From Oscillospiraceae bacterium (GTDB lineage Bacteria; Bacillota_A; Clostridia; Oscillospirales; Ruminococcaceae): a DNA stretch of 64,000 nucleotides. The DNA lies in assembly GCA_017829075.1 (NCBI GenBank), contig JAGAJA010000088.1, positions 1-64,000 on the forward strand, in the 5' to 3' direction. The notes under the pieces are model-generated. The model was given only the letters and a program-made list of their open reading frames with translations. It was not told the DNA's origin and did not search any database. The position numbers were made by a program, and so were the translations under genes. Within the stretch, counting starts at the first letter, position 1. Every line of letters starts with the position of its first letter. Below are positions 1 to 64,000 of this stretch, one piece after another.

Positions 1-114
1 TGCCTTACAGAACTGAAAGGGTATCAGGCCGCTGTCGGCAAGCCAGTCATCCAGCCCCGCCGTCCAAACAGCCTCCTGGACAAGGTGCGCTATATGTTTC
101 AGAAGATAATGTAA
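1..114 (+). CDS. C-terminal end of an unidentified protein (partial)
   Basis: An open frame enters from the left edge and stops at TAA 112-114, giving about 37 residues that end in [12 protein letters not shown]. Its composition ([11 protein letters not shown] near the left) reads like real protein, unlike the proline-rich translation of the next frame. I do not recognise the family. It ends 12 bases before the HTH gene, so the two could be one operon, for example a toxin followed by an antitoxin-like regulator, but that is only a guess from spacing. Confidence 0.35.
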
Positions 115-125
115 CGTCTTGCGCA

Positions 126-350
126 ATGCAAGCGTTCATTCCCGACATTGATTCCGACGAGGTAAAGAGCATAAGAAACTCTCTAAACATGACGCAGGTT
201 ATTTTTGCCGCTGTCATGGGTGTTTCCGTAAAGACCGTAGAGGCTTGGGAAAGCGGCACAAACACTCCGTCCGGAACAGCAAGAAGAATGCTTTATATGC
301 TGAAAACTGACCCGACTATCCCCGAAAAATTCAACCTCTATTGCAGATAA
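126..350 (+). CDS. Small HTH (XRE/HigA-like) DNA-binding protein
   Basis: This 74-residue protein is almost entirely one helix-turn-helix domain. The segment SLNMTQVIFAAVMGVSVKTV (residues about 19-38) is a typical XRE helix-turn-helix, followed by VEAWESGTNTPSG, the signature seen in HigA/NadS-type antitoxins and related regulators. The frame stays open to the left edge, but upstream residues look non-coding, so ATG 126 is preferred although it has no clear Shine-Dalgarno. It converges on the pilus operon and shares a terminator hairpin with it. Likely role: transcriptional repressor of a toxin-antitoxin pair or of the mobile element (inference). Confidence 0.65.
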   Translation: MQAFIPDIDSDEVKSIRNSLNMTQVIFAAVMGVSVKTVEAWESGTNTPSGTARRMLYMLKTDPTIPEKFNLYCR

Positions 351-356
351 GGCTAT

Positions 357-384
357 CCGCTCCGAGTATTCGGGGCGGTTTCTT
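357..384. terminator. Bidirectional terminator hairpin
   Basis: CCGCTCCGA (357-365) pairs with TCGGGGCGG (370-378), allowing one G-U pair, with a short loop and a following TTTCTTATT. It sits in the 39-base gap between the convergent HTH gene and pilus operon and can serve both. Confidence 0.6.
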
Positions 385-389
385 ATTCA

Positions 390-902
390 TTAAAACTTTG
401 CTTTCCATTCCGACTTTACCTCCAGCGTATAGCGCATTGGGGCAAGGCTTGACCATGCAAAATCATAGGGTATTTCAACCTCTATCGTTCCCTCAACGGA
501 GAATTTCTCTGCTGTGCTTGTGTCGCCGGGAGCGCGGGGAGCCGGGGTTACTGAAAAGGTAATGTTCTTTATCGTGCATTGTGCTATTTCGCCGTTGGAC
601 ATGGCATTATTCATATACTGCATGATTTGCGCTTTAGTCGCGGTATGTGATTCACGCCACACATAGCCGCCTGTGTTAGAATAGCTTGCTGCCTGTCCCT
701 CGCGCACATTCTGATATAGTTTCGCATAATTTGACACCGAAACATGAATGATAGCGTCCTCATACTTGTCGCGAATTGCTGCCGCCTCGATATTTATGCG
801 GATAACCTCAAAAATACCAAAGGCAAGCAGCATTACAACGATAACAATAACCGAGGTCATGACCGTAGAAAAGCCCTTGTTGGAGCGTAACCTTTTAAGC
901 AT
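390..902 (-). CDS. TadE/TadF-like pseudopilin
   Basis: 170 residues starting at ATG 902-900. The N-terminus has a short basic leader and SNKGFSTVM followed by a long hydrophobic helix (about residues 13-33), the layout of type IV/Flp pilins cut after Gly by a prepilin peptidase. The glutamate usual at +5 is missing (Met instead). The rest is an exported domain of the TadE-like type. Its start overlaps the upstream gene's stop by 8 bases, which implies translational coupling. A longer in-frame start at 971 is unlikely because it would overlap the upstream gene by 77 bases. It is the last gene of the Tad-like run. Probably a minor pilin; the exact subfamily is uncertain. Confidence 0.65.
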   Translation of the reverse strand: MLKRLRSNKGFSTVMTSVIVIVVMLLAFGIFEVIRINIEAAAIRDKYEDAIIHVSVSNYAKLYQNVREGQAASYSNTGGYVWRESHTATKAQIMQYMNNAMSNGEIAQCTIKNITFSVTPAPRAPGDTSTAEKFSVEGTIEVEIPYDFAWSSLAPMRYTLEVKSEWKAKF

Positions 903-1302
903 TTTTCCAGTACACCTCCGAGATACCGTTTGCGCTGGATGTAATTGTGATCGGGTGCCCGGTAAAAACAAAGAACGATAAGTCCACTTGTGTGGATACT
1001 GTCACGGTGAATGTATCGCCTATCTGTATCTTACCGTTTTTCGACCAGACAACGGTTGGGGTAATTCCACTGGTTTCGTTTAGCCGTTCAAGCCGTGCGG
1101 TGGTTTCGCTGCCTACTCTGCCGGCAATCTCTGCCTCACGGCAAAGCTCGTTCGCGTAATTGTTCAGAGTCATTTTCGTAAGGAAAACGGGGGCAACGGT
1201 GATTATGAACATCAGCATCATTACCATTATCATCACGAAAATCGTAACGCCGATATAGGTACTGCCTTTCTTTTCAGCAAGCCGTTTTATGTACTTACGC
1301 AT
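895..1302 (-). CDS. DUF4320-like, TadE-type membrane-anchored protein
   Basis: 135 residues starting at MRKYIKRLAEKKG (ATG 1302-1300, preceded by AGGAGG). A basic leader ending KKG is followed by one long hydrophobic stretch (VTIFVMIMVMMLMFIITVAP, about residues 19-38) and a small extracytoplasmic domain. This matches the layout of DUF4320 proteins that accompany TadA/B/C genes in Firmicutes mobile elements (recalled family, not searched). It is likely a pseudopilin processed by the peptidase encoded at 6177-6581. Like its neighbour it lacks the +5 Glu. Confidence 0.6.
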   Translation of the reverse strand: MRKYIKRLAEKKGSTYIGVTIFVMIMVMMLMFIITVAPVFLTKMTLNNYANELCREAEIAGRVGSETTARLERLNETSGITPTVVWSKNGKIQIGDTFTVTVSTQVDLSFFVFTGHPITITSSANGISEVYWKNA

Positions 1303-1312
1303 ACATACCTCC

Positions 1313-2260
1313 TTAAAAGCTGAACAGCGTACCAAAGCTGTCAAACATGGTTGTTCCGAGAACGACAACATAGAGGAGCAGCATTACGAACAGTAGAACC
1401 ATTGACAGCCTGTTGATTTTCGGCGGTATCTTCAGCGCAAAGTTGCGGAGTATCTGCTTTTGGTATTCGGAAAAACGATATATGAGCGTTTCCCAGTAGA
1501 CGTGCGTATCCGAGCCACGCGCCATTTCGATAAGTCCTCTTGTTACCTCGGAAAGCTGCGTAGAGCCTATTCTGCCCTCAAATCTGGTGATAGCAGCCTC
1601 CCAATTTGAAGAACGCATATCGGCTATGGTTATCTCTAATTCCTCGCGGAAATACGGTGAGAATGTGTCCTTGTGCTTTTCGAGAATGGAGAGGACATTG
1701 TGGTCGGTTTTTATCTCCTGCGCTATTGCACCGACAAAGCGCGGAAGATCGGTGTCTATCTGTTCTCGTTTCATTTTGATAGCCTCGGAGATTTTTTCCT
1801 GCGCATTTGTGTACTGTAACACGCCGAGAACAACCATGAGCAGAGCAAATATCACCGGAACAGCCTGTACATACTGATTGTCTATCATTGACGCGACAAG
1901 TGCGCCGAGGATATAAACGGGAATTCCGAGCAGAGCGTATGCGCCTGCCTTGACGATAGCTCTTGCCTCGTAAAGCTGCGGCGACATGGATATGTGCGCT
2001 ATTTTCAGATTAGCCTCTAACTGCTTTTGCCGTATATCCGACATTGGCAGCAGCTTTGACACAAACAGAGCCGCGTTGTTGTACATTTGCGAAAGCCCGT
2101 CCGGTGCGGGACGGTTGCGGGGTCCAATCGCTCTTATCGCCGCCGTTGTCTTTGAGGACGGCACTTTAAGCAGAACAAGCGCAAATGAATACGCACCTCC
2201 TGCAAAAAGCAGACAGGCGGCAAGCGCCATAGCTTTCAGAGAAATGTCAATTAAGCTCAA
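1313..2260 (-). CDS. TadC-like inner-membrane platform protein
   Basis: 315 residues with hydrophobic segments near residues 8-30, at about 108-155 (two helices) and at the C-terminus (about 284-306), separated by a cytoplasmic helical region. This is the type II secretion F (GspF/TadC) architecture. TadC pairs with TadB to form the platform that TadA drives during pilus assembly. It sits 5 bases after tadB-like 2266-3192, in the conserved order TadA-TadB-TadC. The sequence is diverged and identification relies on topology plus gene order. Confidence 0.75.
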   Translation of the reverse strand: MSLIDISLKAMALAACLLFAGGAYSFALVLLKVPSSKTTAAIRAIGPRNRPAPDGLSQMYNNAALFVSKLLPMSDIRQKQLEANLKIAHISMSPQLYEARAIVKAGAYALLGIPVYILGALVASMIDNQYVQAVPVIFALLMVVLGVLQYTNAQEKISEAIKMKREQIDTDLPRFVGAIAQEIKTDHNVLSILEKHKDTFSPYFREELEITIADMRSSNWEAAITRFEGRIGSTQLSEVTRGLIEMARGSDTHVYWETLIYRFSEYQKQILRNFALKIPPKINRLSMVLLFVMLLLYVVVLGTTMFDSFGTLFSF

Positions 2261-2265
2261 TCAGA

Positions 2266-3192
2266 TCACCTCTTATATTCAATGGGCTGGGTGTACTTGT
2301 ATGTGAGGGCAATAACGATAATGACCGTAACAGCTACTACGCAATTCACTATCTGACCGGCAAGCGTTTCTGTGAGAACAGCAAACCAGTCCGCGTTGAG
2401 GAAAAAAATCAGCGGATAATTCGCAAGGACAAGCCCTATCATGGTGAACACCTCTTTGCGCGGCTGCATTATCATGTTTTTCAGTTCCGCATTAACTATG
2501 CGAATATCCGAAAGACGCGCCGCCAAAGGCTGGAGTGAGAATTTCTGTTCGGAATTATCCTGGCACTCTATCAGCGTATCGCACCATTCGTGGAAAATTT
2601 CGTTATCAATCTCGTCCTTGAGCTGTTCGATAGCAAGTTTGACATTGGAGGAAATCATATCCACACGGGTGAGAAAGTTGATGAAAGCGTACTGTACAGG
2701 AGGGTTGATGTGGTCAATGGATTGTCTTACCGCATAGGCTATATCGCCGTTTGATATGTAATTCGTTGTGATGATGGACAACGCTGTTTCAAGTTCCTCC
2801 GCGATATGAGCCTTGTAGCTGGAAAGGAGCAGCTTAACATACACATACGGTATTACAAAAGCTGCGGCAATAAGCACTACTGAAATGAGAAGATTGTTGA
2901 ACAACGCACCAAGCAGCACTCCAACAACACCGCCGACAACCGCCGCGGTGATAAGCAGAGAAAACTTGTTTTGGGAATGCGTTGCCGCAAGAGCGTTCGT
3001 GATGTTGTCGATCATGCGCTGCATACGCGACTTTTTTATCTTGCCCTGCGTCACAAGTACCTTGTATTTAAGGCTGCGGTCACGGTGGAGCAGCGACATA
3101 ATATCATCTGTTATCCTCTGCGGAGAAAGTCCGAGAAGAATGACTACGGCGGCGGAAAGCAGCAGCGCCGCAAGCAGATAAATCACCTTCAT
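2266..3192 (-). CDS. TadB-like inner-membrane platform protein
   Basis: 308 residues. An N-terminal hydrophobic helix (residues 4-22) is followed by a cytoplasmic basic stretch, two central membrane helices (about 79-118) and a C-terminal pair (about 251-302). This is the GspF-like TadB topology. It lies 2 bases downstream of the TadA ATPase and 5 bases upstream of the TadC-like gene. Expected role: polytopic platform at the base of the Tad machine, where pilin or another substrate is handled. Assignment to TadB rather than TadC is by order. Confidence 0.75.
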   Translation of the reverse strand: MKVIYLLAALLLSAAVVILLGLSPQRITDDIMSLLHRDRSLKYKVLVTQGKIKKSRMQRMIDNITNALAATHSQNKFSLLITAAVVGGVVGVLLGALFNNLLISVVLIAAAFVIPYVYVKLLLSSYKAHIAEELETALSIITTNYISNGDIAYAVRQSIDHINPPVQYAFINFLTRVDMISSNVKLAIEQLKDEIDNEIFHEWCDTLIECQDNSEQKFSLQPLAARLSDIRIVNAELKNMIMQPRKEVFTMIGLVLANYPLIFFLNADWFAVLTETLAGQIVNCVVAVTVIIVIALTYKYTQPIEYKR

Positions 3193-3194
3193 AG

Positions 3195-4637
3195 TTATAC
3201 CCTCCCGTATATTTCAAGCTTGTCCTTCGGTACGCCGTTGTCGCGCAGGCGCTTCATAAAGTTTTCGGTGGGCGGATTGACCTTGACGTGCTTGCCGATT
3301 ATTCTCGCCGTTCCGTCCGGGTTACGCACCTCGTCAATAATATCGTAACGATAGAGGGTGCGGGTTTCGTACTTTCCTTTCTCACCCTGAATACATTCCG
3401 CTATTTCCATGATGTGGCGTGATCCGTCATCAAGCTGCTTGAGGTAAATTCCGATAGGGAATGCCTCTGTTACAAGTGAGAGAATAGTATCAAGCGGCAG
3501 AGAGTGTGCCTGCAGGCAGAGCGTTGCAAGGCGGGTGTATATCTGGTGTGTGGAGGACGCGTGTGTGGTCGTAAGAACGGTGTGTCCTGTTCGGGCTGCT
3601 TCCTGCGCCTGCCACGCTTCCTCGTTTTTCATTTCAGCAACGCAAATTGAGTTAGGGTGCATGGTAAGGCACATAGTAAGCAGCTTTGCTAATGTTACGT
3701 CCCTCGCCGGGTCATCGGTTTCCTTTGTGACGAGATGAAGAACGTCGTTGACAACATTACCGTTTTCGTCTCGCTTTACAAGGTCAAATTCTCTCACGGA
3801 TTTTTCAAGCGTAATCAGGCGCTTGTTGTTCGGATAGTTTGACATTATATCCGCCATAATGGTGGTCTTTCCTGAGCCTGTTTCACCGGCATAGCACTGC
3901 GAAATGCCGTGAATAAAGCAGGTCACAAGGAAATCGTATTCCTCCTCGCTGACCATGCCCGACTCGATAAACTGCTCGCGGGTTATCTTTGAGGGGTTTA
4001 CGATACGGATAGACGCGCAGGCACCGCGGGCATTGTCACAAATATCCGTATATCCTGCGGTTACACGGATATTTGAGCCGAGAAAACCTGTTGCGATAGG
4101 CTTTGAGCTGTCCCAAGTGATGTGATTGTGGTGCAGCAGACGTTTCAGCACGTCCACAAGATGTCCTGCGTCCTTGAAATGCTCCGCCTTGAAACGTGCG
4201 CCCTTTGCGGGAATAATCTCCACATCGTCCCAGCCGTTGATGTTTATTTCCTCTATATCCTTTCGGAGCAGCCACGGAGTAAGGATAGAATACTCTGCCA
4301 TTTCAATGTAAAGTTTGTCGGCTACCTCGCCCAGCGTCATATTCGGGACATAATAGTTGTTGTCCTTCATATACTGCTTGATAAGGCGTTTCATCATATC
4401 CTTTTTGTCGGCTTCGTAAAGCTCCACAGCGTAGTTTTCAGCCATGTGCTGCTGTACGCGGGAAAGAAGGGTGTCGAAAGGAATGAAGGAGCGTTCTATT
4501 TCCTTTACGCTTTTATCGGATATCTCAGAGAAATCTGACTTGTCCTTTTTCTTGCGGGATTTAGTTTCCGCAGCTTCCTTTACCTCCGCATATTCACCTT
4601 CGTTATCTGCGGTCTTTTTCTTGAAAAAACTGAGCAT
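3195..4637 (-). CDS. TadA/CpaF-family secretion ATPase
   Basis: 480-residue hexameric secretion ATPase of the VirB11/GspE superfamily. Walker A is GETGSGKTT (about residues 251-259). An N-terminal domain (about 45-200) includes EININGWDDVEI, typical of CpaF. Downstream are AEMKNEEAWQAQEAARTGHT (Walker B/Asp box region) and THASSTHQIYTRL with the His box. A charged, Lys-rich N-terminal tail precedes the family domain. It overlaps the TadZ-like gene by one base (ATGA). It would power pilus assembly or, in this context, possibly substrate transfer. Confidence 0.9.
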   Translation of the reverse strand: MLSFFKKKTADNEGEYAEVKEAAETKSRKKKDKSDFSEISDKSVKEIERSFIPFDTLLSRVQQHMAENYAVELYEADKKDMMKRLIKQYMKDNNYYVPNMTLGEVADKLYIEMAEYSILTPWLLRKDIEEININGWDDVEIIPAKGARFKAEHFKDAGHLVDVLKRLLHHNHITWDSSKPIATGFLGSNIRVTAGYTDICDNARGACASIRIVNPSKITREQFIESGMVSEEEYDFLVTCFIHGISQCYAGETGSGKTTIMADIMSNYPNNKRLITLEKSVREFDLVKRDENGNVVNDVLHLVTKETDDPARDVTLAKLLTMCLTMHPNSICVAEMKNEEAWQAQEAARTGHTVLTTTHASSTHQIYTRLATLCLQAHSLPLDTILSLVTEAFPIGIYLKQLDDGSRHIMEIAECIQGEKGKYETRTLYRYDIIDEVRNPDGTARIIGKHVKVNPPTENFMKRLRDNGVPKDKLEIYGRV

Positions 4638-5377
4638 TACTTCTTACCTCCGATAAGCGATTTTGCGAGCTTGTTTATTGCGTGGTTATATGCGCTGTCC
4701 GACACTCCGTTTCGGAGGATAGCCGCCTGATTGAACGCCTCGGCGGCGTGGGTGCTGAAAGGTATCTCGCCGGATATTCTGCCGAGGGCATTACGCATAG
4801 CGGCAACGTCCTGCTTGAACGAATTTCCCAGCGCAAGGGCGCGGATAAAGTGCTTGTATTGATACTGCTCACTCTGTAAAACAGGCTCCTGTGAGCCGTC
4901 AAACACAAGTCCGTTAATATCCGCGGTGAACAGCTCCACGGTCTTTGTTGCAGACATGATAGACCATGCTGTCATTTTTGAGGTGATAACGGTTGACATA
5001 CAATCAATTATCACATAGTCGGCGCTGCTGCGGAGATAGGAGAAAATCTGTGCAAGGCGCGTATCATCGGGCGGAGGGAAAGAATTCTCGTTCTCACGGA
5101 TATTGTAGCCAAGCACCATTATCTTATCAGTAATGGGCAGCAGATTTCGACGTAAGTCGGTTTCCTCAAACGAAACATTCGACAGGCACTTTCCGAGAGA
5201 ACCGTCAAACTTGCTTTCGTGCGGTGCAACAATAGGTATCAGCGGTTTGGTGGTATCAGTTCCGACAACGATAATATCCGCTTTCGGCTCAATGCGGGAA
5301 ATGTTGTGTGCAAGAGCAAGAGAGGTCGTTGTCTTGTATGCGCCCGAGCTGCCGTATATTGAAAAAATCTTACCCAA
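4637..5377 (-). CDS. TadZ/CpaE-like deviant P-loop ATPase
   Basis: 246 residues of ParA/MinD-like fold. The P-loop is GSSGAYKTTT (residues 9-18), which keeps the GxxGxxKT core but lacks the signature first lysine of MinD proteins. VVGTDTTKPL (about 36-45) and YVIIDCMSTV (about 119-128) match the switch and Walker B strands. TadZ/CpaE proteins locate the Tad machine in the cell. It is placed between CpaB-like and TadA, with the next gene overlapping its end by one base. A chromosome- or plasmid-partition role is less likely because of the gene neighbourhood. Confidence 0.75.
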   Translation of the reverse strand: MGKIFSIYGSSGAYKTTTSLALAHNISRIEPKADIIVVGTDTTKPLIPIVAPHESKFDGSLGKCLSNVSFEETDLRRNLLPITDKIMVLGYNIRENENSFPPPDDTRLAQIFSYLRSSADYVIIDCMSTVITSKMTAWSIMSATKTVELFTADINGLVFDGSQEPVLQSEQYQYKHFIRALALGNSFKQDVAAMRNALGRISGEIPFSTHAAEAFNQAAILRNGVSDSAYNHAINKLAKSLIGGKK

Positions 5378-6184
5378 TTATTCCACCTCGCTCTCTGTGC
5401 TTTCGTCATAAATCTCGGCGGTATTAAAAACCGCCTCTGTTGTTTCATAGTCAACTACACCGAGCAGCTCACGCTGGGCGGCAAGGTATTCGGCTTTATG
5501 TTCGCTGTCGCCGCGGCAGACAAATACTGCATGGAGCGTTGTGTTCTCGCACTCGGCAAGTTTGAGTGCCTGTGTGCGGTCCTGACATATCACGGTTATC
5601 GTTGCATAAAGCGCCTGTTCCTCATCATCGTCCTCGGCAGCATTTACCTGGTCTGCATTGTAGGTATCGTCCGAGCCGTTGTCCGCGGTAGTCGCTAAAA
5701 CCTCGATATACTGTAATTCATCGTAGATTATAGCCTCATCGTCATTGTCCTCGTTGACAGAGATTATCTGAATTATGTCGCCTGTCTGGAGCTTACCAGA
5801 AAGACCGTTAGCAAAGCTGCGTACTGTTACTGACATAGCGGTTTCGTTCACTCCAAGCTGACGGAGCAGAGTGTCCGAGGTGTCAATGGTGTCGGACAGC
5901 TTGTTTGCGGAGAATGTGTCGCCGGCAAACATAGCGGCTACCGTGTACTTGCCGACGATTTGTTCAGGGTCGGTGATGATATTATCGGGAAGATTGAGAG
6001 TGCCTACCTCAACGGCGGCAAGCATAGAGGGCTGTATCTGCGCTCCCTGGGGAACGTCCTCTTTGAGTCGGATAACGGTTGTTTTCTGTTCAAGCACAAC
6101 AGAAAACAGCGGCGTTATGCCAAAACAAAGAATGATAGCAAGCACAATGAGAATTATGCCGATCAGTGTACGATTTTTAAGCAT
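5378..6184 (-). CDS. CpaB/RcpC-like SAF-domain pilus assembly protein
   Basis: 268 residues from ATG 6184-6182. One N-terminal membrane helix (residues about 6-28) anchors an extracytoplasmic SAF domain that begins VIRLKEDVPQGAQIQPSMLA (about 37-56). A second repeat-like region includes LSGKLQTGDIIQIISV, typical of CpaB/RcpC. The start overlaps the peptidase gene by 8 bases. In Gram-negative Tad systems CpaB works with the secretin; no secretin is present here, as expected for one membrane. A longer start at 6241 would overlap the upstream gene by 65 bases and is rejected. Confidence 0.8.
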   Translation of the reverse strand: MLKNRTLIGIILIVLAIILCFGITPLFSVVLEQKTTVIRLKEDVPQGAQIQPSMLAAVEVGTLNLPDNIITDPEQIVGKYTVAAMFAGDTFSANKLSDTIDTSDTLLRQLGVNETAMSVTVRSFANGLSGKLQTGDIIQIISVNEDNDDEAIIYDELQYIEVLATTADNGSDDTYNADQVNAAEDDDEEQALYATITVICQDRTQALKLAECENTTLHAVFVCRGDSEHKAEYLAAQRELLGVVDYETTEAVFNTAEIYDESTESEVE

Positions 6185-6581
6185 AGAGAAAAACCTCCAA
6201 TAGAAAAACAACCGCATTAGCAGCGCAAATAAACGGTGCAAGCGGCATTTCTTGTTCTTTTTTGATGTGTGCGAATATTTTTGCTGAAATCAGCGCAAGC
6301 AGCACCGCAATAAATCCCGGAACAGCACCGAGCGCAAAGCCAAAGGCAGCGCACAATTTAACATCACCCATACCTATATCCGCTATTAGATTTGCTGCGA
6401 AAAGCGTTATAAATAAAGCAAGCAAGCCTGTTATTCTTGCTGAAAGAGATAGCTCATTCAGAAACGGGCTTGCTGCAACAATTATGAACGGGGCAAAGTT
6501 GCTTATTTCGCGGGTGCGTATATCTTCTGCGGATATATGGGTAAGGTATATGGTGAGTATCACCGATATTGTTAAAACCAT
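6177..6581 (-). CDS. Prepilin peptidase (CpaA/TadV, A24 family)
   Basis: 134 residues, almost all membrane, about four helices. Both catalytic aspartates of A24 proteases are visible: the first in SAEDIRTREISN (about residues 18-29), the second in IGMGDVKLCAAFGFALG (GxGD, about 69-85). It cleaves leader peptides of type IV-like prepilins such as the two pseudopilins at 390-1302. The small size and lack of an N-methylase domain match CpaA/TadV. Its start lies inside the end of the upstream gene (10-base overlap). Confidence 0.88.
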   Translation of the reverse strand: MVLTISVILTIYLTHISAEDIRTREISNFAPFIIVAASPFLNELSLSARITGLLALFITLFAANLIADIGMGDVKLCAAFGFALGAVPGFIAVLLALISAKIFAHIKKEQEMPLAPFICAANAVVFLLEVFLYA

Positions 6582-6898
6582 TTTGATTTGTACACATACC
6601 GGTATCGCCGCTGTGAACGGGCAAAGCGCACCATGTTTTTAACCTGTCCCACTACGGAAAGGCGGGTAATGGGGTCTTTGCGCGTCATCATAATGCTGCC
6701 GGCAGCGCCGATCATCATTGTGAAAACCAGAGCCGCAAGGTTGCCCGTGATAAGCATAAACACAGCCGCGACAACGCCAAAGCAGGCTATTCCGATAAAG
6801 CATTGTTTAAGCTCCGTTCTGCCAAAGCCGACAAAGTATTCCGGCTCGATGTTAAGTCCGTAGGGAATGTATAGCTTTCTGCGATTTTCGTTTTCCAT
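6572..6898 (-). CDS. Small two-helix membrane protein, VirB3/PrgI-like
   Basis: 108 residues. A soluble N-terminus (IPYGLNIEPEYFVGFGRTEL) precedes two adjacent hydrophobic helices (about residues 35-72) and a basic tail rich in Arg and Tyr. This size and topology match VirB3/PrgI-type subunits of Gram-positive type IV secretion systems, usually encoded next to VirB4, but no VirB4 follows here. The assignment rests on topology and place only. It lies between a 71-residue membrane protein and the prepilin peptidase, exactly at the junction of the T4SS-like and Tad-like halves. Confidence 0.5.
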   Translation of the reverse strand: MENENRRKLYIPYGLNIEPEYFVGFGRTELKQCFIGIACFGVVAAVFMLITGNLAALVFTMMIGAAGSIMMTRKDPITRLSVVGQVKNMVRFARSQRRYRYVYKSKWF

Positions 6899-6911
6899 AT
6901 TACACCGCCTT

Positions 6912-7127
6912 TCAGGTAAGATAGCTGACGATTATGTTCTCGATTAAAAACGGGAGCTGCGCTATTACCGCAAAAACAACCGTGTTCTTTAAGCGTTTCT
7001 TGTACTGCGGAGCCTCGTCCGATTCGTGCGTGAGCTTCAGAAAAATGTATATGGCTCGCATAGCAAGTCCGCTGTTTATAGCTATCTGAAGATAGCTGCT
7101 GAGCTGGTCTATCTGTGATGTGTCCAT
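6912..7127 (-). CDS. Unknown 71-residue membrane protein
   Basis: I do not recognise this protein. It has an N-terminal amphipathic or weakly hydrophobic segment (YLQIAINSGLAMRAIYIFLK) and a hydrophobic C-terminal helix (TVVFAVIAQLPFLIENIIVS) separated by a basic loop. It sits 9 bases after the TrbL-like gene and 13 bases before the VirB3-like gene, so it is almost certainly part of the transfer apparatus. A pilin-like or inner-membrane scaffold role would fit (inference). Confidence 0.5.
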   Translation of the reverse strand: MDTSQIDQLSSYLQIAINSGLAMRAIYIFLKLTHESDEAPQYKKRLKNTVVFAVIAQLPFLIENIIVSYLT

Positions 7128-7136
7128 ACTTTCACC

Positions 7137-7985
7137 TTACTTTATTGCTCCGCGCACCATTTGTGCGACTCTGACCGTCTGGAAGAATGTATTTCCTGCC
7201 GTTCCGCCGCCTGTCGGCACAAGAAATTCACGCAGGATACGGGGCGCTGTGGTTGCCGCAAACATACAAGCAATACCCCAAGGAATATTGGTTATATCTA
7301 TCACGTTTGACGATAGCAGGAATGCAAGTCCTATTTTTAACAGCATTATCTGCACGATTGTAGTCACAAACGCTCTAACAAACTGTGTGACATAGTTGCG
7401 GAAAATTCCCTTGTCGTTTTCAAGCAGACCTAAACACGCAAGCGGTATTCCGGCAACCATTACCTGCATCTCCACTCCCCTTGACATAAACTGAAACAGT
7501 AATATGAGATAGAAGATGAAGAACACAAGGCAGGCGAGTACCGGAACAATACCCAGAGAAGCTATGCCTGTCAAGATGGTAGCTGTGTAGTTGGTATCTG
7601 CTCCAAGTTGTGATAGAATTGTGGTCGTTACACTATCGCAAACCTCCACGAAAATATCGTATATCCAGCGGAACATAAGCGCCGTTGCGATTGCTTTCAC
7701 GAAATTCACAAGCAGCATTGTAGGGTCGGTGTCCGGATTACCGTCCGTCCATAGCACATACAAGTCAAAGCCTTTTTTGAGAAATTTCAGCACCATAAGC
7801 GATAGTGCAAGCGAAAACGCCATATCCGAAACGGTTGTAAAGAAATTAACGCCTGTGCATTGCGTCATCATCTCGTCTGCATGGAAAACCATGTCGTACA
7901 GACCGCCAAGCACCAATTCATTCATGAAAGTGGTTACTATTCCGGTTATGAGTGCAACAACAAGCGTTATAATGATAAATACCAT
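7137..7985 (-). CDS. TrbL/VirB6-like polytopic conjugation protein
   Basis: 282 residues starting at ATG 7985-7983, chosen because AAAGGAAA lies about 9 bases upstream. There are about six to seven hydrophobic segments, with the conserved-looking hydrophilic loop between the second and third (YVLWTDGNPDTDPTMLLVNF). The C-terminus carries FLVPTGGGTAG. This is the architecture of VirB6/TrbL proteins, which form the inner-membrane channel for DNA or protein substrates in type IV secretion. The flanking VirD4-type gene and small membrane proteins support this. The exact subfamily is not certain. Confidence 0.7.
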   Translation of the reverse strand: MVFIIITLVVALITGIVTTFMNELVLGGLYDMVFHADEMMTQCTGVNFFTTVSDMAFSLALSLMVLKFLKKGFDLYVLWTDGNPDTDPTMLLVNFVKAIATALMFRWIYDIFVEVCDSVTTTILSQLGADTNYTATILTGIASLGIVPVLACLVFFIFYLILLFQFMSRGVEMQVMVAGIPLACLGLLENDKGIFRNYVTQFVRAFVTTIVQIMLLKIGLAFLLSSNVIDITNIPWGIACMFAATTAPRILREFLVPTGGGTAGNTFFQTVRVAQMVRGAIK

Positions 7986-8010
7986 AAGCGTGTTTCCTTT
8001 CCAAAGCAAG

Positions 8011-8065
8011 AGCCGCAGGGGTGAACGCTCGGCGGAAATGACCGAGGCGTCACGCCTCTGCGGCT
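8011..8065 (-). promoter_or_regulatory. Branched hairpin between pilin-like and TrbL-like genes
   Basis: AGCCGCAG (8011-8018) pairs with CTGCGGCT (8058-8065), enclosing GAGGCG (8044-8049) pairing with CGCCTC (8053-8058, sharing one base with the outer arm). There is no T-run, so it is not a simple terminator. It could be an mRNA processing or stabilising structure that lets the upstream pilin-like message accumulate. Confidence 0.4.
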
Positions 8066-8096
8066 AGCTTTATGCGGATTGGATAGAGGGTGGGTA

Positions 8097-8333
8097 TCAG
8101 CCCATGTTGAACATGGATGTAACCTTGTCCTCGGTAGAGGGCATGATAACGTTGTTCATCAGAGCGATCAGTCCTACCAGCAGAATGCCGCCGAGAACGA
8201 CGCCGATAATGATAACGATAGCGTGTTCGGAAACGGAGCCGCGGGTTTCCTCAATCTTGTTCTTTGCTGCCGCAACAGCCATAACTGCCTTGTTGATTGC
8301 CTTAGTCTTGATAGCGTTGATCTTGTTCATCAT
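8097..8333 (-). CDS. Pilin-like small membrane protein (DUF6133-like)
   Basis: 78 residues preceded by GGAGGAACAAAACT. A basic amphipathic N-terminus (many Lys/Ala) is followed by RGSVSEHAIVIIIGVVLGGI, a hydrophobic helix (about residues 38-60), and a short C-terminal tail ending TSMFNMG. The combination resembles DUF6133 proteins of clostridial conjugative elements and, loosely, Flp pilins (GxxxE followed by a hydrophobic helix). It is likely a structural subunit made in large amounts. The family is recalled, not searched. Confidence 0.6.
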   Translation of the reverse strand: MMNKINAIKTKAINKAVMAVAAAKNKIEETRGSVSEHAIVIIIGVVLGGILLVGLIALMNNVIMPSTEDKVTSMFNMG

Positions 8334-8362
8334 AGTTTTGTTCCTCCAAAAATTGTAGTAGT

Positions 8363-8731
8363 TTATCTTTCAGGCTCGTCGAAAGACGGAGCGTTGAAAT
8401 CCTGTGTGTTATCTGCGGTGTTGGTATTGGCATTCGCATTTGCGCGGAGCTGTTTCATGAGCGTTGAGTAAGCGCCGATTACAACATTGCTTATCTCGTC
8501 GCGCAGCTCTTTGGTCGTGGGGAAAGCCGTATCAACATACTTCTTATCGCCGTTCTGGTCGGTGTAGGACACGTTCGGCATATTGACGAAAATGCCCTTT
8601 GAACCGTTCATCACGGAAAGACCTCTCACAACGAACGAATCGTCGAGGGTAATGCTGACCGTAGCAAGACGGTTGCCGTTCGGATTGTTTGAGAGCTTAA
8701 TGTCCTTTTCGGGATTGCAGCTTATCTTCAT
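8363..8731 (-). CDS. SpoVG-family protein
   Basis: 122 residues with a strong AAAGGAGG site. VSITLDDSFVVRGLSVMNGS (about residues 26-45) and GIFVNMPNVSY match the SpoVG core, in which a short alpha/beta domain binds nucleic acid. The C-terminus is longer than usual and ends in an Asn/Thr/Ala-rich acidic tail. SpoVG acts in sporulation and cell division regulation in Bacilli, but here it lies inside a transfer operon between the VirB2-like and pilin-like genes, which suggests control of transfer-gene expression (inference). Confidence 0.8.
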   Translation of the reverse strand: MKISCNPEKDIKLSNNPNGNRLATVSITLDDSFVVRGLSVMNGSKGIFVNMPNVSYTDQNGDKKYVDTAFPTTKELRDEISNVVIGAYSTLMKQLRANANANTNTADNTQDFNAPSFDEPER

Positions 8732-8806
8732 TGTGTTCCTCCTTTGCTGCGATATGTGGTTGCGGTGATCGTTTTGTCGGGGGAGGTATCCACGAAAGGC
8801 GTAACA

Positions 8807-9154
8807 TTATGTACCACCTCCAAAGTAACCTGTGATTACCGTAAGCAGAGAGGTTGCTACTACCGCACCGATAGTGGAAACTACTGCGGTAATAATGCGG
8901 TTATCCCACTTTTTTCTGTCCATTTCGTCTGCGGCAGAACGCCTGATACAGAAATAGACAATGCAGACCGTGCCGACTACTGCGGCAAGTCCCAGCAGAA
9001 TAGTTGACGCATCATTCAGCAGGTTTTTTAAGCCTGTCGCAACGACAGAGCCGCCTAAACCGCCGCCATCGTCAGCGAAAGCGGTAACGCTTAACGCTGC
9101 TGTCATAACCGCCGCCGTAACAGCGGAAATGATACCCTTGACCTTACTTGTCAT
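8807..9154 (-). CDS. VirB2/Maff2-like membrane subunit
   Basis: 115 residues. An N-terminal signal peptide ends near VTAFADDGGG, followed by two hydrophobic helices (about residues 49-71 and 85-108) separated by a charged loop RRSAADEMDRKKWDNR. This is the layout of VirB2/TrbC-type pilin and of the Maff2 family found beside VirD4 in clostridial conjugative elements. It is 14 bases after the coupling protein gene. The ribosome site AAAGGAGG precedes its start. Confidence 0.65.
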   Translation of the reverse strand: MTSKVKGIISAVTAAVMTAALSVTAFADDGGGLGGSVVATGLKNLLNDASTILLGLAAVVGTVCIVYFCIRRSAADEMDRKKWDNRIITAVVSTIGAVVATSLLTVITGYFGGGT

Positions 9155-9168
9155 CTTTTTCCCTCCTT

Positions 9169-11247
9169 TCAGAACATAGAATTGTGACCTTCGTTTTCCG
9201 CATTAACAGCTTTTCGCGCCTTTGCAGCTAATTCCAGCCACGGTTTCCATAATTTTATCTCAATCTCGCCGTCATAGCTTGGTCTTGCATTTTCATCAAG
9301 CTCAATTAACCGCTGATTATGCTTTTTGTCGCCCAGACCGAGCATATCGTTGAATGCCCATTTGGAAATATCCGGCGACTCCATAACGGCGGGAGAGTTG
9401 TTAGAGATAACGAGCGAATATGGACGTTCAAAACCGTTCATTATTTCCTCCGCAGTAAGCAGGCTGCGCTCTATCAGCGACACATTCACGGAGCTGGACG
9501 GGTTTGAATACTTTTGTGCGGAGCTGCCGAGTGAATAGGTTAGGGTTGTGTACTTTCCCATTGCTTCGGAAAGCTCCTTGTTGGTTTCAATATCGGTGCT
9601 TTGGAGATATATCCAATAGCGGCAGTTTCCCTTTGCTATGTTGGCAACCTCCTCGCCATACACAAGTTTAAGCTGTGCAAAGCTCTGCAAAAACAAATTC
9701 CACCTTATTCCGTAGCCGCGCGACACCGTAAGTTTCTTTTCAAAGGTTTCAATCTTTGAAAAGTTACCAAATTCGTCCAGCACGAAATTAACACGATAGC
9801 GCAGGCGGTTTCCTGTTTTCTTCGCAGCAACAACAAGCAATTCATACTGCTGTGCCACAAGTATTGTGGTGATAGGATAGAATGTTTCACGCTCATCGGG
9901 AAGAACATAGAACAATGCTCTTTTCGGCTCTGTACCGAACGATGCAAGGTCAAAATCTGACTTTGATGTAATCCGGTAGGTGGTCGGATTGGTGAACAGA
10001 CGGAGCGTTGTGAGTGCCGAGGTATAAAAGGACGCTGCCGTTTTATCGGGAGCGACATTTGCGATAGCAAGCGTTTGCCGTGCGGGGTGGTTGTCCGGAA
10101 TACTGCGGAGGTACTTTTTGTACTGTATCTCTTTCTCTCCCTGCGCGGGAACAGACATATTGCTGATAAATTCATAGACATTCGTGAGATTTTGGTATTC
10201 GGGGCGGTCTTTGTTATCGTAGACAACTGCCAGAATGGACGCAACGATGATAGCCATTTCTCCGTTGGTCCAGATAGGCTCGCCCTTTTCGCTTTTTTCT
10301 ACAAGAATGTTCACCATATCCCATGCCTTTTCGCTTGCTGTGTTTATCTCACCTCTGTTTACCGCGTCGATTATGGGCTGCAAAGGATTGTAGCACATAG
10401 ATTTCCGCGGCGAATTAAAGTCGATAACGCAAACGGTATAACCGAGCGTTTCAAGGAAGGTGTGCATATAGTGGTAAAGCTCGCCTTTCGGGTCGGAAAC
10501 CACAATACCTTCACCGGCAAGAGCCAACGCACACAATGATTGAAGAACAAGTGTTCGTGTTTTGCCACAGCCAGTCGAACCGATAGTCATTGTGTGAACG
10601 TCATCGGTGATACAGCTTATCTGCTCCTTGATTGCTGTTGCATTTCTACCGAGGACTATCCCCGCCTCATCAAAGACATTGCCTTTTATGCCTATGGGCT
10701 TTGCATGGTAATACTGTCCGTTGTCAACAGCTTCAGCTCGCCGCAAACCTTCCGCAAGCAGCCGCTTTATTTTATCGTCTGCAAGAAACAACACAACGGC
10801 GGGAAATATTCTTGCTTTTTCATCATCGGGCATAAACCACGCAGAACCATGCTGCTTTTGTCCGTAGGGTTTTGGTATCTCAATTTTCGGAGTGACTTGA
10901 TACATTTCCGCTTGATAGGGTTTGAGAGAGCTAAAAAAGTAGACAAAGCAGACTAACGCCGCCATAGTTTCAAATATCCAGAACAGCTTGCGCGGCTGTT
11001 CGGCGGAGAACGCTCCGTCTATCAGCGAAAATATATTGAGGGAGTTCCTCTCTGAAAGGCTCCGGTGAGTGAATGAGTCGTTGATAAGATTTGCAAGGAA
11101 CAGTGCGGCGAATGTGCCGATAATCACAAACAAGCAGCATAGGAACAGCTTGTGAGAATTGTCCTTTATCAACCGTTTCAACGCACTTTTTAACCGCTGT
11201 GGAAACTGTGCAATATCCTCGCGGCAGTTTCTTGTGTTTCGTTTCAT
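9169..11247 (-). CDS. VirD4/TraG-type type IV coupling protein
   Basis: 692-residue coupling ATPase. Two N-terminal membrane helices (about residues 34-55 and 88-108) anchor a large cytoplasmic ATPase. Walker A is GSTGCGKTRTL (about 222-232), followed by GIVVSDPKGELYHYMHTFLE and VNFVLDEFGNFSKIETFEKK (Walker B, DEFGN), the hallmark of VirD4/TraG proteins. It recruits the relaxase-DNA complex to the transfer channel. It overlaps the upstream gene by 4 bases (ATGA). Its length fits the clostridial (Tn1549-like) TraG group. It is the clearest evidence that the block is a conjugative element. Confidence 0.93.
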   Translation of the reverse strand: MKRNTRNCREDIAQFPQRLKSALKRLIKDNSHKLFLCCLFVIIGTFAALFLANLINDSFTHRSLSERNSLNIFSLIDGAFSAEQPRKLFWIFETMAALVCFVYFFSSLKPYQAEMYQVTPKIEIPKPYGQKQHGSAWFMPDDEKARIFPAVVLFLADDKIKRLLAEGLRRAEAVDNGQYYHAKPIGIKGNVFDEAGIVLGRNATAIKEQISCITDDVHTMTIGSTGCGKTRTLVLQSLCALALAGEGIVVSDPKGELYHYMHTFLETLGYTVCVIDFNSPRKSMCYNPLQPIIDAVNRGEINTASEKAWDMVNILVEKSEKGEPIWTNGEMAIIVASILAVVYDNKDRPEYQNLTNVYEFISNMSVPAQGEKEIQYKKYLRSIPDNHPARQTLAIANVAPDKTAASFYTSALTTLRLFTNPTTYRITSKSDFDLASFGTEPKRALFYVLPDERETFYPITTILVAQQYELLVVAAKKTGNRLRYRVNFVLDEFGNFSKIETFEKKLTVSRGYGIRWNLFLQSFAQLKLVYGEEVANIAKGNCRYWIYLQSTDIETNKELSEAMGKYTTLTYSLGSSAQKYSNPSSSVNVSLIERSLLTAEEIMNGFERPYSLVISNNSPAVMESPDISKWAFNDMLGLGDKKHNQRLIELDENARPSYDGEIEIKLWKPWLELAAKARKAVNAENEGHNSMF

Positions 11248-11687
11248 AATTCAGCTTCTTCTGTAACGGTTTCCTCTGTCACAACGGTTTCCTTAACGAC
11301 GGTCTGATTACGCTGTTCATCAACAAATTGGGTTAGCTTACCGACAGCGTTATTGCAGATAAGCGCCTCGTTCATGGAAACGTCATCGCTCTTGTAATCT
11401 TCGAGCAGCTTTATTTCGCCGTTACTGCGCTTGACGATGTCTACTGCGCCAACACCGAACCGTCCCCCATAAAGGTGAGCAGCGTCCTTGTGTACGGTGT
11501 AATCAACACCGAGCAGAATGAGTATGTGTTCGGGGCTGTGGGCATTTCTCTCCTTGAAAAGTTCCATCGCCTCATCAAGCGACAGTTTTCCGGCGAACGG
11601 CTCATAGATTGTTGAGGGTGTCCCACCCGGTTCGTGACTTAACACATAGAATGAAAAATCGCATATCTTTTCTATTGTAACTGCCAT
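11244..11687 (-). CDS. Unknown protein at head of transfer operon
   Basis: 147 residues starting at ATG 11687-11685, preceded by GGAGGAAAACAAA; a start 15 bases further up lacks such a site. I do not recognise the family. The protein is soluble with no membrane segment, and its C-terminal 25 residues are an acidic Val/Thr/Glu-rich repeat (VVKETVVTEETVTEEAEL). It overlaps the VirD4 gene by 4 bases. Similar-sized, uncharacterised proteins often precede traG in conjugative elements. Confidence 0.55.
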   Translation of the reverse strand: MAVTIEKICDFSFYVLSHEPGGTPSTIYEPFAGKLSLDEAMELFKERNAHSPEHILILLGVDYTVHKDAAHLYGGRFGVGAVDIVKRSNGEIKLLEDYKSDDVSMNEALICNNAVGKLTQFVDEQRNQTVVKETVVTEETVTEEAEL

Positions 11688-11705
11688 TTTGTTTTCCTCC
11701 ATAAA

Positions 11706-11742
11706 CAGAAAAAGGCACGATTCTTTCTCAAAAATCGTGCCT
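11706..11742 (-). terminator. Rho-independent terminator after zeta-like gene
   Basis: AGGCACGATT (11713-11722) and AATCGTGCCT (11733-11742) form a perfect 10-bp stem. On the minus strand it is followed by TTTTTCTG. It lies upstream of the transfer operon, so it separates the zeta-like gene from the operon or acts as an attenuator. Confidence 0.8.
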
Positions 11743-11750
11743 ATAAAAAT

Positions 11751-11779
11751 AGGGCGTAAGTATGCTATACAAACGCCCT
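11751..11779 (-). terminator. Second terminator-like hairpin in tandem
   Basis: AGGGCGT (11751-11757) pairs with ACGCCCT (11773-11779). On the minus strand it is followed by ATTTTTAT. It stands directly before the stronger terminator at 11706-11742, giving a double stop. Confidence 0.55.
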
Positions 11780-11818
11780 TAGTTATTCAGTTGTAAGTTC
11801 CCTAATAATTCGGTGCTA

Positions 11819-12427
11819 TTACAGTTCTTCTTCGTCCTCGGAGTGTTCGCAGGACTCAAAGAAATTCTGCTCGGCAAATCTTCCCTGAAGTTCACTGAGC
11901 CACTCAGGAGCATAGTCGCCTATTCGCTTTATTTCTCCGTTCAGATATTCCGCTACGCAGACAAAGCCGTTTTCATTGTCATAAAACTGCGCCGAGTCGC
12001 AATACGGAAGAATTTTAAGGAGATCGTCAAAGCGGTGAGAAAACCTGCGGATAACGTCCTCGGTGGGAATATCGTGTCCGCCTTTCTGCACACGGTTGGC
12101 GATGCGGCGAACACTTTCATCTGCGCTTTCAACCGCAACATAGTATAAACCGATACGGTAATTCAGCTCTCTTGCGGTCTTTATGGTACGCAGCGTTCTG
12201 TAACCCGAAAGAGTGGTTTCCTGTGTGAAATTCAGACCGTTTTCAAGGCACATATTTATGCGGCGAACAGCCTCTCTTGCACCATCTATCTTGTTGCCGT
12301 TTTTTTGACGGGTTATGCTGTCTGTATCTATAATACTGCCGAGAGAGTCGGTATCTCTTGCGAGAACACCCGTTAAGCTGCTTTTTCCGACTCCGTTAAC
12401 GCCGGCGATAATGGTATATGTTTTCAT
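11819..12427 (-). CDS. Zeta-toxin-like P-loop kinase
   Basis: 202 residues of the zeta toxin/AAA kinase type. The P-loop GVNGVGKSS (residues 9-17) is followed by IIDTDSITRQ and by TQETTLSGYRTLRTI, matching zeta/PezT proteins that phosphorylate UDP-N-acetylglucosamine precursors. The start has GGAAGGTGATC upstream and a good promoter at 12452-12480. No epsilon-like antitoxin gene is adjacent on either side. The acidic C-terminal tail (SEDEEEL) is unusual. It could be a solitary zeta-like kinase with another substrate. Confidence 0.75.
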   Translation of the reverse strand: MKTYTIIAGVNGVGKSSLTGVLARDTDSLGSIIDTDSITRQKNGNKIDGAREAVRRINMCLENGLNFTQETTLSGYRTLRTIKTARELNYRIGLYYVAVESADESVRRIANRVQKGGHDIPTEDVIRRFSHRFDDLLKILPYCDSAQFYDNENGFVCVAEYLNGEIKRIGDYAPEWLSELQGRFAEQNFFESCEHSEDEEEL

Positions 12428-12451
12428 CGACGATCACCTTCCTTGTGATTT

Positions 12452-12480
12452 AGTATAACACATTCGGCGGAGATAGTCAA
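12452..12480 (-). promoter_or_regulatory. SigmaA-type promoter for zeta-like gene
   Basis: On the minus strand TTGACT (12480-12475), a 17-base spacer and TATACT (12457-12452), 25 bases before the start codon. Confidence 0.7.
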
Positions 12481-12626
12481 GCTCCGCAATATTCACGCTG
12501 GCAGCAAGTTTTTGCTTGCAAAACCCTATAAGTTCGGCACTTGTGCCGACGAAAAGAGTGCCATCGGTGATTTTTTCTTTCAGTATATAACTATCAGAAA
12601 AGTGAGGGTGCGGTGATACGGTTATC

Positions 12627-12830
12627 CTAGAGGATATCGGTTTGGGTGCTCTCTGCTGCGCTCGGGGACGATTCTGCCGGCTTAGATGATGTCACAGCGG
12701 AAGTCTGTGCGCTCTGCGACGATATCGCCGACTCCGAAGAGTCTGTCACCTCGGAAGATGGTGCGCTCCCGCAGGCTGAAAGCATACAAATGAGCATAGC
12801 TGATGTCAAAAAAATACATGGTTTTTTCAT
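12627..12830 (-). CDS. Short Ser-rich lipoprotein, probably truncated
   Basis: 67 residues. A type II signal peptide with lipobox LSAC (Cys at about residue 20) is followed by a Ser/Ala/Thr-rich linker and then a stop. AGAAGGAG lies at a proper distance before ATG 12830-12828. Linkers of this kind normally lead into an extracellular domain, which is missing, so the gene seems cut short. It lies at the junction of the conjugative block and the prophage remnant, where a deletion or insertion is plausible. Confidence 0.6.
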   Translation of the reverse strand: MKKPCIFLTSAMLICMLSACGSAPSSEVTDSSESAISSQSAQTSAVTSSKPAESSPSAAESTQTDIL

Positions 12831-12936
12831 ATTATTATTCTCCTTCTGTCAAGGTAGTGCAATCAATCAAAAAATGTCGATACGTCCTGTTGGTACATAA
12901 ACTGTTCGTTCTCCGCGTCCCAGTACCAAACCATAA

Positions 12937-13299
12937 GAGAATTTAGTACCGCCTTTCGGTCGTGCCAAGCTGTTAGTTGACGGATATACCGTGGATATAG
13001 TGGTCGCTTTAACCGAAAAAATGAAGTTTGGGTTTACGGTTTATGTTGACGGATTTATCAAAGGTGAATGGTCAATAAATGATTGTGATATCCGCCGCCG
13101 GTTCTATTTTGAATCCAAGAAGTCGCTTTTGAAGCAGTCCGAGAAAGCCAAGCTGAAGAAACTCAGAAAAGCTGATCGGGAAAGGATAGAGCAGAGAGCG
13201 TCATACTCTGTTTTTCTTCCGTACTGGGGCAGCTTTTCCCGGCTGAAAGCTCACCTTATTAAGAATAACCGGTCGATTGAGTTGATTGAATGCCATTGA
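12937..13299 (+). pseudogene. 5'-truncated phage-type hypothetical protein
   Basis: The frame from 12937 (after stop 12934-12936) to TGA 13299 encodes about 120 residues with protein-like character from FGRAKLLVDGYTVDI onward. It has no ATG and no ribosome site near the only GTG (12991). The C-terminal half (KKSLLKQSEKAKLKKLRKAD, then YWGSFSRLKAHLIKNN) resembles small conserved phage proteins of Firmicutes (recalled, not searched). It is probably the remaining part of a longer gene whose 5' end was lost at the edge of the prophage. Confidence 0.5.
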
Positions 13300-13316
13300 T
13301 GAAAGAAGGTGGTTAC

Positions 13317-13502
13317 ATGAAAGTATCAGCATTTTCAGCAAAGTGCAAGTATGAGATCGGCGATATTATCGCCACACCGGACGGAAAGGCGATGCGCATA
13401 ACAGACATTTGCGCCATGCACTATGTCAAGACCGGGAAGGTCATTTTTACCTATGAGCTGGACAACAGCGGACGTTATGTGTTTCTTTATGAGAATGAAT
13501 AG
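13317..13502 (+). CDS. Small phage-type hypothetical protein
   Basis: 61 residues from ATG 13317, preceded by GAAGGTGG. I do not recognise a named family. The sequence (YEIGDIIATPDGKAMRITDI) suggests a small beta-barrel like those of phage-borne single-domain proteins. It follows the truncated gene by 17 bases. Confidence 0.5.
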   Translation: MKVSAFSAKCKYEIGDIIATPDGKAMRITDICAMHYVKTGKVIFTYELDNSGRYVFLYENE

Positions 13503-13618
13503 CAGATACATTTTTGGGGGCATAGTCCCCCGCCTTAATGCGGCTTCCGGGAACGGAAACGGTTGCAAGCCCGTGTTTAACGCAGAGCAGGGACTATCGA
13601 AGAAAGGAGAGTGATTGC

Positions 13619-13936
13619 ATGAAATTCAGGCTTTATGACTACGAGAACGACAGCTCGGTTGATCTGGAGCTTACCGTCAGCCAGTGGAAAGAGCTTCAGA
13701 CATTCCTCAAAGAGCTGAAGAACCCGTCGGAACAGGACTACAAATCGGTGCTGGACTGCTACAACCGCATTTGCACCGGGCTTCCCCCGGCGACCAGACT
13801 GACGGACAAGCGCCGCCGCGCAATAGTCCGGGCGCAGAAGGACGGATACGATTTTGAGCAGGTATTCCGAAAAGTCGCCGCCAGTCCGTTCCTCAACGGC
13901 AGGAACAGCCGCAAGTGGCGAGCTAATTTCGATTGA
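13619..13936 (+). CDS. Phage protein with replication-protein-like C-terminus
   Basis: 105 residues from ATG 13619, preceded by AAAGGAGAG. The C-terminal half (FEQVFRKVAASPFLNGRNSR followed by KWRANFD) matches the conserved end of phage replisome-organiser/DnaD-like proteins, which normally continue with a short motif after the FD. The N-terminal part is an unrelated acidic segment. Either a small protein carrying that motif or a truncated form. Confidence 0.5.
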   Translation: MKFRLYDYENDSSVDLELTVSQWKELQTFLKELKNPSEQDYKSVLDCYNRICTGLPPATRLTDKRRRAIVRAQKDGYDFEQVFRKVAASPFLNGRNSRKWRANFD

Positions 13937-13978
13937 AATGATGCCACCCATGGCGGAGGCTTTCGGGGGTGAGCAGTA

Positions 13979-15637
13979 ATGCTTACACCTAAACAGCTTC
14001 AGAACCTGCCGAAAGAGCTTACCGACCTCTACTCTGAGCTGTCCGACTTTATCCTGCGGGACATTGCACGGCGCATTGCCAAGGGCGCGGAAATAACCGA
14101 CACGGCGGAATACCAGCTGTACCGGGCGCGGTCTTTGGGGCTTTCCGAAAAGGAGATCGCCGCCAAGATCGCCGAGATAAACGGCACTTCCACTGATGTA
14201 ATCGACAAGCTGATCCGGGACGCTGCGGTGCAGTCCGATGAGTTTGACCGGCGAATGCTTGGCGCTGATGACGGCTCTGCCGTTCCGCTCAAGGATAACG
14301 AGCAGCTTCAGAAGCTCATGGCGGCACAGATAACGGAAACCGCTGGTGCTTGCGAAAACCTCACCGGAACGCTGGGCTTTGCTGACCATGATTTCCTCGG
14401 ACGGGTGTATTACCTTTCAATGACGGATATGTACCGCCGGGAACTGGACGCAGCACACATGAAGGTCGTGACCGGAGCTACCGATTACATGACCGCGATC
14501 CGGCAGGCTTGCAACAAACTCGCCGCCAGCGGGGTGCGGACGATAGACTATGAATCTGGTCGCTCTGACCGGGTGGAGGTAGCAGTCCGCCGTGCGCTGA
14601 TGACGAGCGTTTCTCATATTACGCAGCGGATATCCGAGCAGAACGCAGAGGAATTCGGCGCGGACGGGTGGGAGATCTCGGCGCATTCCGGCGCACGTCC
14701 GTCCCATGCGATATATCAGGGACGGCAGTTCCCGAACAGCAAGTACGACAGCATAGTGAAGCCGCTCATTGAGGACTACAACTGCCGGCACTCGGCATTC
14801 CCTATTATAATAGGTATATCTGAGCCGGTTTACACCGAGGAGGAACTGCGGAACATAGACCCGCCGCCGTTTACTTATGAGGGGCGCAAATACACCGCCT
14901 ACGAGGCTCAACAGCAGATGCGGAAGATGGAACGCGCCATGCGCAAGCAGAAAGACCGCTGCATTGTCGCCGACGCTGCCGGGGATAAAGAGGGGTTTAC
15001 AACAGCTAGTTTAAGGCTAAATCGTCAAAAGTACATTTATGAGGATTTCGCCAAAGCGGCTGATTGTTACACTGAATATGAGCGGACGTTCACTCCGGGA
15101 TTCTCAAGAAGTTTGGCTGTTAAATCTGGAATTAACGCAGTTAAGAAAGAATATAACATAATCGCCAAAACTCTTGATAAATCTGATGTTCCATCTCTTG
15201 ACGAATTCAAGAAAATGCTGTATAATAATGGTGATGAATACAAACAGCTTCGCCACCAGTTCAACGAAAAAGTCATCAACAGCGATTACGAGGATATAAA
15301 GCATCTGAACGGCTGCCTTAGCGATAAGGTCACTAGGCAATGGTATGTTCTCCATGATAAGAAGATACCTAATTTGATTGACAAAACCAAACCCTTAGAA
15401 GATCAGGCAAGACAGGCTCATTCGTTAAGAAATCAGTTCAGAACCAATGCTCGTGATCTTATGCTGAACCAAGATGAAAGAAAGTGGCTGGATATATCAC
15501 ACCCTAATCTGACCTTTGAAGAACAAATCGGTAAGAAGATGTCTGACAAAGGTATGACTAGGGACGAAGCAGTCCTTGATATTCTTGCAACTGCATCAAA
15601 GTCAAACAACAAGGTCAATGAAAAATTCAAGCTGTAA
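13979..15637 (+). CDS. Phage minor capsid protein with C-terminal toxin-like module
   Basis: 552 residues. Residues 1-340 look like phage minor capsid protein 2 (head protein near the portal), with YYLSMTDMYRRELDAAHMKV and SAHSGARPSHAIYQGRQFPN as recognisable stretches. From about residue 341 the base composition drops: a 60-base sample at 14941 is about 60% GC, one at 15121 about 28%. The AT-rich C-terminus carries VLHDKKIPNLID (His459, Asp460) and ARQAHSLRNQFRTNARDLM (about 477-495), a conserved-looking His/Arg/Asp-rich domain of the kind found at the end of polymorphic and MuF-type toxins. Toxin identity is inferred. Confidence 0.75.
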   Translation: MLTPKQLQNLPKELTDLYSELSDFILRDIARRIAKGAEITDTAEYQLYRARSLGLSEKEIAAKIAEINGTSTDVIDKLIRDAAVQSDEFDRRMLGADDGSAVPLKDNEQLQKLMAAQITETAGACENLTGTLGFADHDFLGRVYYLSMTDMYRRELDAAHMKVVTGATDYMTAIRQACNKLAASGVRTIDYESGRSDRVEVAVRRALMTSVSHITQRISEQNAEEFGADGWEISAHSGARPSHAIYQGRQFPNSKYDSIVKPLIEDYNCRHSAFPIIIGISEPVYTEEELRNIDPPPFTYEGRKYTAYEAQQQMRKMERAMRKQKDRCIVADAAGDKEGFTTASLRLNRQKYIYEDFAKAADCYTEYERTFTPGFSRSLAVKSGINAVKKEYNIIAKTLDKSDVPSLDEFKKMLYNNGDEYKQLRHQFNEKVINSDYEDIKHLNGCLSDKVTRQWYVLHDKKIPNLIDKTKPLEDQARQAHSLRNQFRTNARDLMLNQDERKWLDISHPNLTFEEQIGKKMSDKGMTRDEAVLDILATASKSNNKVNEKFKL

Positions 15638-15648
15638 GGAGGTAGTTT

Positions 15649-15888
15649 ATGTATAATTACACTATATGCTATAATTTCAGCTATGAATATTTTAAGCGAG
15701 CTTGCAAAGCTCTTGAAGAACGCATTCCTAATATTAAAAAGGGGCGTGCTTCACATGATGTTGACGACTCTCGGACGCAGGAATATCTGGCTGACGGAAA
15801 TCATATTACCGTGTACAATGATTATCCGACTGATGTTGTGTGCATTAAGTCGGACAAAGATATTGAGAAGTATCTCATACAGCAATAA
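15649..15888 (+). CDS. Candidate immunity protein for the capsid-borne toxin
   Basis: 79 residues with GGAGG just before ATG 15649, only 11 bases after the capsid gene. It is AT-rich like the C-terminal module and unlike the flanking phage genes, as expected if the two moved together. It is small, acidic and has no membrane segment. I do not recognise the family. Immunity function is inferred only from position, size and shared composition; it could also be an unrelated small phage protein. Confidence 0.55.
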   Translation: MYNYTICYNFSYEYFKRACKALEERIPNIKKGRASHDVDDSRTQEYLADGNHITVYNDYPTDVVCIKSDKDIEKYLIQQ

Positions 15889-15893
15889 AATCC

Positions 15894-15918
15894 GCACTCC
15901 CAGCAATGGGGGTGCAAT
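15894..15918 (+). terminator. Terminator-like hairpin
   Basis: GCACTCC (15894-15900) pairs with GGGGTGC (15909-15915), followed by AATTTTAT. A near-copy follows the next gene. Confidence 0.5.
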
Positions 15919-15949
15919 TTTATACCCTAAACCAGAAAGGAGCATTCCC

Positions 15950-16120
15950 ATGATGCACAATCGTTATCTCAAAAACCGCTTTGCGGCGGTTGTCGCAATA
16001 GCAACGGTGGCAACAATAGCGATGAACGCTTATGCAAACCTGCCGTTCCATGCGCTTGACCCGCCGGACAGTGGTTTCAAAACATACGTCACTGCGATCC
16101 AGCGGCGTAAGCACAGATAA
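15950..16120 (+). CDS. Small exported or membrane peptide
   Basis: 56 residues, ATG 15950 preceded by AAAGGAGC. Basic N-terminus, a hydrophobic helix (FAAVVAIATVATIAMNAYA, residues 11-29) that could be a signal peptide ending at AYA, then a short soluble tail. No family recognised. It lies between two terminator hairpins and so may be a separately expressed cargo gene. Confidence 0.45.
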   Translation: MMHNRYLKNRFAAVVAIATVATIAMNAYANLPFHALDPPDSGFKTYVTAIQRRKHR

Positions 16121-16122
16121 TC

Positions 16123-16147
16123 AGCACTCCGAATGGGGTGCTTTTTA
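16123..16147 (+). terminator. Rho-independent terminator
   Basis: AGCACTCC (16123-16130) pairs with GGGGTGCT (16135-16142), loop GAAT, then TTTTTATAT. Confidence 0.7.
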
Positions 16148-16183
16148 TATACCTTAAATCATTTTTTACAGGAGGTTTTACAC

Positions 16184-16636
16184 ATGGAAAAACTTTTAAA
16201 ACTCATTCAGAAGCTCGGTATAGAGCTGACCGCAGACCAGACCAAGCAGATCAAGGAGGTCATCGGCAAGGAATTCGTTCCCGCCGAAGCTGCCGCCGCC
16301 GACAAGACCAAGCTGGAGGATCTGACTAAGCAGCTCGCCGAACGCGACAAGGATCTGACGAAGCTGAGATCCGAAAACAAGTCCGAGGAGCTTCAGAAGC
16401 AGCTCGATGATCTGAACACAAAGTACAAGAACGACACCGAAGCCCTCAACTCAAAGCTGGCGGCGCAGGAAACCGAGTTCGCTGCGGAAAAGCTGTTCAG
16501 CGGCTACAAGTTCGCCAGCGAGCGTGTCCGCAAGTCCGTGCTGGAGGAGTTCAAGGGCAAGGGCTTCAAGCTGGAGAACGGTACATTCCTCGGCGGCAAG
16601 GAGTACCTTGAGGAGCTGAAAAAGTTTGTACGATAA
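16184..16636 (+). CDS. Phage scaffolding protein (GP20-like), truncated at its end
   Basis: 150 residues. ATG 16184 is preceded by GGAGGTTTTACAC. The long Lys/Glu-rich coiled-coil (about residues 15-105) followed by AAEKLFSGYKFASERVRKSV is the pattern of phage GP20 minor structural/scaffolding proteins, which help assemble the procapsid. The usual C-terminal tail is missing: after LEELKKFVR the sequence runs into a LamG-type fragment, so a deletion has joined two phage genes. Confidence 0.8.
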   Translation: MEKLLKLIQKLGIELTADQTKQIKEVIGKEFVPAEAAAADKTKLEDLTKQLAERDKDLTKLRSENKSEELQKQLDDLNTKYKNDTEALNSKLAAQETEFAAEKLFSGYKFASERVRKSVLEEFKGKGFKLENGTFLGGKEYLEELKKFVR

Positions 16637-17036
16637 TTCCTACGGAAATATGAGGACTTTCACAGCAAGCGGATATGCTACTGATGGGGAACAGTATAAA
16701 TGCTGGATGGTCGATGCTTACGGAGTTGGTATAAACGGCAGCATTGGCGGTGTGTTTACTCGTTCAGATGACGTATATCACGTCTTAACAATGACTCAAA
16801 AGAACAATGTCGTTAGTCTATATATTGACGGGATTAAGACTGACAAGGACTAAACTTTGAATTATCGTTATGGTGATTATTGGGGGCTGAATTGCATTGC
16901 AAACAACAGCGGAAACGCTACCACTTTCAGCGGAGTAACTGCATTTATTAAGATGTTCGCAATAGGTCGCACACCACACACCGCCGAGCAGATAGCCGCA
17001 AACACCGCATGGCTGAAAAAATACTATAACATATAA
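16626..17036 (+). pseudogene. LamG/concanavalin-like phage structural protein, broken by in-frame stop
   Basis: One frame from 16626 to TAA 17034-17036 encodes a LamG-like jelly-roll fragment, except for a TAA at 16851-16853 (after DGIKTDKD). The translation resumes in the same frame with TLNYRYGDYWGLNCIANNSG and ends HTAEQIAANTAWLKKYYNI, typical of tail-tip or receptor-binding LamG proteins. The 5' part of the gene is missing where it abuts the scaffold gene. It is a non-functional remnant. Confidence 0.7.
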
Positions 17037-17065
17037 TTTATCTTCACAGGAGGTGACCGGAGTGA

Positions 17066-17470
17066 ATGAAAATAGTGGATAATCTCCTTCAGCCTGCCAG
17101 AGAGCAGGAGTTGGCGGCTCAGGCGTGTATCAGCCACATATCCCGGCTTCAACGTATAATTGATCGATTCGCTTCATGTGAAGGCAGCAACCGCGAAGTG
17201 ATGATCGAAACGCTGGATAAGCTCCGGGAAGCCGAGGAGCAGCTAAACAGGCATATTGACCGTCTGGTAGATTACCGAGAAAAGGCTCTGAAATATCTTG
17301 AAAAGCTGACCGGCGAGGAATATGCCGTTATTTACAGATACTACATCAAGGGCGAAAACTGGCAGAAAATCGCTGCTGAAACTTTTATGAGCGAGCGCAG
17401 AGTATATCTACTGAGGTCATCAGCCCTTAATATACTTGAAACATTCTATGAACAGGAGGGTAATAATTGA
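17066..17470 (+). CDS. ArpU/RinA-like phage late regulator (DUF1492 type)
   Basis: 134 residues. GGAGGTGACCGG lies just before the start. A helical N-terminal half (coiled-coil, residues about 10-80) is followed by LTGEEYAVIYRYYIKGENWQ and KIAAETFMSERRVYLLRSSA, a sigma-region-4-like helix-turn-helix. Such proteins activate late gene transcription in phages of Gram-positive hosts. The frame is intact, although neighbouring genes are decayed. It overlaps the amidase start by 4 bases. Confidence 0.75.
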   Translation: MKIVDNLLQPAREQELAAQACISHISRLQRIIDRFASCEGSNREVMIETLDKLREAEEQLNRHIDRLVDYREKALKYLEKLTGEEYAVIYRYYIKGENWQKIAAETFMSERRVYLLRSSALNILETFYEQEGNN

Positions 17471-17847
17471 AGATCATAGACAAAATCATATCCAAGAACC
17501 GGTATAACCGGATAGGACTTGCAAGCACTCCGAAGCGGATCTGCGTGCATTACACTGGGCAGGCGGGGACAGGCGCAGACAGGCTGGCGCTGTATTACGC
17601 TAATGTTGCGGCTGGAATGTTTCCGGATAAGCCGAACAGTTGGACGAGTACTCAGTACATAGTCGGTCTGAATGGCGAGGTCGTCCGCATCGTTCCGGAC
17701 AATGAGATCTCTTATGCAGCTTCCTGACACAATGACGGCACGCTGCACATCGAAGTCTGCTACAAGCAGAACAGCGGCGAGTTTGAACAGGCAAGGCTGA
17801 GGCTAGTGCTTCCAAGTCTGAATAATCAATACATACACAATATTTAA
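17467..17847 (+). pseudogene. N-acetylmuramoyl-L-alanine amidase, interrupted by TGA
   Basis: The frame opens with a TTG at 17467 overlapping the previous stop and encodes an amidase_2-like endolysin N-terminus (KRICVHYTGQ, then STQYIVGLNGEVVRIVPDNE). A TGA at 17725-17727 stands where family members have Gly (ISYAAS[stop]HNDGTLHIEVCYKQNSGEF), consistent with a single GGA to TGA change. The frame continues to 17847, but similarity ends near 17800. The phage lysis gene is therefore dead. Confidence 0.7.
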
Positions 17848-18043
17848 ACCAGATTTTACCCGTGTAAAAATGTGATTTAAGTGAGATTTCAGATTGTTTG
17901 AGAAAACTGCATTAATTTGTGCAAATCTCACAAATTATCAGCTATTTTTCAACAGGAACAGCAAATTTGGTTGAAATATGTCGCTTTTCTCTGGATTGTT
18001 CAAGAAAAAACGGCTCTATAAAGCCATTTAAACGAATATTTAA

Positions 18044-18078
18044 GCCGCCGATTTTTAAAGTATCGGCGGCTATTTTTT
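18044..18078 (+). terminator. Strong Rho-independent terminator
   Basis: GCCGCCGAT (18044-18052) pairs with ATCGGCGGC (18062-18070), then TATTTTTTT. It closes the prophage remnant on the plus strand. The stretch 17848-18043 shows no gene. Confidence 0.8.
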
Positions 18079-18091
18079 TGCAATTTGCTTG

Positions 18092-18208
18092 TCAATTTTT
18101 TGCGTTTTGCGTGGCAGACAACAGCAGCAGACGGCTGCCGGACACAAAATCGACTTGCAGTATAAAGTTTTCCAAGGGGGTTACCGCTGAAATATATTTT
18201 CGTTCCAC
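18092..18208 (-). pseudogene. Truncated DUF2442-like fragment
   Basis: On the minus strand a GTG (18208-18206) preceded by GGAGGAGAATTATT opens a 38-residue frame: MERKYISAVTPLENF followed by ILQVDFVSGSRLLLL, then a stop at 18094-18092. The N-terminal 28 residues look like DUF2442 proteins (about 80-90 residues, often paired with DUF4160 proteins in toxin-antitoxin-like loci); the rest is missing or frameshifted. The family call is from memory. Confidence 0.45.
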
Positions 18209-18249
18209 AATAATTCTCCTCCGATATTTATTGATCCTTTAAAAGGCAA

Positions 18250-18286
18250 TAAAAAATCCACTGTACAATATTGTACAATGGATTTT
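18250..18286 (-). terminator. Palindromic terminator after LuxR regulator
   Basis: The segment 18253-18286 is a near-perfect palindrome with arms AAAATCCACTGTACAAT and ATTGTACAATGGATTTT. On the minus strand the right arm runs into TTTTTTATT. It may also serve as a protein-binding operator because there is no loop. Confidence 0.6.
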
Positions 18287-18309
18287 ATGAAATTAAAATT
18301 AACCAAAGG

Positions 18310-20790
18310 TTAGGTTTTTTGTAAAAATAGTTCGGCAAGCTGCTTTCTCTTGGTTCGTGTGTCGCCCTCAATATGAAGCTTGGAATATATCTGATTTACA
18401 TACTGCTTGACGCTGCCCTCGGAGAGAAACAACCTTTCTGCGATCTCACGGTTAGAAAGCCGCTGCGACATCATCTCTACAATCTCAAATTCCCGCTGCG
18501 TCAGCACATCGAACACAGCCGGACGGGTGTATGCCGCTTTTTGTGATTTTGTTGCTTCGCCAAGCTCGATAATCCTCGCAATGAGGTCACTCTTATTTTT
18601 CCGCGCCAGTATCGGCTGCAAGCGGTCGTAGTTCTCCACAAACGGTATCACAAAGCCGTCCGGTTCGGCATCGGAAAGCGCCCTTGAGAGCCACTCGCTC
18701 GCTTCCTCGGATTTTCCCAGCATTTCATACGCCACAGCGGTCTGAAGGCGGATATGCAGTGCGACCAGCGCATAGTACATTGCTTCGCACACGGCAAGCT
18801 GACCCGTGCTGCGCCCGATAACCTTTGCATAAGCGCCCTGCGCAAGGTACACCTGATTTTCGATCATCTCCATCATTGGCTTGCCCTGTGCCTGGAAGTT
18901 GATAGTGGAAAGCTGATGCTCGGCAAAAACGGCAGGGATCTGTTCCGGCTCACCCAGCAGGGCGTAGTAGTAGGCAGCGGTGGCGCTCCAGATATTCACC
19001 CATGTTGCGTTATGCAGCCTCAGCAGTTCTACACGGCGTTCCTCAAAGGAATATCGCTGCTCTACATCAGTACACAGGGAAAGCCGCCATGCGAGGAAGT
19101 CACAGCAAAGCGCCATGTTCACCTGCCCGTTCCCCTCGATCTGAGCATAAACGCTTTCCAATTCGATGTGCGCGTCCGTGAAGCGCCCCTGCTGAAAGGC
19201 TGCCTCTGCACGCATGATTTTTTCTGCGCCCTGCCCATGACCGTTTGTAATTTTATAATAGTGGGGCATACACTCGTCCATCTCTGCAAGCTCGCTTTGC
19301 AGCTCCCCCGGCGCGCGGTAAAACATCATCAGGACTGACGGTGAGCCAAATGGCCAGCCGCCGCTATTGTGAATGCTGATCGCAGGACGCGACATCTGCG
19401 CGCTGGCGCTGCGGTGCAGACGGCTCATGGCGCTGATGTCGTTATAGCACAGGAAGCTCATGATCAGGTCGCTCTCACCCAGCAGGTCGCCGCGCTCCTT
19501 TGCGGACATATTCGGGTGCTCCTCGATTGCAGCCATCAAAATGGCTTTCATTTCCAGCATTCTGGGAATCAGCCTCCAGTAGAACATACAGCGCATCAGC
19601 ACTAAAATTGACAGCGGATGCTCTTTCAGCACGGAAACAGGGCAGGCTTCAATATCGGCGAGAATGATCTGCGGATCAAGCGAGGAGAGCAGAATACCCG
19701 CGTCTTTTTGTATCACGCGCAGCAGGGCGTCATAATCTCCATTCTGCCGGTAAAATGCAATGGCATGCAGATATTGTCCGCTGTTTTCATACCACGATCC
19801 GAAGCGTTCCAGATAGAACGACTGTTTTTCCTTTTCCAGCATCAGGAATGTGCGCTCGGCGCATTCCTTCATCATGTGGTGAAAGCGGAAAGTCACGCCG
19901 TCCGGCAGACATTTGACAAATGCGTTTTGCTCGGTCAATACGCAAAGGAGCTTTTCCGCGTCGTCGTCCCCTGTGACGAAGCGCGCCATTTCCACGGTAA
20001 ACTCATCGGCAAGCCCCATTACCGCCAGAAACTCCTGCTGCTTTTCGGGCAGCGGGTCAATCATAGCGGCGGTGAACGTGGTATAGATGTCGGAATCGTG
20101 CTCGGGCAGCGTTCCGCGTTCGGTGAGCGTCAGCAGGTTCAGATATACTGCGGAAAACCAACCCTCGCTGGAGTAAAGCAGGGCTTCTACCTGCGAATCG
20201 GAAAGCTCTGTGCCGCAGCGGTGAGCATAAACGGCAAGCTCCGTGTGGTTCAGCCGCAGGTGCTCCGTGCCGATACGGTAAACCCTGCCCCCCAGCCGAA
20301 GGGTTTCTGCGGCGGGAAGAAAACGGTCGCGGCTTGCAACGATAAGGTGTACATTACCCGGCATACGGTTTGCAAGAGTGCAGAGAAAATCAGAAACGCG
20401 ACTGTCCGTCAACAGGTGAAAATCGTCAATAAAGATATAGCAGGCAGTTTCTCCTGCCAGTTCATGGCAGAGTTCGTCTGCAAGCAGTCCCCCTCCTGCG
20501 GCGTCCGTGGGGCAGGTATAGTCCCGCAGGAAGTCAAAGCCCACCCGTGCAAAGGCGTCCTGCACGCTTTTCCAGAAGATCGCAAGATTGTCGGAATATA
20601 CGCTGATACGAACAACTCGCAGAGAATGCGCCTTTGCCTGCTGCTCCAGATACCAGTTCACCGCCGTTGTTTTGCCATAACCCATAGGTGCCACCACTGT
20701 GGTCAGGGCGCAGCGAGAGATAGGCCGCAGACATTCCTGCAGCCGCTCGGATATGTAAATGGTATTCAGGTTCCATTTTGGTTTTGGCAT
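18310..20790 (-). CDS. MalT-like LuxR-family transcriptional regulator (LAL type)
   Basis: 826 residues from ATG 20790-20788, preceded by GGAGGTGTACGTC. An N-terminal signal-transduction ATPase (Walker A VAPMGYGKTT, about residues 33-42; ETACYIFIDDFHLL as Walker B) is followed by a long helical TPR-like region and a C-terminal LuxR helix-turn-helix (about 757-820: LTQREFEIVEMMSQRLSNRE then IAERLFLSEGSVKQYVNQIY). Such proteins activate target genes when a ligand binds. No obvious target gene is adjacent, so the regulon is unknown. Confidence 0.9.
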   Translation of the reverse strand: MPKPKWNLNTIYISERLQECLRPISRCALTTVVAPMGYGKTTAVNWYLEQQAKAHSLRVVRISVYSDNLAIFWKSVQDAFARVGFDFLRDYTCPTDAAGGGLLADELCHELAGETACYIFIDDFHLLTDSRVSDFLCTLANRMPGNVHLIVASRDRFLPAAETLRLGGRVYRIGTEHLRLNHTELAVYAHRCGTELSDSQVEALLYSSEGWFSAVYLNLLTLTERGTLPEHDSDIYTTFTAAMIDPLPEKQQEFLAVMGLADEFTVEMARFVTGDDDAEKLLCVLTEQNAFVKCLPDGVTFRFHHMMKECAERTFLMLEKEKQSFYLERFGSWYENSGQYLHAIAFYRQNGDYDALLRVIQKDAGILLSSLDPQIILADIEACPVSVLKEHPLSILVLMRCMFYWRLIPRMLEMKAILMAAIEEHPNMSAKERGDLLGESDLIMSFLCYNDISAMSRLHRSASAQMSRPAISIHNSGGWPFGSPSVLMMFYRAPGELQSELAEMDECMPHYYKITNGHGQGAEKIMRAEAAFQQGRFTDAHIELESVYAQIEGNGQVNMALCCDFLAWRLSLCTDVEQRYSFEERRVELLRLHNATWVNIWSATAAYYYALLGEPEQIPAVFAEHQLSTINFQAQGKPMMEMIENQVYLAQGAYAKVIGRSTGQLAVCEAMYYALVALHIRLQTAVAYEMLGKSEEASEWLSRALSDAEPDGFVIPFVENYDRLQPILARKNKSDLIARIIELGEATKSQKAAYTRPAVFDVLTQREFEIVEMMSQRLSNREIAERLFLSEGSVKQYVNQIYSKLHIEGDTRTKRKQLAELFLQKT

Positions 20791-20910
20791 GACGTACACC
20801 TCCAACTTACTCAAAATTATATCACATTCTAGAATATAAATCAATATTTCTTCATAAAAATAAAGTTCCTATGAGCTATGGGAAAAGATATTCAAACTTG
20901 TAACAAGAAT

Positions 20911-20940
20911 ACCGTCTTGGGCGACCGAGGCGGTAATTTT
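20911..20940 (+). terminator. Orphan terminator hairpin with GNRA loop
   Basis: ACCGTCT (20911-20917) pairs with AGGCGGT (20928-20934), extended by GG/CC around a GCGA loop, then AATTTT. It has the same design as 31713-31740. No plus-strand gene precedes it. The divergent gap 20791-21094 otherwise contains only possible decayed coding sequence and no gene I can support. Confidence 0.55.
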
Positions 20941-21094
20941 ATGCGATAAATTGCTTGACGAGTTAACCGACACCCAAACAGCCGCAAGCCACCTTTGAAA
21001 GAATTAACGGCTTAGCAGTTTAATATTGAAATTATTGGTTGATTGTGATATAATAAACTCATCGACATATCGGAATTTGAAAAGGAGAATACTT

Positions 21095-21607
21095 ATGATT
21101 TTAGAAACAGAAAGGCTGATTCTTCGCAGGTTTTCAGCTGGTGATTTGAGTGACTTGTTTGAATATTTATCAGATGAAGAAGTGGTTAAATTTGAGCCGT
21201 ATAAGGTAATGAGTTTGGAAGAAACAAAGAATAATCTGAAATGGCGGATCGAAACAGACGAAATGATCGCAGTGGAGTTAAAGGAGAGCCAAAAAGTGAT
21301 TGGCAATATCTATCTTGGAAAAAGAGATTTCAATTCACTTGAAATAGGATATGTATTTAATCGCAAATTTTGGGGAAAAGGATACGCAAAAGAAGGTTGT
21401 GCAGCAATAATTCAATTCTCTTTCAATAATGGTATCCATAGAATATTTGCAGAATGTGATCCCGACAATATAAATTCCTGGAGATTTCTGGAATCTATCG
21501 GATTTGAAAAAGAAGCACATTTAAAACAAAATGTTTACTTTTGGACAGATGAACAAGGAAATCCTATCTGGAAAGACACTTACATATATTCAAAATTGAA
21601 TTTATAA
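21095..21607 (+). CDS. GNAT acetyltransferase (RimJ/RimL-like)
   Basis: 170 residues from ATG 21095, preceded by AAAAGGAGAATACTT. The start MILETERLILRRFSAGDL is typical of RimJ/RimL-type GNAT proteins, and FNRKFWGKGYAKEGCAAIIQ contains the acetyl-CoA loop (Q/RxxGxG/A-like, GKGYA). The ending NINSWRFLESIGFEKEAHLK is conserved in this group. The gene is AT-rich compared with its neighbours, which suggests acquisition. The substrate (ribosomal protein, antibiotic or small amine) cannot be told. Confidence 0.85.
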   Translation: MILETERLILRRFSAGDLSDLFEYLSDEEVVKFEPYKVMSLEETKNNLKWRIETDEMIAVELKESQKVIGNIYLGKRDFNSLEIGYVFNRKFWGKGYAKEGCAAIIQFSFNNGIHRIFAECDPDNINSWRFLESIGFEKEAHLKQNVYFWTDEQGNPIWKDTYIYSKLNL

Positions 21608-21882
21608 TGGCATTTTGGCATATCAAAAGCAACGCAGTTCAGATCATTTACAATCCTCAGGCAGATACAGGAGATAGTCGCAAGCAACACCGATATAGAG
21701 GTATGAAATCTGGTATCGGAATGGTAAGCAACTTAGCAGAATATCAGAAAGGGATATGGTGATCCTTTGCCCTGCGGACAGGTAATGCGGTTTCCCTGTC
21801 ATTTTAATACGTTTTTAAATAGGTTTTGTGCAAAATGACCATTTTTTTTAACTAAATTCTACACATAAAAAAATTTGAGGAA
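21608..21882. other. Intergenic stretch with no gene seen
   Basis: Between the acetyltransferase and the hydrogenase promoter there is no convincing coding frame on either strand. An AT-rich segment (about 21840-21882) leads into the promoter. No clear terminator is visible. Confidence 0.4.
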
Positions 21883-21911
21883 TTGATTTTTGAAAAATAA
21901 TGTGTTAAAAT
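21883..21911 (+). promoter_or_regulatory. Promoter of hydrogenase operon
   Basis: TTGATT (21883-21888), 17-base spacer, TAAAAT (21906-21911), 51 bases before hydC, in an AT-rich upstream region. Confidence 0.65.
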
Positions 21912-21962
21912 AATATATATCGTATGTTCCTATACGATAAATCTACAACAGGAGGCTACAAC

Positions 21963-22457
21963 ATGGCATTAAAGAAAAGTGCTGTTCCCTTTTCGGGAAC
22001 TGCCGAGCAGGAAGAGCGGCTTCGTGCGGTGATCGCTGAGCATAAGGATGATCCCGGTGCGCTTATGCCTATTCTCCAGAAAGCTCAGGACATTTACGGT
22101 TATCTTCCCATTGAGGTTCAGACCATAATAGCGGAAGCCTTGGAAATACCGCTTGAAAAGGTGTACGGAACCGTTACGTTTTACGCCCAGTTCTCCATTA
22201 ACCCAAAGGGAAAATACAGAATATCCGTTTGTCTGGGAACAGCTTGTTATGTCAAAGGGGCGGGCGACATCTTCAACAAATTTCAGGAACGACTCGGTAT
22301 CGGAAACGGCGAGATCACTCCCGACGGTAAATTCTCGCTTGATGCGTGCCGCTGTATAGGCGCGTGTGGTTTGGCTCCCGTTATTATGGTCAACGACGAC
22401 GTTTACGGAAAGCTTACCGTGGACGATGTGGATAAGATACTGGAGAAGTATAAATGA
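21963..22457 (+). CDS. hydC: Bifurcating [FeFe]-hydrogenase gamma subunit HydC (NuoE-like)
   Basis: 164 residues from ATG 21963, preceded by ACAGGAGGCTACAAC. It is a NuoE-type thioredoxin-fold protein binding one [2Fe-2S] cluster through CLGTAC (first pair) and CRCIGAC (second pair), with YGTVTFYAQF before them. In electron-bifurcating hydrogenases this small subunit joins HydB. It is the first gene of the hydC-hydB-hydA operon. The 160-base gap to hydB, unusual for such an operon, holds an inverted-repeat element. Confidence 0.9.
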   Translation: MALKKSAVPFSGTAEQEERLRAVIAEHKDDPGALMPILQKAQDIYGYLPIEVQTIIAEALEIPLEKVYGTVTFYAQFSINPKGKYRISVCLGTACYVKGAGDIFNKFQERLGIGNGEITPDGKFSLDACRCIGACGLAPVIMVNDDVYGKLTVDDVDKILEKYK

Positions 22458-22467
22458 TAATACATAG

Positions 22468-22599
22468 AGGGCATCTCTAGAAACTCTTTCATGACAGCTT
22501 TTCAACGGTCTGTATCATCCAGATGTGAGGTTTTGTGCTTTGCGTAAGATACAGGTCATATACGAGGAGCTGTTCGTGTTTCGATTTTAGGGATACCCT
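22468..22599. repeat. MITE-like inverted-repeat element inside hyd operon
   Basis: The ends are AGGGCATCTCTAGAAAC (22468-22484) and, read on the minus strand, AGGGTATCCCTAAAATC (22599-22583): 13 of 17 bases match. Nested arms inside include CTGTATC/GATACAG. The same terminal consensus (AGGGYAYCYCTARAA) ends the element at 53593-53830. It contains no gene and lies between hydC and hydB. Confidence 0.65.
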
Positions 22600-22617
22600 A
22601 GAAAGGGAAATCCGACT

Positions 22618-24492
22618 ATGGATAGAATTAACACATTAGATCAACTTAACACTGTCAAAGCCAAAGCCGCTGAGGTCGTAAAGGTTCGCGTTGATGGCAA
22701 TGCAGGCGATGTTAGGGACGTTTTGGTCTGCGGCGGTACAGGCTGTACCTCCTCCGGCTCTATGAAGATAATCGAAAAGCTTGAGGAAGAGATTAGGCTT
22801 CAGGGACTTGAGGGCAAAGTTAACGTCATTAAAACCGGCTGTTTCGGTTTGTGTGCTTTGGGTCCCATTATGATTGTATACCCTGAGGGTACGTTTTACT
22901 CAAAAATGGAATTGTCGCACGTTCCCGAGATCGTTGAAAGTCACCTTAAGAACGGTGTTCCCGTCAAGAAATATCTCTATGCGGAAACCGTTGACAACGA
23001 CACGATCAAGTCGCTGAACGAAACGAAATTCTACGCGCATCAGCACCGCGTGGCGCTTCGCAACTGCGGACTTATCTCACCGGAGCATATTGAGGAATAC
23101 ATAGCGCGCGACGGCTATCAGGCGCTCTATAAGGTACTTACGTCAATGTCGCAGGACGATGTTATCGACGTTATGCTGAAATCGGGACTTCGCGGACGCG
23201 GCGGCGCGGGATTCCCCACAGGACGCAAATGGCAGTTCGCAAAGGCTTCCGTAAGCGACCAAAAGTACGTTTGCTGCAATGCCGACGAGGGAGACCCCGG
23301 CGCATTTATGGATCGTTCCGTGCTTGAGGGCGATCCGCACAGCGTTATTGAGGCTATGGCGATAGCAGGCTACACTATCGGCGCAAATCAAGGTTACATA
23401 TATGTCCGTGCGGAGTATCCGATAGCCGTTGAGCGCCTGACCATCGCAATAAAGCAGGCGGAAGAAGCGGGAATGCTTGGCGATAACATTTTTGGCACGG
23501 GATTCTCGTTCCGTCTTGGCTTAAGACTCGGAGCGGGCGCGTTTGTATGTGGTGAGGAAACCGCGCTTATGTCCTCTATTGAGGGCAATCGCGGCGAGCC
23601 GAGAGTCCGTCCTCCGTTCCCCGCCGTAAAGGGCTTGTTTGCAAAGCCTACTATCCTCAACAATGTTGAAACATACGCGAATGTCTGTCAGATCATTCTG
23701 AACGGACCAGAATGGTTCGCTTCAATGGGTACGGAGAAATCCAAGGGTACAAAGGTATTTGCGCTCGGCGGCAAGATTCACAATACTGGACTTGTTGAAG
23801 TTCCTATGGGAACAACGCTTCGCACGGTTATTGAGGACATTGGCGGCGGTATTCCGAACGGCAAAAAGTTCAAGGCGGCTCAGACGGGAGGACCTTCTGG
23901 CGGCTGTATTCCTGCTGAACATCTGGATATCCCGATTGATTATGATAACCTTATCTCGATCGGCTCTATGATGGGTTCGGGAGGACTTATCGTAATGGAC
24001 GAGGACAACTGTATGGTGGATATCGCCAAGTTCTTCCTCGAATTCACCGTTGACGAGAGCTGCGGCAAATGTACTGCCTGTCGTATAGGAACCAAGAGAA
24101 TGTATGAGATACTCACCAAGATCACCGAAGGAAAGGCGGAAATGGAGGATCTCGACAAGCTCGAAGAACTTTGCTATTATATAAAGGACAACGCGCTTTG
24201 CGGACTTGGACAAACCGCTCCAAACCCGGTTTTGTCAACTATGCGCTACTTTAAGGATGAATATATAGCTCATGTTAGGGATAAAAGATGCCCAGCCGGC
24301 GTCTGCAAGAGCTTGCTTTCGTATAAGATTGATCCCACGCTGTGCAAGGGCTGCTCGCTGTGTGCTAAGAAATGCCCCGTGGAAGCTATCAGCGGCGAGG
24401 TGAAAAAACCATTCAGCATTGATACAAGCAAGTGCATCAAGTGCGGTCTCTGCGCGTCCAACTGTAAGTTCGGCGCAATCAGTAAGTCGTAA
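22618..24492 (+). CDS. hydB: Bifurcating [FeFe]-hydrogenase beta subunit HydB (NuoF-like)
   Basis: 624 residues. An N-terminal thioredoxin-like [2Fe-2S] domain (CGGTGCTSSG and CFGLCALGP) is followed by the NuoF core with the FMN/NADH-binding GLRGRGGAGFPTGRKW (about residues 190-205), a [4Fe-4S] motif CGKCTACRIGTKRM (about 482-495) and a C-terminal two-cluster ferredoxin (CKGCSLCAKKC, CIKCGLCASNC). It takes electrons to or from NAD(H) and feeds HydA. It follows the inverted-repeat element, and its AAAGGGAAAT site is weaker than those of its partners. Confidence 0.95.
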   Translation: MDRINTLDQLNTVKAKAAEVVKVRVDGNAGDVRDVLVCGGTGCTSSGSMKIIEKLEEEIRLQGLEGKVNVIKTGCFGLCALGPIMIVYPEGTFYSKMELSHVPEIVESHLKNGVPVKKYLYAETVDNDTIKSLNETKFYAHQHRVALRNCGLISPEHIEEYIARDGYQALYKVLTSMSQDDVIDVMLKSGLRGRGGAGFPTGRKWQFAKASVSDQKYVCCNADEGDPGAFMDRSVLEGDPHSVIEAMAIAGYTIGANQGYIYVRAEYPIAVERLTIAIKQAEEAGMLGDNIFGTGFSFRLGLRLGAGAFVCGEETALMSSIEGNRGEPRVRPPFPAVKGLFAKPTILNNVETYANVCQIILNGPEWFASMGTEKSKGTKVFALGGKIHNTGLVEVPMGTTLRTVIEDIGGGIPNGKKFKAAQTGGPSGGCIPAEHLDIPIDYDNLISIGSMMGSGGLIVMDEDNCMVDIAKFFLEFTVDESCGKCTACRIGTKRMYEILTKITEGKAEMEDLDKLEELCYYIKDNALCGLGQTAPNPVLSTMRYFKDEYIAHVRDKRCPAGVCKSLLSYKIDPTLCKGCSLCAKKCPVEAISGEVKKPFSIDTSKCIKCGLCASNCKFGAISKS

Positions 24493-24531
24493 TTCGCCAT
24501 GGAATTTGCAGATTTAAATAAGGAGAAGAAT

Positions 24532-26271
24532 ATGGTTAATATAAAAATTAACGGCAGGGATTATTCCGTTCCCGAGGGTAGCACCATCCTGGAGGCGGCG
24601 CGGTACGCGGGAATAAAGATCCCAACGTTGTGTTACTTAAAAGAGATCAACGAGATTGGCGCGTGCCGTATCTGCGTTGTTGAAGTCAAGGGCGCGAGAA
24701 CGCTTGTTGCGTCCTGCGTTTATCCCGTAAACGAGGGAATGGAGATCGTCACTAACTCTCCTAAGGTTATCGCGAGCCGCAAGAACACTCTTGAGCTTAT
24801 CGTCTCCAATCACAAGAAGGAGTGTTTGTCCTGCAAGAGAAGCGGCAACTGCGAGCTTCAGACTCTGTGCAATGAATACGGCATTGACGAGAATAAGTTC
24901 GCGGGCGAAAACCCTTCCGTGGTGATCGACGATTCCGCCGCGCATATGTACCGCGACAACTCAAAGTGCATACTCTGCCGCCGCTGCGTTGCCGCTTGCG
25001 GGGCTGTCCAGGGAATAGGCGTTATCGGCGCGAATGAGCGCGGATTTGCAACTCAGATTGCGTCCGCATTTGATATGAACCTTGCGGACACCGCCTGCGT
25101 TTCCTGCGGACAGTGCATTGTTGCTTGTCCGACAGGTGCTCTCGGTGAGAAGGATGACACTGACAAACTGCTGGAGGCTCTTTCCGACCCGACAAAGACG
25201 GTCGTTGTTCAGCCTGCTCCTGCTGTCCGTGCATCTCTCGGCGAGGCGTTCGGCTATCCGATAGGAACAAATGTTGAAGGCAAGATGTATGCGGCTTTGC
25301 GCAGACTTGGCTTTGATAAGGTGTTCGACACTAACTTCTCGGCGGATCTCACCATTATGGAGGAAGCGCACGAGTTCCTTGACAGAATGCAGAACGGCGG
25401 CACATTGCCAATGATCACGTCCTGCTCTCCCGGCTGGGTGCGTTACTGCGAGAACTATTTCCCGGAGTTTATCCCGAATTTGTCAACCTGTAAATCGCCG
25501 CAGCAGATGTTTGGCGCGATCGTCAAGACATATTACGCGCAGAAGCTCGGTCTGAACCCGGATGATGTTGTTTCCGTTTCGGTTATGCCGTGTACCGCGA
25601 AGAAGTTCGAGAAGGATCGCGAGGATCAGGCAGCGGCGGGAGTTCCCGATGTGGACATTTCAATCACCACGAGAGAGCTGGCGCGGCTTATCGAGAAGGA
25701 GGGCATTATGTTCCGCGATCTTCCTGACGAGCAGCCCGATTCTCCGCTTGGTACATATACGGGCGCGGCAGTTATCTTCGGCGCAACGGGTGGAGTTATG
25801 GAAGCGGCTCTGCGTACGGCAGCATGGAAGCTCACCGGCGAGAACAACGATGCTCCTGTTGATTTCAAAGAGGTGCGTGGCGTTGAGGGTATCAAGGAAG
25901 CGAAGTACAACGTTGGCGGCAAGACCGTAAGGGTCGCAGTCGCAAGCGGCTTGGCAAACGCGAAAACGCTTCTCAAGAGGATCAAATCGGGAGAAGCAAG
26001 CTACGATTTCATTGAGATTATGGCTTGTCCCGGAGGCTGTGTAAACGGCGGCGGACAAATAATCCAGCCTGCAAGCGTCCGCAACTTCACGGATATTCGC
26101 GCGGAACGGGCAAAGGTACTTTACGGCATTGATGAAAAATGCACACTGCGCCGTTCTCATGAAAATCCCGATATACAAGCGCTATACAAGGAGTTCTTAG
26201 GCGAACCCAATTCTCACAAGGCGCACGAGATACTTCACACAAGCTATAAAGCGCAGAATCTGTACAGATGA
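24532..26271 (+). CDS. hydA: Bifurcating [FeFe]-hydrogenase catalytic subunit HydA
   Basis: 579 residues from ATG 24532, preceded by AAGGAGAAGAAT. Cluster motifs in order: [2Fe-2S] (about 33-66), His-ligated [4Fe-4S] (HKKECLSCKRSGNC), two [4Fe-4S] (CILCRRCVAAC, CVSCGQCIVAC), and the H-cluster signatures TSCSPGW (about 296), MPCTAKK (about 353) and ACPGGCVNGGGQ (about 499). This is the trimeric group A3 type that couples ferredoxin and NADH oxidation to H2 formation, or the reverse. A terminator follows at 26476. Confidence 0.97.
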   Translation: MVNIKINGRDYSVPEGSTILEAARYAGIKIPTLCYLKEINEIGACRICVVEVKGARTLVASCVYPVNEGMEIVTNSPKVIASRKNTLELIVSNHKKECLSCKRSGNCELQTLCNEYGIDENKFAGENPSVVIDDSAAHMYRDNSKCILCRRCVAACGAVQGIGVIGANERGFATQIASAFDMNLADTACVSCGQCIVACPTGALGEKDDTDKLLEALSDPTKTVVVQPAPAVRASLGEAFGYPIGTNVEGKMYAALRRLGFDKVFDTNFSADLTIMEEAHEFLDRMQNGGTLPMITSCSPGWVRYCENYFPEFIPNLSTCKSPQQMFGAIVKTYYAQKLGLNPDDVVSVSVMPCTAKKFEKDREDQAAAGVPDVDISITTRELARLIEKEGIMFRDLPDEQPDSPLGTYTGAAVIFGATGGVMEAALRTAAWKLTGENNDAPVDFKEVRGVEGIKEAKYNVGGKTVRVAVASGLANAKTLLKRIKSGEASYDFIEIMACPGGCVNGGGQIIQPASVRNFTDIRAERAKVLYGIDEKCTLRRSHENPDIQALYKEFLGEPNSHKAHEILHTSYKAQNLYR

Positions 26272-26340
26272 AAAATAACGTCCGGCACATGAAAAGCGTG
26301 TAGAGGTGTTCGGCTATGCCACGGCGCCGATGAAACTCTT

Positions 26341-26431
26341 GGGACACGCTGATTAAAGCGAAGCGTATCAAAATCAGCCGCGTGAGTTAGCTCGTTTGAA
26401 CGGGGCGATTTTGATTTAATCAGCGTTTCCC
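26341..26431. repeat. Nested inverted-repeat element downstream of hydA
   Basis: Outer arms GGGACACGCTGATTAAA (26341-26357) and TTTAATCAGCGTTTCCC (26415-26431) match at 16 of 17 positions; inside, TCAAAATC (26368-26375) pairs with GATTTTGA (26407-26414). No gene. It lies between hydA and the hydA terminator, and the convergent PP2C gene ends at 26614. Confidence 0.6.
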
Positions 26432-26475
26432 TTGTATAGTTGCTTTCTGTCCGGGGTCTTGCAGATTACAACACT

Positions 26476-26504
26476 AGCTCCCCAGTTTACGCTGGGGAGC
26501 TTTT
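26476..26504 (+). terminator. Terminator of hydrogenase operon
   Basis: AGCTCCCCA (26476-26484) pairs with TGGGGAGCT (26493-26501), then TTTT. It lies 205 bases after hydA. Confidence 0.85.
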
Positions 26505-26613
26505 GTCGTTTGATTTAAGGGGGATTTGCTAAAATATAACTGAGCCACGAAAAGTATTTAGTGTATAATAGAAGGAAAGGATACACGGGAGGAAAACATG
26601 GTTGTTTCTTTCA

Positions 26614-27786
26614 TTAAAAGTAGCTTACTTTTATCTTCTTGCCCATTTTTTTAAGACATTCCGCAAGCTCGCCTACAAGCTGCATTTTGATATTGAAGTT
26701 TATGGGCAGGTTGGGGTTCTGGTGAGCGGGGTTAATCGCCCTGCCAACGTAGAAATTTATGTCGGTTGCTTCCTCGAACAGGAGTCTTGCAATCTTGGAA
26801 GCGCCGTCCTTCTTGTAGCTCCATTGTGTGTAGCTTTCGTTGTCCTCAAGATAGTTCTGGGCGTATTTTAGTACCTTGTTTATGGTGATAACGCCCTCTG
26901 TTACAAGGTCAACCCCCTCGATTTCCGCAGTGGGCGGTATTTCGGGGTCGTAAAAGTCAAGACAGGGCTTTATGGGCTTTTGGAGATATTCCGCCGCAAT
27001 AGTAGAGGTTGATCCGCCGCAGACAATGTGCTTGCCCTCCTTTGAGAAGAACAGCGACATCATCTTGTTGCAGTCGTTCCTGTCCACAGGCGGGCCTATC
27101 AGCAGGTTCATAGGCTCTCTCTTGCGTATCTTTACGGTGCAGACCGTTGTATCGTCTCCCGGTTCGCCGCCGTAAAGCTCATTGCAGTGGTCGGTAAGTA
27201 TGGTGGTAAGGGTTTTTGCGGTAAAGCCTACGTCCGCCAGAGCCTCCATATACTCGATAACGTCCTTTCTGAGCCAGCCGAAGTTAAGCTTATTACCAAC
27301 TCCCGCGTGAATAACGCCGTCGCTCAGCGCAATAAAAACATCGTTTTCGCAAAGGTCGATTTTCGATTGTAGGATTTTCTTTCCGCCGATATTAAGCTCG
27401 GTGGTTGGGATTTCAACGTTCTTACCCCCACGAAGCAGTATTACCTCCGGGTTATCATAGCAGATTATTTCCGCCGTTTCGTTGTTAACAAGTCTTATAA
27501 TTGTAAAGGTTGAGTAGGCAACTCCACGAACGCTGCAAACGGGGAGAGTTCCCGCAATTGTATTAACGCACTCGTCAAGGCTTATTCCCGCGGCGGTCAT
27601 GGTGGAAATTATCTTGGAGGTGAGGGTGGAGAGAATACATGCTTTAACGCCGCTTCCAAGACCATCTGCAAGCACAATAACCTGTGAGCCGTCCTCCTGC
27701 TCGATTACGTCGATATGGTCGCCGCAGAGCTGCTCGCCGTGCTTTATAAGACTTCTGTAACCTATATCTGCACAAAGATTATTCAT
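26614..27786 (-). CDS. SpoIIE/PP2C-type serine phosphatase linked to sensory hydrogenase
   Basis: 390 residues. The N-terminal 220 residues are a PP2C-like (SpoIIE) phosphatase domain with metal-binding motifs VIVLADGLGSG (about 37-47), ALSDGV and GGEPGDDTTVC. The C-terminal part (LLIGPPVDRNDCNKMMSLFF onward) is a separate domain of unknown function. It overlaps the sensory hydrogenase stop-start region by 8 bases, so the two are one unit. Likely role: to convert the sensor's redox state into dephosphorylation of a target protein (inference). Confidence 0.85.
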   Translation of the reverse strand: MNNLCADIGYRSLIKHGEQLCGDHIDVIEQEDGSQVIVLADGLGSGVKACILSTLTSKIISTMTAAGISLDECVNTIAGTLPVCSVRGVAYSTFTIIRLVNNETAEIICYDNPEVILLRGGKNVEIPTTELNIGGKKILQSKIDLCENDVFIALSDGVIHAGVGNKLNFGWLRKDVIEYMEALADVGFTAKTLTTILTDHCNELYGGEPGDDTTVCTVKIRKREPMNLLIGPPVDRNDCNKMMSLFFSKEGKHIVCGGSTSTIAAEYLQKPIKPCLDFYDPEIPPTAEIEGVDLVTEGVITINKVLKYAQNYLEDNESYTQWSYKKDGASKIARLLFEEATDINFYVGRAINPAHQNPNLPINFNIKMQLVGELAECLKKMGKKIKVSYF

Positions 27787-29452
27787 CGCTTATCGACTCC
27801 TTGAGCTTAGTAAGAGCAATTTTCGTTTCAGCAACGGTTTCGCCTAAGAGAGAAGCAATTTCCTGTACAACTCTCATCTGCTTGTCAACAACCTTGTCGG
27901 CAATTTCAATCGTCTGCTTGCTGATATATTCCTTTCTGCCCCTTTCCGTTTCCTCGTCTGTTACGTCTCGCATAATGCACATAATTATCTTGTACTCCCT
28001 GTCGTAGGTAATGGTCTGCTCAACGTATCTTCTGTACTCCGCAAGATATGTGCGCTTTTCTCTTATGCTAATTCCCGTGTTCTTTACGTCCATAAAGGGC
28101 TTGGGGTCGAGAATACGCACAACCTGCTCGCCCAGAACGTCGGAAGCGCTTCGCAGGTTCATTATAGACAGAGCCGCCTTGTTGATCTGCTGCACCTCAA
28201 GGCTTTCGTTAAGGACGATAACCGCATTCGGTGTGTTGCTGATGATATTGTCGGAGAAGCTTTCCGCCTTTTCCTTTAAGAAGGGCAGGCACATTGAAAC
28301 GTCAGCCTTTCCCTTATAGATAGCAACCGCCTTATCGCGGCAGGTATTATATCCGCAGGAGCCGCAGTTAAGCTCTTGTTCGGGTCTTGTCTTGCCCATG
28401 CGGTGGAGGATTTCGGTAATTTCTTGCTCTGTGGGCTGAACGGAGTTGTTGGGTATAACCGTAAAGCCCTTATGCAGGCTTTCCTTTTCGGAAAGGCTTA
28501 TTGGCGCGTCCTCGGTTCCTGCATAGTTTTCAACTTTAAGCATGTTGCCTACGGGTTTTCTTCTGTTTTCCATAGCAGGTCCCTCAACGCAGCTGCCCTT
28601 GCATATCGACATTTCTATAAAGCAGCCGTTGTAGTCGCCGGAAGCAATATCCTTTAATACCTCAATGCAGTGCTCCGCGCCGCTTACCGCAATATATTTG
28701 TAGCCTGTTTCAGCTGCGGGCTTCATTGTGCGGAGAATACCGCCCTCAACGGGATAAAGCCTTGAAATATGCTTGTTTACGTCGTCGGGGATATTTTCGA
28801 TTTCAATATTTTCCCGCTTTAACCATGCCGTAAGCTCCTCGAAGGTAAGAACTGCGTCAACAATTCCTCCCGAGCGCTCCGCCTCGTCCTTTTTGGAGAT
28901 GCAGGGCCCGATAAATACAGTTTTTGCGCCGTTATAACGGGTCTTTATGTTCTGGCAGTGCGCCGCCATGGGCGAAAGCACGTTTGCGTAGTATTTAAGC
29001 GCTTCGGGGTAGTATTTCTGAATAAGCAGGGAGACCGAGTGGCAGCAGGAGGAGATAAGCATGGAAGGCTTTTCCTCCTCTAGTATTCTGTTATACTCCC
29101 GGCTTACAAGCGCTGCGCCCAAAGAGGCTTCCTCTGCGGCGGTAAAGCCCAGCTTTTTAAGCGCCGCCTCAAGAGAAGCAATATTGCAGCCGTATTCCGC
29201 CGCAAAGGAGGGCGCGATACTTGCAACAACGGGAGCGCTGTCGTTAAGCATAACCCTTACTCTCTCGGTTGAGTCGGTTATTTCCTTTGCGTTCTGTGGG
29301 CATACAACGAAACATTGTCCGCAGAGAATACACTCGTCTCCTACGATATGCGCCTGATTACCAGAAAAACGAATTGACTTTACGGGGCAGTGGCGTATGC
29401 ATTTATAGCAGTTTTTACAGTTGGTTTTTTTGAGCCGTAAGAATTCACTCAT
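27779..29452 (-). CDS. Sensory [FeFe]-hydrogenase-like protein with PAS domain (HydS type)
   Basis: 557 residues. Two N-terminal [4Fe-4S] sites (CKNCYKCIRHC 12-22; CILCGQCFVVC 41-51) precede an H-cluster domain with divergent motifs SSCCHS (134-139), GPCISK (182-187) and MSICKGSC (281-288). A four-Cys iron-sulfur domain (363-388) and a PAS domain (about 398-500) follow, then a C-terminal helix. This is the group C, putatively signalling hydrogenase architecture. No C-terminal kinase is present; the phosphatase next door may be the output. Confidence 0.88.
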   Translation of the reverse strand: MSEFLRLKKTNCKNCYKCIRHCPVKSIRFSGNQAHIVGDECILCGQCFVVCPQNAKEITDSTERVRVMLNDSAPVVASIAPSFAAEYGCNIASLEAALKKLGFTAAEEASLGAALVSREYNRILEEEKPSMLISSCCHSVSLLIQKYYPEALKYYANVLSPMAAHCQNIKTRYNGAKTVFIGPCISKKDEAERSGGIVDAVLTFEELTAWLKRENIEIENIPDDVNKHISRLYPVEGGILRTMKPAAETGYKYIAVSGAEHCIEVLKDIASGDYNGCFIEMSICKGSCVEGPAMENRRKPVGNMLKVENYAGTEDAPISLSEKESLHKGFTVIPNNSVQPTEQEITEILHRMGKTRPEQELNCGSCGYNTCRDKAVAIYKGKADVSMCLPFLKEKAESFSDNIISNTPNAVIVLNESLEVQQINKAALSIMNLRSASDVLGEQVVRILDPKPFMDVKNTGISIREKRTYLAEYRRYVEQTITYDREYKIIMCIMRDVTDEETERGRKEYISKQTIEIADKVVDKQMRVVQEIASLLGETVAETKIALTKLKESISDE

Positions 29453-29489
29453 TATGTATCAAGTCCTTTCAATTGCAATACATTATATA

Positions 29490-29729
29490 TCAGCATTTCG
29501 GAAGTACTTCCGTTTCAAAGAAGCTTTCCGTTGTTTCGGGGGAGAGGGAGTAAACCTGTCCGTCAAGGGTTACGCATACGCCTTTCTGACAGTTGGACAT
29601 ACAAAAGGTTCCGCTGAGTTCGATTTTTTCCGAAAGATTGTTCTGTGCGATAAGAGCCTGGAGCGTTTCAACAACCTGTCTTGAGCCTTTAAGGTGGCAG
29701 GAACTTCCGATACATACGGTAATTTTCAT
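29490..29729 (-). CDS. Small [2Fe-2S] thioredoxin-like ferredoxin
   Basis: 79 residues from ATG 29729-29727, preceded by AAAGGAATAACAAA. The pattern CIGSSCHLKGSR near the N-terminus and CMSNCQKGVC in the middle match [2Fe-2S] ferredoxins of the NuoE/thioredoxin type. It is the first gene of the sensory hydrogenase operon, and may pass electrons between HydABC-related carriers and HydS (inference). Confidence 0.8.
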   Translation of the reverse strand: MKITVCIGSSCHLKGSRQVVETLQALIAQNNLSEKIELSGTFCMSNCQKGVCVTLDGQVYSLSPETTESFFETEVLPKC

Positions 29730-29837
29730 TTTGTTATTCCTTTCGTCGTTAGCCTGTTGTATTATCGTGACGCCGTTCAAAAAACGCCTTTTTGTCGTGT
29801 TCCAGAGCGTCAACCGAGTCTTCGACCTACCTTTTAT

Positions 29838-29866
29838 ATTGTAATAAAGTAAATAATATATGTAAA
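29838..29866 (-). promoter_or_regulatory. Promoter of sensory hydrogenase operon
   Basis: Minus strand: TTTACA (29866-29861), 17-base spacer, TACAAT (29843-29838). It is 109 bases upstream of the [2Fe-2S] gene. The rest of the 313-base divergent gap (29730-30042) carries no gene that I can see. Confidence 0.6.
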
Positions 29867-29994
29867 ATGCTTAATAGATATAGCAACTATATAATTATTA
29901 CATAGCAAAAGCAGAACAGAAAAATCCCTTATTATATCTATTTCCAATGCGTCAGCCAAAACTATAACTTTTTTGCAAAATCACAGCTTATAAT

Positions 29995-30020
29995 TGAAAC
30001 GCTTTCATTATTCAGTTGTC
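29995..30020 (+). promoter_or_regulatory. Candidate ECF-type promoter of sigma operon
   Basis: TGAAAC (29995-30000), 17-base spacer, GTC (30018-30020) matches the common TGAAAC/CGTC form used by ECF sigma factors. It lies 23 bases before the sigma gene, so autoregulation is possible. The -10 part is weak. Confidence 0.4.
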
Positions 30021-30042
30021 AAATAGACAGGGAGGTGATGAT

Positions 30043-30549
30043 ATGAACAACGAGCTTGACGAAATATACCGCCTGTACGCAGGAGATGTTTACCGCTTCG
30101 CGCTTAGGCTCTGCCGCAGCGAAGCGCTGGCGCAGGACATAGTTCAGGACACCATGCTGAAGGCGGTCAAGTCGATAGACAAATTTGACGGAAAATGCTC
30201 GCTGAAAACATATCTGTGCACCATCGCGCGAAATCTGTATTTCAATCACCTGAGGCGCGCTGACAACCGAAATCTTCCCCTGGACGAAGCAATTGATGTT
30301 TCATCAGAAATATCCGTTGAACAGCGTACTATGGACAAGCTCCGTGCGCAGCAGGTACACAAGGCGCTGCACCGGCTTGATGAGCCGTACAAGGAGGTAT
30401 TTACGCTGCGGGTCTTTGCAGAGCTGAAATACAGCGAAATAGGCGCGTTGTTCGGGAAAACGGACAGTTGGGCGCGGGTGATTTACTTCCGCGCAAAGGA
30501 GAAAATTCTTGCCATAATTGAAAAGGAGGACAGGAATGGATATGAATAA
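30043..30549 (+). CDS. ECF-like sigma-70 family factor
   Basis: 168 residues from ATG 30043, preceded by GGGAGGTGATGAT. Region 2 (LYAGDVYRFALRLCRSEALA then QDIVQDTMLKAV) and region 4 (LDEPYKEVFTLRVFAELKYS then EIGALFGKTDSWARVIYFRA) are both clear. It is short with no extra domain, as in ECF sigma factors. It overlaps by 14 bases a membrane protein with a zinc-finger anti-sigma N-terminus, the usual pairing. The inducing signal is unknown. Confidence 0.93.
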   Translation: MNNELDEIYRLYAGDVYRFALRLCRSEALAQDIVQDTMLKAVKSIDKFDGKCSLKTYLCTIARNLYFNHLRRADNRNLPLDEAIDVSSEISVEQRTMDKLRAQQVHKALHRLDEPYKEVFTLRVFAELKYSEIGALFGKTDSWARVIYFRAKEKILAIIEKEDRNGYE

Positions 30550-31672
30550 CATAACCTGCGAGGTAGCAAAAGACCTTATTCCCTTGTACAGTGAGGGGCT
30601 ATGCAGCGAGGAAAGCAGACTTGCGGTAAAAAATCATCTTGCAGAATGCGAAAGCTGCCGCAGGCTTCTGGAAATGCCCGTTGAGCAGGAGCAGATAACA
30701 AACCTGCCCGGAGAAAAGAACGTATTCAGAAAGCTGAATAAAAAAATGAAGCACCGCAAGGCGTTGATAATCTTTTTGAGTATCGTTCTGGCGCTGATAT
30801 TGGCAGCAGTGGGTTATCTCAGCGTTGGGCAGATAGTCAAGGGCATGGGTATGTTCAGCTTTGAAACTATCGCGCAGTCTGCCGAAGCGAGAAAGGTGGT
30901 AAATTATATTCTGGACAGAGATTTCAGAGGGTATGTTGACGCGATATACGACGGCGGGCTTCGTTCACACAAAGACCCGGATGCCTATGAGAAGATACAG
31001 CAGAAAAAAGCGGACGAGCTTTCGCAGGCGTATGAAGCCGCATTCGGAAATGCACAAGCAGAGAAAGTTTATGTTTACTCCCAATACGACCGCCTTAACG
31101 AAACAAATGCGTATTATATCCGAACATACTGCCTTATCAGATACAATGAAGGCTCTGTTTTGGGCTTCGCGCTGACTAAAAGCTATGACAACCGCTTTGC
31201 GGCAGATATAGGGGAGTTGGCAACTCATGACTTAGAAGCCGGAACAGCGTTTGATACCTGCTTTGCAATGATAAACAACATGAACGGCAGGGACGAAAAA
31301 TGGACAAAACAATTCCTTGCGAACGTTATGCTGACAGACAGTCAAGTCCAAGAGGATATAGAATCAAAAGTGAATTCTATTGTAAATAAATTTGCTCCTG
31401 AATACAAGGAAGCTGTGGAAACCTCAGTTACCGAATTCTACAAAACAGGTTACGCCGTTACTGATTGCATATTTACCGAGGACGATTACGATGAGAACAT
31501 CAACCGTTATTTCGATATGTACCTTACCGCCGAGGACGAACAGGGAACGGCGGTCATGACGGCAAGGGTATACCGCGGCTATGATGGATTTATCAAACCG
31601 GACAGCGTCACAGTTTTCAGAAACGGCTGTTCCGATGAGCTTGCTGAGGGCCTAGAGCGATTTTTCGGATAA
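30536..31672 (+). CDS. Membrane anti-sigma factor with N-terminal zinc finger
   Basis: 378 residues from ATG 30536, preceded by AAAAGGAGGACAGGA. Residues about 6-48 form an anti-sigma zinc-binding domain (CEVAKDLIPLYSEGLCSEES, then HLAECESC). A basic stretch and one membrane helix (LIIFLSIVLALILAAVGYL, about 77-95) follow, then a large extracytoplasmic domain of about 270 residues that I do not recognise. It would hold the sigma factor at the membrane until a signal releases it. Confidence 0.88.
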   Translation: MDMNNITCEVAKDLIPLYSEGLCSEESRLAVKNHLAECESCRRLLEMPVEQEQITNLPGEKNVFRKLNKKMKHRKALIIFLSIVLALILAAVGYLSVGQIVKGMGMFSFETIAQSAEARKVVNYILDRDFRGYVDAIYDGGLRSHKDPDAYEKIQQKKADELSQAYEAAFGNAQAEKVYVYSQYDRLNETNAYYIRTYCLIRYNEGSVLGFALTKSYDNRFAADIGELATHDLEAGTAFDTCFAMINNMNGRDEKWTKQFLANVMLTDSQVQEDIESKVNSIVNKFAPEYKEAVETSVTEFYKTGYAVTDCIFTEDDYDENINRYFDMYLTAEDEQGTAVMTARVYRGYDGFIKPDSVTVFRNGCSDELAEGLERFFG

Positions 31673-31712
31673 ACCTCTCGCTTTCTTTTTGGACTATTTT
31701 AGTGATGATCAG

Positions 31713-31740
31713 ACCGCCTTGGGAAACCGAGGCGGTATTT
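31713..31740 (+). terminator. Terminator of sigma/anti-sigma operon
   Basis: ACCGCCT (31713-31719) pairs with AGGCGGT (31730-31736); the stem continues with TTGG/CCGA around a GAAA tetraloop, followed by ATTTGCTTTAT. Confidence 0.7.
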
Positions 31741-31844
31741 GCTTTATGTCTGAGGTAAGACCAAGTAACCTTGTTCTACCAAAGAGCGCCAGTAATGATC
31801 TTTCATGCCCTTGAAATGCAACACGGGTCAGACTCCGCGGGTAC

Positions 31845-31873
31845 TTGACAATTGTTCTCTGATGAGGTATAAT
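31845..31873 (+). promoter_or_regulatory. Consensus promoter upstream of RNase J
   Basis: Perfect TTGACA (31845-31850), 17-base spacer, perfect TATAAT (31868-31873). Transcription would start near 31880, about 510 bases before the RNase J start. Confidence 0.85.
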
Positions 31874-31879
31874 ATAATA

Positions 31880-32388
31880 TATGTGCCCGGTAAATATCAC
31901 CACGATTTCTGCCGGGATCAAGACTTACAGGATATTCAGCCGCGGGCAGCAGCAATTTTTATGAATAATTGCGCGCCGTCGGTCAAATATAGAAACAGGT
32001 AATAAATTGCAGTTAATATATATCAGCTAAGCACCCAGAAAAAATATTGTTTCCCGGAGCGTTCCGGGGAGAAAACAGATGACCTCAGGTCTTTCCGGCT
32101 TCATTTGCCGTGCAGACCGGGTCTGTTCCGCATTGTCATTTCACTCACAGGATAGCGGGAAAACGGCGCCGCCATGCCGTAATTCCGTCATCGCACGCAG
32201 CCGTCGGCGAATTTCATTTAACTTTCCGTCGGACTGCCCGTACTTATTCATCTGCGGACGTTTACTTAAAAAAATATATATACTCTGTATGTTTGGTTTT
32301 CCGCAGGGAATTTGCGGGATTTCTGCGCTCAGTTTGCAGCGCAGCCGCAGGGATATGTTTTTCTGCATCAGAGAAAGGATCAAATTAA
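31880..32388 (+). other. Long 5' leader of RNase J mRNA, or a separate small RNA
   Basis: About 510 bases with no protein frame I trust. It contains hairpins such as CCCGGAGCGTTCCGGG (about 32053-32068) and GCAATT/AATTGC. It is GC-mixed and structured, with no internal T-run terminator clearly placed. It does not match a riboswitch I know (no T-box or TPP-like signatures seen). Confidence 0.5.
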
Positions 32389-34320
32389 ATGGGATTATTA
32401 ACCAACAACAAGCTTCTTACTGAAACGGAAAATATTACACCTAAGGGCAGGCAGGAGCGCGTTCAGCCTGCGGTTCAGAACGATGCGCGCGGCGAGAAGA
32501 AATACCGCGCCCGGTTCGCTCCGGTGAAGAAGAACGAATCCAAGACCGCCAGAAGCAGTCAGGATCGCACCAGACGCGAGGTTCGCGACTACAACGACAG
32601 CCGACCCGCACAGCGTCCCGCTCCGAAAAAGCCGAGGGAGATCCGCTATGCTCCGGTGAAATTCACTGCGCTGGGCGGACTTAACGAGATCGGAAAAAAC
32701 CTCTATGTTTATGAGTGCAGCAACGATATGTTCATCGTTGACTGCGGACTTGCGTTCCCGGACGAGGAAATGCCCGGCGTTGACCTCGTTGTGCCGGATT
32801 TCACCTACCTTGAGAAGAATAAGGAGCGTCTGCGGGGAATCGTCATCACCCACGGTCATGAGGATCACATCGGCGCTCTGCCGTACCTGCTCAAGAAGAT
32901 AAACGCGCCGATCTACGGAACACGACTCACCCTCGGTCTTGTCGAGGGAAAGCTCAAGGAGCACAACCTGCTGTCGCAGGCGTCCCTGAACGTGGTTGAG
33001 CCTCGGCAGAATGTCCGCATGGGCTGTATGTCGGTGGAATTTATCCGTGTGAATCACTCCATTCCTGACGCGTGTGCGCTGGCTATCCACACCCCTGCCG
33101 GAGTTATCGTACACACCGGCGACTTCAAGGTGGACTACACCCCGATCGAGGGCGGTATCATCGACCTTGCGCGCTTCGGAGAGCTGGGCAACCGCGGAGT
33201 TCTCGCACTCATGTCCGAGAGCACAAATGCCGAGCGTCCCGGCTACACCAAATCCGAGCGTTCTGTCGGCGAGAGCTTCAAAAATCTGTTCAATTCCGCG
33301 GAGGGAAAGCGAATTATCATCGCGACATTCTCCAGCAATATCCACAGGATCCAGCAGATAATAGATCAGGCTATCGAGCACGGCAGAAAGGTAGCCGTTT
33401 CCGGCAGAAGTATGCAGAATGTTATCTCCAAGGCGGTGGAGCTGAATTATATCAAAGTCCCTGAGGACGTGCTTATTGACATCGAGGACGTGAATAAGTA
33501 CCCGCCGGAAAATCTCGTTATCTGCACTACCGGAAGTCAGGGCGAGCCGCTTTCGGCGCTCTCCAGAATGTCCAGCGGCGACCACAGGCAGGTGACTATC
33601 ACCCCCAATGACTTCATTGTTATCTCCGCGACTCCGATCCCCGGCAACGAAAAGCTGGTGACAAAGGTCGTAAACGAGCTGATGAAGCAGGGCGCTGAGG
33701 TAATCTACGAGTCAATGTACGAGGTACACGTTTCCGGTCATGCTTGTCAGGACGAGCTGAAGCTCATGATATCGCTGACAAAGCCGAAGTTCTTTATTCC
33801 TATCCACGGCGAATACAAGCACCTCAAGAAGCACAGCAAGCTTGCAATCGGCATGGGCATACCGGAGGAGAATATCTTTATATCCGATCTGGGTCAGGTC
33901 ATTGAAACAGACGGCGTTGAGATGAAGTTCACCGGTACAGTCCCCGCCGGAGGAGTCATGGTTGACGGCTACGGCGTCGGCGATGTCGGAAGCGTTGTAC
34001 TGCGCGACAGAAAGCACCTTGCCGAGGACGGCGTAATGATAATAGTTGCGACGATCGACCGGGAGAGCGGAAGCGTTCTTGCCGGCCCGGATATCGTGTC
34101 GAGAGGCTTTGTATACGTCCGGGAGAGCGAGGAGCTTATCGACGAGGCAAAGCAGCTTATGAGGCAGGTCATGGATAACTGCCGTGAGCGCAATATTCGT
34201 GAATGGGGCAATATCAAGTCCGCAATGCGCGACGCGCTGAGCGATTATATCTACTCCAAGACAAAGCGCAGCCCGATGATACTTCCTATCATCATGGAGG
34301 TTCAGGGAAGGGCTGACTGA
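32389..34320 (+). CDS. rnj: Ribonuclease J
   Basis: 643 residues. The metallo-beta-lactamase motif HGHEDHIGA (about 165-173) binds two metals; the beta-CASP domain follows, and residues from about 430 carry VHVSGHACQDELKLMISLTK. A Lys/Arg-rich N-terminal extension of about 85 residues, not part of the core fold, likely binds RNA or partners. RNase J cuts and degrades RNA from the 5' end and is a main mRNA decay enzyme in Firmicutes. The ribosome site is GAAAGGATCAAATTAA. A long leader suggests feedback control. Confidence 0.96.
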   Translation: MGLLTNNKLLTETENITPKGRQERVQPAVQNDARGEKKYRARFAPVKKNESKTARSSQDRTRREVRDYNDSRPAQRPAPKKPREIRYAPVKFTALGGLNEIGKNLYVYECSNDMFIVDCGLAFPDEEMPGVDLVVPDFTYLEKNKERLRGIVITHGHEDHIGALPYLLKKINAPIYGTRLTLGLVEGKLKEHNLLSQASLNVVEPRQNVRMGCMSVEFIRVNHSIPDACALAIHTPAGVIVHTGDFKVDYTPIEGGIIDLARFGELGNRGVLALMSESTNAERPGYTKSERSVGESFKNLFNSAEGKRIIIATFSSNIHRIQQIIDQAIEHGRKVAVSGRSMQNVISKAVELNYIKVPEDVLIDIEDVNKYPPENLVICTTGSQGEPLSALSRMSSGDHRQVTITPNDFIVISATPIPGNEKLVTKVVNELMKQGAEVIYESMYEVHVSGHACQDELKLMISLTKPKFFIPIHGEYKHLKKHSKLAIGMGIPEENIFISDLGQVIETDGVEMKFTGTVPAGGVMVDGYGVGDVGSVVLRDRKHLAEDGVMIIVATIDRESGSVLAGPDIVSRGFVYVRESEELIDEAKQLMRQVMDNCRERNIREWGNIKSAMRDALSDYIYSKTKRSPMILPIIMEVQGRAD

Positions 34321-34364
34321 TGCGGGGAATTCCCGCAATCTGATCTTATCAGGAGGGTCTATTC

Positions 34365-36425
34365 TTGAAGAATATGTACAGGAACAATGTCCTGCTGGCG
34401 GCGGTGTCCTCTCTGGTCGTGTGTCTGCTGGTGCTGGACGTGGCGTTGTTCCGTAATGACGGGCGCCTTTTCTGGCTGACGTTTCCGCTTCTTTTGATCG
34501 TCGGCGGTCTGGCGATAGGAAAGCTTATTCAGATACGCGTGAATGAGTATGCGTATTATGACAGGCTGGATAAGTCGATAGACAACGCAAACCACATGGC
34601 GCTTGTCAGCTTTCCGCTGCCGGTTGCGCTGGTGACGGACGACCGCCGGATCATCTGGTGCAACGATTCGTTCACGACGACTTTCTTCCGTCCGACGGAC
34701 GATGAAAGCAGCATCGACAGAATCACCGAAGAGCCTTTTTCAATGCTGGTGGGCGAGGGTCGTGAGATCCAGAAGAACGGCAGATGGTACAGAGTCACCT
34801 GCCGGGATACGGTTTACAATCCCGATGAAAAGGGAAGCCGCCGCCGTATGGTAAAGCCTGAGTATGTTGACTCGGCGAATAAGGTGAATATCCTGTTTTT
34901 CAGCGATATCACAGGCTATAAGTCACTTCAGGACGAGTACCGCAAGTCAAAGCCGGTGGTAATGATCATCTCGGTGGACAATTACGATGACACGGTAGGC
35001 ACAAACCGCGAGAGCGACAAGACCTTTGTCAGTGTTCTGATAGACCAGATGCTGGAGAAGTATTTCTCGGAGATGAACGCAGTCCTGAGAAAGATCTCCA
35101 GCGACAAGTTCATTGTTGTTGTTGAGGACAGATTTGTTCAGAAGATGATGGAGGAGCGTGTGAAGCTTCTTGAAGAGGCGCGGAAGATCGTCGTCAACGA
35201 CCGCACTCCGGTCACACTCTCCATTGGCGTGGGAAGAACTGCGGCGAATCTCTCGGAAAGCGAAAGCTACGCATGGCAGGCTCTTGATAAAGCGATAGGA
35301 CGCGGCGGCGATCAGGCGGTAATACGCAAGGAGTCCGGCTATGATTATTTTGGCGCGGAAACCCAGCGTACCGAGCGCAACGGAAGCAGCGTAAGAACGA
35401 GAATTACCGCAGACCGCATAAAGGTGCTGATGAACTCCGCAGACGCAGTGTACATAATGGGACACAGCTACGGGGATTTCGACAGCGTGGGAGCGGCGAT
35501 AGGACTTGCCGCGGCGATACGGCGCATGGGAAAGACTGCTTTCGCCTGTGTCAGCCGTGAGCTTGACAGGAACGGCAACGTAAAGAACCTGTCGGAGCAG
35601 CTTCTCGTGAGGTTTTCCGAGTACGACCCTCCGCTGATAATCGAGCCGAAAATTGCCGCGATACGCTTTACGGAAAACTCCCTGCTCTTTATTGTGGACA
35701 CCCACATTGAGAAAAAGGTTGACAGCCGGGAACTGTACGACGAGGCTGACCCCAGCCATATCGTTGTAATAGACCATCACCGCAAGGCGGATAATGAAAT
35801 TCAGGCAGTCATAAGCTGGGTAGATCCCAACGCGTCCTCCACCTCGGAAATGGTGACGGATCTGCTGCAATATTTCGGCGAAGCAGGTAATATCCAGCCG
35901 CTTGAGGCGGAGGCTCTCCTTGCCGGAATTACTCTGGACACCAAGGACTTTGTTATGAGAACCGGCGAGGCTACCTTTGAAGCCGCCGCGCGTCTGAAGA
36001 AACTCGGCGCGGACACGATACTCGTCAAGAAGCTGTTTGCGACACCGATCAAGTCGAGAATGAGGAAATCAAAGGTGGTTTCCTCCGCGGAGCTGTACCG
36101 TTCGTTTGCGATATCCGTTGTTGACGAATCCTTTGAGGATATCCGGGTGGTTTGCTCGCAGGCGGCGGACGAAATGCTGAATATAAGCGGCGTTGACGCG
36201 TCGGTGACGGTTTATCCGATAGAGGGCGGCTGGAGTTACAGCGCGCGTTCCCTCGGAAAGGTAAACGTTCAGGTGCTGATGGAGAACATCGGAAACAAGA
36301 AGGACGACGGCGGCGGTCACCTGACTATGGCGGGCGCTCAGCTATACAATATCACAAAGGAAGAGGCAGTGCAGAAGCTGCACGAGGCGATCGACAGCTA
36401 CTACGACAATCTGCCTAAGGACTGA
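34365..36425 (+). CDS. gdpP: Cyclic-di-AMP phosphodiesterase GdpP (DHH family)
   Basis: 686 residues from TTG 34365, preceded by AGGAGGGTC. Two membrane helices (about 8-50), a PAS domain (about 70-190), a degenerate GGDEF domain (about 195-325) and a DHH/DHHA1 domain with [14 protein letters not shown] (about 363-376), VIDHH and [10 protein letters not shown]. This order is that of GdpP/YybT, which hydrolyses c-di-AMP and so affects potassium, osmotic and cell-wall control. It is co-transcribed with L9 and DnaB, a common Firmicute arrangement. Confidence 0.95.
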
Positions 36426-36441
36426 AACAGGAGGAACTGAC

Positions 36442-36888
36442 ATGAAGGTAATTCTTTTACATGACGTTAAGGGAACAGGCAAAAAGGGCGAGGTTCACGA
36501 GGTCAAGGACGGATACGGTGTGAACTTCCTTATAAAGAAAGGACTTGCGCAGGAGGCTACCGCAAAAAATCTGAACCTGCTTCAGGGACAGAAGGACTCT
36601 GCGCAGCACAAGATAGACGTTGATATCGCCAACGCAAAGGAGATCGCTGCAAAGCTTCAGGACAAGAAGGTAACAGTTGCGGCTAAGGCGGGTCAGAACG
36701 GCAGACTTTTCGGCACAGTGACCGCTAAGGAGGTTTCCGCCGCGATCAAGCAGGAGCTTGGATGCGACGTGGATAAGAAGAAGATCGTGCTTAACCTCAA
36801 GATAGAGGGCTTCGGCGATTATGCGGCAGAGGCAAGACTGTACGCGGGAGTTTCTGCGAAGTTCACAGTCAGCGTTGTAGAGGGCTGA
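36442..36888 (+). CDS. rplI: 50S ribosomal protein L9
   Basis: 148 residues, ATG 36442 after [35 protein letters not shown] is the L9 signature, and the two-domain layout (N-terminal domain, long helix, C-terminal domain) is complete. L9 binds 23S rRNA at the base of the L1 stalk. It sits between gdpP and dnaB, as in many Firmicutes. Confidence 0.98.
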
Positions 36889-36889
36889 T

Positions 36890-38251
36890 ATGGCTGAATA
36901 TGATCTGTCGGGGATAAATATTCCGTATAATCTTGACGCGGAGCAGTCGGTGCTCGGCGCGGTGCTGATGGACGGCGACGCTATGGCGGAGCTTGCCACC
37001 ATGCTCCAGCCGGATCACTTCTATGTAAGCCTAAACCGCGAGGTTTACGGCGTTATGCTGAATATGTTCCTTGCCGGGGACAAGATCGACGTTGTGACGG
37101 TGCTTGAAGCGGTCATGCGGCAGGGTGTTTTTGAAACCTCAGAGCAGGCAAAGGAATATCTCACCCGCATTATGACCGCAGTTCCGAGCATAGCTTCCGT
37201 TGGGAAATACGCGTCGATTGTTGTTGACAAATACATGACCCGCAGCCTTATTTTCGCCGCAAAGGAAATAATCGACGCGGCAAATGAGGGAACTGACGAC
37301 GCGAATACGCTTATCGACTTTGCGGAGCAGAAGATCTTCGATATAAGGAGCGGTGCGGAGGTAAAGGGACTTACGCATATCAGCGCGATAGTCCTTGACC
37401 GGATCAACGCGCTGAATGACCTGTATAAAAAGGCAAAATCCGGCGGCGGCCCGACAATGACGGGACTTTCCACGCTTTACAAGGAGCTTGACAAGAGGAT
37501 ATTCGGACTGAACCGCTCCGATCTTATTATTCTTGCGGCAAGACCGGGTATGGGAAAGACCTCCTTTGCAATGAATATCGCAACGAATGTCGGCAAGAAA
37601 TACAACGATACTGCGATCGCGGTGTTCAGTCTGGAAATGTCAAAGGAACAGATCGTCAGCCGAATGATAAGCAGTGAGGCTTCGCTGTCCTCTGAAAGCA
37701 TGAAGACCGGCGATATCCCCAATGAAAAATGGAAGGATATCGGCAGAGCCGCCGAGGTTCTGTCCCGGCTCAACATCTATATTGACGACACGCCGGGAAT
37801 TACCGTTGCGGCGATAAAATCAAAGCTCCGCCGAATGAAAAACCTCGGTCTGGTGGTTATAGACTACCTCCAGTTGATGTCGTCCACCAAAAACTACAAC
37901 GGAAACCGCGTTGTTGAGATCTCCGACATTACGAGAAATCTGAAGATCATGGCAAAGGAGCTGAATGTTCCGGTAATCACCCTGTCGCAGCTTGCGAGAG
38001 GCCCGGAGCAGCGCCCCGACAAGCGACCGATGCTCTCAGACCTGCGTGAATCAGGTTCTATCGAGCAGGACGCAGACATCGTAATGTTCCTGTACCGCAA
38101 CGCGTACTACGACAAAACCGACCCCAACGTGAACGCCTGCGAGTGTATCGTGGCGAAGAACCGTCACGGCGAGACCGGAACGGTTCCGCTTGGCTGGGAC
38201 GGCGAATTCACACGCTTCACCAACGCAGAATTTGCGCGGCAGGAGCAGTAA
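36890..38251 (+). CDS. dnaB: Replicative DNA helicase DnaB (DnaC in Bacillus)
   Basis: 453 residues, ATG 36890 one base after the L9 stop. The N-terminal domain (IPYNLDAEQSVLGAVLMDGD) is followed by the RecA-like motor with Walker A AARPGMGKTSF (about 216-226) and Walker B VVIDYLQLMS. The C-terminal LSQLARGPEQR/ESGSIEQDADIVMFLYR is the DnaB signature. It unwinds DNA at the fork. Its loader is likely the DnaI-like protein at 48002-48979. Confidence 0.98.
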   Translation: MAEYDLSGINIPYNLDAEQSVLGAVLMDGDAMAELATMLQPDHFYVSLNREVYGVMLNMFLAGDKIDVVTVLEAVMRQGVFETSEQAKEYLTRIMTAVPSIASVGKYASIVVDKYMTRSLIFAAKEIIDAANEGTDDANTLIDFAEQKIFDIRSGAEVKGLTHISAIVLDRINALNDLYKKAKSGGGPTMTGLSTLYKELDKRIFGLNRSDLIILAARPGMGKTSFAMNIATNVGKKYNDTAIAVFSLEMSKEQIVSRMISSEASLSSESMKTGDIPNEKWKDIGRAAEVLSRLNIYIDDTPGITVAAIKSKLRRMKNLGLVVIDYLQLMSSTKNYNGNRVVEISDITRNLKIMAKELNVPVITLSQLARGPEQRPDKRPMLSDLRESGSIEQDADIVMFLYRNAYYDKTDPNVNACECIVAKNRHGETGTVPLGWDGEFTRFTNAEFARQEQ

Positions 38252-38277
38252 ATTTACACATATTAACGAGGTCTTGA

Positions 38278-39249
38278 ATGGACTTTCTGGAAAAAGTGCT
38301 TTCGGCGACTGCCGATCATGGAATGGCAGAAAAAGGGGACGCTGTTGTTGCCGCGCTTTCGGGCGGCGCGGACAGCGTTTCGCTTCTGTATGCCCTTAAA
38401 GAGCTTTCGGGAGAGCTGGGCATCACAGTTTCTGCGTGTCATGTCAATCATCACCTGCGTGGCGAGGAAAGCGACAGCGATATGCGTTTCTGTGAGAAGC
38501 TGTGTGAACGGCTGGATATCCCGATCATTGTACGGGAAGTGGACGTAAAGTCCTTGCAGCAGAAGCATGAGAGCCTTGAAGAGTGCGCGCGCCGGGTAAG
38601 ATACGATTTCTTCGCCGATGTGTCGCAGGGGAAGCGGCTTGCTACCGCGCACACCGCAAACGACAGCGCGGAAACCGTGCTGCTGAATTTAATGCGCGGC
38701 ACGGGGCTTAAAGGCTTGTGCGGTATCCCGCCGGTTCGCGGGAACATAATCCGACCGATTATCTACTGCACCCGCGATGAGGTGGAGGAGTACTGCCGCA
38801 GCCGCGGGCTTTCGTGGGTAACGGACAGGACAAATCTTTCCACCGATTACACCCGCAACAAGATACGGCATATTATCCTGCCGGAAATGCTGAAAATAAA
38901 CGGCTCGCTTTACAGCACCGTCACCCGCATGGAAAAAAGCCTGCGGGAGGACAGCGATTTCCTTGAGGGAATGGCTGTCCGGGCACTGGAGGAGGCAAGG
39001 CAGCCCGGAGGCTGGAGCGCGTCTGCGCTGGCGGCGCTTCCAAAACCGGTTCAGAGCCGGGCGATAAGGCTGATCTTTGCAAAGGGCGGGATCGAGCCGA
39101 GCGCGCTGCGTATAAATACTGCGGCGGAGATACTTGCGGCAGGCAGGGGGAAATTCAACCCCTGTCGAGGAAAATTCTTTGTGGTAAGGCGCGGAGTGGC
39201 TTTCGTGGAGGAGGCAGAGCAGCATTATCGCAAGCACGAACCGCATTAA
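38278..39249 (+). CDS. tilS: tRNA(Ile)-lysidine synthase TilS, short form
   Basis: 323 residues. The PP-loop AALSGGADSVSLL (about 22-34) and the HVNHHLRGEESDSD motif are diagnostic; RRVRYDFFADV follows. TilS attaches lysine to C34 of tRNA-Ile(CAU). The protein lacks the C-terminal substrate-binding domain seen in 430-470-residue TilS proteins and is close to the small forms. ATG 38278 has a weak ribosome site (AACGAGGTCTTGA). Confidence 0.9.
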   Translation: MDFLEKVLSATADHGMAEKGDAVVAALSGGADSVSLLYALKELSGELGITVSACHVNHHLRGEESDSDMRFCEKLCERLDIPIIVREVDVKSLQQKHESLEECARRVRYDFFADVSQGKRLATAHTANDSAETVLLNLMRGTGLKGLCGIPPVRGNIIRPIIYCTRDEVEEYCRSRGLSWVTDRTNLSTDYTRNKIRHIILPEMLKINGSLYSTVTRMEKSLREDSDFLEGMAVRALEEARQPGGWSASALAALPKPVQSRAIRLIFAKGGIEPSALRINTAAEILAAGRGKFNPCRGKFFVVRRGVAFVEEAEQHYRKHEPH

Positions 39250-39314
39250 TTCTTCTTTTTCTGACAGTTCACAGTTTTTCACATAAATTTTCAGAAAAAA
39301 TTCACCGAAATAGT

Positions 39315-39343
39315 TTGCATTTTGCGATGAAATATGCTATAAT
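39315..39343 (+). promoter_or_regulatory. Promoter of ftsH
   Basis: TTGCAT (39315-39320), 17-base spacer, TATAAT (39338-39343). A second TTGACA at 39366-39371 with a weaker -10 may give another start. Confidence 0.7.
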
Positions 39344-39447
39344 AATCATTGTTCTGAATTTCCTATTGACATTTGAGTATAAATGTGTAGCTATATAAAT
39401 GAAAAAACAAAGATTTTTAGGAGATTACTTCCGGAAAGGCGGTTTTA

Positions 39448-41442
39448 ATGAATTCGAACAAGTTCAAGGGCGTAATAATTTATCTTGTAATTATTTTCCT
39501 GCTTATATTCGGACTTGTGTCCGTACTTAACATGGCGAGCGCGTCATCGCGTCCGACGGTTACTTATTCCGACGTCATCGCAGAGTTTGACTCGCTGAAT
39601 GTATCCGGCTATACGCTTGATCTGGGCAGCGGTTCGCTCACATACTCCCTCAAGGGCGAGGATTCCAGCAGGCAGACCCACGCTTACAGCGTACCGAATG
39701 TAAATATCTTCATCAACGATATCAACACCGGCTACAACGAAGACGGAAAGATCGCAAACTACCGTCAGAGATACAACGCGGCAAATCCCGAAGCTCCTCT
39801 CAAGGAGGACTATATCCCGATCGCTGATAACACATTCCTTACCAGCGTTCTGCCGTATCTCCTGCTGGTCGGCGTAATGATAATCTTCACGATCATTGTA
39901 ATGCGCCAGAGCACAGGCGGCGGCAAGATGTCCAACTTCTCCCGTGCAAACGTTCGTCAGCAGACTGGAAAGAAGGTAACGTTCAACGATGTTGCCGGCG
40001 CGGACGAGGAGAAGCAGGAGCTTGAGGAGATCGTGGACTTCCTGAAAAATCCCGGAAAGTACCGTGAGATCGGCGCGAGAATTCCTAAGGGCGTGCTGCT
40101 CGTAGGCCCTCCCGGAACAGGTAAGACCCTGCTGGCAAAGGCTGTCGCAGGCGAAGCAGGCGCGCCGTTCTTCTCGATAAGCGGTTCGGACTTCGTGGAA
40201 ATGTTCGTCGGCGTAGGCGCGTCCAGAGTTCGCGACCTGTTCGAGCAGGCGAAGAAGAAAACTCCGTCCATCATCTTTATTGATGAGATCGACGCGGTAG
40301 GACGCCAGAGAGGCGCAGGTCTTGGCGGCGGTCATGACGAGCGTGAGCAGACTCTGAACCAGCTTCTTGTTGAAATGGACGGCTTTACCGAGAACGACTC
40401 CATTATCGTTATGGCGGCGACCAACAGACGGGATATCCTTGATCCGGCGCTGCTCCGTCCCGGACGTTTCGACAGACAGATCGTGGTGAATTACCCCGAC
40501 ATCAAGGGCCGTGAGGAGATCCTCAAGGTTCATACAAGAAACAAGAACATGGGGCCTGACGTAGACCTCAAGACTATCGCAGCAACAACTGCCGGCTTCA
40601 CCGGAGCAGACCTTGAGAACCTCGTGAACGAGGCGGCTCTGCTGGCTGCCCGTGCAAACCGCAGGGCTATCACCAAAAAGGACATCGAGGAAGCGACTAT
40701 CAAGGTAGTTGCCGGTCCTGAGAAGAAGTCAAAGGTCGTAACTCCCGATGAGAAGCGGCTTACCGCATATCACGAAGCGGGTCATGCAATCACCACCTAT
40801 TTCTGCAAGACGCAGGACAAGGTTCATCAGGTATCTATCGTTCCCCGCGGAATGGCAGGCGGATTTACGATGCACGTTCCCGAAAAGGACAGATCCTTTG
40901 TCAGCAAGACCTATATGGAGGAAGAGATCATCGTTCTCCTCGGCGGTCGTGTGGCTGAAAAGCTCATTCTGGACGATATTTCCACCGGCGCTTCAAACGA
41001 TATCGAACGTGCGACCTCCGTTGCAAGGAACATGGTCACTCGCTACGGATTCTCCGAGAAGCTAGGTCCGATCCTTTACGGTCACGAAAATCAGGAGGTG
41101 TTCCTCGGCAGAGATTACTCTCAGGGACGCAATTACTCTGAGAACGTAGCCGCGGAGATAGACGGAGAGATCCGCGAACTTATCGAAACAGGCTATGAAA
41201 AGGCTAAGGAGATCCTTACCGAGCACGGCGATTTGCTTGAACGCTGCGCGCAGTATCTTATGCGTAATGAGAAGATCGAGGGCGCTGATTTCTACCGGCT
41301 GATGGCTGATGAGATCGACCTTGACGGCAACGAAAAGAAGAAAACCGAGGATATAGCTTCAGTTGATACCGAGGCGGTAATTCCTGAGGAAAAGCCTGCC
41401 GAAGCTTCCGGCGAGGACAGCGGCAATTCTACCGAAGCGTAA
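39448..41442 (+). CDS. ftsH: ATP-dependent zinc metalloprotease FtsH
   Basis: 664 residues. Two membrane helices (about 9-29 and 130-151) flank an extracytoplasmic loop. AAA+ motifs: GPPGTGKT (about 220-227), [23 protein letters not shown]; the zinc site is HEAGH (about 441-445). A Glu/Ser-rich acidic tail ends the protein. FtsH degrades misfolded membrane proteins and regulators. The start is preceded by GGAAAGGCGGTTTTA. It has its own promoters and a strong terminator at 41450. Confidence 0.98.
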
Positions 41443-41449
41443 TTATAGA

Positions 41450-41472
41450 AGCCGTCCGATTTCCGGGCGGCT
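41450..41472 (+). terminator. Terminator-like hairpin after ftsH, copy 1
   Basis: AGCCGTCCG (41450-41458) pairs with CGGGCGGCT (41464-41472) with a G-U pair and loop ATTTC. The same 23 bases recur at 41603-41625. This copy is not followed by a T-run. Confidence 0.6.
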
Positions 41473-41602
41473 CAGGCTGTCGATAAACTGCCATCTGCTT
41501 CGTCACTCCGCATAACGGCAGGCACAAAGCCTAGCCGTTATGCGGGTTCCTAGCATCTGACGGCTTCTCGCCACCCTGAAAAGGTACTTTTTCGACAAGC
41601 TG
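41473..41602. repeat. Inverted-repeat element between duplicated hairpins
   Basis: Ends CAGGCTGTCGATAAA (41473-41487) and, on the other strand, CAGCTTGTCGAAAAA (41602-41588) match at 12 of 15 positions. CGCATAACGG inside pairs with CCGTTATGCG. It carries no gene and is bounded on each side by the same 23-base hairpin. Confidence 0.55.
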
Positions 41603-41629
41603 AGCCGTCCGATTTCCGGGCGGCTTTTG
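41603..41629 (+). terminator. Terminator hairpin, copy 2
   Basis: Same 23-base sequence as copy 1, here followed by TTTTGG, the form expected of the original terminator. Confidence 0.6.
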
Positions 41630-41658
41630 GTTTGGGAAAGGTGAAAAGGAGAAGAAAT

Positions 41659-42081
41659 ATGGCACTGGAATTTATAGATAAAGCGCCGACGCTGGAGGAA
41701 TACAAGGAGATGCGGCGGCAGGTACATTTCATGGAGCTTTCCGACAGGATATGCAATAACGTGCTGAACAACGCTTTTCATATCACGACAGTCCGGGACA
41801 ACGGGCGCTGCGTTGGCATGATAAGAGTTCTGTCCGAGGGCGGATATGCGAATTTCATCACGGACGTAATAGTGATCCCGGAGTACCAGCATCAGGGAAT
41901 AGGAAAGCAGCTCATGCACCGGACTATGGATTACCTCTATTCAACGCTTGAAGAGGGGGAAAAGATCGTGGTGTATCTCATGTCGGCAAAGGAACGCGAG
42001 CCGTTTTACCGGCAGTTCGGCTTCCGCGACAGACCTAACGAGCTTCTTGGCGCAGGTATGAGCCAATGGCTGGAGAAATGA
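41659..42081 (+). CDS. GNAT acetyltransferase
   Basis: 140 residues from ATG 41659, preceded by AAAAGGAGAAGAAAT. The sequence FITDVIVIPEYQHQGIGKQL contains the acetyl-CoA-binding QxxGxG/A motif, and EPFYRQFGFRDRPNE is a typical GNAT ending. The substrate is not predictable. Confidence 0.85.
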   Translation: MALEFIDKAPTLEEYKEMRRQVHFMELSDRICNNVLNNAFHITTVRDNGRCVGMIRVLSEGGYANFITDVIVIPEYQHQGIGKQLMHRTMDYLYSTLEEGEKIVVYLMSAKEREPFYRQFGFRDRPNELLGAGMSQWLEK

Positions 42082-42143
42082 CCGGACATTTTCGCAATTT
42101 TGGTGTGTAAAGTGTGAAATTTCTGTGTAATTCTTGTTTGTTA

Positions 42144-42172
42144 TTGACATAATCACATAAATATGATACAAT
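42144..42172 (+). promoter_or_regulatory. Promoter of zinc-ribbon/ParA-like gene pair
   Basis: TTGACA (42144-42149), 17-base spacer, TACAAT (42167-42172). Confidence 0.75.
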
Positions 42173-42269
42173 TAAGTTGTACATAATAACGGTAATGATT
42201 ATCGTTTGTGTAATATCATTCGCAGGTTGTCTGGTTAAACCTGAATTTAATGAAAAGAGGTAATTAGTT

Positions 42270-42809
42270 ATGCAGAGAGTATGTCCTAAGTGCAATACCC
42301 TTGTTACAGGAGAGGGCGCATTCTGCCCGTCCTGCGGCGAGCCGCTTCCCGCAGCAGTTCAGCTTGATAAGCAGCCGCAGAGCAGCTCAGTACAGTTCAA
42401 CGCAGGTCAGAACGCAGCTCCTCAGTCTGATGCTCAGCCCGGTTACAGCGTACCTCAGAGCAATACAATTCCGAATTACGGATCATCGAGTGCTCAGTAC
42501 AGCGCTGCTGTTCAGCCGACAAATAACAGTGAAATGACCCTCGGTCAGTGGGTAGGAACTGTTATCCTTACCACATGGTTCGGAATTATCAGCCTTATCC
42601 TTTGCATTGTATGGGGTGTAAGCGACACTACTCCTATCGCCAAGAAGCGCTATTGTCAGGCAATGCTTATCATTCAGGCTATCAGCATTGTTGTTTCAAT
42701 AATCTTCATGATCGTTTTCTTCTCCATTATGGCGACCGCGATACCGGAAATCATTGAGACGATTGAAGACGCAGTAGAATCCGGCACCACCGTTCGTTAT
42801 TACTATTGA
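42270..42809 (+). CDS. Zinc-ribbon membrane protein
   Basis: 179 residues. An N-terminal zinc ribbon CPKCNTLVTGEGAFCPSCGE (residues 5-24) is followed by a Gln/Ser-rich linker (about 30-85) and a membrane domain with two helices (about 92-116 and 127-152) and an acidic end. Proteins of this kind are widespread in Clostridia with unknown function. It is preceded by AAAAGAGG and overlaps the next gene's start (TGATG). Confidence 0.75.
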   Translation: MQRVCPKCNTLVTGEGAFCPSCGEPLPAAVQLDKQPQSSSVQFNAGQNAAPQSDAQPGYSVPQSNTIPNYGSSSAQYSAAVQPTNNSEMTLGQWVGTVILTTWFGIISLILCIVWGVSDTTPIAKKRYCQAMLIIQAISIVVSIIFMIVFFSIMATAIPEIIETIEDAVESGTTVRYYY

Positions 42810-43459
42810 TGACGGATTTAGGCAGAATTATCGCAGTTACCGGGCATTACGGTTCCGGAAAGACAAACCTCGCTGTAAATCTGGCGGTGGACTATGCAAA
42901 GGCGGGGGACAGGGTGTGCATTATCGACCTCGATATCGTTAATCCCTACTTCCGCACCGCAGATTTCACGGAGCTTTTCCGGCAGCATGGCATAAAGCTG
43001 ATCGCACCGCAGTTTGCGAACACAAATCTGGATATTCCGTCCCTCGGAATTGACATGGCAGCGGTAATAAATTCCTGCGACAGGCTTATAATAGATGTTG
43101 GCGGGGACGACTCCGGCGCGATAGCGTTGGGGCAGTATTCCTCGGTGCTGAATAATTTCGGCTGCGCGCTTTATTATGTGGTAAACCGCTACCGCTATCT
43201 CACCCGGACTCCCGGCGAGGCTGCGGAGCTGCTGCGCGATATTGAGCAGGTATCGCGGATAAAGGCAAAAGGCATTATCAACTGTTCGAACCTCGGCTCA
43301 GAAACCACCGCCGTTGATGTAACAGTCACGGCGGATTATGCTGTGCAGTGCGGAAATGCCGCCGGGATACCGGTAGTCATGACCGCCGCAGAGCGAGGTC
43401 TTGAGGTCGAGGGAGCATACCCGGTGGACATTTATATACGTCCGTTCTGGGAGGAATAA
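42809..43459 (+). CDS. ParA/MinD-like P-loop ATPase
   Basis: 216 residues from ATG 42809, overlapping the zinc-ribbon stop by one base. The P-loop TGHYGSGKTNLAVNLAVDYA (about residues 12-31) and VCIIDLDIVNPYFRTADF match the SIMIBI (ParA/MinD/CobQ) group, without the MinD signature lysine ahead of the P-loop. No partner ParB or relevant target is nearby. The role is unknown; the overlap suggests that it works with the membrane protein upstream. Confidence 0.8.
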   Translation: MTDLGRIIAVTGHYGSGKTNLAVNLAVDYAKAGDRVCIIDLDIVNPYFRTADFTELFRQHGIKLIAPQFANTNLDIPSLGIDMAAVINSCDRLIIDVGGDDSGAIALGQYSSVLNNFGCALYYVVNRYRYLTRTPGEAAELLRDIEQVSRIKAKGIINCSNLGSETTAVDVTVTADYAVQCGNAAGIPVVMTAAERGLEVEGAYPVDIYIRPFWEE

Positions 43460-43537
43460 ATCAACTGCCGGAGGGCAGGCTTCCTGCGCTGTTACGCAGG
43501 TCTTTCGGATATTTCCGAAGCAGGAAAGGGAACAGAT

Positions 43538-43759
43538 ATGGCAAAGATGAATGTGGACTTTGAGGTGTGCAAGGGCTGTGCGCTCTGCACGACCGCTTGT
43601 CCGAAGAAAATTGTTGCGATTTCGCATGAAAAGCTGAATTCCAAAGGATATTACACTGCGGAATGTATTGACGACGACGCGTGTATCGGCTGCGCAATGT
43701 GCGCGATGATGTGTCCCGACTGTGCAATAACCATAACCTTGAGCGGGGGTGACGAATAA
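43538..43759 (+). CDS. vorD: 2-oxoacid:ferredoxin oxidoreductase delta subunit (VorD-like ferredoxin)
   Basis: 73 residues with two [4Fe-4S] motifs: CKGCALCTTACPKKI (about 10-24) and CIGCAMCAMMCPDC (about 46-59). ATG 43538 is preceded by AAAGGGAACAGAT. It is the electron-transfer subunit of a four-subunit oxidoreductase and shares one base with vorB. Confidence 0.88.
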   Translation: MAKMNVDFEVCKGCALCTTACPKKIVAISHEKLNSKGYYTAECIDDDACIGCAMCAMMCPDCAITITLSGGDE

Positions 43760-44829
43760 TGGAGAGAAACCTTATGAAGGGCAACGAGGCTCTTGCTGAG
43801 GCGGCGATCCGCGCTGGCTGCAAGTGCTTTTTCGGCTATCCCATTACACCTCAGACTGAGATCTCCGCATATATGGCGAAGCGTATGCCGAAGGTCGGCG
43901 GCGTTTTCCTTCAGGCGGAGAGCGAGGTCGCTGCTATCAACATGGTTTATGGCTGCGCAAGCTCCGGAGTACGTTGCATGACGTCAAGCTCCTCTCCGGG
44001 AATTTCCCTCAAGAGCGAGGGAGTGTCCTATATGGCAGGTTCTGATCTGCCCTGCGTTATAGTGAATGTAATGCGCGGCGGCCCCGGTCTTGGCGGCATT
44101 CAGCCCTCACAGAGCGATTACTGGCAGGCAACACGGGCGCTGGGTCACGGCGACTTCCAGATACTCGTCTTTGCACCCTCTACCGTTCAGGAAATGGCGG
44201 ATTACATGGAAAAGGCATTCGACCTTGCCGACAAATACAGAATGCCGGCGATGATCCTTGCTGATGGTCTGCTTGGTCAGATGATGGAGCCTGTCACATT
44301 CAGAAGTGACGAGATACGTCACCCCGACCCTGCGGATAAGCCGTGGGCGACAAACGGACACGGAAACAAGCGGAAGCACAACATTGTGAATTCGCTGTAC
44401 TTACAGGCAGAGGAGCTTGAGGAGCTTGTTGTTCAGCGCTTCAAGCGTTATGAGATCGTGAAGAGCGAGCTTCATGAGGCAGAGTGCTACCGCACCGAGG
44501 ACGCGGATATAGTTGTAGCCGCTTATGGCTCGGTAGCGCGTCTTGCAAAGTCTGCCGTTGATTCTGCGCGGGAAGCCGGAATAAAGGCGGGACTTGTCCG
44601 CCCGATAACCCTCTGGCCGTTCCCGGAGCATGAGGTCAAGGCTGCCTGCAAGAATGCAAAGCGTGTGCTTTGCGTGGAAATGTCGATGGGACAGATGATC
44701 GAGGACGTTAAGCTGGCGCTGGATTGTCGGCTGCCGGTGGATTTCTACGGCAGGACTGGCGGAGTAATCCCCAAGCCCTCGGCTATCCTTGAGCAGATAA
44801 AGATCCTGAATGAAAAGGGGGCTGAGTGA
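43759..44829 (+). CDS. vorB: 2-oxoacid:ferredoxin oxidoreductase alpha subunit (VorB-like)
   Basis: 356 residues. KGNEALAEAAIRAGCKCFFG and YPITPQTEISAYM open the protein as in 2-oxoisovalerate/2-oxoglutarate:ferredoxin oxidoreductase alpha subunits. With the other three subunits it oxidises a 2-oxoacid to acyl-CoA and reduces ferredoxin. The substrate (2-oxoisovalerate or 2-oxoglutarate) cannot be decided from sequence alone; the family name Vor is used by similarity. It overlaps vorD by one base. Confidence 0.85.
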   Translation: MERNLMKGNEALAEAAIRAGCKCFFGYPITPQTEISAYMAKRMPKVGGVFLQAESEVAAINMVYGCASSGVRCMTSSSSPGISLKSEGVSYMAGSDLPCVIVNVMRGGPGLGGIQPSQSDYWQATRALGHGDFQILVFAPSTVQEMADYMEKAFDLADKYRMPAMILADGLLGQMMEPVTFRSDEIRHPDPADKPWATNGHGNKRKHNIVNSLYLQAEELEELVVQRFKRYEIVKSELHEAECYRTEDADIVVAAYGSVARLAKSAVDSAREAGIKAGLVRPITLWPFPEHEVKAACKNAKRVLCVEMSMGQMIEDVKLALDCRLPVDFYGRTGGVIPKPSAILEQIKILNEKGAE

Positions 44830-44830
44830 C

Positions 44831-45571
44831 ATGCCGGAATTCAGAAAACCACACGCACTGACTGACGTGCCGTTTCATTACTGCCCCGGCTGCACCCACG
44901 GTATAGTACACCGCCTTGTTGCGGAGGTAATAGACGAAATGGGGATAGAGGGCGATACAATCGGAATTTGTCCGGTAGGCTGCTCGGTAATGGCTTATGA
45001 TTACTTCAACTGCGATATGATCGAGGCGGCGCACGGACGCGCTCCGGCGGTCGCTACCGGAGTAAAGCGGGGAAATCCCGATAAGTTTGTTTTCACCTAT
45101 CAGGGCGACGGCGACCTTGCCGCGATCGGAACGGCTGAAACTGTTCATGCGGCGACCAGAGGCGAGAATATCACAGTAATTTTTATCAACAATACCACCT
45201 ACGGCATGACCGGAGGGCAAATGGCGCCCACCACGCTGCCGGGACAGGTGACACAGACCACGCCCTACGGCAGAAATCCTGAGGTAGAGGGCTATCCCGT
45301 GAGAGTGTGCGAAATGCTCGCAACGCTGTCCGGAGTGGCGCTTGCCGAGAGAGTAACTGTCACCGATCCGGCGAATATCCGCAAGGCAAAGGCGGCTATC
45401 CGCAAGGGCTTTGAGTTCCAGAAGAACAAGCAGGGATTTTCTATCATCGAGGTGCTTTCCACCTGCCCCACCAACTGGGGAATGTCGCCGGTCGAGGCTC
45501 TGAGCTGGCTCAAGGAAAACATGGTGCCGTATTATCCGCTTGGCGTATTCAAGGAGGGAGCAATAAGATGA
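44831..45571 (+). CDS. vorA: 2-oxoacid:ferredoxin oxidoreductase beta subunit (VorA-like)
   Basis: 246 residues from ATG 44831. HYCPGCTHGIVHRLVAEVI and TYQGDGDLAAIGTAETVHAA match the thiamine-diphosphate-binding beta subunit (GDG with downstream NN motif INNTTYGMTGGQ). It is one base pair after vorB and overlaps vorC by 4 bases. It holds the TPP cofactor and a [4Fe-4S] cluster. Confidence 0.88.
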   Translation: MPEFRKPHALTDVPFHYCPGCTHGIVHRLVAEVIDEMGIEGDTIGICPVGCSVMAYDYFNCDMIEAAHGRAPAVATGVKRGNPDKFVFTYQGDGDLAAIGTAETVHAATRGENITVIFINNTTYGMTGGQMAPTTLPGQVTQTTPYGRNPEVEGYPVRVCEMLATLSGVALAERVTVTDPANIRKAKAAIRKGFEFQKNKQGFSIIEVLSTCPTNWGMSPVEALSWLKENMVPYYPLGVFKEGAIR

Positions 45572-46098
45572 CAACTGAAACAATTTTTGCCGGCTTCGGA
45601 GGACAGGGCGTACTGTTTGCCGGAAAGCTGCTGGCTTATCTCGGTCTTAATCAGGATAAGCAGGTATCGTGGCTTCCGTCCTACGGCCCTGAGATGCGCG
45701 GAGGAACTGCGAATTGCAGCGTTTGCCTAAGCGACAAGCCGATATGCTCTCCATATGTGACGGATCCGGACGTGCTTATCGCAATGAACGGCCCCAGCTA
45801 TGACAAGTTCATAGACTCGGTGAAGCCGGGTGGAATTGCGATCATCGACAGCACTCTGGTGACAAAGGAATGCACCCGCACCGATATCCGCAGCTTCAGA
45901 ATTCCCTCAACGGCGCTTGCCGCAGAGAATGGACTTCCCGGAATGGCAAACATCATTCTGGTCGGAAAGCTTCTCAAGGAAACCGGGATCGCGGTAATTG
46001 ACGCGGTTCGTCCCACTCTGGAGAAGCTCATTCCGCCGAAGAAGGCAAATCTTATCGAGGCTAATATGAAAGCGCTTGCCATCGGAATGTCTCTATAA
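45568..46098 (+). CDS. vorC: 2-oxoacid:ferredoxin oxidoreductase gamma subunit (VorC-like)
   Basis: 176 residues. FAGFGGQGVLFAGKLLAYLG and PSYGPEMRGGTANCSVCLSD are signatures of the gamma subunit. It overlaps vorA by 4 bases (ATGA) and completes the D-B-A-C order. Together the complex links branched-chain or central carbon oxoacids to ferredoxin and so to the hydrogenase at 22-26 kb. Confidence 0.9.
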   Translation: MTTETIFAGFGGQGVLFAGKLLAYLGLNQDKQVSWLPSYGPEMRGGTANCSVCLSDKPICSPYVTDPDVLIAMNGPSYDKFIDSVKPGGIAIIDSTLVTKECTRTDIRSFRIPSTALAAENGLPGMANIILVGKLLKETGIAVIDAVRPTLEKLIPPKKANLIEANMKALAIGMSL

Positions 46099-46109
46099 CT
46101 AAATTTATC

Positions 46110-46133
46110 TCGCCCGGCGCAAATGTCGGGCGA
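46110..46133 (+). terminator. Weak terminator-like hairpin after vorC
   Basis: TCGCCCG (46110-46116) pairs with CGGGCGA (46127-46133); no T-run follows, so it may stabilise the mRNA or leak. Confidence 0.35.
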
Positions 46134-46154
46134 ATTCCGTATCTGGAGGTACAT

Positions 46155-46916
46155 ATGGAGAAAAGATCCCCGGCATTCAGCCCCGGAGCAATTATCGCGC
46201 TTGTTATTTCCACGGCAATGCTGGTTTGGTTCTGCTTACCGGGCTTTGTAAACGCAGGCACGCTGCTTGGGATAGCGCTTTGCATAGGGATAGCCGCCTG
46301 CGCTTTGTTCCGGAGAACGCTGTCAGGCGTCATAAAGTGGCTGTGGAAGCATATAGCCGGCAGGATAATACTCTGCGTCCTTGCGGCAGGTGTTGCGGGA
46401 TTTATCGGTTTCTGCGGATATAACGGTGTGATGATGGTCAAATATTCCAGTCAGCCGCTTGAGCAGGTGAACTGCGTAATGATACTTGGCTGTCAGGTAA
46501 AGGGAAGCGAGCCGGGCGGCGAACTGCTCAACCGCCTTAACACAGCGCTCCCGCTGATAGAAGCAAACCCCGGCTGCCCGGTGATCGTCACAGGAGGGCA
46601 GGGAACAGGCGAGGATATCTCGGAGGCGGATTGCATGAAGCAGTGGCTGACGGAGCAGGGAATCGCCGAGAGCAGGATCTACACCGAATGCAATTCCCAC
46701 TCCACCGCACAAAATTTCACTTTTTCTGCGCCGATACTGTCTGAGCTTGGAATTTCCGATGGGATAGCGATAGTTACGAACGATTTCCACCAATATCGCT
46801 CAGAGCTGTACGCAGACCGGTTGGGGCTTTCAGTGGGGCATTATTCCGTGCGGACAAGTCCGCTGGTGTTTCCGAATTATCTAATTAGGGAACTTGCGGC
46901 GCTGTTTTTTGTGTAA
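46155..46916 (+). CDS. DUF218/SanA-ElyC-like envelope protein
   Basis: 253 residues from ATG 46155 after GGAGGTACAT. Three hydrophobic segments fill the N-terminal 100 residues; the DUF218 domain follows (MILGCQVKGSEPGGELLNRL, VIVTGGQGTGEDISEADCMK, and TNDFHQYRSELYADRLGL). DUF218/YdcF-like proteins act in envelope integrity or vancomycin sensitivity in other bacteria; the substrate is unknown. Confidence 0.85.
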   Translation: MEKRSPAFSPGAIIALVISTAMLVWFCLPGFVNAGTLLGIALCIGIAACALFRRTLSGVIKWLWKHIAGRIILCVLAAGVAGFIGFCGYNGVMMVKYSSQPLEQVNCVMILGCQVKGSEPGGELLNRLNTALPLIEANPGCPVIVTGGQGTGEDISEADCMKQWLTEQGIAESRIYTECNSHSTAQNFTFSAPILSELGISDGIAIVTNDFHQYRSELYADRLGLSVGHYSVRTSPLVFPNYLIRELAALFFV

Positions 46917-46922
46917 ATTCTA

Positions 46923-46951
46923 TTGCAAAACGGTGGATTTTGTGGTATACT
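46923..46951 (+). promoter_or_regulatory. Promoter of dnaD operon
   Basis: TTGCAA (46923-46928), 17-base spacer, TATACT (46946-46951), 36 bases before dnaD. Confidence 0.75.
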
Positions 46952-46987
46952 ATTATTCAGAAATTCAAAAATACATAGGGTGAGCAG

Positions 46988-47986
46988 ATGAACTATTCAC
47001 TGAATGCCGGCGCGTGGAACAGCGTTTTTGCTGTACCCTCCGGCGTTGTTGACAAATATATTAAGCTCGCGGACGGCGCAAGCCTGAAGCTTCTTCTGTT
47101 CCTGCTTCGGCACGGAGGGGAGAGCTTTACCGAGGAGCAGCTTCGCGACGCGCTTGGGATAAAGCGTGACGGAGAGCTTGAGGACGCGGCGATGTTCTGG
47201 TTTCAGCGGGGGATAATCCGCATGGACGAGGGCGAGCTTATCCCCACAGACGACACCTCTCAGGAGATACTGCCGGAGATAGCAGCCAGCGAGCCGGAGC
47301 AGAAGCCGACCAGCCTGCGCAGAGTTGCGGAAAGCGGAAGCGCGGCGATCTATACCGCCGGCGATATTGCGCAGCGGATAAAGACCGACAGTGCGATAGA
47401 TTTCCTTTTCAAGGAGGTTCAGCAGCTTTATGGCAGACCGCTCAAAAGTCCGGAAAGCCGCGTTATATTGCAGTTGACGGATTTCTACGGGCTTCCCGCC
47501 GAGGTGGCGGTAATGCTGATGAAATATTGTTTCAAGGTCGGAAAGACCACTCCAAGCTACATAACCGCAGCCGCAAAGGACTGGGCTGACGAGAATATCC
47601 GCACAGTGGAGGAAGCTGACGCGCATCTGTTGAAGCTTGAGAAGCGGTTCAGCGTGGAGGAAGATCTCCGTCGGGCAATGGACATGAAAACCCGCTTTTC
47701 CCCCAATCAGATCAGCTATATCAGAAACTGGACGGAGGAATGGGGCTTCGGCGAGGATATGATAATCCTTGCCTATGAAATAACGCTGGACAAGACCGGC
47801 GGGCTTAATTTCAGCTATACGAACAAGATACTTGAGAACTGGAAAAACTCCGGCATTTACAATACCGACGACGCAAAGCGGCAGGCGCAGGAGTTTTCCG
47901 GCAAGCCGAAGAAGAAGCAGGATTCAGGCTCTTCTTCCCTTGATATGGACGATGTAATGGACGAACTGCGGCAGCAGTATTCTTGA
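46988..47986 (+). CDS. DnaD-like replication protein
   Basis: 332 residues. An N-terminal winged-helix region is followed by a linker and two DnaD-type C-terminal domains (about 135-200 and 215-300: DFLFKEVQQLYGRPLKSPES, then FSPNQISYIRNWTEEWGFGE and FSYTNKILENWKNSGI). DnaD joins DnaA/PriA to the helicase loader during replication start. It is followed 15 bases later by the DnaI-like ATPase, a conserved pair. Confidence 0.9.
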   Translation: MNYSLNAGAWNSVFAVPSGVVDKYIKLADGASLKLLLFLLRHGGESFTEEQLRDALGIKRDGELEDAAMFWFQRGIIRMDEGELIPTDDTSQEILPEIAASEPEQKPTSLRRVAESGSAAIYTAGDIAQRIKTDSAIDFLFKEVQQLYGRPLKSPESRVILQLTDFYGLPAEVAVMLMKYCFKVGKTTPSYITAAAKDWADENIRTVEEADAHLLKLEKRFSVEEDLRRAMDMKTRFSPNQISYIRNWTEEWGFGEDMIILAYEITLDKTGGLNFSYTNKILENWKNSGIYNTDDAKRQAQEFSGKPKKKQDSGSSSLDMDDVMDELRQQYS

Positions 47987-48001
47987 TTTAGAAGGTGACG
48001 C

Positions 48002-48979
48002 ATGGGCTTTAACGAGCAATTCTTCAATGCGGCGATGGACAGGCTCAATCAGCGCCGCGCCGACAACAGAATAATCGGCGAGCTGCGCCGCGATGAGGTC
48101 TACGAGAAGATACCGGAATATCGGGAGTTGTCCCAGCACCTTGCCGAAACAGGGCAGAAGCTGGTGGCGCTGATAATGAAAGGCGGCGACACGGCTCAGG
48201 GCGTTGCACAGCTTGAAAAGGACAATCTTGACACCCAGAAGTGCATGACCGAGCTGCTTAAAACCGCCGGATATCCGGAGGATTATCTGAAGCCGGTATA
48301 CACCTGCCCGAAATGCCGGGACAAGGGTACGGTGGGCGGTAAATGGTGCAGTTGCTTTCATCGGCTGATGCTGGAGGAGGCGGCAAGGGAGCTTAACGAA
48401 AACTCTCCGCTGGAGCTGTCATCGTTTGAGAGCTTCCGGCTGGACTATTACCCGGATAAGATAGACCCGGCGCTGCACGTTTCCGAGAGAGTGATCATGC
48501 AGCGGAATTTCGACTTCTGCAAAAGCTATGCCGAGGGCTTCACCGCGAAAAGCGAGGGCATTCTCATGAGCGGCGCCACCGGACTTGGAAAAACCCACTT
48601 GTCGCTGGCGATAGCTTCAAGGGTTCTTGAAAAGGGATACAGCGTGATCTACGGCTCCGCTCCGGAGCTGCTCAGGATAATCGAGCGGGAGTATTTCGGA
48701 AAGTCTGACAAGGACACCATGTCGGCGCTGATAGGCTGTGATCTGCTTATTCTGGACGATCTTGGCGCGGAAATGGAGAAGCAGCTTTACGACTCGCTGC
48801 TGTACGAGATAATCAACTCCCGCGTCAGCCGGGGACTTCCGATGATCGTCAGCACGAATTACAGCACCGCAGAGCTTACGAAGCATTACCCGGACAAGAT
48901 CTGCTCGCGGCTGCTCAGCTTCCGGCTTATGGCGTTTGTCGGCAGTGATATCCGCAGGATAATCAAGAAGAAAAAATAA
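48002..48979 (+). CDS. dnaI: DnaI/DnaC-like helicase loader
   Basis: 325 residues. A zinc-ribbon-like motif CPKCRDKGTVGGKWCSC (about 102-118) precedes an AAA+ domain with Walker A SGATGLGKTHL (about 188-198) and Walker B LLILDDLGAE. This matches DnaI, which loads the DnaB helicase onto DNA. It forms an operon with DnaD and with a phosphofructokinase only 37 bases downstream. Confidence 0.9.
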   Translation: MGFNEQFFNAAMDRLNQRRADNRIIGELRRDEVYEKIPEYRELSQHLAETGQKLVALIMKGGDTAQGVAQLEKDNLDTQKCMTELLKTAGYPEDYLKPVYTCPKCRDKGTVGGKWCSCFHRLMLEEAARELNENSPLELSSFESFRLDYYPDKIDPALHVSERVIMQRNFDFCKSYAEGFTAKSEGILMSGATGLGKTHLSLAIASRVLEKGYSVIYGSAPELLRIIEREYFGKSDKDTMSALIGCDLLILDDLGAEMEKQLYDSLLYEIINSRVSRGLPMIVSTNYSTAELTKHYPDKICSRLLSFRLMAFVGSDIRRIIKKKK

Positions 48980-49016
48980 TTCAGCACAGAATTTTATTTT
49001 TATGGAGGACAAGACA

Positions 49017-50102
49017 ATGGGAAAACTCAGAGTTGGTATGCTCACAAGCGGCGGCGACTGCCCCGGACTGAATGCCACGATCAGAGGCGCGGCAAAGGCT
49101 ATCTACGAGGCTTTCGGCGAGGACAAGGTTGAGATCGTTGGAATTCACGACGGCTATCACGGGCTTATTCATGGTGTGTACAAGAGTATGCAGCCCTCTG
49201 ATTTTTCGGGTATCCTGACTCAGGGCGGAACTATCCTCGGCACAAAGCGCACTCCGTTCAAGATGATGCAGATTATTGAGGACGACAAGGTGGACAAGGT
49301 CAAGGAAATGAAGGAAACCTACAAGGAGTTAAAGCTTGACTGCCTGTTCACCCTCGGCGGAAACGGAACCCACAAGACCGCGAATATGCTGTCTGAGGAG
49401 GGGCTTAACGTAATCGGACTGCCCAAGACCATTGACAACGACATTTTCGGAACTGACGTTACCTTTGGCTTCCATTCCGCAGTTGATATCGGTACAGAGG
49501 TCATTGACCGCATTCATACCACTGCAAATTCCCACAGCAGAGTTATGGTAATTGAGATCATGGGCAACAAGGCAGGCTGGCTCACGCTTTACAGCGGACT
49601 TGCAGGCGGAGCAGACATAATCCTGCTGCCGGAGATCCCCTATGACATCAACAAGGTTGCTCAGGCTTGCCAGAAGCGCGCTGACGCGGGAAGAAACTTC
49701 TCGATACTCGCAGTCGCAGAGGGCTGCTTTGATGTTGAGGAAGCAAAGCTCAAGAAAAAGGAGCGCGCAAGACTTCGCGCAGAGCAGGGACTTACCACAG
49801 CCACCGCCCGAATTGCGAAGGAGATACAGGCAATGACTGGTCTGGAAACCAGAACCGTTGTTCCGGGACATATGCTCCGCGGCGGCAGCCCCTCGGCATA
49901 TGACAGAATCCTTGCGACACAGTTCGGCGCACACGCTGCGCAGCTTCTGAAGAGCGGAAAGTTCGGTTACACCGTTGCAATGGTTGACGGAAAAATCACC
50001 GAAAATCCCCTCGGCGATGTCGCAATGAAGACCAAGTTCGTTCCGGTGGACTGCAAAATGGTAAAGACTGCGCGGGATATCGGCATTTCCTTTGGCGATT
50101 GA
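49017..50102 (+). CDS. pfkA: ATP-dependent 6-phosphofructokinase
   Basis: 361 residues from ATG 49017, preceded by GGAGGACAAGACA. LTSGGDCPGLNATIRG and LGGNGTHKTANML carry the phosphate-binding GGxG with Gly at the position that favours ATP. LPKTIDNDIFGTDVTFGF has Lys before TIDND, unlike the classic ATP-PFK PGTIDND, so it belongs to the mixed (group III) type. It phosphorylates fructose 6-phosphate in glycolysis. It shares the upstream operon with dnaD-dnaI. Confidence 0.88.
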   Translation: MGKLRVGMLTSGGDCPGLNATIRGAAKAIYEAFGEDKVEIVGIHDGYHGLIHGVYKSMQPSDFSGILTQGGTILGTKRTPFKMMQIIEDDKVDKVKEMKETYKELKLDCLFTLGGNGTHKTANMLSEEGLNVIGLPKTIDNDIFGTDVTFGFHSAVDIGTEVIDRIHTTANSHSRVMVIEIMGNKAGWLTLYSGLAGGADIILLPEIPYDINKVAQACQKRADAGRNFSILAVAEGCFDVEEAKLKKKERARLRAEQGLTTATARIAKEIQAMTGLETRTVVPGHMLRGGSPSAYDRILATQFGAHAAQLLKSGKFGYTVAMVDGKITENPLGDVAMKTKFVPVDCKMVKTARDIGISFGD

Positions 50103-50124
50103 GCATTTCGGATCGAATGAATAG

Positions 50125-50154
50125 AAAATGGGCAGGTGTTCTGCCCATTTTTTG
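50125..50154 (+). terminator. Terminator after pfkA
   Basis: AAAATGGGCAG (50125-50135) pairs with CTGCCCATTTT (50141-50151), then TTTG. Confidence 0.85.
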
Positions 50155-50167
50155 TTTATTACGGCAA

Positions 50168-50196
50168 TTGAATATTTTCACTATATATGTTACAAT
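50168..50196 (+). promoter_or_regulatory. Promoter of PPi-phosphofructokinase
   Basis: TTGAAT (50168-50173), 17-base spacer, TACAAT (50191-50196). Confidence 0.7.
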
Positions 50197-50248
50197 AATA
50201 CCATAAAATATAAAAATCTTCTCAACGGAGATGTTTGGAGGACAAAAG

Positions 50249-51463
50249 ATGTTCAATATTGCAGTCGCACAGTCCGGCGGCCCCACTGCCGCGATAAACG
50301 CAAGCCTTACCGGAGTTTTCAACGGAGCGGAACTTAACCCGGAGGTAGACGAGATCTACGGCGCGGAAAACGGAATTGAGGGAATAATCGGCGATCATCT
50401 GTTCAATCTGCGTAATATCCTGACGGACGAGCATGACAAGCAGCTTCTTATGACAACGCCGTCCACGATATTAGGCTCCTGCCGTTTCAAGCTGAAGGAT
50501 TACCACGAGGACGAGAGCGACTACCTGAAGATAGTTGAAACGTTCAACCGTCACCATATCCGGGCGTTCTTCTATATCGGCGGAAACGACTCTATGGACA
50601 CGGTAATGAAGCTGAACAGCTACTTCACCGAAAACAATATCGACATCAAGGTAGTCGGAGTTCCGAAAACCATAGACAACGATGTTACCGAAACCGACCA
50701 CACCCCCGGATTCGGTTCAGCCGCGAAGTACGTTGCCGCCACCTTGCAGGAGATTATCCGGGACAGCCGTGTGTACTCCATACCCTCCGTAACCATTGTG
50801 GAGATAATGGGCAGGGACGCAGGCTGGCTTGCGGCAAGCTCCTGCGTACTGAGGGCGAACGGCGAGCCTGCGCCGCACCTCATCTATCTGCCGGAGGGAG
50901 AGTTCTCCCCGGAGAAATACCTCAATGACGTGAAGCAGGCGCAGCTGCGCTATAAGGCGGTAATAGTTGCAGTTTCCGAGGGTATCAGCGCGGGGAACGG
51001 CGAGGGCTTTTCCTCGGAGCTTACCGACGCATTCGGGCATAAGTACCTGTCGGGAATTGGAAAGTGGCTGGAGAAGTTCACTGCGGCTCATATCGGCTGC
51101 AAGGTGCGCTCTATCGAGCTGAACGTAATGCAGAGGTGCAGCTCACACATAGCTTCTCTCACTGACCTGACTGAAGCGGAGCGTATCGGCAGGGAAGCGG
51201 TGAAATACGCGCTGGAATACGGCGAGAGCGGCGTAATGATGAGCTTTAAGCGAATCAGCAACAACCCCTATCGCGTGGAGATAGTCCCTGCGGACATAAA
51301 AAAGGTCGCAAATCAGGAGAAGAAATTCCCGCGGGAGTGGATAAATCCGGAGGGAAACAACGTGACGGTTGACGCGCTGAACTACTTCCTTCCGCTTATT
51401 CAGGGAGAGCCGGAGCTGGAATACCGCAACGGAATTCCGGTGCATTTCAGACTTAATCAGTGA
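50249..51463 (+). CDS. pfp: Pyrophosphate-dependent 6-phosphofructokinase
   Basis: 404 residues from ATG 50249, preceded by GGAGGACAAAAG. AVAQSGGPTAAINASLTG opens the fold. The key site is IGGNDSMDT, with Asp where ATP enzymes have Gly, and GVPKTIDNDVTETDHTPGFG has the Lys that together with Asp marks PPi-dependent PFK. It interconverts fructose 6-phosphate and fructose 1,6-bisphosphate using PPi and is reversible. It lies 146 bases after an ATP-type PFK under its own promoter. Confidence 0.9.
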   Translation: MFNIAVAQSGGPTAAINASLTGVFNGAELNPEVDEIYGAENGIEGIIGDHLFNLRNILTDEHDKQLLMTTPSTILGSCRFKLKDYHEDESDYLKIVETFNRHHIRAFFYIGGNDSMDTVMKLNSYFTENNIDIKVVGVPKTIDNDVTETDHTPGFGSAAKYVAATLQEIIRDSRVYSIPSVTIVEIMGRDAGWLAASSCVLRANGEPAPHLIYLPEGEFSPEKYLNDVKQAQLRYKAVIVAVSEGISAGNGEGFSSELTDAFGHKYLSGIGKWLEKFTAAHIGCKVRSIELNVMQRCSSHIASLTDLTEAERIGREAVKYALEYGESGVMMSFKRISNNPYRVEIVPADIKKVANQEKKFPREWINPEGNNVTVDALNYFLPLIQGEPELEYRNGIPVHFRLNQ

Positions 51464-51471
51464 ATTAATTT

Positions 51472-51497
51472 AAGGGGGCGAGTTCGCTCCCTTTTCT
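51472..51497 (+). terminator. Terminator after pfp
   Basis: AAGGGGGCGA (51472-51481) pairs with TCGCTCCCTT (51484-51493) with one mismatch, then TTCT. Confidence 0.7.
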
Positions 51498-51510
51498 GCT
51501 GAAAAAACCC

Positions 51511-51539
51511 TTGAAATATTATCCGTGAAGTGATATAAT
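51511..51539 (+). promoter_or_regulatory. Promoter of flavin reductase gene
   Basis: TTGAAA (51511-51516), 17-base spacer, TATAAT (51534-51539). Confidence 0.8.
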
Positions 51540-51589
51540 AAATCAAAAGAAATGCTTCAAATGCGAAGCTGAGAAACGGAGGTTATTTT

Positions 51590-52150
51590 ATGAAGAAGTA
51601 CTTTGGGGCAAAGGCGCTTATATACCCGCAGCCGGTATTCATTGTTGCCAGCTACGGTGAGGACGGAACTCCCGACGCGATGAACGCCGCATGGGGAGGA
51701 GTTGCCGGTGAGAACCAGATTTTCCTGTGCCTTTCCCCGAACCACAAGACCACTGAGAATATAATGTCCCGCAAGGCGTTCACCGTCAGCATGGCGGACG
51801 CTGCTCATGTAGCTGAATGTGATTATGTGGGAGTAGTTTCCGCAAACAAAGTGCCGGACAAGCTGGCAAAATGCGGATTTCATACAACGAAAAGCGAGTT
51901 TGTTGACGCTCCGGTAATTGACGAACTGCCAGTGGCTCTGGAGTGCCGTCTTATCAGCTACGATCCGGAAACACACCACCTGTTTGGCGAAATAGTGAAT
52001 GTCTGCGCCGATGAATCTGTGCTTGATGAATCCGGAAAGATCTGCGCTGCAAAGCTCCGCGCGATAACCGTTGACCCGGCAAGCCACGACTACCTTGTTC
52101 TCGGCGAAAAGGTGGGTAATGCGTTCAAGGACGGATTTACGATAAAATAA
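51590..52150 (+). CDS. Flavin reductase-like FMN-binding protein
   Basis: 186 residues, ATG 51590 after ACGGAGGTTATTTT. The fold is that of flavin reductase/FMN-binding split barrels (DAMNAAWGGVAGENQIFLCL, then NIMSRKAFTVSMADAAHVAE). In anaerobes such proteins often use FMN to reduce O2, NO or metal compounds, or transfer electrons to partners. The real substrate is unknown. It stands alone between a promoter and a bidirectional terminator. Confidence 0.85.
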   Translation: MKKYFGAKALIYPQPVFIVASYGEDGTPDAMNAAWGGVAGENQIFLCLSPNHKTTENIMSRKAFTVSMADAAHVAECDYVGVVSANKVPDKLAKCGFHTTKSEFVDAPVIDELPVALECRLISYDPETHHLFGEIVNVCADESVLDESGKICAAKLRAITVDPASHDYLVLGEKVGNAFKDGFTIK

Positions 52151-52181
52151 CCGTCCGGCGCGAATACAAATACATAAATTC

Positions 52182-52212
52182 AGGGGTAAGCATTGGTTCT
52201 GCTTACCCCTTT
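52182..52212. terminator. Bidirectional terminator
   Basis: AGGGGTAAGCA (52182-52192) pairs perfectly with TGCTTACCCCT (52200-52210), then TT. It separates two convergent genes. Confidence 0.85.
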
Positions 52213-52216
52213 GATG

Positions 52217-53527
52217 TTAGTTTTCAAGCCTGTAAACGCTGTCCGGATTGATTCTGTCGCCGTCAAAGAATACTATCCAGTCGGTGATCTCCTCCGGAGT
52301 GCAGCGCCGGATATCCCCCGGCTTCAGCGCTTCGACATAATAGGTTTCCTGCGTAAGCTCCGCTGAGAAGCTGCCGTCCTCGTGGAATTCCTTTATCTCA
52401 AACCAGATATGCTCTTTCATGTCGCCGTCCCGGTACTGTTCATCAACCTCAAGACCGATCTTGGCAAGAGCGGCGAACTTGTCGAAGTTCTCTCTCATGC
52501 CGAACAGCCTTTTCAGATAGTCCAGACGCTCCTGCGCAAGCCGGCGCATACGGTCGGTTTCTGCGGTGGAAATCATCATCATGGGATTGTCCGCAAGCTG
52601 ACGGTTATAAATGCTCACCGGGGACAGCCTGCGGTTTTTGTGATCCTCCGGGGTGCGGTATACGAAAAGAACTCCGGTATTTTCGTTGTGACCGTCCCTG
52701 CGGTCGTCAGCCCCTCCGAGTATCTTCCGGGGAAGCTGTTTCAGCGCTGACTCCCAGCGTACCCAAGTGGTCACGATGATGCCGCCGTCCGCAAGTCTTA
52801 CCGAGGAGATCGGCTCGTATTCCTCAACAAAGCCGCTGTCGTCGATAATTCGTCCGGCAAGAGTATTTATCAGGTTGCCGTGGCTGTTGTAGTTATCCTT
52901 GTCGGAGTGGAGTATTTCCAGCTCAATCCCGCCGCAGCGGTTAAGACCGTGGGTGTGGAGCCACACATCGTCCGCTTTGTCATCGTTCACGCACTGAATG
53001 CAGTACAGATAGGTCGGGGCAGGGGGAACCTCGGAGTCTGCCGCAAGCCTTGTCCACCTTCCGGAGAGAATGCGCTCGCCGCTTATATCTGCGATACCAG
53101 CCGGGTCGCCGGCGATAGCGCATATCAGCTTTATTTGCAGGTGAAAGGAACGAACGTTGTTCTCGCCGAAAAGCATTCGGCAGTAAACCGCGCGTTTTGC
53201 CGCCTCCATCGCCGCGATCTCCTCATCGGTGAAATCGTGACCTATCCGGAATAGCTGCGGCAGTTCAAAGCTGTCGCAGAATACTGCGATCTTATATTCC
53301 TCGCCCATATATTCCAGAATAAATTCGGTTTCGCCGCTGTCCCTTATATTTTTTGAGATCTCCTTGATAAAGGGAAGCGCCGTCAGGCGGCTTTCTACCT
53401 CTTCCGGAGTTTCCGGCAGGGGAGTGGATTTCGGAACGGCTGCGATCAGCGAGGGGGTCTTTTCGATTTTTCCCGGTAAGGGGGAATTGTTTTCTGTATT
53501 TTTCTTGAGTTTGTCAAATAATCCCAT
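52217..53527 (-). CDS. DUF4026 protein with DUF2314-like end
   Basis: 436 residues. The middle (about residues 40-330) is a diverged domain with cysteine-poor, mixed composition resembling DUF4026; the C-terminal 80 residues (EHIWFEIKEFHEDGSFSAEL, then YYVEALKPGDIRRCTPEEIT and DWIVFF) match DUF2314, an immunity-like or stress-related domain. ATG at 53527-53525 is preceded by AAAGGAGCCATA. Function unknown. Both family names are recalled. Confidence 0.7.
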   Translation of the reverse strand: MGLFDKLKKNTENNSPLPGKIEKTPSLIAAVPKSTPLPETPEEVESRLTALPFIKEISKNIRDSGETEFILEYMGEEYKIAVFCDSFELPQLFRIGHDFTDEEIAAMEAAKRAVYCRMLFGENNVRSFHLQIKLICAIAGDPAGIADISGERILSGRWTRLAADSEVPPAPTYLYCIQCVNDDKADDVWLHTHGLNRCGGIELEILHSDKDNYNSHGNLINTLAGRIIDDSGFVEEYEPISSVRLADGGIIVTTWVRWESALKQLPRKILGGADDRRDGHNENTGVLFVYRTPEDHKNRRLSPVSIYNRQLADNPMMMISTAETDRMRRLAQERLDYLKRLFGMRENFDKFAALAKIGLEVDEQYRDGDMKEHIWFEIKEFHEDGSFSAELTQETYYVEALKPGDIRRCTPEEITDWIVFFDGDRINPDSVYRLEN

Positions 53528-53592
53528 TATGGCTCCTTTTCATGTTGAATGTTGATAAGTAAATAAGATATTGCCCTATTTTCGGAAGAAAG

Positions 53593-53830
53593 TTAAGGGC
53601 ACCTCTAAAACCCACCGGCTATCGCCTTAGCACCTCATCTGCTTGCATATTTCTAGTTTGGCGCACATTATCACATAATGCGTTGACTAGTATGTTTCAT
53701 TTTGCGCCAAACCTGCATATTGCACAAATTTCGCTTGACGGGCGCCAGCCCGCCTGCGCTCAATTTATACAATCTGACGAAAAATCTGACTGCGCATCTG
53801 AGGCACTATGGTTTTTAGAGGTGCCCTTAA
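53593..53830. repeat. MITE-like element with perfect 18-bp terminal repeats
   Basis: Left end TTAAGGGCACCTCTAAAA (53593-53610) and right end TTTTAGAGGTGCCCTTAA (53813-53830) are exact inverted copies. TTTGGCGCA and TGCGCCAAA inside pair too. The terminal TTAA may include a TA or TTAA target duplication. No gene lies inside. Its ends match the element at 22468-22599. It abuts the T-run of the terminator at 53828. Confidence 0.75.
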
Positions 53831-53859
53831 AAAAACGGCGCAAACGCCGAAAGCGCCGT
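53828..53859 (-). terminator. Terminator of met/malic-enzyme operon
   Basis: Minus strand: ACGGCGC (53859-53853) pairs with GCGCCGT (53841-53835), followed by TTTTTTT. The T-run merges with the end of the inserted repeat element. Confidence 0.75.
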
Positions 53860-53884
53860 CAGGGGACAGCGCTTTTGATTTTGT

Positions 53885-54553
53885 TCAGCATCTTGTTCCA
53901 TAGGCGCGGAAACGGCAGGTGTCTTTTGCATTGCAGTCCTCGCAGCTACGGCGCTTCTTGTCAAGCTCGCCGCGGTACAGACCGACAACTCCGATAATGG
54001 TCTTTCGTGGAGTGAGCATATGTGTGGCGGTGCAGCATACTCCGATCTTTCTCACTGCGTCAACGGACGCGATAAGCAGCGGGGCGCTTTCGATCGGGAA
54101 ATCTCCGTAACCGGCTCCGTAGCACCATGTGGTGGAATACCCCGGCATATTGCTGAGGATATCCTGCCGAGCCTGTTCATTCACCTGCTCGATCATCGCA
54201 TTTGCAAGGGCGTCGGAGATTACTGCTTTCATCGAGTCTGAAACGTCCAGCTTTTTCAGGTATCTGTCCGCGTCAGAGGACAGGGTGGAGCATACCACTG
54301 CCGCCTTGTCGCAGCCACGGAGATGATCGGCGATATCCTTTCCCTCCAGCTCAAAATCGCAGTCGGACAGCACCAGATTTCTTTCAGTGCGCAGGATATT
54401 GAATACCCGCCACACAAACTGCGGGCGCGCTTCCTTTATCAGGTCACGCTCACATTCGTCGATCACGGCGCTTATTCTTTCGTCCGGCTCTTTGGTATAG
54501 CCCATATAGCGCAGCGCCTCAGCGCGGTTTATCCGGGGTATTTCACATATCAC
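53885..54553 (-). CDS. Methionine synthase activation-domain-like protein
   Basis: 222 residues. The core (ISDALANAMIEQVNEQARQD, then TTWCYGAGYGDFPIESAPLL) matches the vitamin B12-dependent methionine synthase activation domain. The C-terminus carries CEDCNAKDTCRFRAYGTRC, which could bind a metal or iron-sulfur cluster. It overlaps metF by 11 bases. It would reactivate oxidised cobalamin on a separate MetH-type enzyme, which is not in the window (inference). Confidence 0.8.
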   Translation of the reverse strand: MICEIPRINRAEALRYMGYTKEPDERISAVIDECERDLIKEARPQFVWRVFNILRTERNLVLSDCDFELEGKDIADHLRGCDKAAVVCSTLSSDADRYLKKLDVSDSMKAVISDALANAMIEQVNEQARQDILSNMPGYSTTWCYGAGYGDFPIESAPLLIASVDAVRKIGVCCTATHMLTPRKTIIGVVGLYRGELDKKRRSCEDCNAKDTCRFRAYGTRC

Positions 54554-55415
54554 AGCGTATCACCTTTTCTATGCTTTCACTGATTTTTCTTGCAATATAG
54601 GGGTTATTCATGGTGTAGAGATGTATTCCGTCAACACCCTGCGCTACTAGGTCGATTATCTGATCGACTGCGTAGGCAATTCCGGCGTCCCTCATTGCTT
54701 CTGGATTATCGCCGTATCGGTTGATCATTTTGGTGAATTTCAGCGGCAGGCTTGCTCCGCACATCGTCACCATTCTCTGGATCTGCTTCGCATTTACGCA
54801 GGGCATGATGCCGGCTTCAATCGGCACGTTGATTCCTGCGATCCTTGCCTTTTCCAGAAACTCCAGAAAAGAATTGTTGTCGAAGAAAAGCTGGGATATC
54901 AGGTGTGAAGCTCCCGCGTCAACCTTTTTCTTCAGATTGTGGATATCCTCCACAAGGCTTGCCGCCTCCGGGTGGACTTCCGGGTAGCATCCGCCGGAAA
55001 ATGAGAGGTTTGAGCGCGGCTTCATGTACTCTATGAGGTCGCTGGCATGGAGAAATTCGTGCTTCGGCGGGATATTCGGATTGATGTCGCCGCGAAGAGC
55101 CAGAACGTTTTCAATGCCGTTTTCCTCAAATTCCCGTATCTTGGCGTCGATATCGGCGTGAGTGGAATTAACGCAGGTGAGGTGCGCGATAGATTCCGTG
55201 TGCAGATTTTCCTTTATGTACCGCACAAGTTCGGTGGTTGAGGCTCCTGCGGCGGAGCCGCCTGCTCCGTAGGTCACGCTGATGAAGTCCGGGTGGAGAT
55301 CTCCGAGCTGCTCCAGAGTATTGTAGACCACTGACACATCGCTGTCTCTTTTCGGCGGAAAGACCTCAAAGGAGAACACAGTGCGTCCGTTTTTGAATAG
55401 TTCAGGTATTTTCAT
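54543..55415 (-). CDS. metF: Methylenetetrahydrofolate reductase MetF
   Basis: 290 residues. VFSFEVFPPKRDSDVSVVYN, then DFISVTYGAGGSAAGASTTE and FDNNSFLEFLEKARIAGINV fit MetF. It reduces 5,10-methylene-THF to 5-methyl-THF for methionine synthesis or one-carbon flow. The gene overlaps the activation-domain protein, so the pair supplies and reactivates the methyl donor route. Confidence 0.95.
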   Translation of the reverse strand: MKIPELFKNGRTVFSFEVFPPKRDSDVSVVYNTLEQLGDLHPDFISVTYGAGGSAAGASTTELVRYIKENLHTESIAHLTCVNSTHADIDAKIREFEENGIENVLALRGDINPNIPPKHEFLHASDLIEYMKPRSNLSFSGGCYPEVHPEAASLVEDIHNLKKKVDAGASHLISQLFFDNNSFLEFLEKARIAGINVPIEAGIMPCVNAKQIQRMVTMCGASLPLKFTKMINRYGDNPEAMRDAGIAYAVDQIIDLVAQGVDGIHLYTMNNPYIARKISESIEKVIRCDM

Positions 55416-55433
55416 TGACTGCTCCGTTCAGGG

Positions 55434-55685
55434 TTAATTTTTGCTGAGATATTCTCTGAGCGCCTCGGCGATCTGCGCGGGGCAGGAGGTGGGCTTGCTG
55501 CCGCAGGTTATTCCGTCCAGACGGGAAATAACGTCCTCCAGCTTCATTCCGGTGACAAGGGAGGAAATTCCCTTCAGATTGCCGTTGCAGCCGCCGATCA
55601 CGTCAAGCGACTTTATCTGACCGTTTTCGATATCAAAAATCATTTTCCGCGAGCATACGCCGCGGGGGATATATTCAAACCTCAT
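55434..55685 (-). CDS. TSCPD-domain protein (TIGR03905-like)
   Basis: 83 residues. The motif GVCSRKM near the start, GGCNGNLKGISSLV in the middle, and CGSKPTSCPAQIAEALREYL at the end match the small TSCPD family, also found as the end domain of some ribonucleotide reductases. Its function is unknown; the conserved Cys could bind a metal. It lies 16 bases downstream of the malic enzyme gene. Confidence 0.85.
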   Translation of the reverse strand: MRFEYIPRGVCSRKMIFDIENGQIKSLDVIGGCNGNLKGISSLVTGMKLEDVISRLDGITCGSKPTSCPAQIAEALREYLSKN

Positions 55686-55701
55686 ATTCTTTCACCTTTT
55701 C

Positions 55702-56865
55702 TTATTTTCCGCTTTTGAGCCATTCCTCTGCGACAGCGTCAGCAACAGCCTGAGCCACGGATTTGTCCAGAGCGCTGGGGATAATATAATCCACAGAAAG
55801 CTTGTCGTCCGTCACCAGACCTGCGATAGCGTATGCCGCGGCGAGCTTCATTTCCTCTGTGATAGCCTTTGCGCGTACCTTGAGCGCGCCCTTGAATACA
55901 CCGGGGAATACCAGAACATTGTTTATCTGGTTGGGGTAGTCGCTGCGTCCTGTGCCGACGATGAACGCTCCGCTCTGCTTTGCGAGGTCGTAGGTTATCT
56001 CAGGTTCGGGGTTTGCCATCGGGAACAGCACCGGCTTCTCAGCCATGGACTGAACCATTTCCGGAGTTACAAGATTGGGCTTGGAAACTCCGACAAAAGC
56101 GTCTGCGCCTTTGAGAGCGTCCGCAAGATTGCCCTTGATGTTATCGCGGTTTGTGAGCTTCGCCATTTCAGCGTGGGCAGGATTTGCGTACTGCTCATCG
56201 CGGTTGAGAATGCCACAAAGATCTACCATGATCAGATTGCCAACGCCAAGCTTGAGCAGGAATTTGCCGATCGCAATTCCTGCGGAGCCTGCGCCGTTTA
56301 TTACCACGGTAATATCGGACAGTTTCTTTCCGGCAAGCTTGATCGCGTTTATCATTGCCGCGCCGACAACGATGGCAGTTCCGTGCTGATCATCGTGGAA
56401 CACCGGGATATCAAGACGCTCCTTGAGCTTTGCCTCTATCTCGAAGCAGCGGGGCGCAGAGATGTCCTCAAGGTTTATGCCGCCGAAGCTGTCGGAGATA
56501 AGCTCTATTGTGCGCACGATCTCGTCGGGATCCTTGCTCTTGACGCAGAGAGGGAACGCGTCAACGCCGCCGAATTCCTTGAACAGGCAGCATTTGCCCT
56601 CCATGACCGGCATTCCTGCAAGTCCGCCGATGTCACCGAGTCCCAGTACCGCAGTGCCGTCTGTGATAACAGCGACAAGGTTGCTGCGGCGGGTGAGCTT
56701 ATAGGAAAGCTCCGGATCCTTTGCAATCTCAAGGCAGGGCTGCGCAACACCGGGGGTGTACGCGAGGGAGAGATCCTCTCTTGTTTCGATCTTTGCGCGG
56801 GAAACTACTTCAAGCTTTCCGCCCCATTCATAGTGCTTCTGAAGTGCTTTTTCTTTGATATCCAT
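55702..56865 (-). CDS. maeB: NAD(P)-dependent malic enzyme
   Basis: 387 residues. EDLSLAYTPGVAQPCLEIAK opens the malic domain, FHDDQHGTAIVVGAAMINAI is the metal-binding region, and VVINGAGSAGIAIGKFLLKL is the dinucleotide-binding motif. It decarboxylates malate to pyruvate, making NAD(P)H. The short form (no phosphotransacetylase domain) is usual in Firmicutes. The start is preceded by AAGGACAGTACA. Confidence 0.94.
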   Translation of the reverse strand: MDIKEKALQKHYEWGGKLEVVSRAKIETREDLSLAYTPGVAQPCLEIAKDPELSYKLTRRSNLVAVITDGTAVLGLGDIGGLAGMPVMEGKCCLFKEFGGVDAFPLCVKSKDPDEIVRTIELISDSFGGINLEDISAPRCFEIEAKLKERLDIPVFHDDQHGTAIVVGAAMINAIKLAGKKLSDITVVINGAGSAGIAIGKFLLKLGVGNLIMVDLCGILNRDEQYANPAHAEMAKLTNRDNIKGNLADALKGADAFVGVSKPNLVTPEMVQSMAEKPVLFPMANPEPEITYDLAKQSGAFIVGTGRSDYPNQINNVLVFPGVFKGALKVRAKAITEEMKLAAAYAIAGLVTDDKLSVDYIIPSALDKSVAQAVADAVAEEWLKSGK

Positions 56866-56892
56866 TGTACTGTCCTTCTTATGTTTTACTTT

Positions 56893-57741
56893 TTATGCTT
56901 TACCCTTGTGGTTGATTATTTTTGTAAGGGTATCCTCCGGAGTGAGGTTTGAGCCGATCTGTATTGCGTAGTGATTATAGAAGCCGTGGAAATCCGAGCC
57001 GCCGGTGGTGAGCAGATTATGCGCTGCGGCGATCTCTTGAAGCTGCTTCTGGTCGGATTCGTCGGCGCTCTGATGCCATACTTCAACTCCGTCTATCTCG
57101 CCTGCGGAGGCAAGCTCCTCAAGCAGATCGAAGCTGTCATATACCTTGGGGTGTGCCATGACCGAAATTCCTCCGCTTGCCTTTATCAGAGTGGTCACGA
57201 AATGAACGTCCGGGTAGAAATCGGCTTCTGAAGCGACCTCTTCAGCGCAGATGCCGTCCTTTACGTCAAATATCGAGTCATATACGTCGCCGTAAAGTTC
57301 AGTTGTATAGCCGTAGTCCATCAGCGCGTGCATGATGTGGCATTTGTAAATTGCCTTGCTTCCTGCGGAGTAGCGCAGAATGCTTTCCAGCGTGATCGGG
57401 TACTTGTCAAGGACTTTGACCGCCATGCGTTTTCCTAGCTCCATTCTGCCGGTGGAAGTGCGCAGGCACAGTCCCTCAAGTCTGTCCGGCTTTGCAGGCA
57501 TATAACAGAGAATATGTACCTTTCTTCCTCGTGTGGAGTCGAACGCGGAAAACTCCACCGCCGGAACTACCGCAACGTTGTAGCGTTTTCCGAGAACTGC
57601 CGACCGGGAGAGAGAAGCAAGGCTGTCGTGGTCGGTTATTGCAAGACACCGGACATCGTCCCTGTCCGCCTGACGAATCACGTCTGAAATACCGAGAGAT
57701 CCGTCGGAAATTGTTGTGTGGCAATGTAAATCTGCTTTCAT
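56893..57741 (-). CDS. PHP-domain phosphoesterase
   Basis: 282 residues from ATG 57741-57739, preceded by GAGGTGACTTA. The start MKADLHCHTTISDGSL has the HxH metal motif; CLAITDHDSLASLSRS and HPKVYDSFDLL continue the PHP fold, and SDFHGFYNH near the end supplies metal ligands. It hydrolyses phosphate esters of unknown substrate (some relatives act on nucleotides or histidinol phosphate). It leads the minus-strand operon with maeB, behind the promoter at 57796-57824. Confidence 0.88.
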   Translation of the reverse strand: MKADLHCHTTISDGSLGISDVIRQADRDDVRCLAITDHDSLASLSRSAVLGKRYNVAVVPAVEFSAFDSTRGRKVHILCYMPAKPDRLEGLCLRTSTGRMELGKRMAVKVLDKYPITLESILRYSAGSKAIYKCHIMHALMDYGYTTELYGDVYDSIFDVKDGICAEEVASEADFYPDVHFVTTLIKASGGISVMAHPKVYDSFDLLEELASAGEIDGVEVWHQSADESDQKQLQEIAAAHNLLTTGGSDFHGFYNHYAIQIGSNLTPEDTLTKIINHKGKA

Positions 57742-57795
57742 TAAGTCACCTCGTCTGTATATCTTAAAACTCCGGGGACACATACACTATTTAAT

Positions 57796-57824
57796 ATTAT
57801 ACCACTTATTGCGATTTAATGCAA
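57796..57824 (-). promoter_or_regulatory. Promoter of PHP-maeB operon
   Basis: Minus strand: TTGCAT (57824-57819), 17-base spacer, TATAAT (57801-57796). Confidence 0.75.
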
Positions 57825-57884
57825 GTGTTTTTTTAGATTTTAATAAATTATCACGTCAAAGGCGTGCCGGTGCGCTGTCCCGAA

Positions 57885-57915
57885 AAAAATAAGCCTCCGC
57901 AAATTTGCGGAGGCT
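57885..57915 (-). terminator. Terminator of chemoreceptor gene
   Basis: AGCCTCCGCAA (57892-57902) pairs with TTGCGGAGGCT (57905-57915). On the minus strand it is followed by TATTTTTTT. Confidence 0.85.
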
Positions 57916-57936
57916 CAATCGGGGGCTTATCGGTTA

Positions 57937-59913
57937 TTACAGCGTTTTCAGCTTGAATTTTCTGGTGAGCTTCTGGAGCAGTTCAGCCTGTCCGTTAAGG
58001 ATCTGGCTGGAGGCAGCGCTCTTTTCGGCAGTCTGGGCGTTTTTCTGAACGACCTCGGATATCTGGATTATGCCGTCGTTTGCCTTGTCGATCATTTCCG
58101 CCTGCTCATGCGAGGAAGAATTGATCTGGTTGATTATCTCAATTGATTCCGTGGTGATCTTTACGGCTTCGTTCAGTGACGCCGCAGTGTCGCTGACGAT
58201 CTCGCTTCCCTTGTCTACCGCGCTGAGCGTCTGGGAGATAAGGTCTGAGGTACGGCTGACAGCCTTCGCACATTTGTCAGCAAGGTTTTTCACCTCTTCC
58301 GCAACCACCGCAAAGCCCTTTCCGGCTTCACCAGCCCGCGCGGCTTCAACTGCCGCATTGAGTGAGAGGATATTCGTCTGGAAAGCGATATCGCTTATGG
58401 TATTGGATATCGACACGATCTCGGAGGATTTAAGGGAAATATCGTTCATCGCTTCCGTCATTTCAATTATCCGGTTATTGCTCTCCGTGATACGATTGCC
58501 GGCTGTATGGGTCTTTTGGCTTGCAATTTCTGCGCTTTCGGCATTGGAGTTTACCTTATCTTTAAGCTCGGTTATCAGCCTCAGAAGCTGCTCAACATAA
58601 TCCGCCTGCCTTGAAACGCTTTCTGAAAGGGACGATGCGCCGCCGGAGATATCTACTGCGCCTGTATTTACCTCGGAAGCAGACGCGCCTATCCTGCCTA
58701 TTGCATCGCTTAATCCCACCGAGATATCGTTCAGTGAATTTGCGATCTTCTCGAAATCCCCGCGGAATTCCACATCGGTGGTGAAATCAAATATTCCGTG
58801 TGACATTTTTTCGCTGGAGGAGGTTATTTCCTCAACATACAATTTCAGCGCAGAAACTGTTTTGTTGACGCTTTCGCCAAGCTCGCCTATTTCATCGTTG
58901 TGCTTAATATCCACTGAAACATTCAGGTCGCCCTCCGCAACCTTGCTCATGGCGCTCTGGATCTTACGGATAGGTTTAATGATGCTGTTCGCGTTTCCTA
59001 CAATGACGACTGCGGATACAGCAATGCAGATCAGTACACACGCTACTGTAAGAAGAATGCAGCCCCACGTGCCGCTGAGGAATTCCGCGCTTTCCGCTTC
59101 AATTCCGATTACCCAGCCGTCAGTTCCGTCTATCGGGGAATACACCGCATATTTGTCTATCCCGCTCTCTTTGTATTCCCCGGAAATAGTTTCTCCGGAA
59201 GAAAGGGCAACCGCGGTTTTCTCAAGCTCTGCCTTGCCGGAAAGGGAAGCGTCCTCCTGTGCAGCCTGCGCCGCGTTAAATCTCGAATTCACCTTTTCCT
59301 GATCCCTGTGGGCGATAACAGTTCCGCTGCTGTTAAGGACATATGCCAGACCGGAACTGCCAATATTGATCTCAGAGGCGATCTCAGACAGCATTCCTGC
59401 GTCAAGGGACATATATATCACACCGACGGTTGGGGAAGCGACGTGCTTTCCTGTCTTTATCAGCGTTGAAGCAATATAAACGGTATACCTGCCGTCCTCG
59501 GTGAATTCCGGGTCGGAGATAACGGTTTCCCCCTCCAGCGCAGGCTTGAACCAGTTTTTCCCGCTCATGTCCTCGCCGTAAAGGTTTATTCCGGAGATAT
59601 CTGTGATATTATAGTCTATAAATCCGTAATATTCGGCTTTTTCCGCCAGAAGTTCAACTTTTTTCTCCGCAGCGAAAACGTCGTTTGAAAGCTGGGTATT
59701 CATTCCCAGCTCCTTTACCAGCATTTTTGAGCGCATCAGCGCATTCTCAATTTCACCGGAAGCCGCTCTGACCGTTTCGGTCATTGTCTGCCTGAGTATA
59801 TTCATGGAGCTTATGTAGCTTGATACAGCTCCTATCGTTCCGGTCAGCACTACCGAGATGATAACAACGGATAGAAAACGAACCAGCATTTTGGCTTTTA
59901 TTGTGTTTTTCAT
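57937..59913 (-). CDS. Methyl-accepting chemotaxis protein
   Basis: 658 residues. Membrane helices at about 11-32 and 285-308 flank a dCache-type sensor domain. A HAMP domain (about 310-365) and a signalling domain follow; [20 protein letters not shown] and [13 protein letters not shown] (about 521-553) form the conserved hairpin tip. The ligand is unknown. It signals to CheA/CheW, not in the window, to steer motility. ATG 59913-59911 is preceded by GGAGGACATATAACAG. Confidence 0.96.
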
Positions 59914-59958
59914 CTGTTATATGTCCTCCATTTTAAAAGAAACCGATTACATATAAAT

Positions 59959-59987
59959 ATTTTAACATAATAACATAAATATTTCAA
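59959..59987 (-). promoter_or_regulatory. Promoter of chemoreceptor gene
   Basis: Minus strand: TTGAAA (59987-59982), 17-base spacer, TAAAAT (59964-59959). Apart from the repeat element below, the 355-base gap to rubrerythrin holds no gene. Confidence 0.65.
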
Positions 59988-60120
59988 TATGTGTTTTGAC
60001 GAAATAAACTTAATATTTATATTAATATTAGCCAAATCTGCTTAATGAAATATGCGATTTATATAAACCTGTTGTTACCTTATCCATTAATCACCGTAAT
60101 AACCATTTTCTGCAAAAAAA

Positions 60121-60239
60121 TCCTGCCCAAGGCGTAGCCGATAAAGCAGTTTCGCCGAGCCAACACCTTCACTTTTGGGAAGGTAGTTTTGCTCGGCGAG
60201 TCAAAAAATGCTTTATCGGCAACACGTTAACGGGCAGGA
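60121..60239. repeat. Long nested hairpin element, copy A
   Basis: TCCTGCCC (60121-60128) pairs with GGGCAGGA (60232-60239), GCCGATAAAGCA (60137-60148) with TGCTTTATCGGC (60209-60220), and CGCCGAGC (60153-60160) with GCTCGGCG (60191-60198). GATAAAGCAGTTT and the CCGAGC motif recur in the element at 62478-62635. It lies downstream of rubrerythrin on the minus strand. Confidence 0.65.
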
Positions 60240-60268
60240 AGAAAAACTTGTTGAGTGTGAGTCGAAAA

Positions 60269-60814
60269 TCAATAGTTTTCAGCGCTTATTTCAAAATAGC
60301 TCTGGGGGTGAGCGCATACAGGGCATACTTCGGGGGCCTTTGTTCCAACAACGATATGACCGCAGTTACGGCATTCCCATACCTTTACATCGCTCTTCTC
60401 GAATACTGCCGCTGTTTCAACGTTTTTGAGCAGAGCGCGGTAGCGTTCCTCGTGATGCTTTTCGATCGCGCCTACCATGCGGAATTTCGCAGCCAGTTCG
60501 GGGAATCCCTCCTCCTCGGCAGTTTTGGCGAAGCCCTCGTACATATCCGTCCACTCGTAGTTCTCGCCGTCCGCTGCTGCCGCTAGATTTGCCGCGGTAT
60601 CGCCTATTCCGTTAAGCTCCTTGAACCACATTTTTGCGTGTTCCTTCTCGTTTTCAGCGGTCTTGAGAAACAGGGCTGCTATCTGCTCAAATCCCTGCTT
60701 TTTAGCCACAGACGCGAAATATGTATACTTGTTTCTTGCGCCGGATTCTCCGTCGAATGCCGCCTGGAGATTTTTTTCGGTCTGGGTGCCTGCATATTTG
60801 TTATTATTTGCCAT
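60269..60814 (-). CDS. Rubrerythrin
   Basis: 181 residues from ATG 60814-60812, preceded by GGAGGTATTCACC. The ferritin-like diiron domain (residues about 10-140) has the Glu/His pairs [31 protein letters not shown] and [14 protein letters not shown] rubredoxin-like end ([20 protein letters not shown], about 152-171) binds one iron. It reduces H2O2 and protects anaerobes from oxidative stress. Confidence 0.95.
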
Positions 60815-60861
60815 GGTGAATACCTCCATATAATAGAAAATAAGATTGGTTCGCTGATATT

Positions 60862-60890
60862 ATGATAGCACTTTTTATTTCATGTGTCAA
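60862..60890 (-). promoter_or_regulatory. Promoter of rubrerythrin gene
   Basis: Minus strand: TTGACA (60890-60885), 17-base spacer, TATCAT (60867-60862). Confidence 0.7.
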
Positions 60891-60990
60891 TATAAATTAA
60901 GAAATATTATTGCTTTTTGGCTTACAGAATAACGTTTTTTCATTTCATGTTGTTTTTTCTAAAAAAAGTAAATTATTTTCCTGAAAAATA

Positions 60991-61019
60991 TTGACTTTCA
61001 ATAAAATTAGTGATATAAT
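60991..61019 (+). promoter_or_regulatory. Promoter of PAS-GAF-GGDEF gene
   Basis: TTGACT (60991-60996), 17-base spacer, TATAAT (61014-61019). The leader is about 105 bases. Confidence 0.75.
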
Positions 61020-61132
61020 AGGACAGATTATTATATTTCTCTCTTTGTGGCTCTCTTTTGCAACCCTTTGTGATTTGTAAAGCTGTAAACATAGTGCAGA
61101 TAAGCGCGAAAAATAAAGAATGGGGAAAAATT

Positions 61133-62458
61133 ATGAAGAAAATATGGGGATTTTTTGAAAATCTTGGAGAAAGCGTTTATGCTGCTGACGCTGAAACCTA
61201 TGAGATGCTATACATGAACCGCAGAGCGATGGAGCTTTACGGTATAAAGGATTACGCCGGCAGGAAATGCTATGAGGTGCTTCAGAAGTGCAGCGCTCCC
61301 TGCGCGGTATGCAACAACCGCAAACTTGTTGAGGGACAGTTTACAGAGTGGCAGTTCTTTAACCCCACACTTGGGAAATATTTCATGCTCAAGGATACGG
61401 TTGTTGAGGAAGACGGCAGACGGATCCGCATGGAGATTGCAATAGACGCGAGCGACCGGGTAAATCAGCGAACCAAGCTTGGAAAATATGAAAATCTCGA
61501 AGCAATGGTAAACAACTGCATAAGATTTGCTTCACATGAGCCTGATCCGGACAAATCGCTCAATATCCTGCTGGAATTTCTGGGAATAGCGCTGAAGGGC
61601 GAACGCGCATACATATTTGAGAAGAACGAAACTGGCGGGGACGATAACACCTATGAATGGACGGCGGCGGGAGTTACTCCTGAAAAGGACAATCTCCAGA
61701 ACCTGCCGGCGGAGGTATGCGCCAACTGGTACAGGAATTTCAGCGAAAACAGGAGCATAGCATTCAGCGACCTTGAGGATATGCGCGATTCCGACCCGCT
61801 CCAGTACTACAACCTCAAGCGTCAGGGAATTCATTCGATCGTAGTCGTTCCGATTTATGACAACAAGCAGGCTATCGGATTTTTCGGTATTGACAATCCT
61901 CCTGAGCAGAATTTGGATTACGCGCGCAATCTTCTCCAGATCGTGGGATATTTCATTCTGTCCACGCTGAAACGGAGAAACCTTGTAAATCAGCTTCGGG
62001 AGCTGAGCTACCGTGATCAGCTTACTGAAATAGGAAACCGCCACGCAATGGAGCGCTGGATAACCAAGAAGGGCGGTTCGGGGCATATCGGCGTTGTTTA
62101 CGGCGATATAACCGGACTGAAGCGCAAAAATGACACCGAGGGTCATGAAGCGGGAGATAGACTTATCTGCGATGCGGCGGACTGTTTTAAGAGGGCTTTC
62201 GGCGAGTACGCAATGTTCCGTATCGGCGGTGACGAGCTGCTTGCGCTGTGCGCTCCGATAGATGAAGCTGAGCTTTACAGCCGTGTGGAGCTGTTGAAGA
62301 ACTATTCATCGGAAAAAGCGGTCAATATTGCTGTGGGCGCTGTCTGGCGCGAGCAGGGCGGTAATGACGTACATAAGCTGATGAGCGAAGCAGAGAAGAT
62401 CATGTATGACGAGAAGAGCGAATACTATCTGACCAGCGGAATTGAGCGCAGAAGATAG
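61133..62458 (+). CDS. PAS-GAF-GGDEF diguanylate cyclase-like protein
   Basis: 441 residues from ATG 61133, preceded by GGGGAAAAATT. A PAS domain (about 1-110) contains KCSAPCAVC (about 53-61), a Cys cluster found in some redox-sensing PAS proteins. A GAF-like domain (about 130-290) and a GGDEF domain (about 305-441) follow. The catalytic motif is GGDEL (about 365-369) rather than GGDEF, so cyclase activity is likely but not certain. No EAL domain. Soluble, no membrane segment. Confidence 0.85.
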   Translation: MKKIWGFFENLGESVYAADAETYEMLYMNRRAMELYGIKDYAGRKCYEVLQKCSAPCAVCNNRKLVEGQFTEWQFFNPTLGKYFMLKDTVVEEDGRRIRMEIAIDASDRVNQRTKLGKYENLEAMVNNCIRFASHEPDPDKSLNILLEFLGIALKGERAYIFEKNETGGDDNTYEWTAAGVTPEKDNLQNLPAEVCANWYRNFSENRSIAFSDLEDMRDSDPLQYYNLKRQGIHSIVVVPIYDNKQAIGFFGIDNPPEQNLDYARNLLQIVGYFILSTLKRRNLVNQLRELSYRDQLTEIGNRHAMERWITKKGGSGHIGVVYGDITGLKRKNDTEGHEAGDRLICDAADCFKRAFGEYAMFRIGGDELLALCAPIDEAELYSRVELLKNYSSEKAVNIAVGAVWREQGGNDVHKLMSEAEKIMYDEKSEYYLTSGIERRR

Positions 62459-62477
62459 TTCCGCACTGAATATGAAG

Positions 62478-62635
62478 AAAACGGCAGTTCTGTTTAGCGC
62501 GTTGCCAAAAGGGGCACGCCTTAGGGCGCTACCGATAAAGCAGTTTTTGACCTGCCGAGCAAATCATCTGTGAAAAAGATGAAGTGTCGGCGAGGCGGAA
62601 CTGCCCAAAGGGGCACCCTTTAGGGACTGCCGTTT
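62478..62635. repeat. Hairpin element, copy B
   Basis: AAACGGCAGT (62478-62487) pairs with ACTGCCGTTT (62626-62635). Inside are GATAAAGCAGTTT, also present in copy A at 60121, and two near-direct copies of CAAAAGGGGCACGCCTTAGG / CCAAAGGGGCACCCTTTAGG. It may act as a terminator of the GGDEF gene, but the T-run is weak. The gap 62459-62760 holds no gene. Confidence 0.5.
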
Positions 62636-62701
62636 GTTTTAAAAAAATTAGCGGAATTGTACTGGCAAGCGACAGTTTTTATAAAAAATTAGAAATAGGG
62701 G

Positions 62702-62730
62702 TTGACAAGAGAAAGTTTTAGTGCTATAAT
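62702..62730 (+). promoter_or_regulatory. Consensus promoter of leader-ABC transporter unit
   Basis: Perfect TTGACA (62702-62707), 17-base spacer, perfect TATAAT (62725-62730), 31 bases before the leader start. Confidence 0.88.
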
Positions 62731-62760
62731 AATTCCATTATTTTGAAAGGAGGCAGACAA

Positions 62761-62859
62761 ATGTTAGCAGTTAATCGTTATCGCATGACCATAATACCAC
62801 CCGGAAATGAGCCTTTGTCTGCCGATATCGGAATGCGGAATTACCCGTATTCCGCCTGA
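62761..62859 (+). CDS. 32-codon leader peptide or small peptide gene
   Basis: An ATG at 62761 with an excellent AAAGGAGGCAGACAA site opens a 32-residue frame ending TGA 62859. Residues 1-9 are MLAVNRYRM and 10-18 TIIPPGNEP. It contains RYR (6-8), the +X+ motif linked to macrolide stalling, and PPG (13-15), which slows ribosomes without EF-P. It stands between a consensus promoter and a terminator, directly before an ABC transporter gene. A leader peptide is favoured; a secreted or modified peptide is the alternative. Confidence 0.6.
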   Translation: MLAVNRYRMTIIPPGNEPLSADIGMRNYPYSA

Positions 62860-62903
62860 TGAGAGCCAGAAGCGCGCATTTCTGTATGGAATGCGCGCTT
62901 TTT
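62829..62903 (+). promoter_or_regulatory. Candidate transcription attenuator before ABC transporter
   Basis: Hairpin 1: 62829-62838 with 62845-62854 (10 bp). Terminator: AGCGCGCAT (62871-62879) with ATGCGCGCT (62891-62899), then TTTT. Alternative: 62846-62853 with 62888-62895 (8 bp with one G-U) excludes both the first hairpin and the terminator. This is the layout of a ribosome-controlled attenuator. It is read by eye, not folded. Confidence 0.55.
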
Positions 62904-62957
62904 GTTTGGAGATAATGCAGGCTTAGTAATAATGTTTTGGGAAAGGAATGGTAATAT

Positions 62958-64000
62958 TTGAAACAGAAAGAGAAAAAATCGGCGCTGTCAAATGTGATGT
63001 ATATGCTGAAGATACTGTGGCAGGGCAGCCGGGGATATGTTATTTACACGTTCATCAAGGAGTTCAACGAGAACGTGTTCTGGACGATTTTTTCGGTATA
63101 TCTGACCGAGTGGATATACATTGCTATCGAGAACAAAACTCCGTTCACGGCGCTGGTATCCTTTGTGGGCGCAATGTGCATCGGACATATCTGTATCCAC
63201 ATTACGGCGGCAATTCATCAGGTCTGCGAAAAGCAGTTCCTGCCGAAGATGTATCAGAGCTTCTACAAGCGGGTCATTGCAAAGTCGCTGTCAATGGAGT
63301 ATTCCCAGTTTGAGAAGCCGGAATTCTACGACAAATACACCCGTGCGCTGAATGAGTGCCAGCTCCGGGGAAGCACGCTTCTTTATTGCTCGGCATACCT
63401 TGTAGCCGGGATAGCGTCTGTCATTGCGGCAACGATAATTGTTGCAGACGTTGATCCGGTGCTGCTGGTGTTTATAGTGCCAATGGTGGCAGTCTCGATG
63501 CTTTTTGGCAAGAAAGAGGGGGATCTGTACTACTCTCTGGATTTCTCGAATACCCGTGACGGTCGCACCGGAAGCTATGTGAAACGCGTGTTTTATGAGA
63601 AGAAATATGCGGGCGAGCTGCGCCTTTTCGGAATAGGAAAGCTGCTTCTTGCACGTCACGAAAAGGCATACAGCGAAATGCAGGAAAGAAACCGGCAGAT
63701 ACGCAGAAAACTTTGCATTATCGAGCCGCTGAAATGGATACTCTACAATCTCTTGTCAACAATTCTTCCGTATCTGTATATTGCTTTTGTATTGAATGCA
63801 GGCGACGCGCAGACTGCGGCTTATGTTGCGATGATACCTGCGCTCAGCACTCTTTCCTGGAGGACTTCGGACGCAATGGAGCTTCTGGTAACTCTTGCTA
63901 AGGAAAGCGCGTTTGTAAGCAACCTGCGGGAGTTTCTGTCCTATGAGCCGAAATCGGACAGCGCTTCCCTAAAAACCGCCGAATGCCTGTCAGATATTGA
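62958..64000 (+). CDS. ABC transporter membrane-ATPase subunit (partial, runs off window end)
   Basis: At least 347 residues from TTG 62958, preceded by AAAGGAATGGTAATAT. About six hydrophobic segments (for example WTIFSVYLTEWIYIAI and VLLVFIVPMVAVSMLFG) form an exporter-type transmembrane domain; no ATP-binding motif is reached before the window ends. A start at an in-frame later codon cannot be excluded. Function: likely multidrug, antibiotic or peptide export. Its control by the upstream leader would suit an antibiotic-inducible exporter (inference). Confidence 0.75.
   Translation, partial: MKQKEKKSALSNVMYMLKILWQGSRGYVIYTFIKEFNENVFWTIFSVYLTEWIYIAIENKTPFTALVSFVGAMCIGHICIHITAAIHQVCEKQFLPKMYQSFYKRVIAKSLSMEYSQFEKPEFYDKYTRALNECQLRGSTLLYCSAYLVAGIASVIAATIIVADVDPVLLVFIVPMVAVSMLFGKKEGDLYYSLDFSNTRDGRTGSYVKRVFYEKKYAGELRLFGIGKLLLARHEKAYSEMQERNRQIRRKLCIIEPLKWILYNLLSTILPYLYIAFVLNAGDAQTAAYVAMIPALSTLSWRTSDAMELLVTLAKESAFVSNLREFLSYEPKSDSASLKTAECLSDI

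Follow-up and report, generated by a model that had tools for sequence, protein, structure and literature searches.

Does a Tad pilus gene set that lies inside a conjugation operon form part of the transfer machinery, assist it, or travel as cargo? This question was raised by a gene run on the minus strand (positions 390-11702) of the window, the whole stretch of 64,000 nucleotides that was analysed. An earlier note on this DNA had described one minus-strand run joining type IV secretion system (T4SS) parts with Tad genes, and genes that overlap or nearly touch at the junction. Both points were borne out. The run is single, tight and co-oriented, all named genes are open at the places given below, several Pfam matches lie above cut-off, and the VirB3-like and A24 genes share a 10-nt overlap at the T4SS/Tad junction. 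VirD4, a VirB2-like pilin, TrbL/VirB6 and a VirB3-like protein are followed by the Tad set (A24 peptidase, CpaB, TadZ-like, TadA, TadB/C-like and two pilin-like proteins). Between VirD4 and the final pilin-like gene there are 14 gene-to-gene steps, which measure -77 to +87 nt (starts as called). A promoter scan returned 15 sites against a mean of 17.0, which is chance level; terminator-like sites numbered 21 against a mean of 13.7 and were left out of the evidence. The window edge lies 389 bp beyond the last Tad gene, and the first 114 bp of the window belong to the terminal part of a tet(W) gene.

Genes were assigned as follows. L006 is the closest relative (97.8% identical to the window over 11.6 kb); sources given by PMC number, here and below, are cited for the parts of their text that were available.

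11244..11702, minus strand: 152-aa protein, first gene of the run (relatives equally placed in L006, L007 and L008; no confident Pfam match)
9169..11247, minus strand: VirD4-type coupling ATPase, CD1115 family (PF02534, 183 bits; NF045973, 316 bits, cut-off 250)
8807..9154, minus strand: VirB2-like T4SS pilin, Mbov_0395 family (PF18895, 30 bits, cut-off 26.6; NF045849, 42.2 bits, cut-off 40)
8363..8731, minus strand: SpoVG-domain protein within the operon (PF04026, 67 bits; equal position in the contigs of L006, L007, L008 and L011)
8097..8333, minus strand: DUF6133 protein, a candidate for the Tad part's Flp-like major pilin, inside the T4SS part (PF19629, 43 bits)
7137..8009, minus strand: TrbL/VirB6-like channel protein (PF19597, TrbL_4, 296 bits)
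6912..7127, minus strand: 71-aa membrane protein between TrbL and VirB3 (relatives equally placed in nested loci; no Pfam match)
6572..6898, minus strand: VirB3/PrgI-like protein (weak PrgI match below cut-off; position)
6177..6581, minus strand: A24 prepilin peptidase, TadV type (PF01478, 43 bits; 134 aa; GMGD motif)
5378..6241, minus strand: CpaB/RcpC (PF16976 and PF08666 (SAF), both above cut-off)
4637..5377, minus strand: TadZ-like ATPase (AAA_31, E 0.0045, below cut-off; position)
3195..4637, minus strand: TadA/CpaF ATPase (PF00437, T2SSE, 74 bits)
2266..3192, minus strand: TadB-like membrane protein (place and predicted membrane spans)
1313..2260, minus strand: TadC-like membrane protein (position; T2SSF in 2/20 family members, best 3e-5)
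895..1371, minus strand: DUF4320 pilin-like protein (PF14208, 106 bits)
390..971, minus strand: second pilin-like protein, weakly TadE-like (TadE at E 0.34 only; one membrane span; conserved place)

For the channel proteins, the HMM check placed TrbL_4 above its curated cut-off and VirB3/PrgI below cut-off in the window. The matches of VirD4, T4SS_pilin, Peptidase_A24, T2SSE (TadA) and DUF4320 also exceeded their curated cut-offs. PrgI was matched in 6 of 18 members of the VirB3-like family (best 8.7e-5), the VirB3 profile was without match among solved structures, and a search for TrbL_4 in plasmids gave no match. The claim of a nearly complete Tad set held by Pfam for TadA, the A24 peptidase and CpaB; TadZ and TadC are candidates with weaker matches, and TadB is a candidate assigned by place and membrane topology. 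T2SSF was found by Pfam in none of 21 TadB family members, the TadC profile was without match among solved structures, and comparison of the TadB and TadC profiles gave a weak match (11.8% probability). The closest solved relatives of TadA were CpaF (E 4e-34 over 77-447) and VirB11 (3e-24 over 232-411); in the VirB11 test with TIGR02788 it scored 116 bits (cut-off 250). Over its length, TadA is nearer CpaF than VirB11. Of the run's proteins that were scanned, none was a secretin (RcpA); secretin loss has been described in monoderm Tad systems (PMC6668835). Two scans of viral contigs, with TadA or its alignment, detected no TadA relatives.

For gene-order comparison, 80 loci of TadA relatives were examined. 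TrbL and VirB3 lay upstream in 51 (hereafter nested loci); the Tad genes are not always a separate unit in relatives. Clostridium manihotivorum CT4 carries two nested loci. In 16 of the 80 loci, and also in plasmids, the Tad block was not nested. The spacing of VirB3 and A24 was at most 62 nt in 29 of 50 nested loci and 291-3436 nt in the other 21, and both the slot and the gene order were kept from Clostridium to Paenibacillus. The mix of T4SS and Tad genes is not due to chance, because dozens of genomes repeat the identical gene order. A Tad set built into a conjugation operon is, judged from gene order, a conserved architecture. In three genomes (G143, G208 and G249) the identical slot, between VirB3 and the N-terminal VirB4 gene (VirB4N), holds a divergent Tad-like block of a second kind; profiles built from two or three copies of this block matched TadA (94%), TadB (84%), TadZ (54%), TadC (34%) and CpaB (15%), with two small ORFs left without match. 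On a TadA tree of 86 rows, several of them with long branches, the nested state needed 9 changes against a shuffled mean of 26.7. A single origin of nesting was rejected, since the nested loci are clustered on this tree, yet do not form one clade.

Joint divergence was assessed over 35 loci. TadA distances tracked those of VirD4 (r 0.88), TrbL (0.92) and VirB4N (0.93), and the T4SS parts tracked one another at 0.87-0.95. Between the window and L006, dN/dS of the Tad genes was 0-0.10 (TadA 0.02); SpoVG was excluded, its copies in the window and L006 being not alignable codon by codon. Near-identical elements are carried by different genera.

Pilin candidates were examined at family level. Members of the DUF6133 family have G at -1 (60/69) and D/E at +5 (65/69) preceding a hydrophobic stretch; Tyr at +6 is not conserved, and Flp-like pilins lacking Tyr +6 have been described in Gram-positives (PMC3244431). 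The structure model of DUF6133 contains a long helix (35-75), and comparison with solved structures by fold and by sequence gave nothing convincing. The DUF4320 family has G at -1 in 69 of 71 and D/E at +5 in 66 of 71 members and shares with DUF6133 a GEGxxD signal; its model matched pseudopilins among solved structures only at middling Z (5.4 and 5.1), mixed with unrelated rows. Of the nested loci, 41 show VirB2, and every one of these has a DUF6133 gene lying between VirB2 and TrbL. Seven T4SS loci without a canonical nested Tad block (G073, G150, G055 and G202, together with G143, G208 and G249, which have the divergent block) show a VirB2-TrbL gap of 11-42 nt, which leaves no room for DUF6133.

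No relative of the L006 VirB4 was found among window ORFs of at least 50 aa, so the absence of a VirB4 gene claimed in the earlier note is true of the window; it does not extend to the relatives. In L006 a VirB4 split into two genes (229 and 609 aa) follows downstream on the same strand, starting 3.2 kb past the last Tad gene. Its best match is Mbov_0397 (373 bits, cut-off 590). The window's VirB2-like protein lies above the Mbov_0395 cut-off, and the system thereby resembles the T4SS of Mycoplasma ICEs, which we take to be of the MPF_FATA class; it differs from that type in the split VirB4 (L006) scoring under the Mbov_0397 cut-off and in the presence of the Tad cassette. All 12 genomes or records that were traced from relatives contain a VirB4-family match, the one in G003 being distant only. 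VirB4 lay downstream in 43 of the 51 nested loci, and the remaining 8 loci end early; the gap from the last pilin-like gene to VirB4N was at most 13 nt in 4 of the 43 and 0.5-6.3 kb in the rest. The proposal that TadA replaces VirB4 as motor, which agrees with the window itself, is hardly tenable when VirB4 lies next to the block in the closest relative, a finding of the kind that the earlier note had named as refuting, and recurs downstream in most nested loci. For the large protein after VirB4 in L006 (VirB1 hydrolase test), no Pfam match was obtained, and the name "lysin" was dropped for want of Pfam support.

The search for a relaxase and an integrase succeeded in part. Of 19 nested loci, 17 have a relaxase gene upstream of VirD4 that shares its strand and contig, a count that includes G304, which is below the family cut-off; where a genome gave more than one relaxase match, the count relied mainly on that lying near the locus, and a contig shared with TadA was confirmed. 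Neither PF03432 nor PF03389 detected a relaxase in G001, to which L006 belongs, and none was seen among those window ORFs that were scanned with Pfam (part of all ORFs). Tyrosine integrases were searched with PF00589 only, in 8 genomes: none was found near the nested loci of G299, G301, G001 and G002, and on G298, G305 and G314 one lay 43-62 kb from the locus.

We somewhat favour a conjugation system that includes its own Tad pilus for contact with mates, by analogy with the type IVb pili of R64 and PAPI-1. The gene run would belong to a conjugative element of the Gram-positive VirD4/VirB4 type, whose T4SS operon holds a Tad pilus cassette lacking a secretin between virB3 and virB4 and a putative Flp-like pilin gene (DUF6133) between virB2 and trbL. 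VirD4, VirB4, VirB6 and VirB3 would move DNA; A24 would process the pilins, and TadA, TadB and TadC would polymerise DUF6133 and minor pilins into a Tad pilus that may bring or hold the recipient cell. Nesting could keep the two machines in step. A hybrid machine, in which TadA would fill the place of the absent VirB11-type motor and the Tad platform would be built physically into the DNA-transfer channel, is doubtful. TadA does belong to the CpaF/VirB11 ATPase superfamily, VirB11 is universally absent from Gram-positive T4SSs according to the available part of a 2025 review (PMC12857230), and the Tad block is nested between VirB3 and VirB4; however, TadA is nearer CpaF and is accompanied by a full Tad set, and T4SSs of the same VirB4 subfamily occur without a linked Tad block (G073 and G150; in G285 none lies within 20 kb upstream). 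Because of these loci, Tad is, on gene content, not essential to the whole VirB4 subfamily. Similarly improbable is a Gram-positive T4SS that employs the Tad platform and TadA (as its VirB11-type motor) as functional components and the Tad filament as its conjugative pilus, all retained as one interleaved cluster in Clostridia and Paenibacillaceae.

Passenger cargo, an adhesion block that helps the element's host cell to stick and has no role in transfer, appears quite unlikely. Adhesion is a known function of Tad pili and Tad genes frequently move horizontally (PMC5696575, PMC6668835), and same-clade Tad blocks without a T4SS in the flanks examined exist. Against this, the block sits inside core transfer genes in a constant slot and order from Clostridium to Paenibacillus, a Tad pilin gene lies between VirB2 and TrbL, and Tad and T4SS genes diverge jointly. 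A competence-like Flp pilus for DNA uptake, as in Micrococcus luteus, where transformation needs tad genes (PMC4322843), is very improbable, as VirD4, VirB4 and the relaxase point to export.

The contact-pilus reading was compared with known systems. In R64 (IncI, thin pilus) and PAPI-1, too, a single mobile element encodes both a conjugation machine and a pilus of the type IV superfamily; both pili are type IVb, not Tad, and both systems are Gram-negative. Type IV pili aid transfer of R64 and are essential for PAPI-1, and two gene clusters are described for IncI plasmids, unlike the nested cluster here (PMC12857230). Sulfobacillus plasmids pL15 and pY0017 and the Kr1 integrated element combine CpaF/TadB/TadC-like genes with relaxase, TraG-like and VirB4-like genes, a set described as conjugation machinery containing homologues of both T4SS and T2SS (PMC6803676). 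On pY0017, by contrast, a T2SS-F gene is located some 11 kb upstream of VirD4, and the VirD4-TrbL-VirB4 stretch contains none of this kind. Linear plasmids of Cutibacterium acnes also combine tad with VirB4-family and other transfer-like genes; they are actinobacterial, with FtsK-domain and TcpC-like genes upstream of tad, and appendages were seen by microscopy (PMC5696575). Tad and T4SS on one element are already known; no report of the conserved nesting was found.

According to PMC12102498, major pilin genes are absent from Gram-positive T4SSs, which depend on surface adhesins for contact. If borne out, the reading of a built-in Tad pilus would equip a Gram-positive conjugation system with a type IV-like pilus, and a conserved Tad cassette in many Firmicutes would supply both a contact pilus and an ATPase of the VirB11 superfamily. 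A type IV filament in Gram-positive conjugation becomes directly testable by single gene deletions in isolates that have complete genomes. The recurrence of the arrangement in many relatives suggests that gut and soil bacteria may use Tad pili to help pass DNA to their neighbours.

In the window, T4SS parts and a Tad set were found joined in one minus-strand run, as the earlier note had described:

11702 to 390, minus strand: single run of T4SS and Tad genes
8363-8731, minus strand: SpoVG-domain gene among the operon's T4SS genes (L006, L007, L008 and L011, loci of TadA relatives, carry one on their contigs as well)

VirD4, a VirB2-like pilin, TrbL_4 (TrbL/VirB6-like), the A24 prepilin peptidase, CpaB, TadA and DUF4320 scored over curated cut-offs; assignments of VirB3/PrgI-like, TadZ, TadB and TadC proteins were weaker and based partly on position and relatives. 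The T4SS part also contains, besides the SpoVG-domain gene, a 78-aa DUF6133 gene. The 14 gene-to-gene spacings between VirD4 and the last pilin-like gene were -77 to +87 nt, with a 10-nt overlap between the VirB3-like and A24 genes. Window positions 138-11745 were 97.8% identical to L006, the closest relative (a MAG, uncultured Clostridia bacterium). Tad genes with differences between the two gave dN/dS values of 0-0.10 (0.02 for TadA), and TadZ was identical.

The earlier note had also stated that VirB4 is lacking and proposed TadA as replacement motor. The L006 VirB4 indeed had no match among window ORFs of at least 50 aa, but VirB4 was located downstream in L006, where two ORFs begin 3.2 kb past the last Tad gene on the same strand:

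L006 17422-18111 (229 aa) and 18108-19937 (609 aa): overlapping genes of a split VirB4

The shorter ORF resembles positions 93-287 and the longer one positions 285-888 of the Mbov_0397 VirB4 model, both under the cut-off; VirB4 of L006 is split in two genes (VirB4N and VirB4C). Starting from relatives, 12 genomes or records were reached, and all 12 contained a VirB4-family match (distant in G003, E 5e-15). Judged by L006 and these 12, the lack of VirB4 stems from the position of the window's end. The same split was seen in relatives and in Exiguobacterium and Sulfobacillus plasmids.

For conservation analysis, the genome_contigs collection was scanned with a TadA alignment, and the best 80 of 280 relatives were analysed. 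TrbL_4 and VirB3 lay upstream of TadA in 51 of these 80; VirB4N followed downstream in 43 of the 51 nested loci, and the other 8 have just 0.9-8.1 kb of downstream sequence. Nesting of the Tad cassette between VirB3 and VirB4 is conserved. The remaining 29 comprised 16 loci with at least 9 kb upstream yet without TrbL plus VirB3, and 13 with short upstream flanks. Distant members may have escaped the profile models, which were made from the window and its close relatives. The usual order was VirD4, VirB2, DUF6133, TrbL, a 71-aa protein, VirB3, A24, CpaB, TadZ, TadA, TadB, TadC, DUF4320, pilin-like, VirB4N and VirB4C, from which some loci deviate (A24 elsewhere, inserted genes). VirB3-to-A24 spacing was at most 62 nt in 29 of 50 measured loci and 291-3436 nt in 21. 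The last pilin-like gene was at most 13 nt from VirB4N in 4/43 (L007, L008, L012, L044) and 0.5-6.3 kb in the others. Hosts include Clostridium, Alkaliphilus, Fusibacter, Desulfosporosinus, Pseudobacteroides, Gemmiger, Eisenbergiella and Paenibacillus.

Conversely, a VirB4C search in 291 genomes of the class yielded 15 at E 1e-100 or better. The Tad genes were nested in G001 (the genome of L006), G022, G154 and G097. In G143, G208 and G249, a divergent Tad-like block was located between VirB3 and VirB4N; G066 has one ahead of VirB4N, on a contig that begins too late to show VirB3. In G202 and G055, Tad genes were on the same contig outside the T4SS cluster; no Tad was seen near VirB4C in G073, G150 and G285, and contigs of G123 and G034 were too short for this reading. 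Across these neighbourhoods, Tad is thus common with this VirB4, not universal. A very divergent Tad-like block was present in the same VirB3-VirB4N slot of L133 (3699-11585), L132 and L135; scanned proteins of the L133 block gave no Pfam matches over cut-off.

DUF6133, a candidate Flp-like pilin, was encoded between VirB2 and TrbL in all 41 nested loci where VirB2 was seen. Seven comparison T4SS loci without canonical nested Tad (G073, G150, G055, G202, G143, G208, G249) have a VirB2-TrbL gap of 11-42 nt, leaving no room for it; in separate Tad blocks, DUF6133 usually adjoins Tad genes. DUF6133 relatives have G at predicted -1 (60/69) and D or E at +5 (65/69), followed by a hydrophobic stretch; in the window's protein the acidic residue is one place closer to G. 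DUF4320 shares this signal (69/71 and 66/71, respectively). Tyr at +6 is unconserved in DUF6133 relatives, and Gram-positive Flp-like pilins without it are known (PMC3244431). In its AlphaFold model (mean pLDDT 77), DUF6133 has a leader helix followed by a long helix at 35-75; the DUF4320 model (mean pLDDT 80) combines a long helix with a sheet. Fold searches with both models gave no convincing match, and no mention of either family was found in the open-access papers searched.

In 17 of 19 nested loci (18 genomes), a relaxase gene (PF03432) lay about 0.9-6.4 kb upstream of VirD4, sharing its strand and located on the contig of TadA; the distance is approximate in two loci since the locus edge cuts VirD4. 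The relaxase of G304, one of the 17, was just under the family cut-off. None was seen in L050 and L067, or by two relaxase models in the L006 genome. A tyrosine integrase was located about 100 kb from the nested locus in G304 and 43-62 kb in G298, G305 and G314; none was found within 100 kb in G301, nor anywhere on the contigs that carry the nested loci of G001, G002 and G299. Near-identical elements occur across genera (e.g. Gemmiger An87 vs Clostridium methylpentosum, 96.4% over 21.3 kb). Over 35 nested loci, raw TadA distances, with host phylogeny still in, correlated with those of VirD4 (0.88), TrbL (0.92) and VirB4N (0.93), with p 0.001 by permutation, and T4SS parts among themselves alike (0.87-0.95). 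Tad blocks without nested T4SS were almost identical in L074, L077 and L080 (Oscillospiraceae CE91-St43, Anaerotruncus colihominis and Flavonifractor plautii): 99.5% over 21 kb for A. colihominis; 99.1% over 13.7 kb and 95% over 7.3 kb for F. plautii. This likeness points to recent transfer between genera. Four 'Bacteriophage sp.' records from human stool (MT836463, MT835617, MT837158, MT837079) carry TadA relatives (40-44%) or this VirB4 (50%), and so may be conjugative elements, not phages.

The window's copy directly adjoins the end of a tetracycline-resistance gene:

1-114, plus strand: C-terminal end of Tet(W), last 37 residues (97% identity to best plasmid copies)

Similarity to L006 starts at window 138, within an antitoxin-like gene that is intact in L006 and interrupted in the window by the tet(W) end. 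On the opposite flank, two stretches of the window (11600-11745 and 12478-12629) align to sites of the L006 contig that are 10.2 kb apart; hence 0.73 kb of the window occupies the place of 10.2 kb in L006. The T4SS/Tad copy may be rearranged or incomplete. The 0.73 kb includes a zeta-toxin-like kinase gene (11819-12427, minus strand). Genes for phage minor capsid protein 2 and a scaffold-like protein (13979-16636, plus strand) adjoin the element in opposite orientation. Beyond about 18.3 kb, the gene content of the window resembles that of a chromosome ([FeFe] hydrogenase, RNase J, DnaB, FtsH, PFK).

Type IV pili and conjugation are combined in R64-like IncI plasmids and PAPI-1, according to a 2025 T4SS review (PMC12857230), whose main text contains no word starting with 'tad' or 'flp'. 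Publications on Sulfobacillus (PMC6803676) and C. acnes (PMC5696575) plasmids describe Tad-like genes together with VirB4 and other genes for transfer. Among the plasmids compared (Terrisporobacter, Clostridioides, Oscillospiraceae, Sulfobacillus and Exiguobacterium), the Tad-like genes were not part of the T4SS cluster. No report of the nested arrangement was found among the open-access titles and abstracts that the searches listed.

The least demanding reading of the evidence is that VirD4, VirB4, VirB6 and VirB3 would transfer DNA and the Tad pilus would serve mate contact. TadA may in addition drive the T4SS as a motor of the VirB11 type. If true, this would be more novel than a Tad pilus for mate contact.
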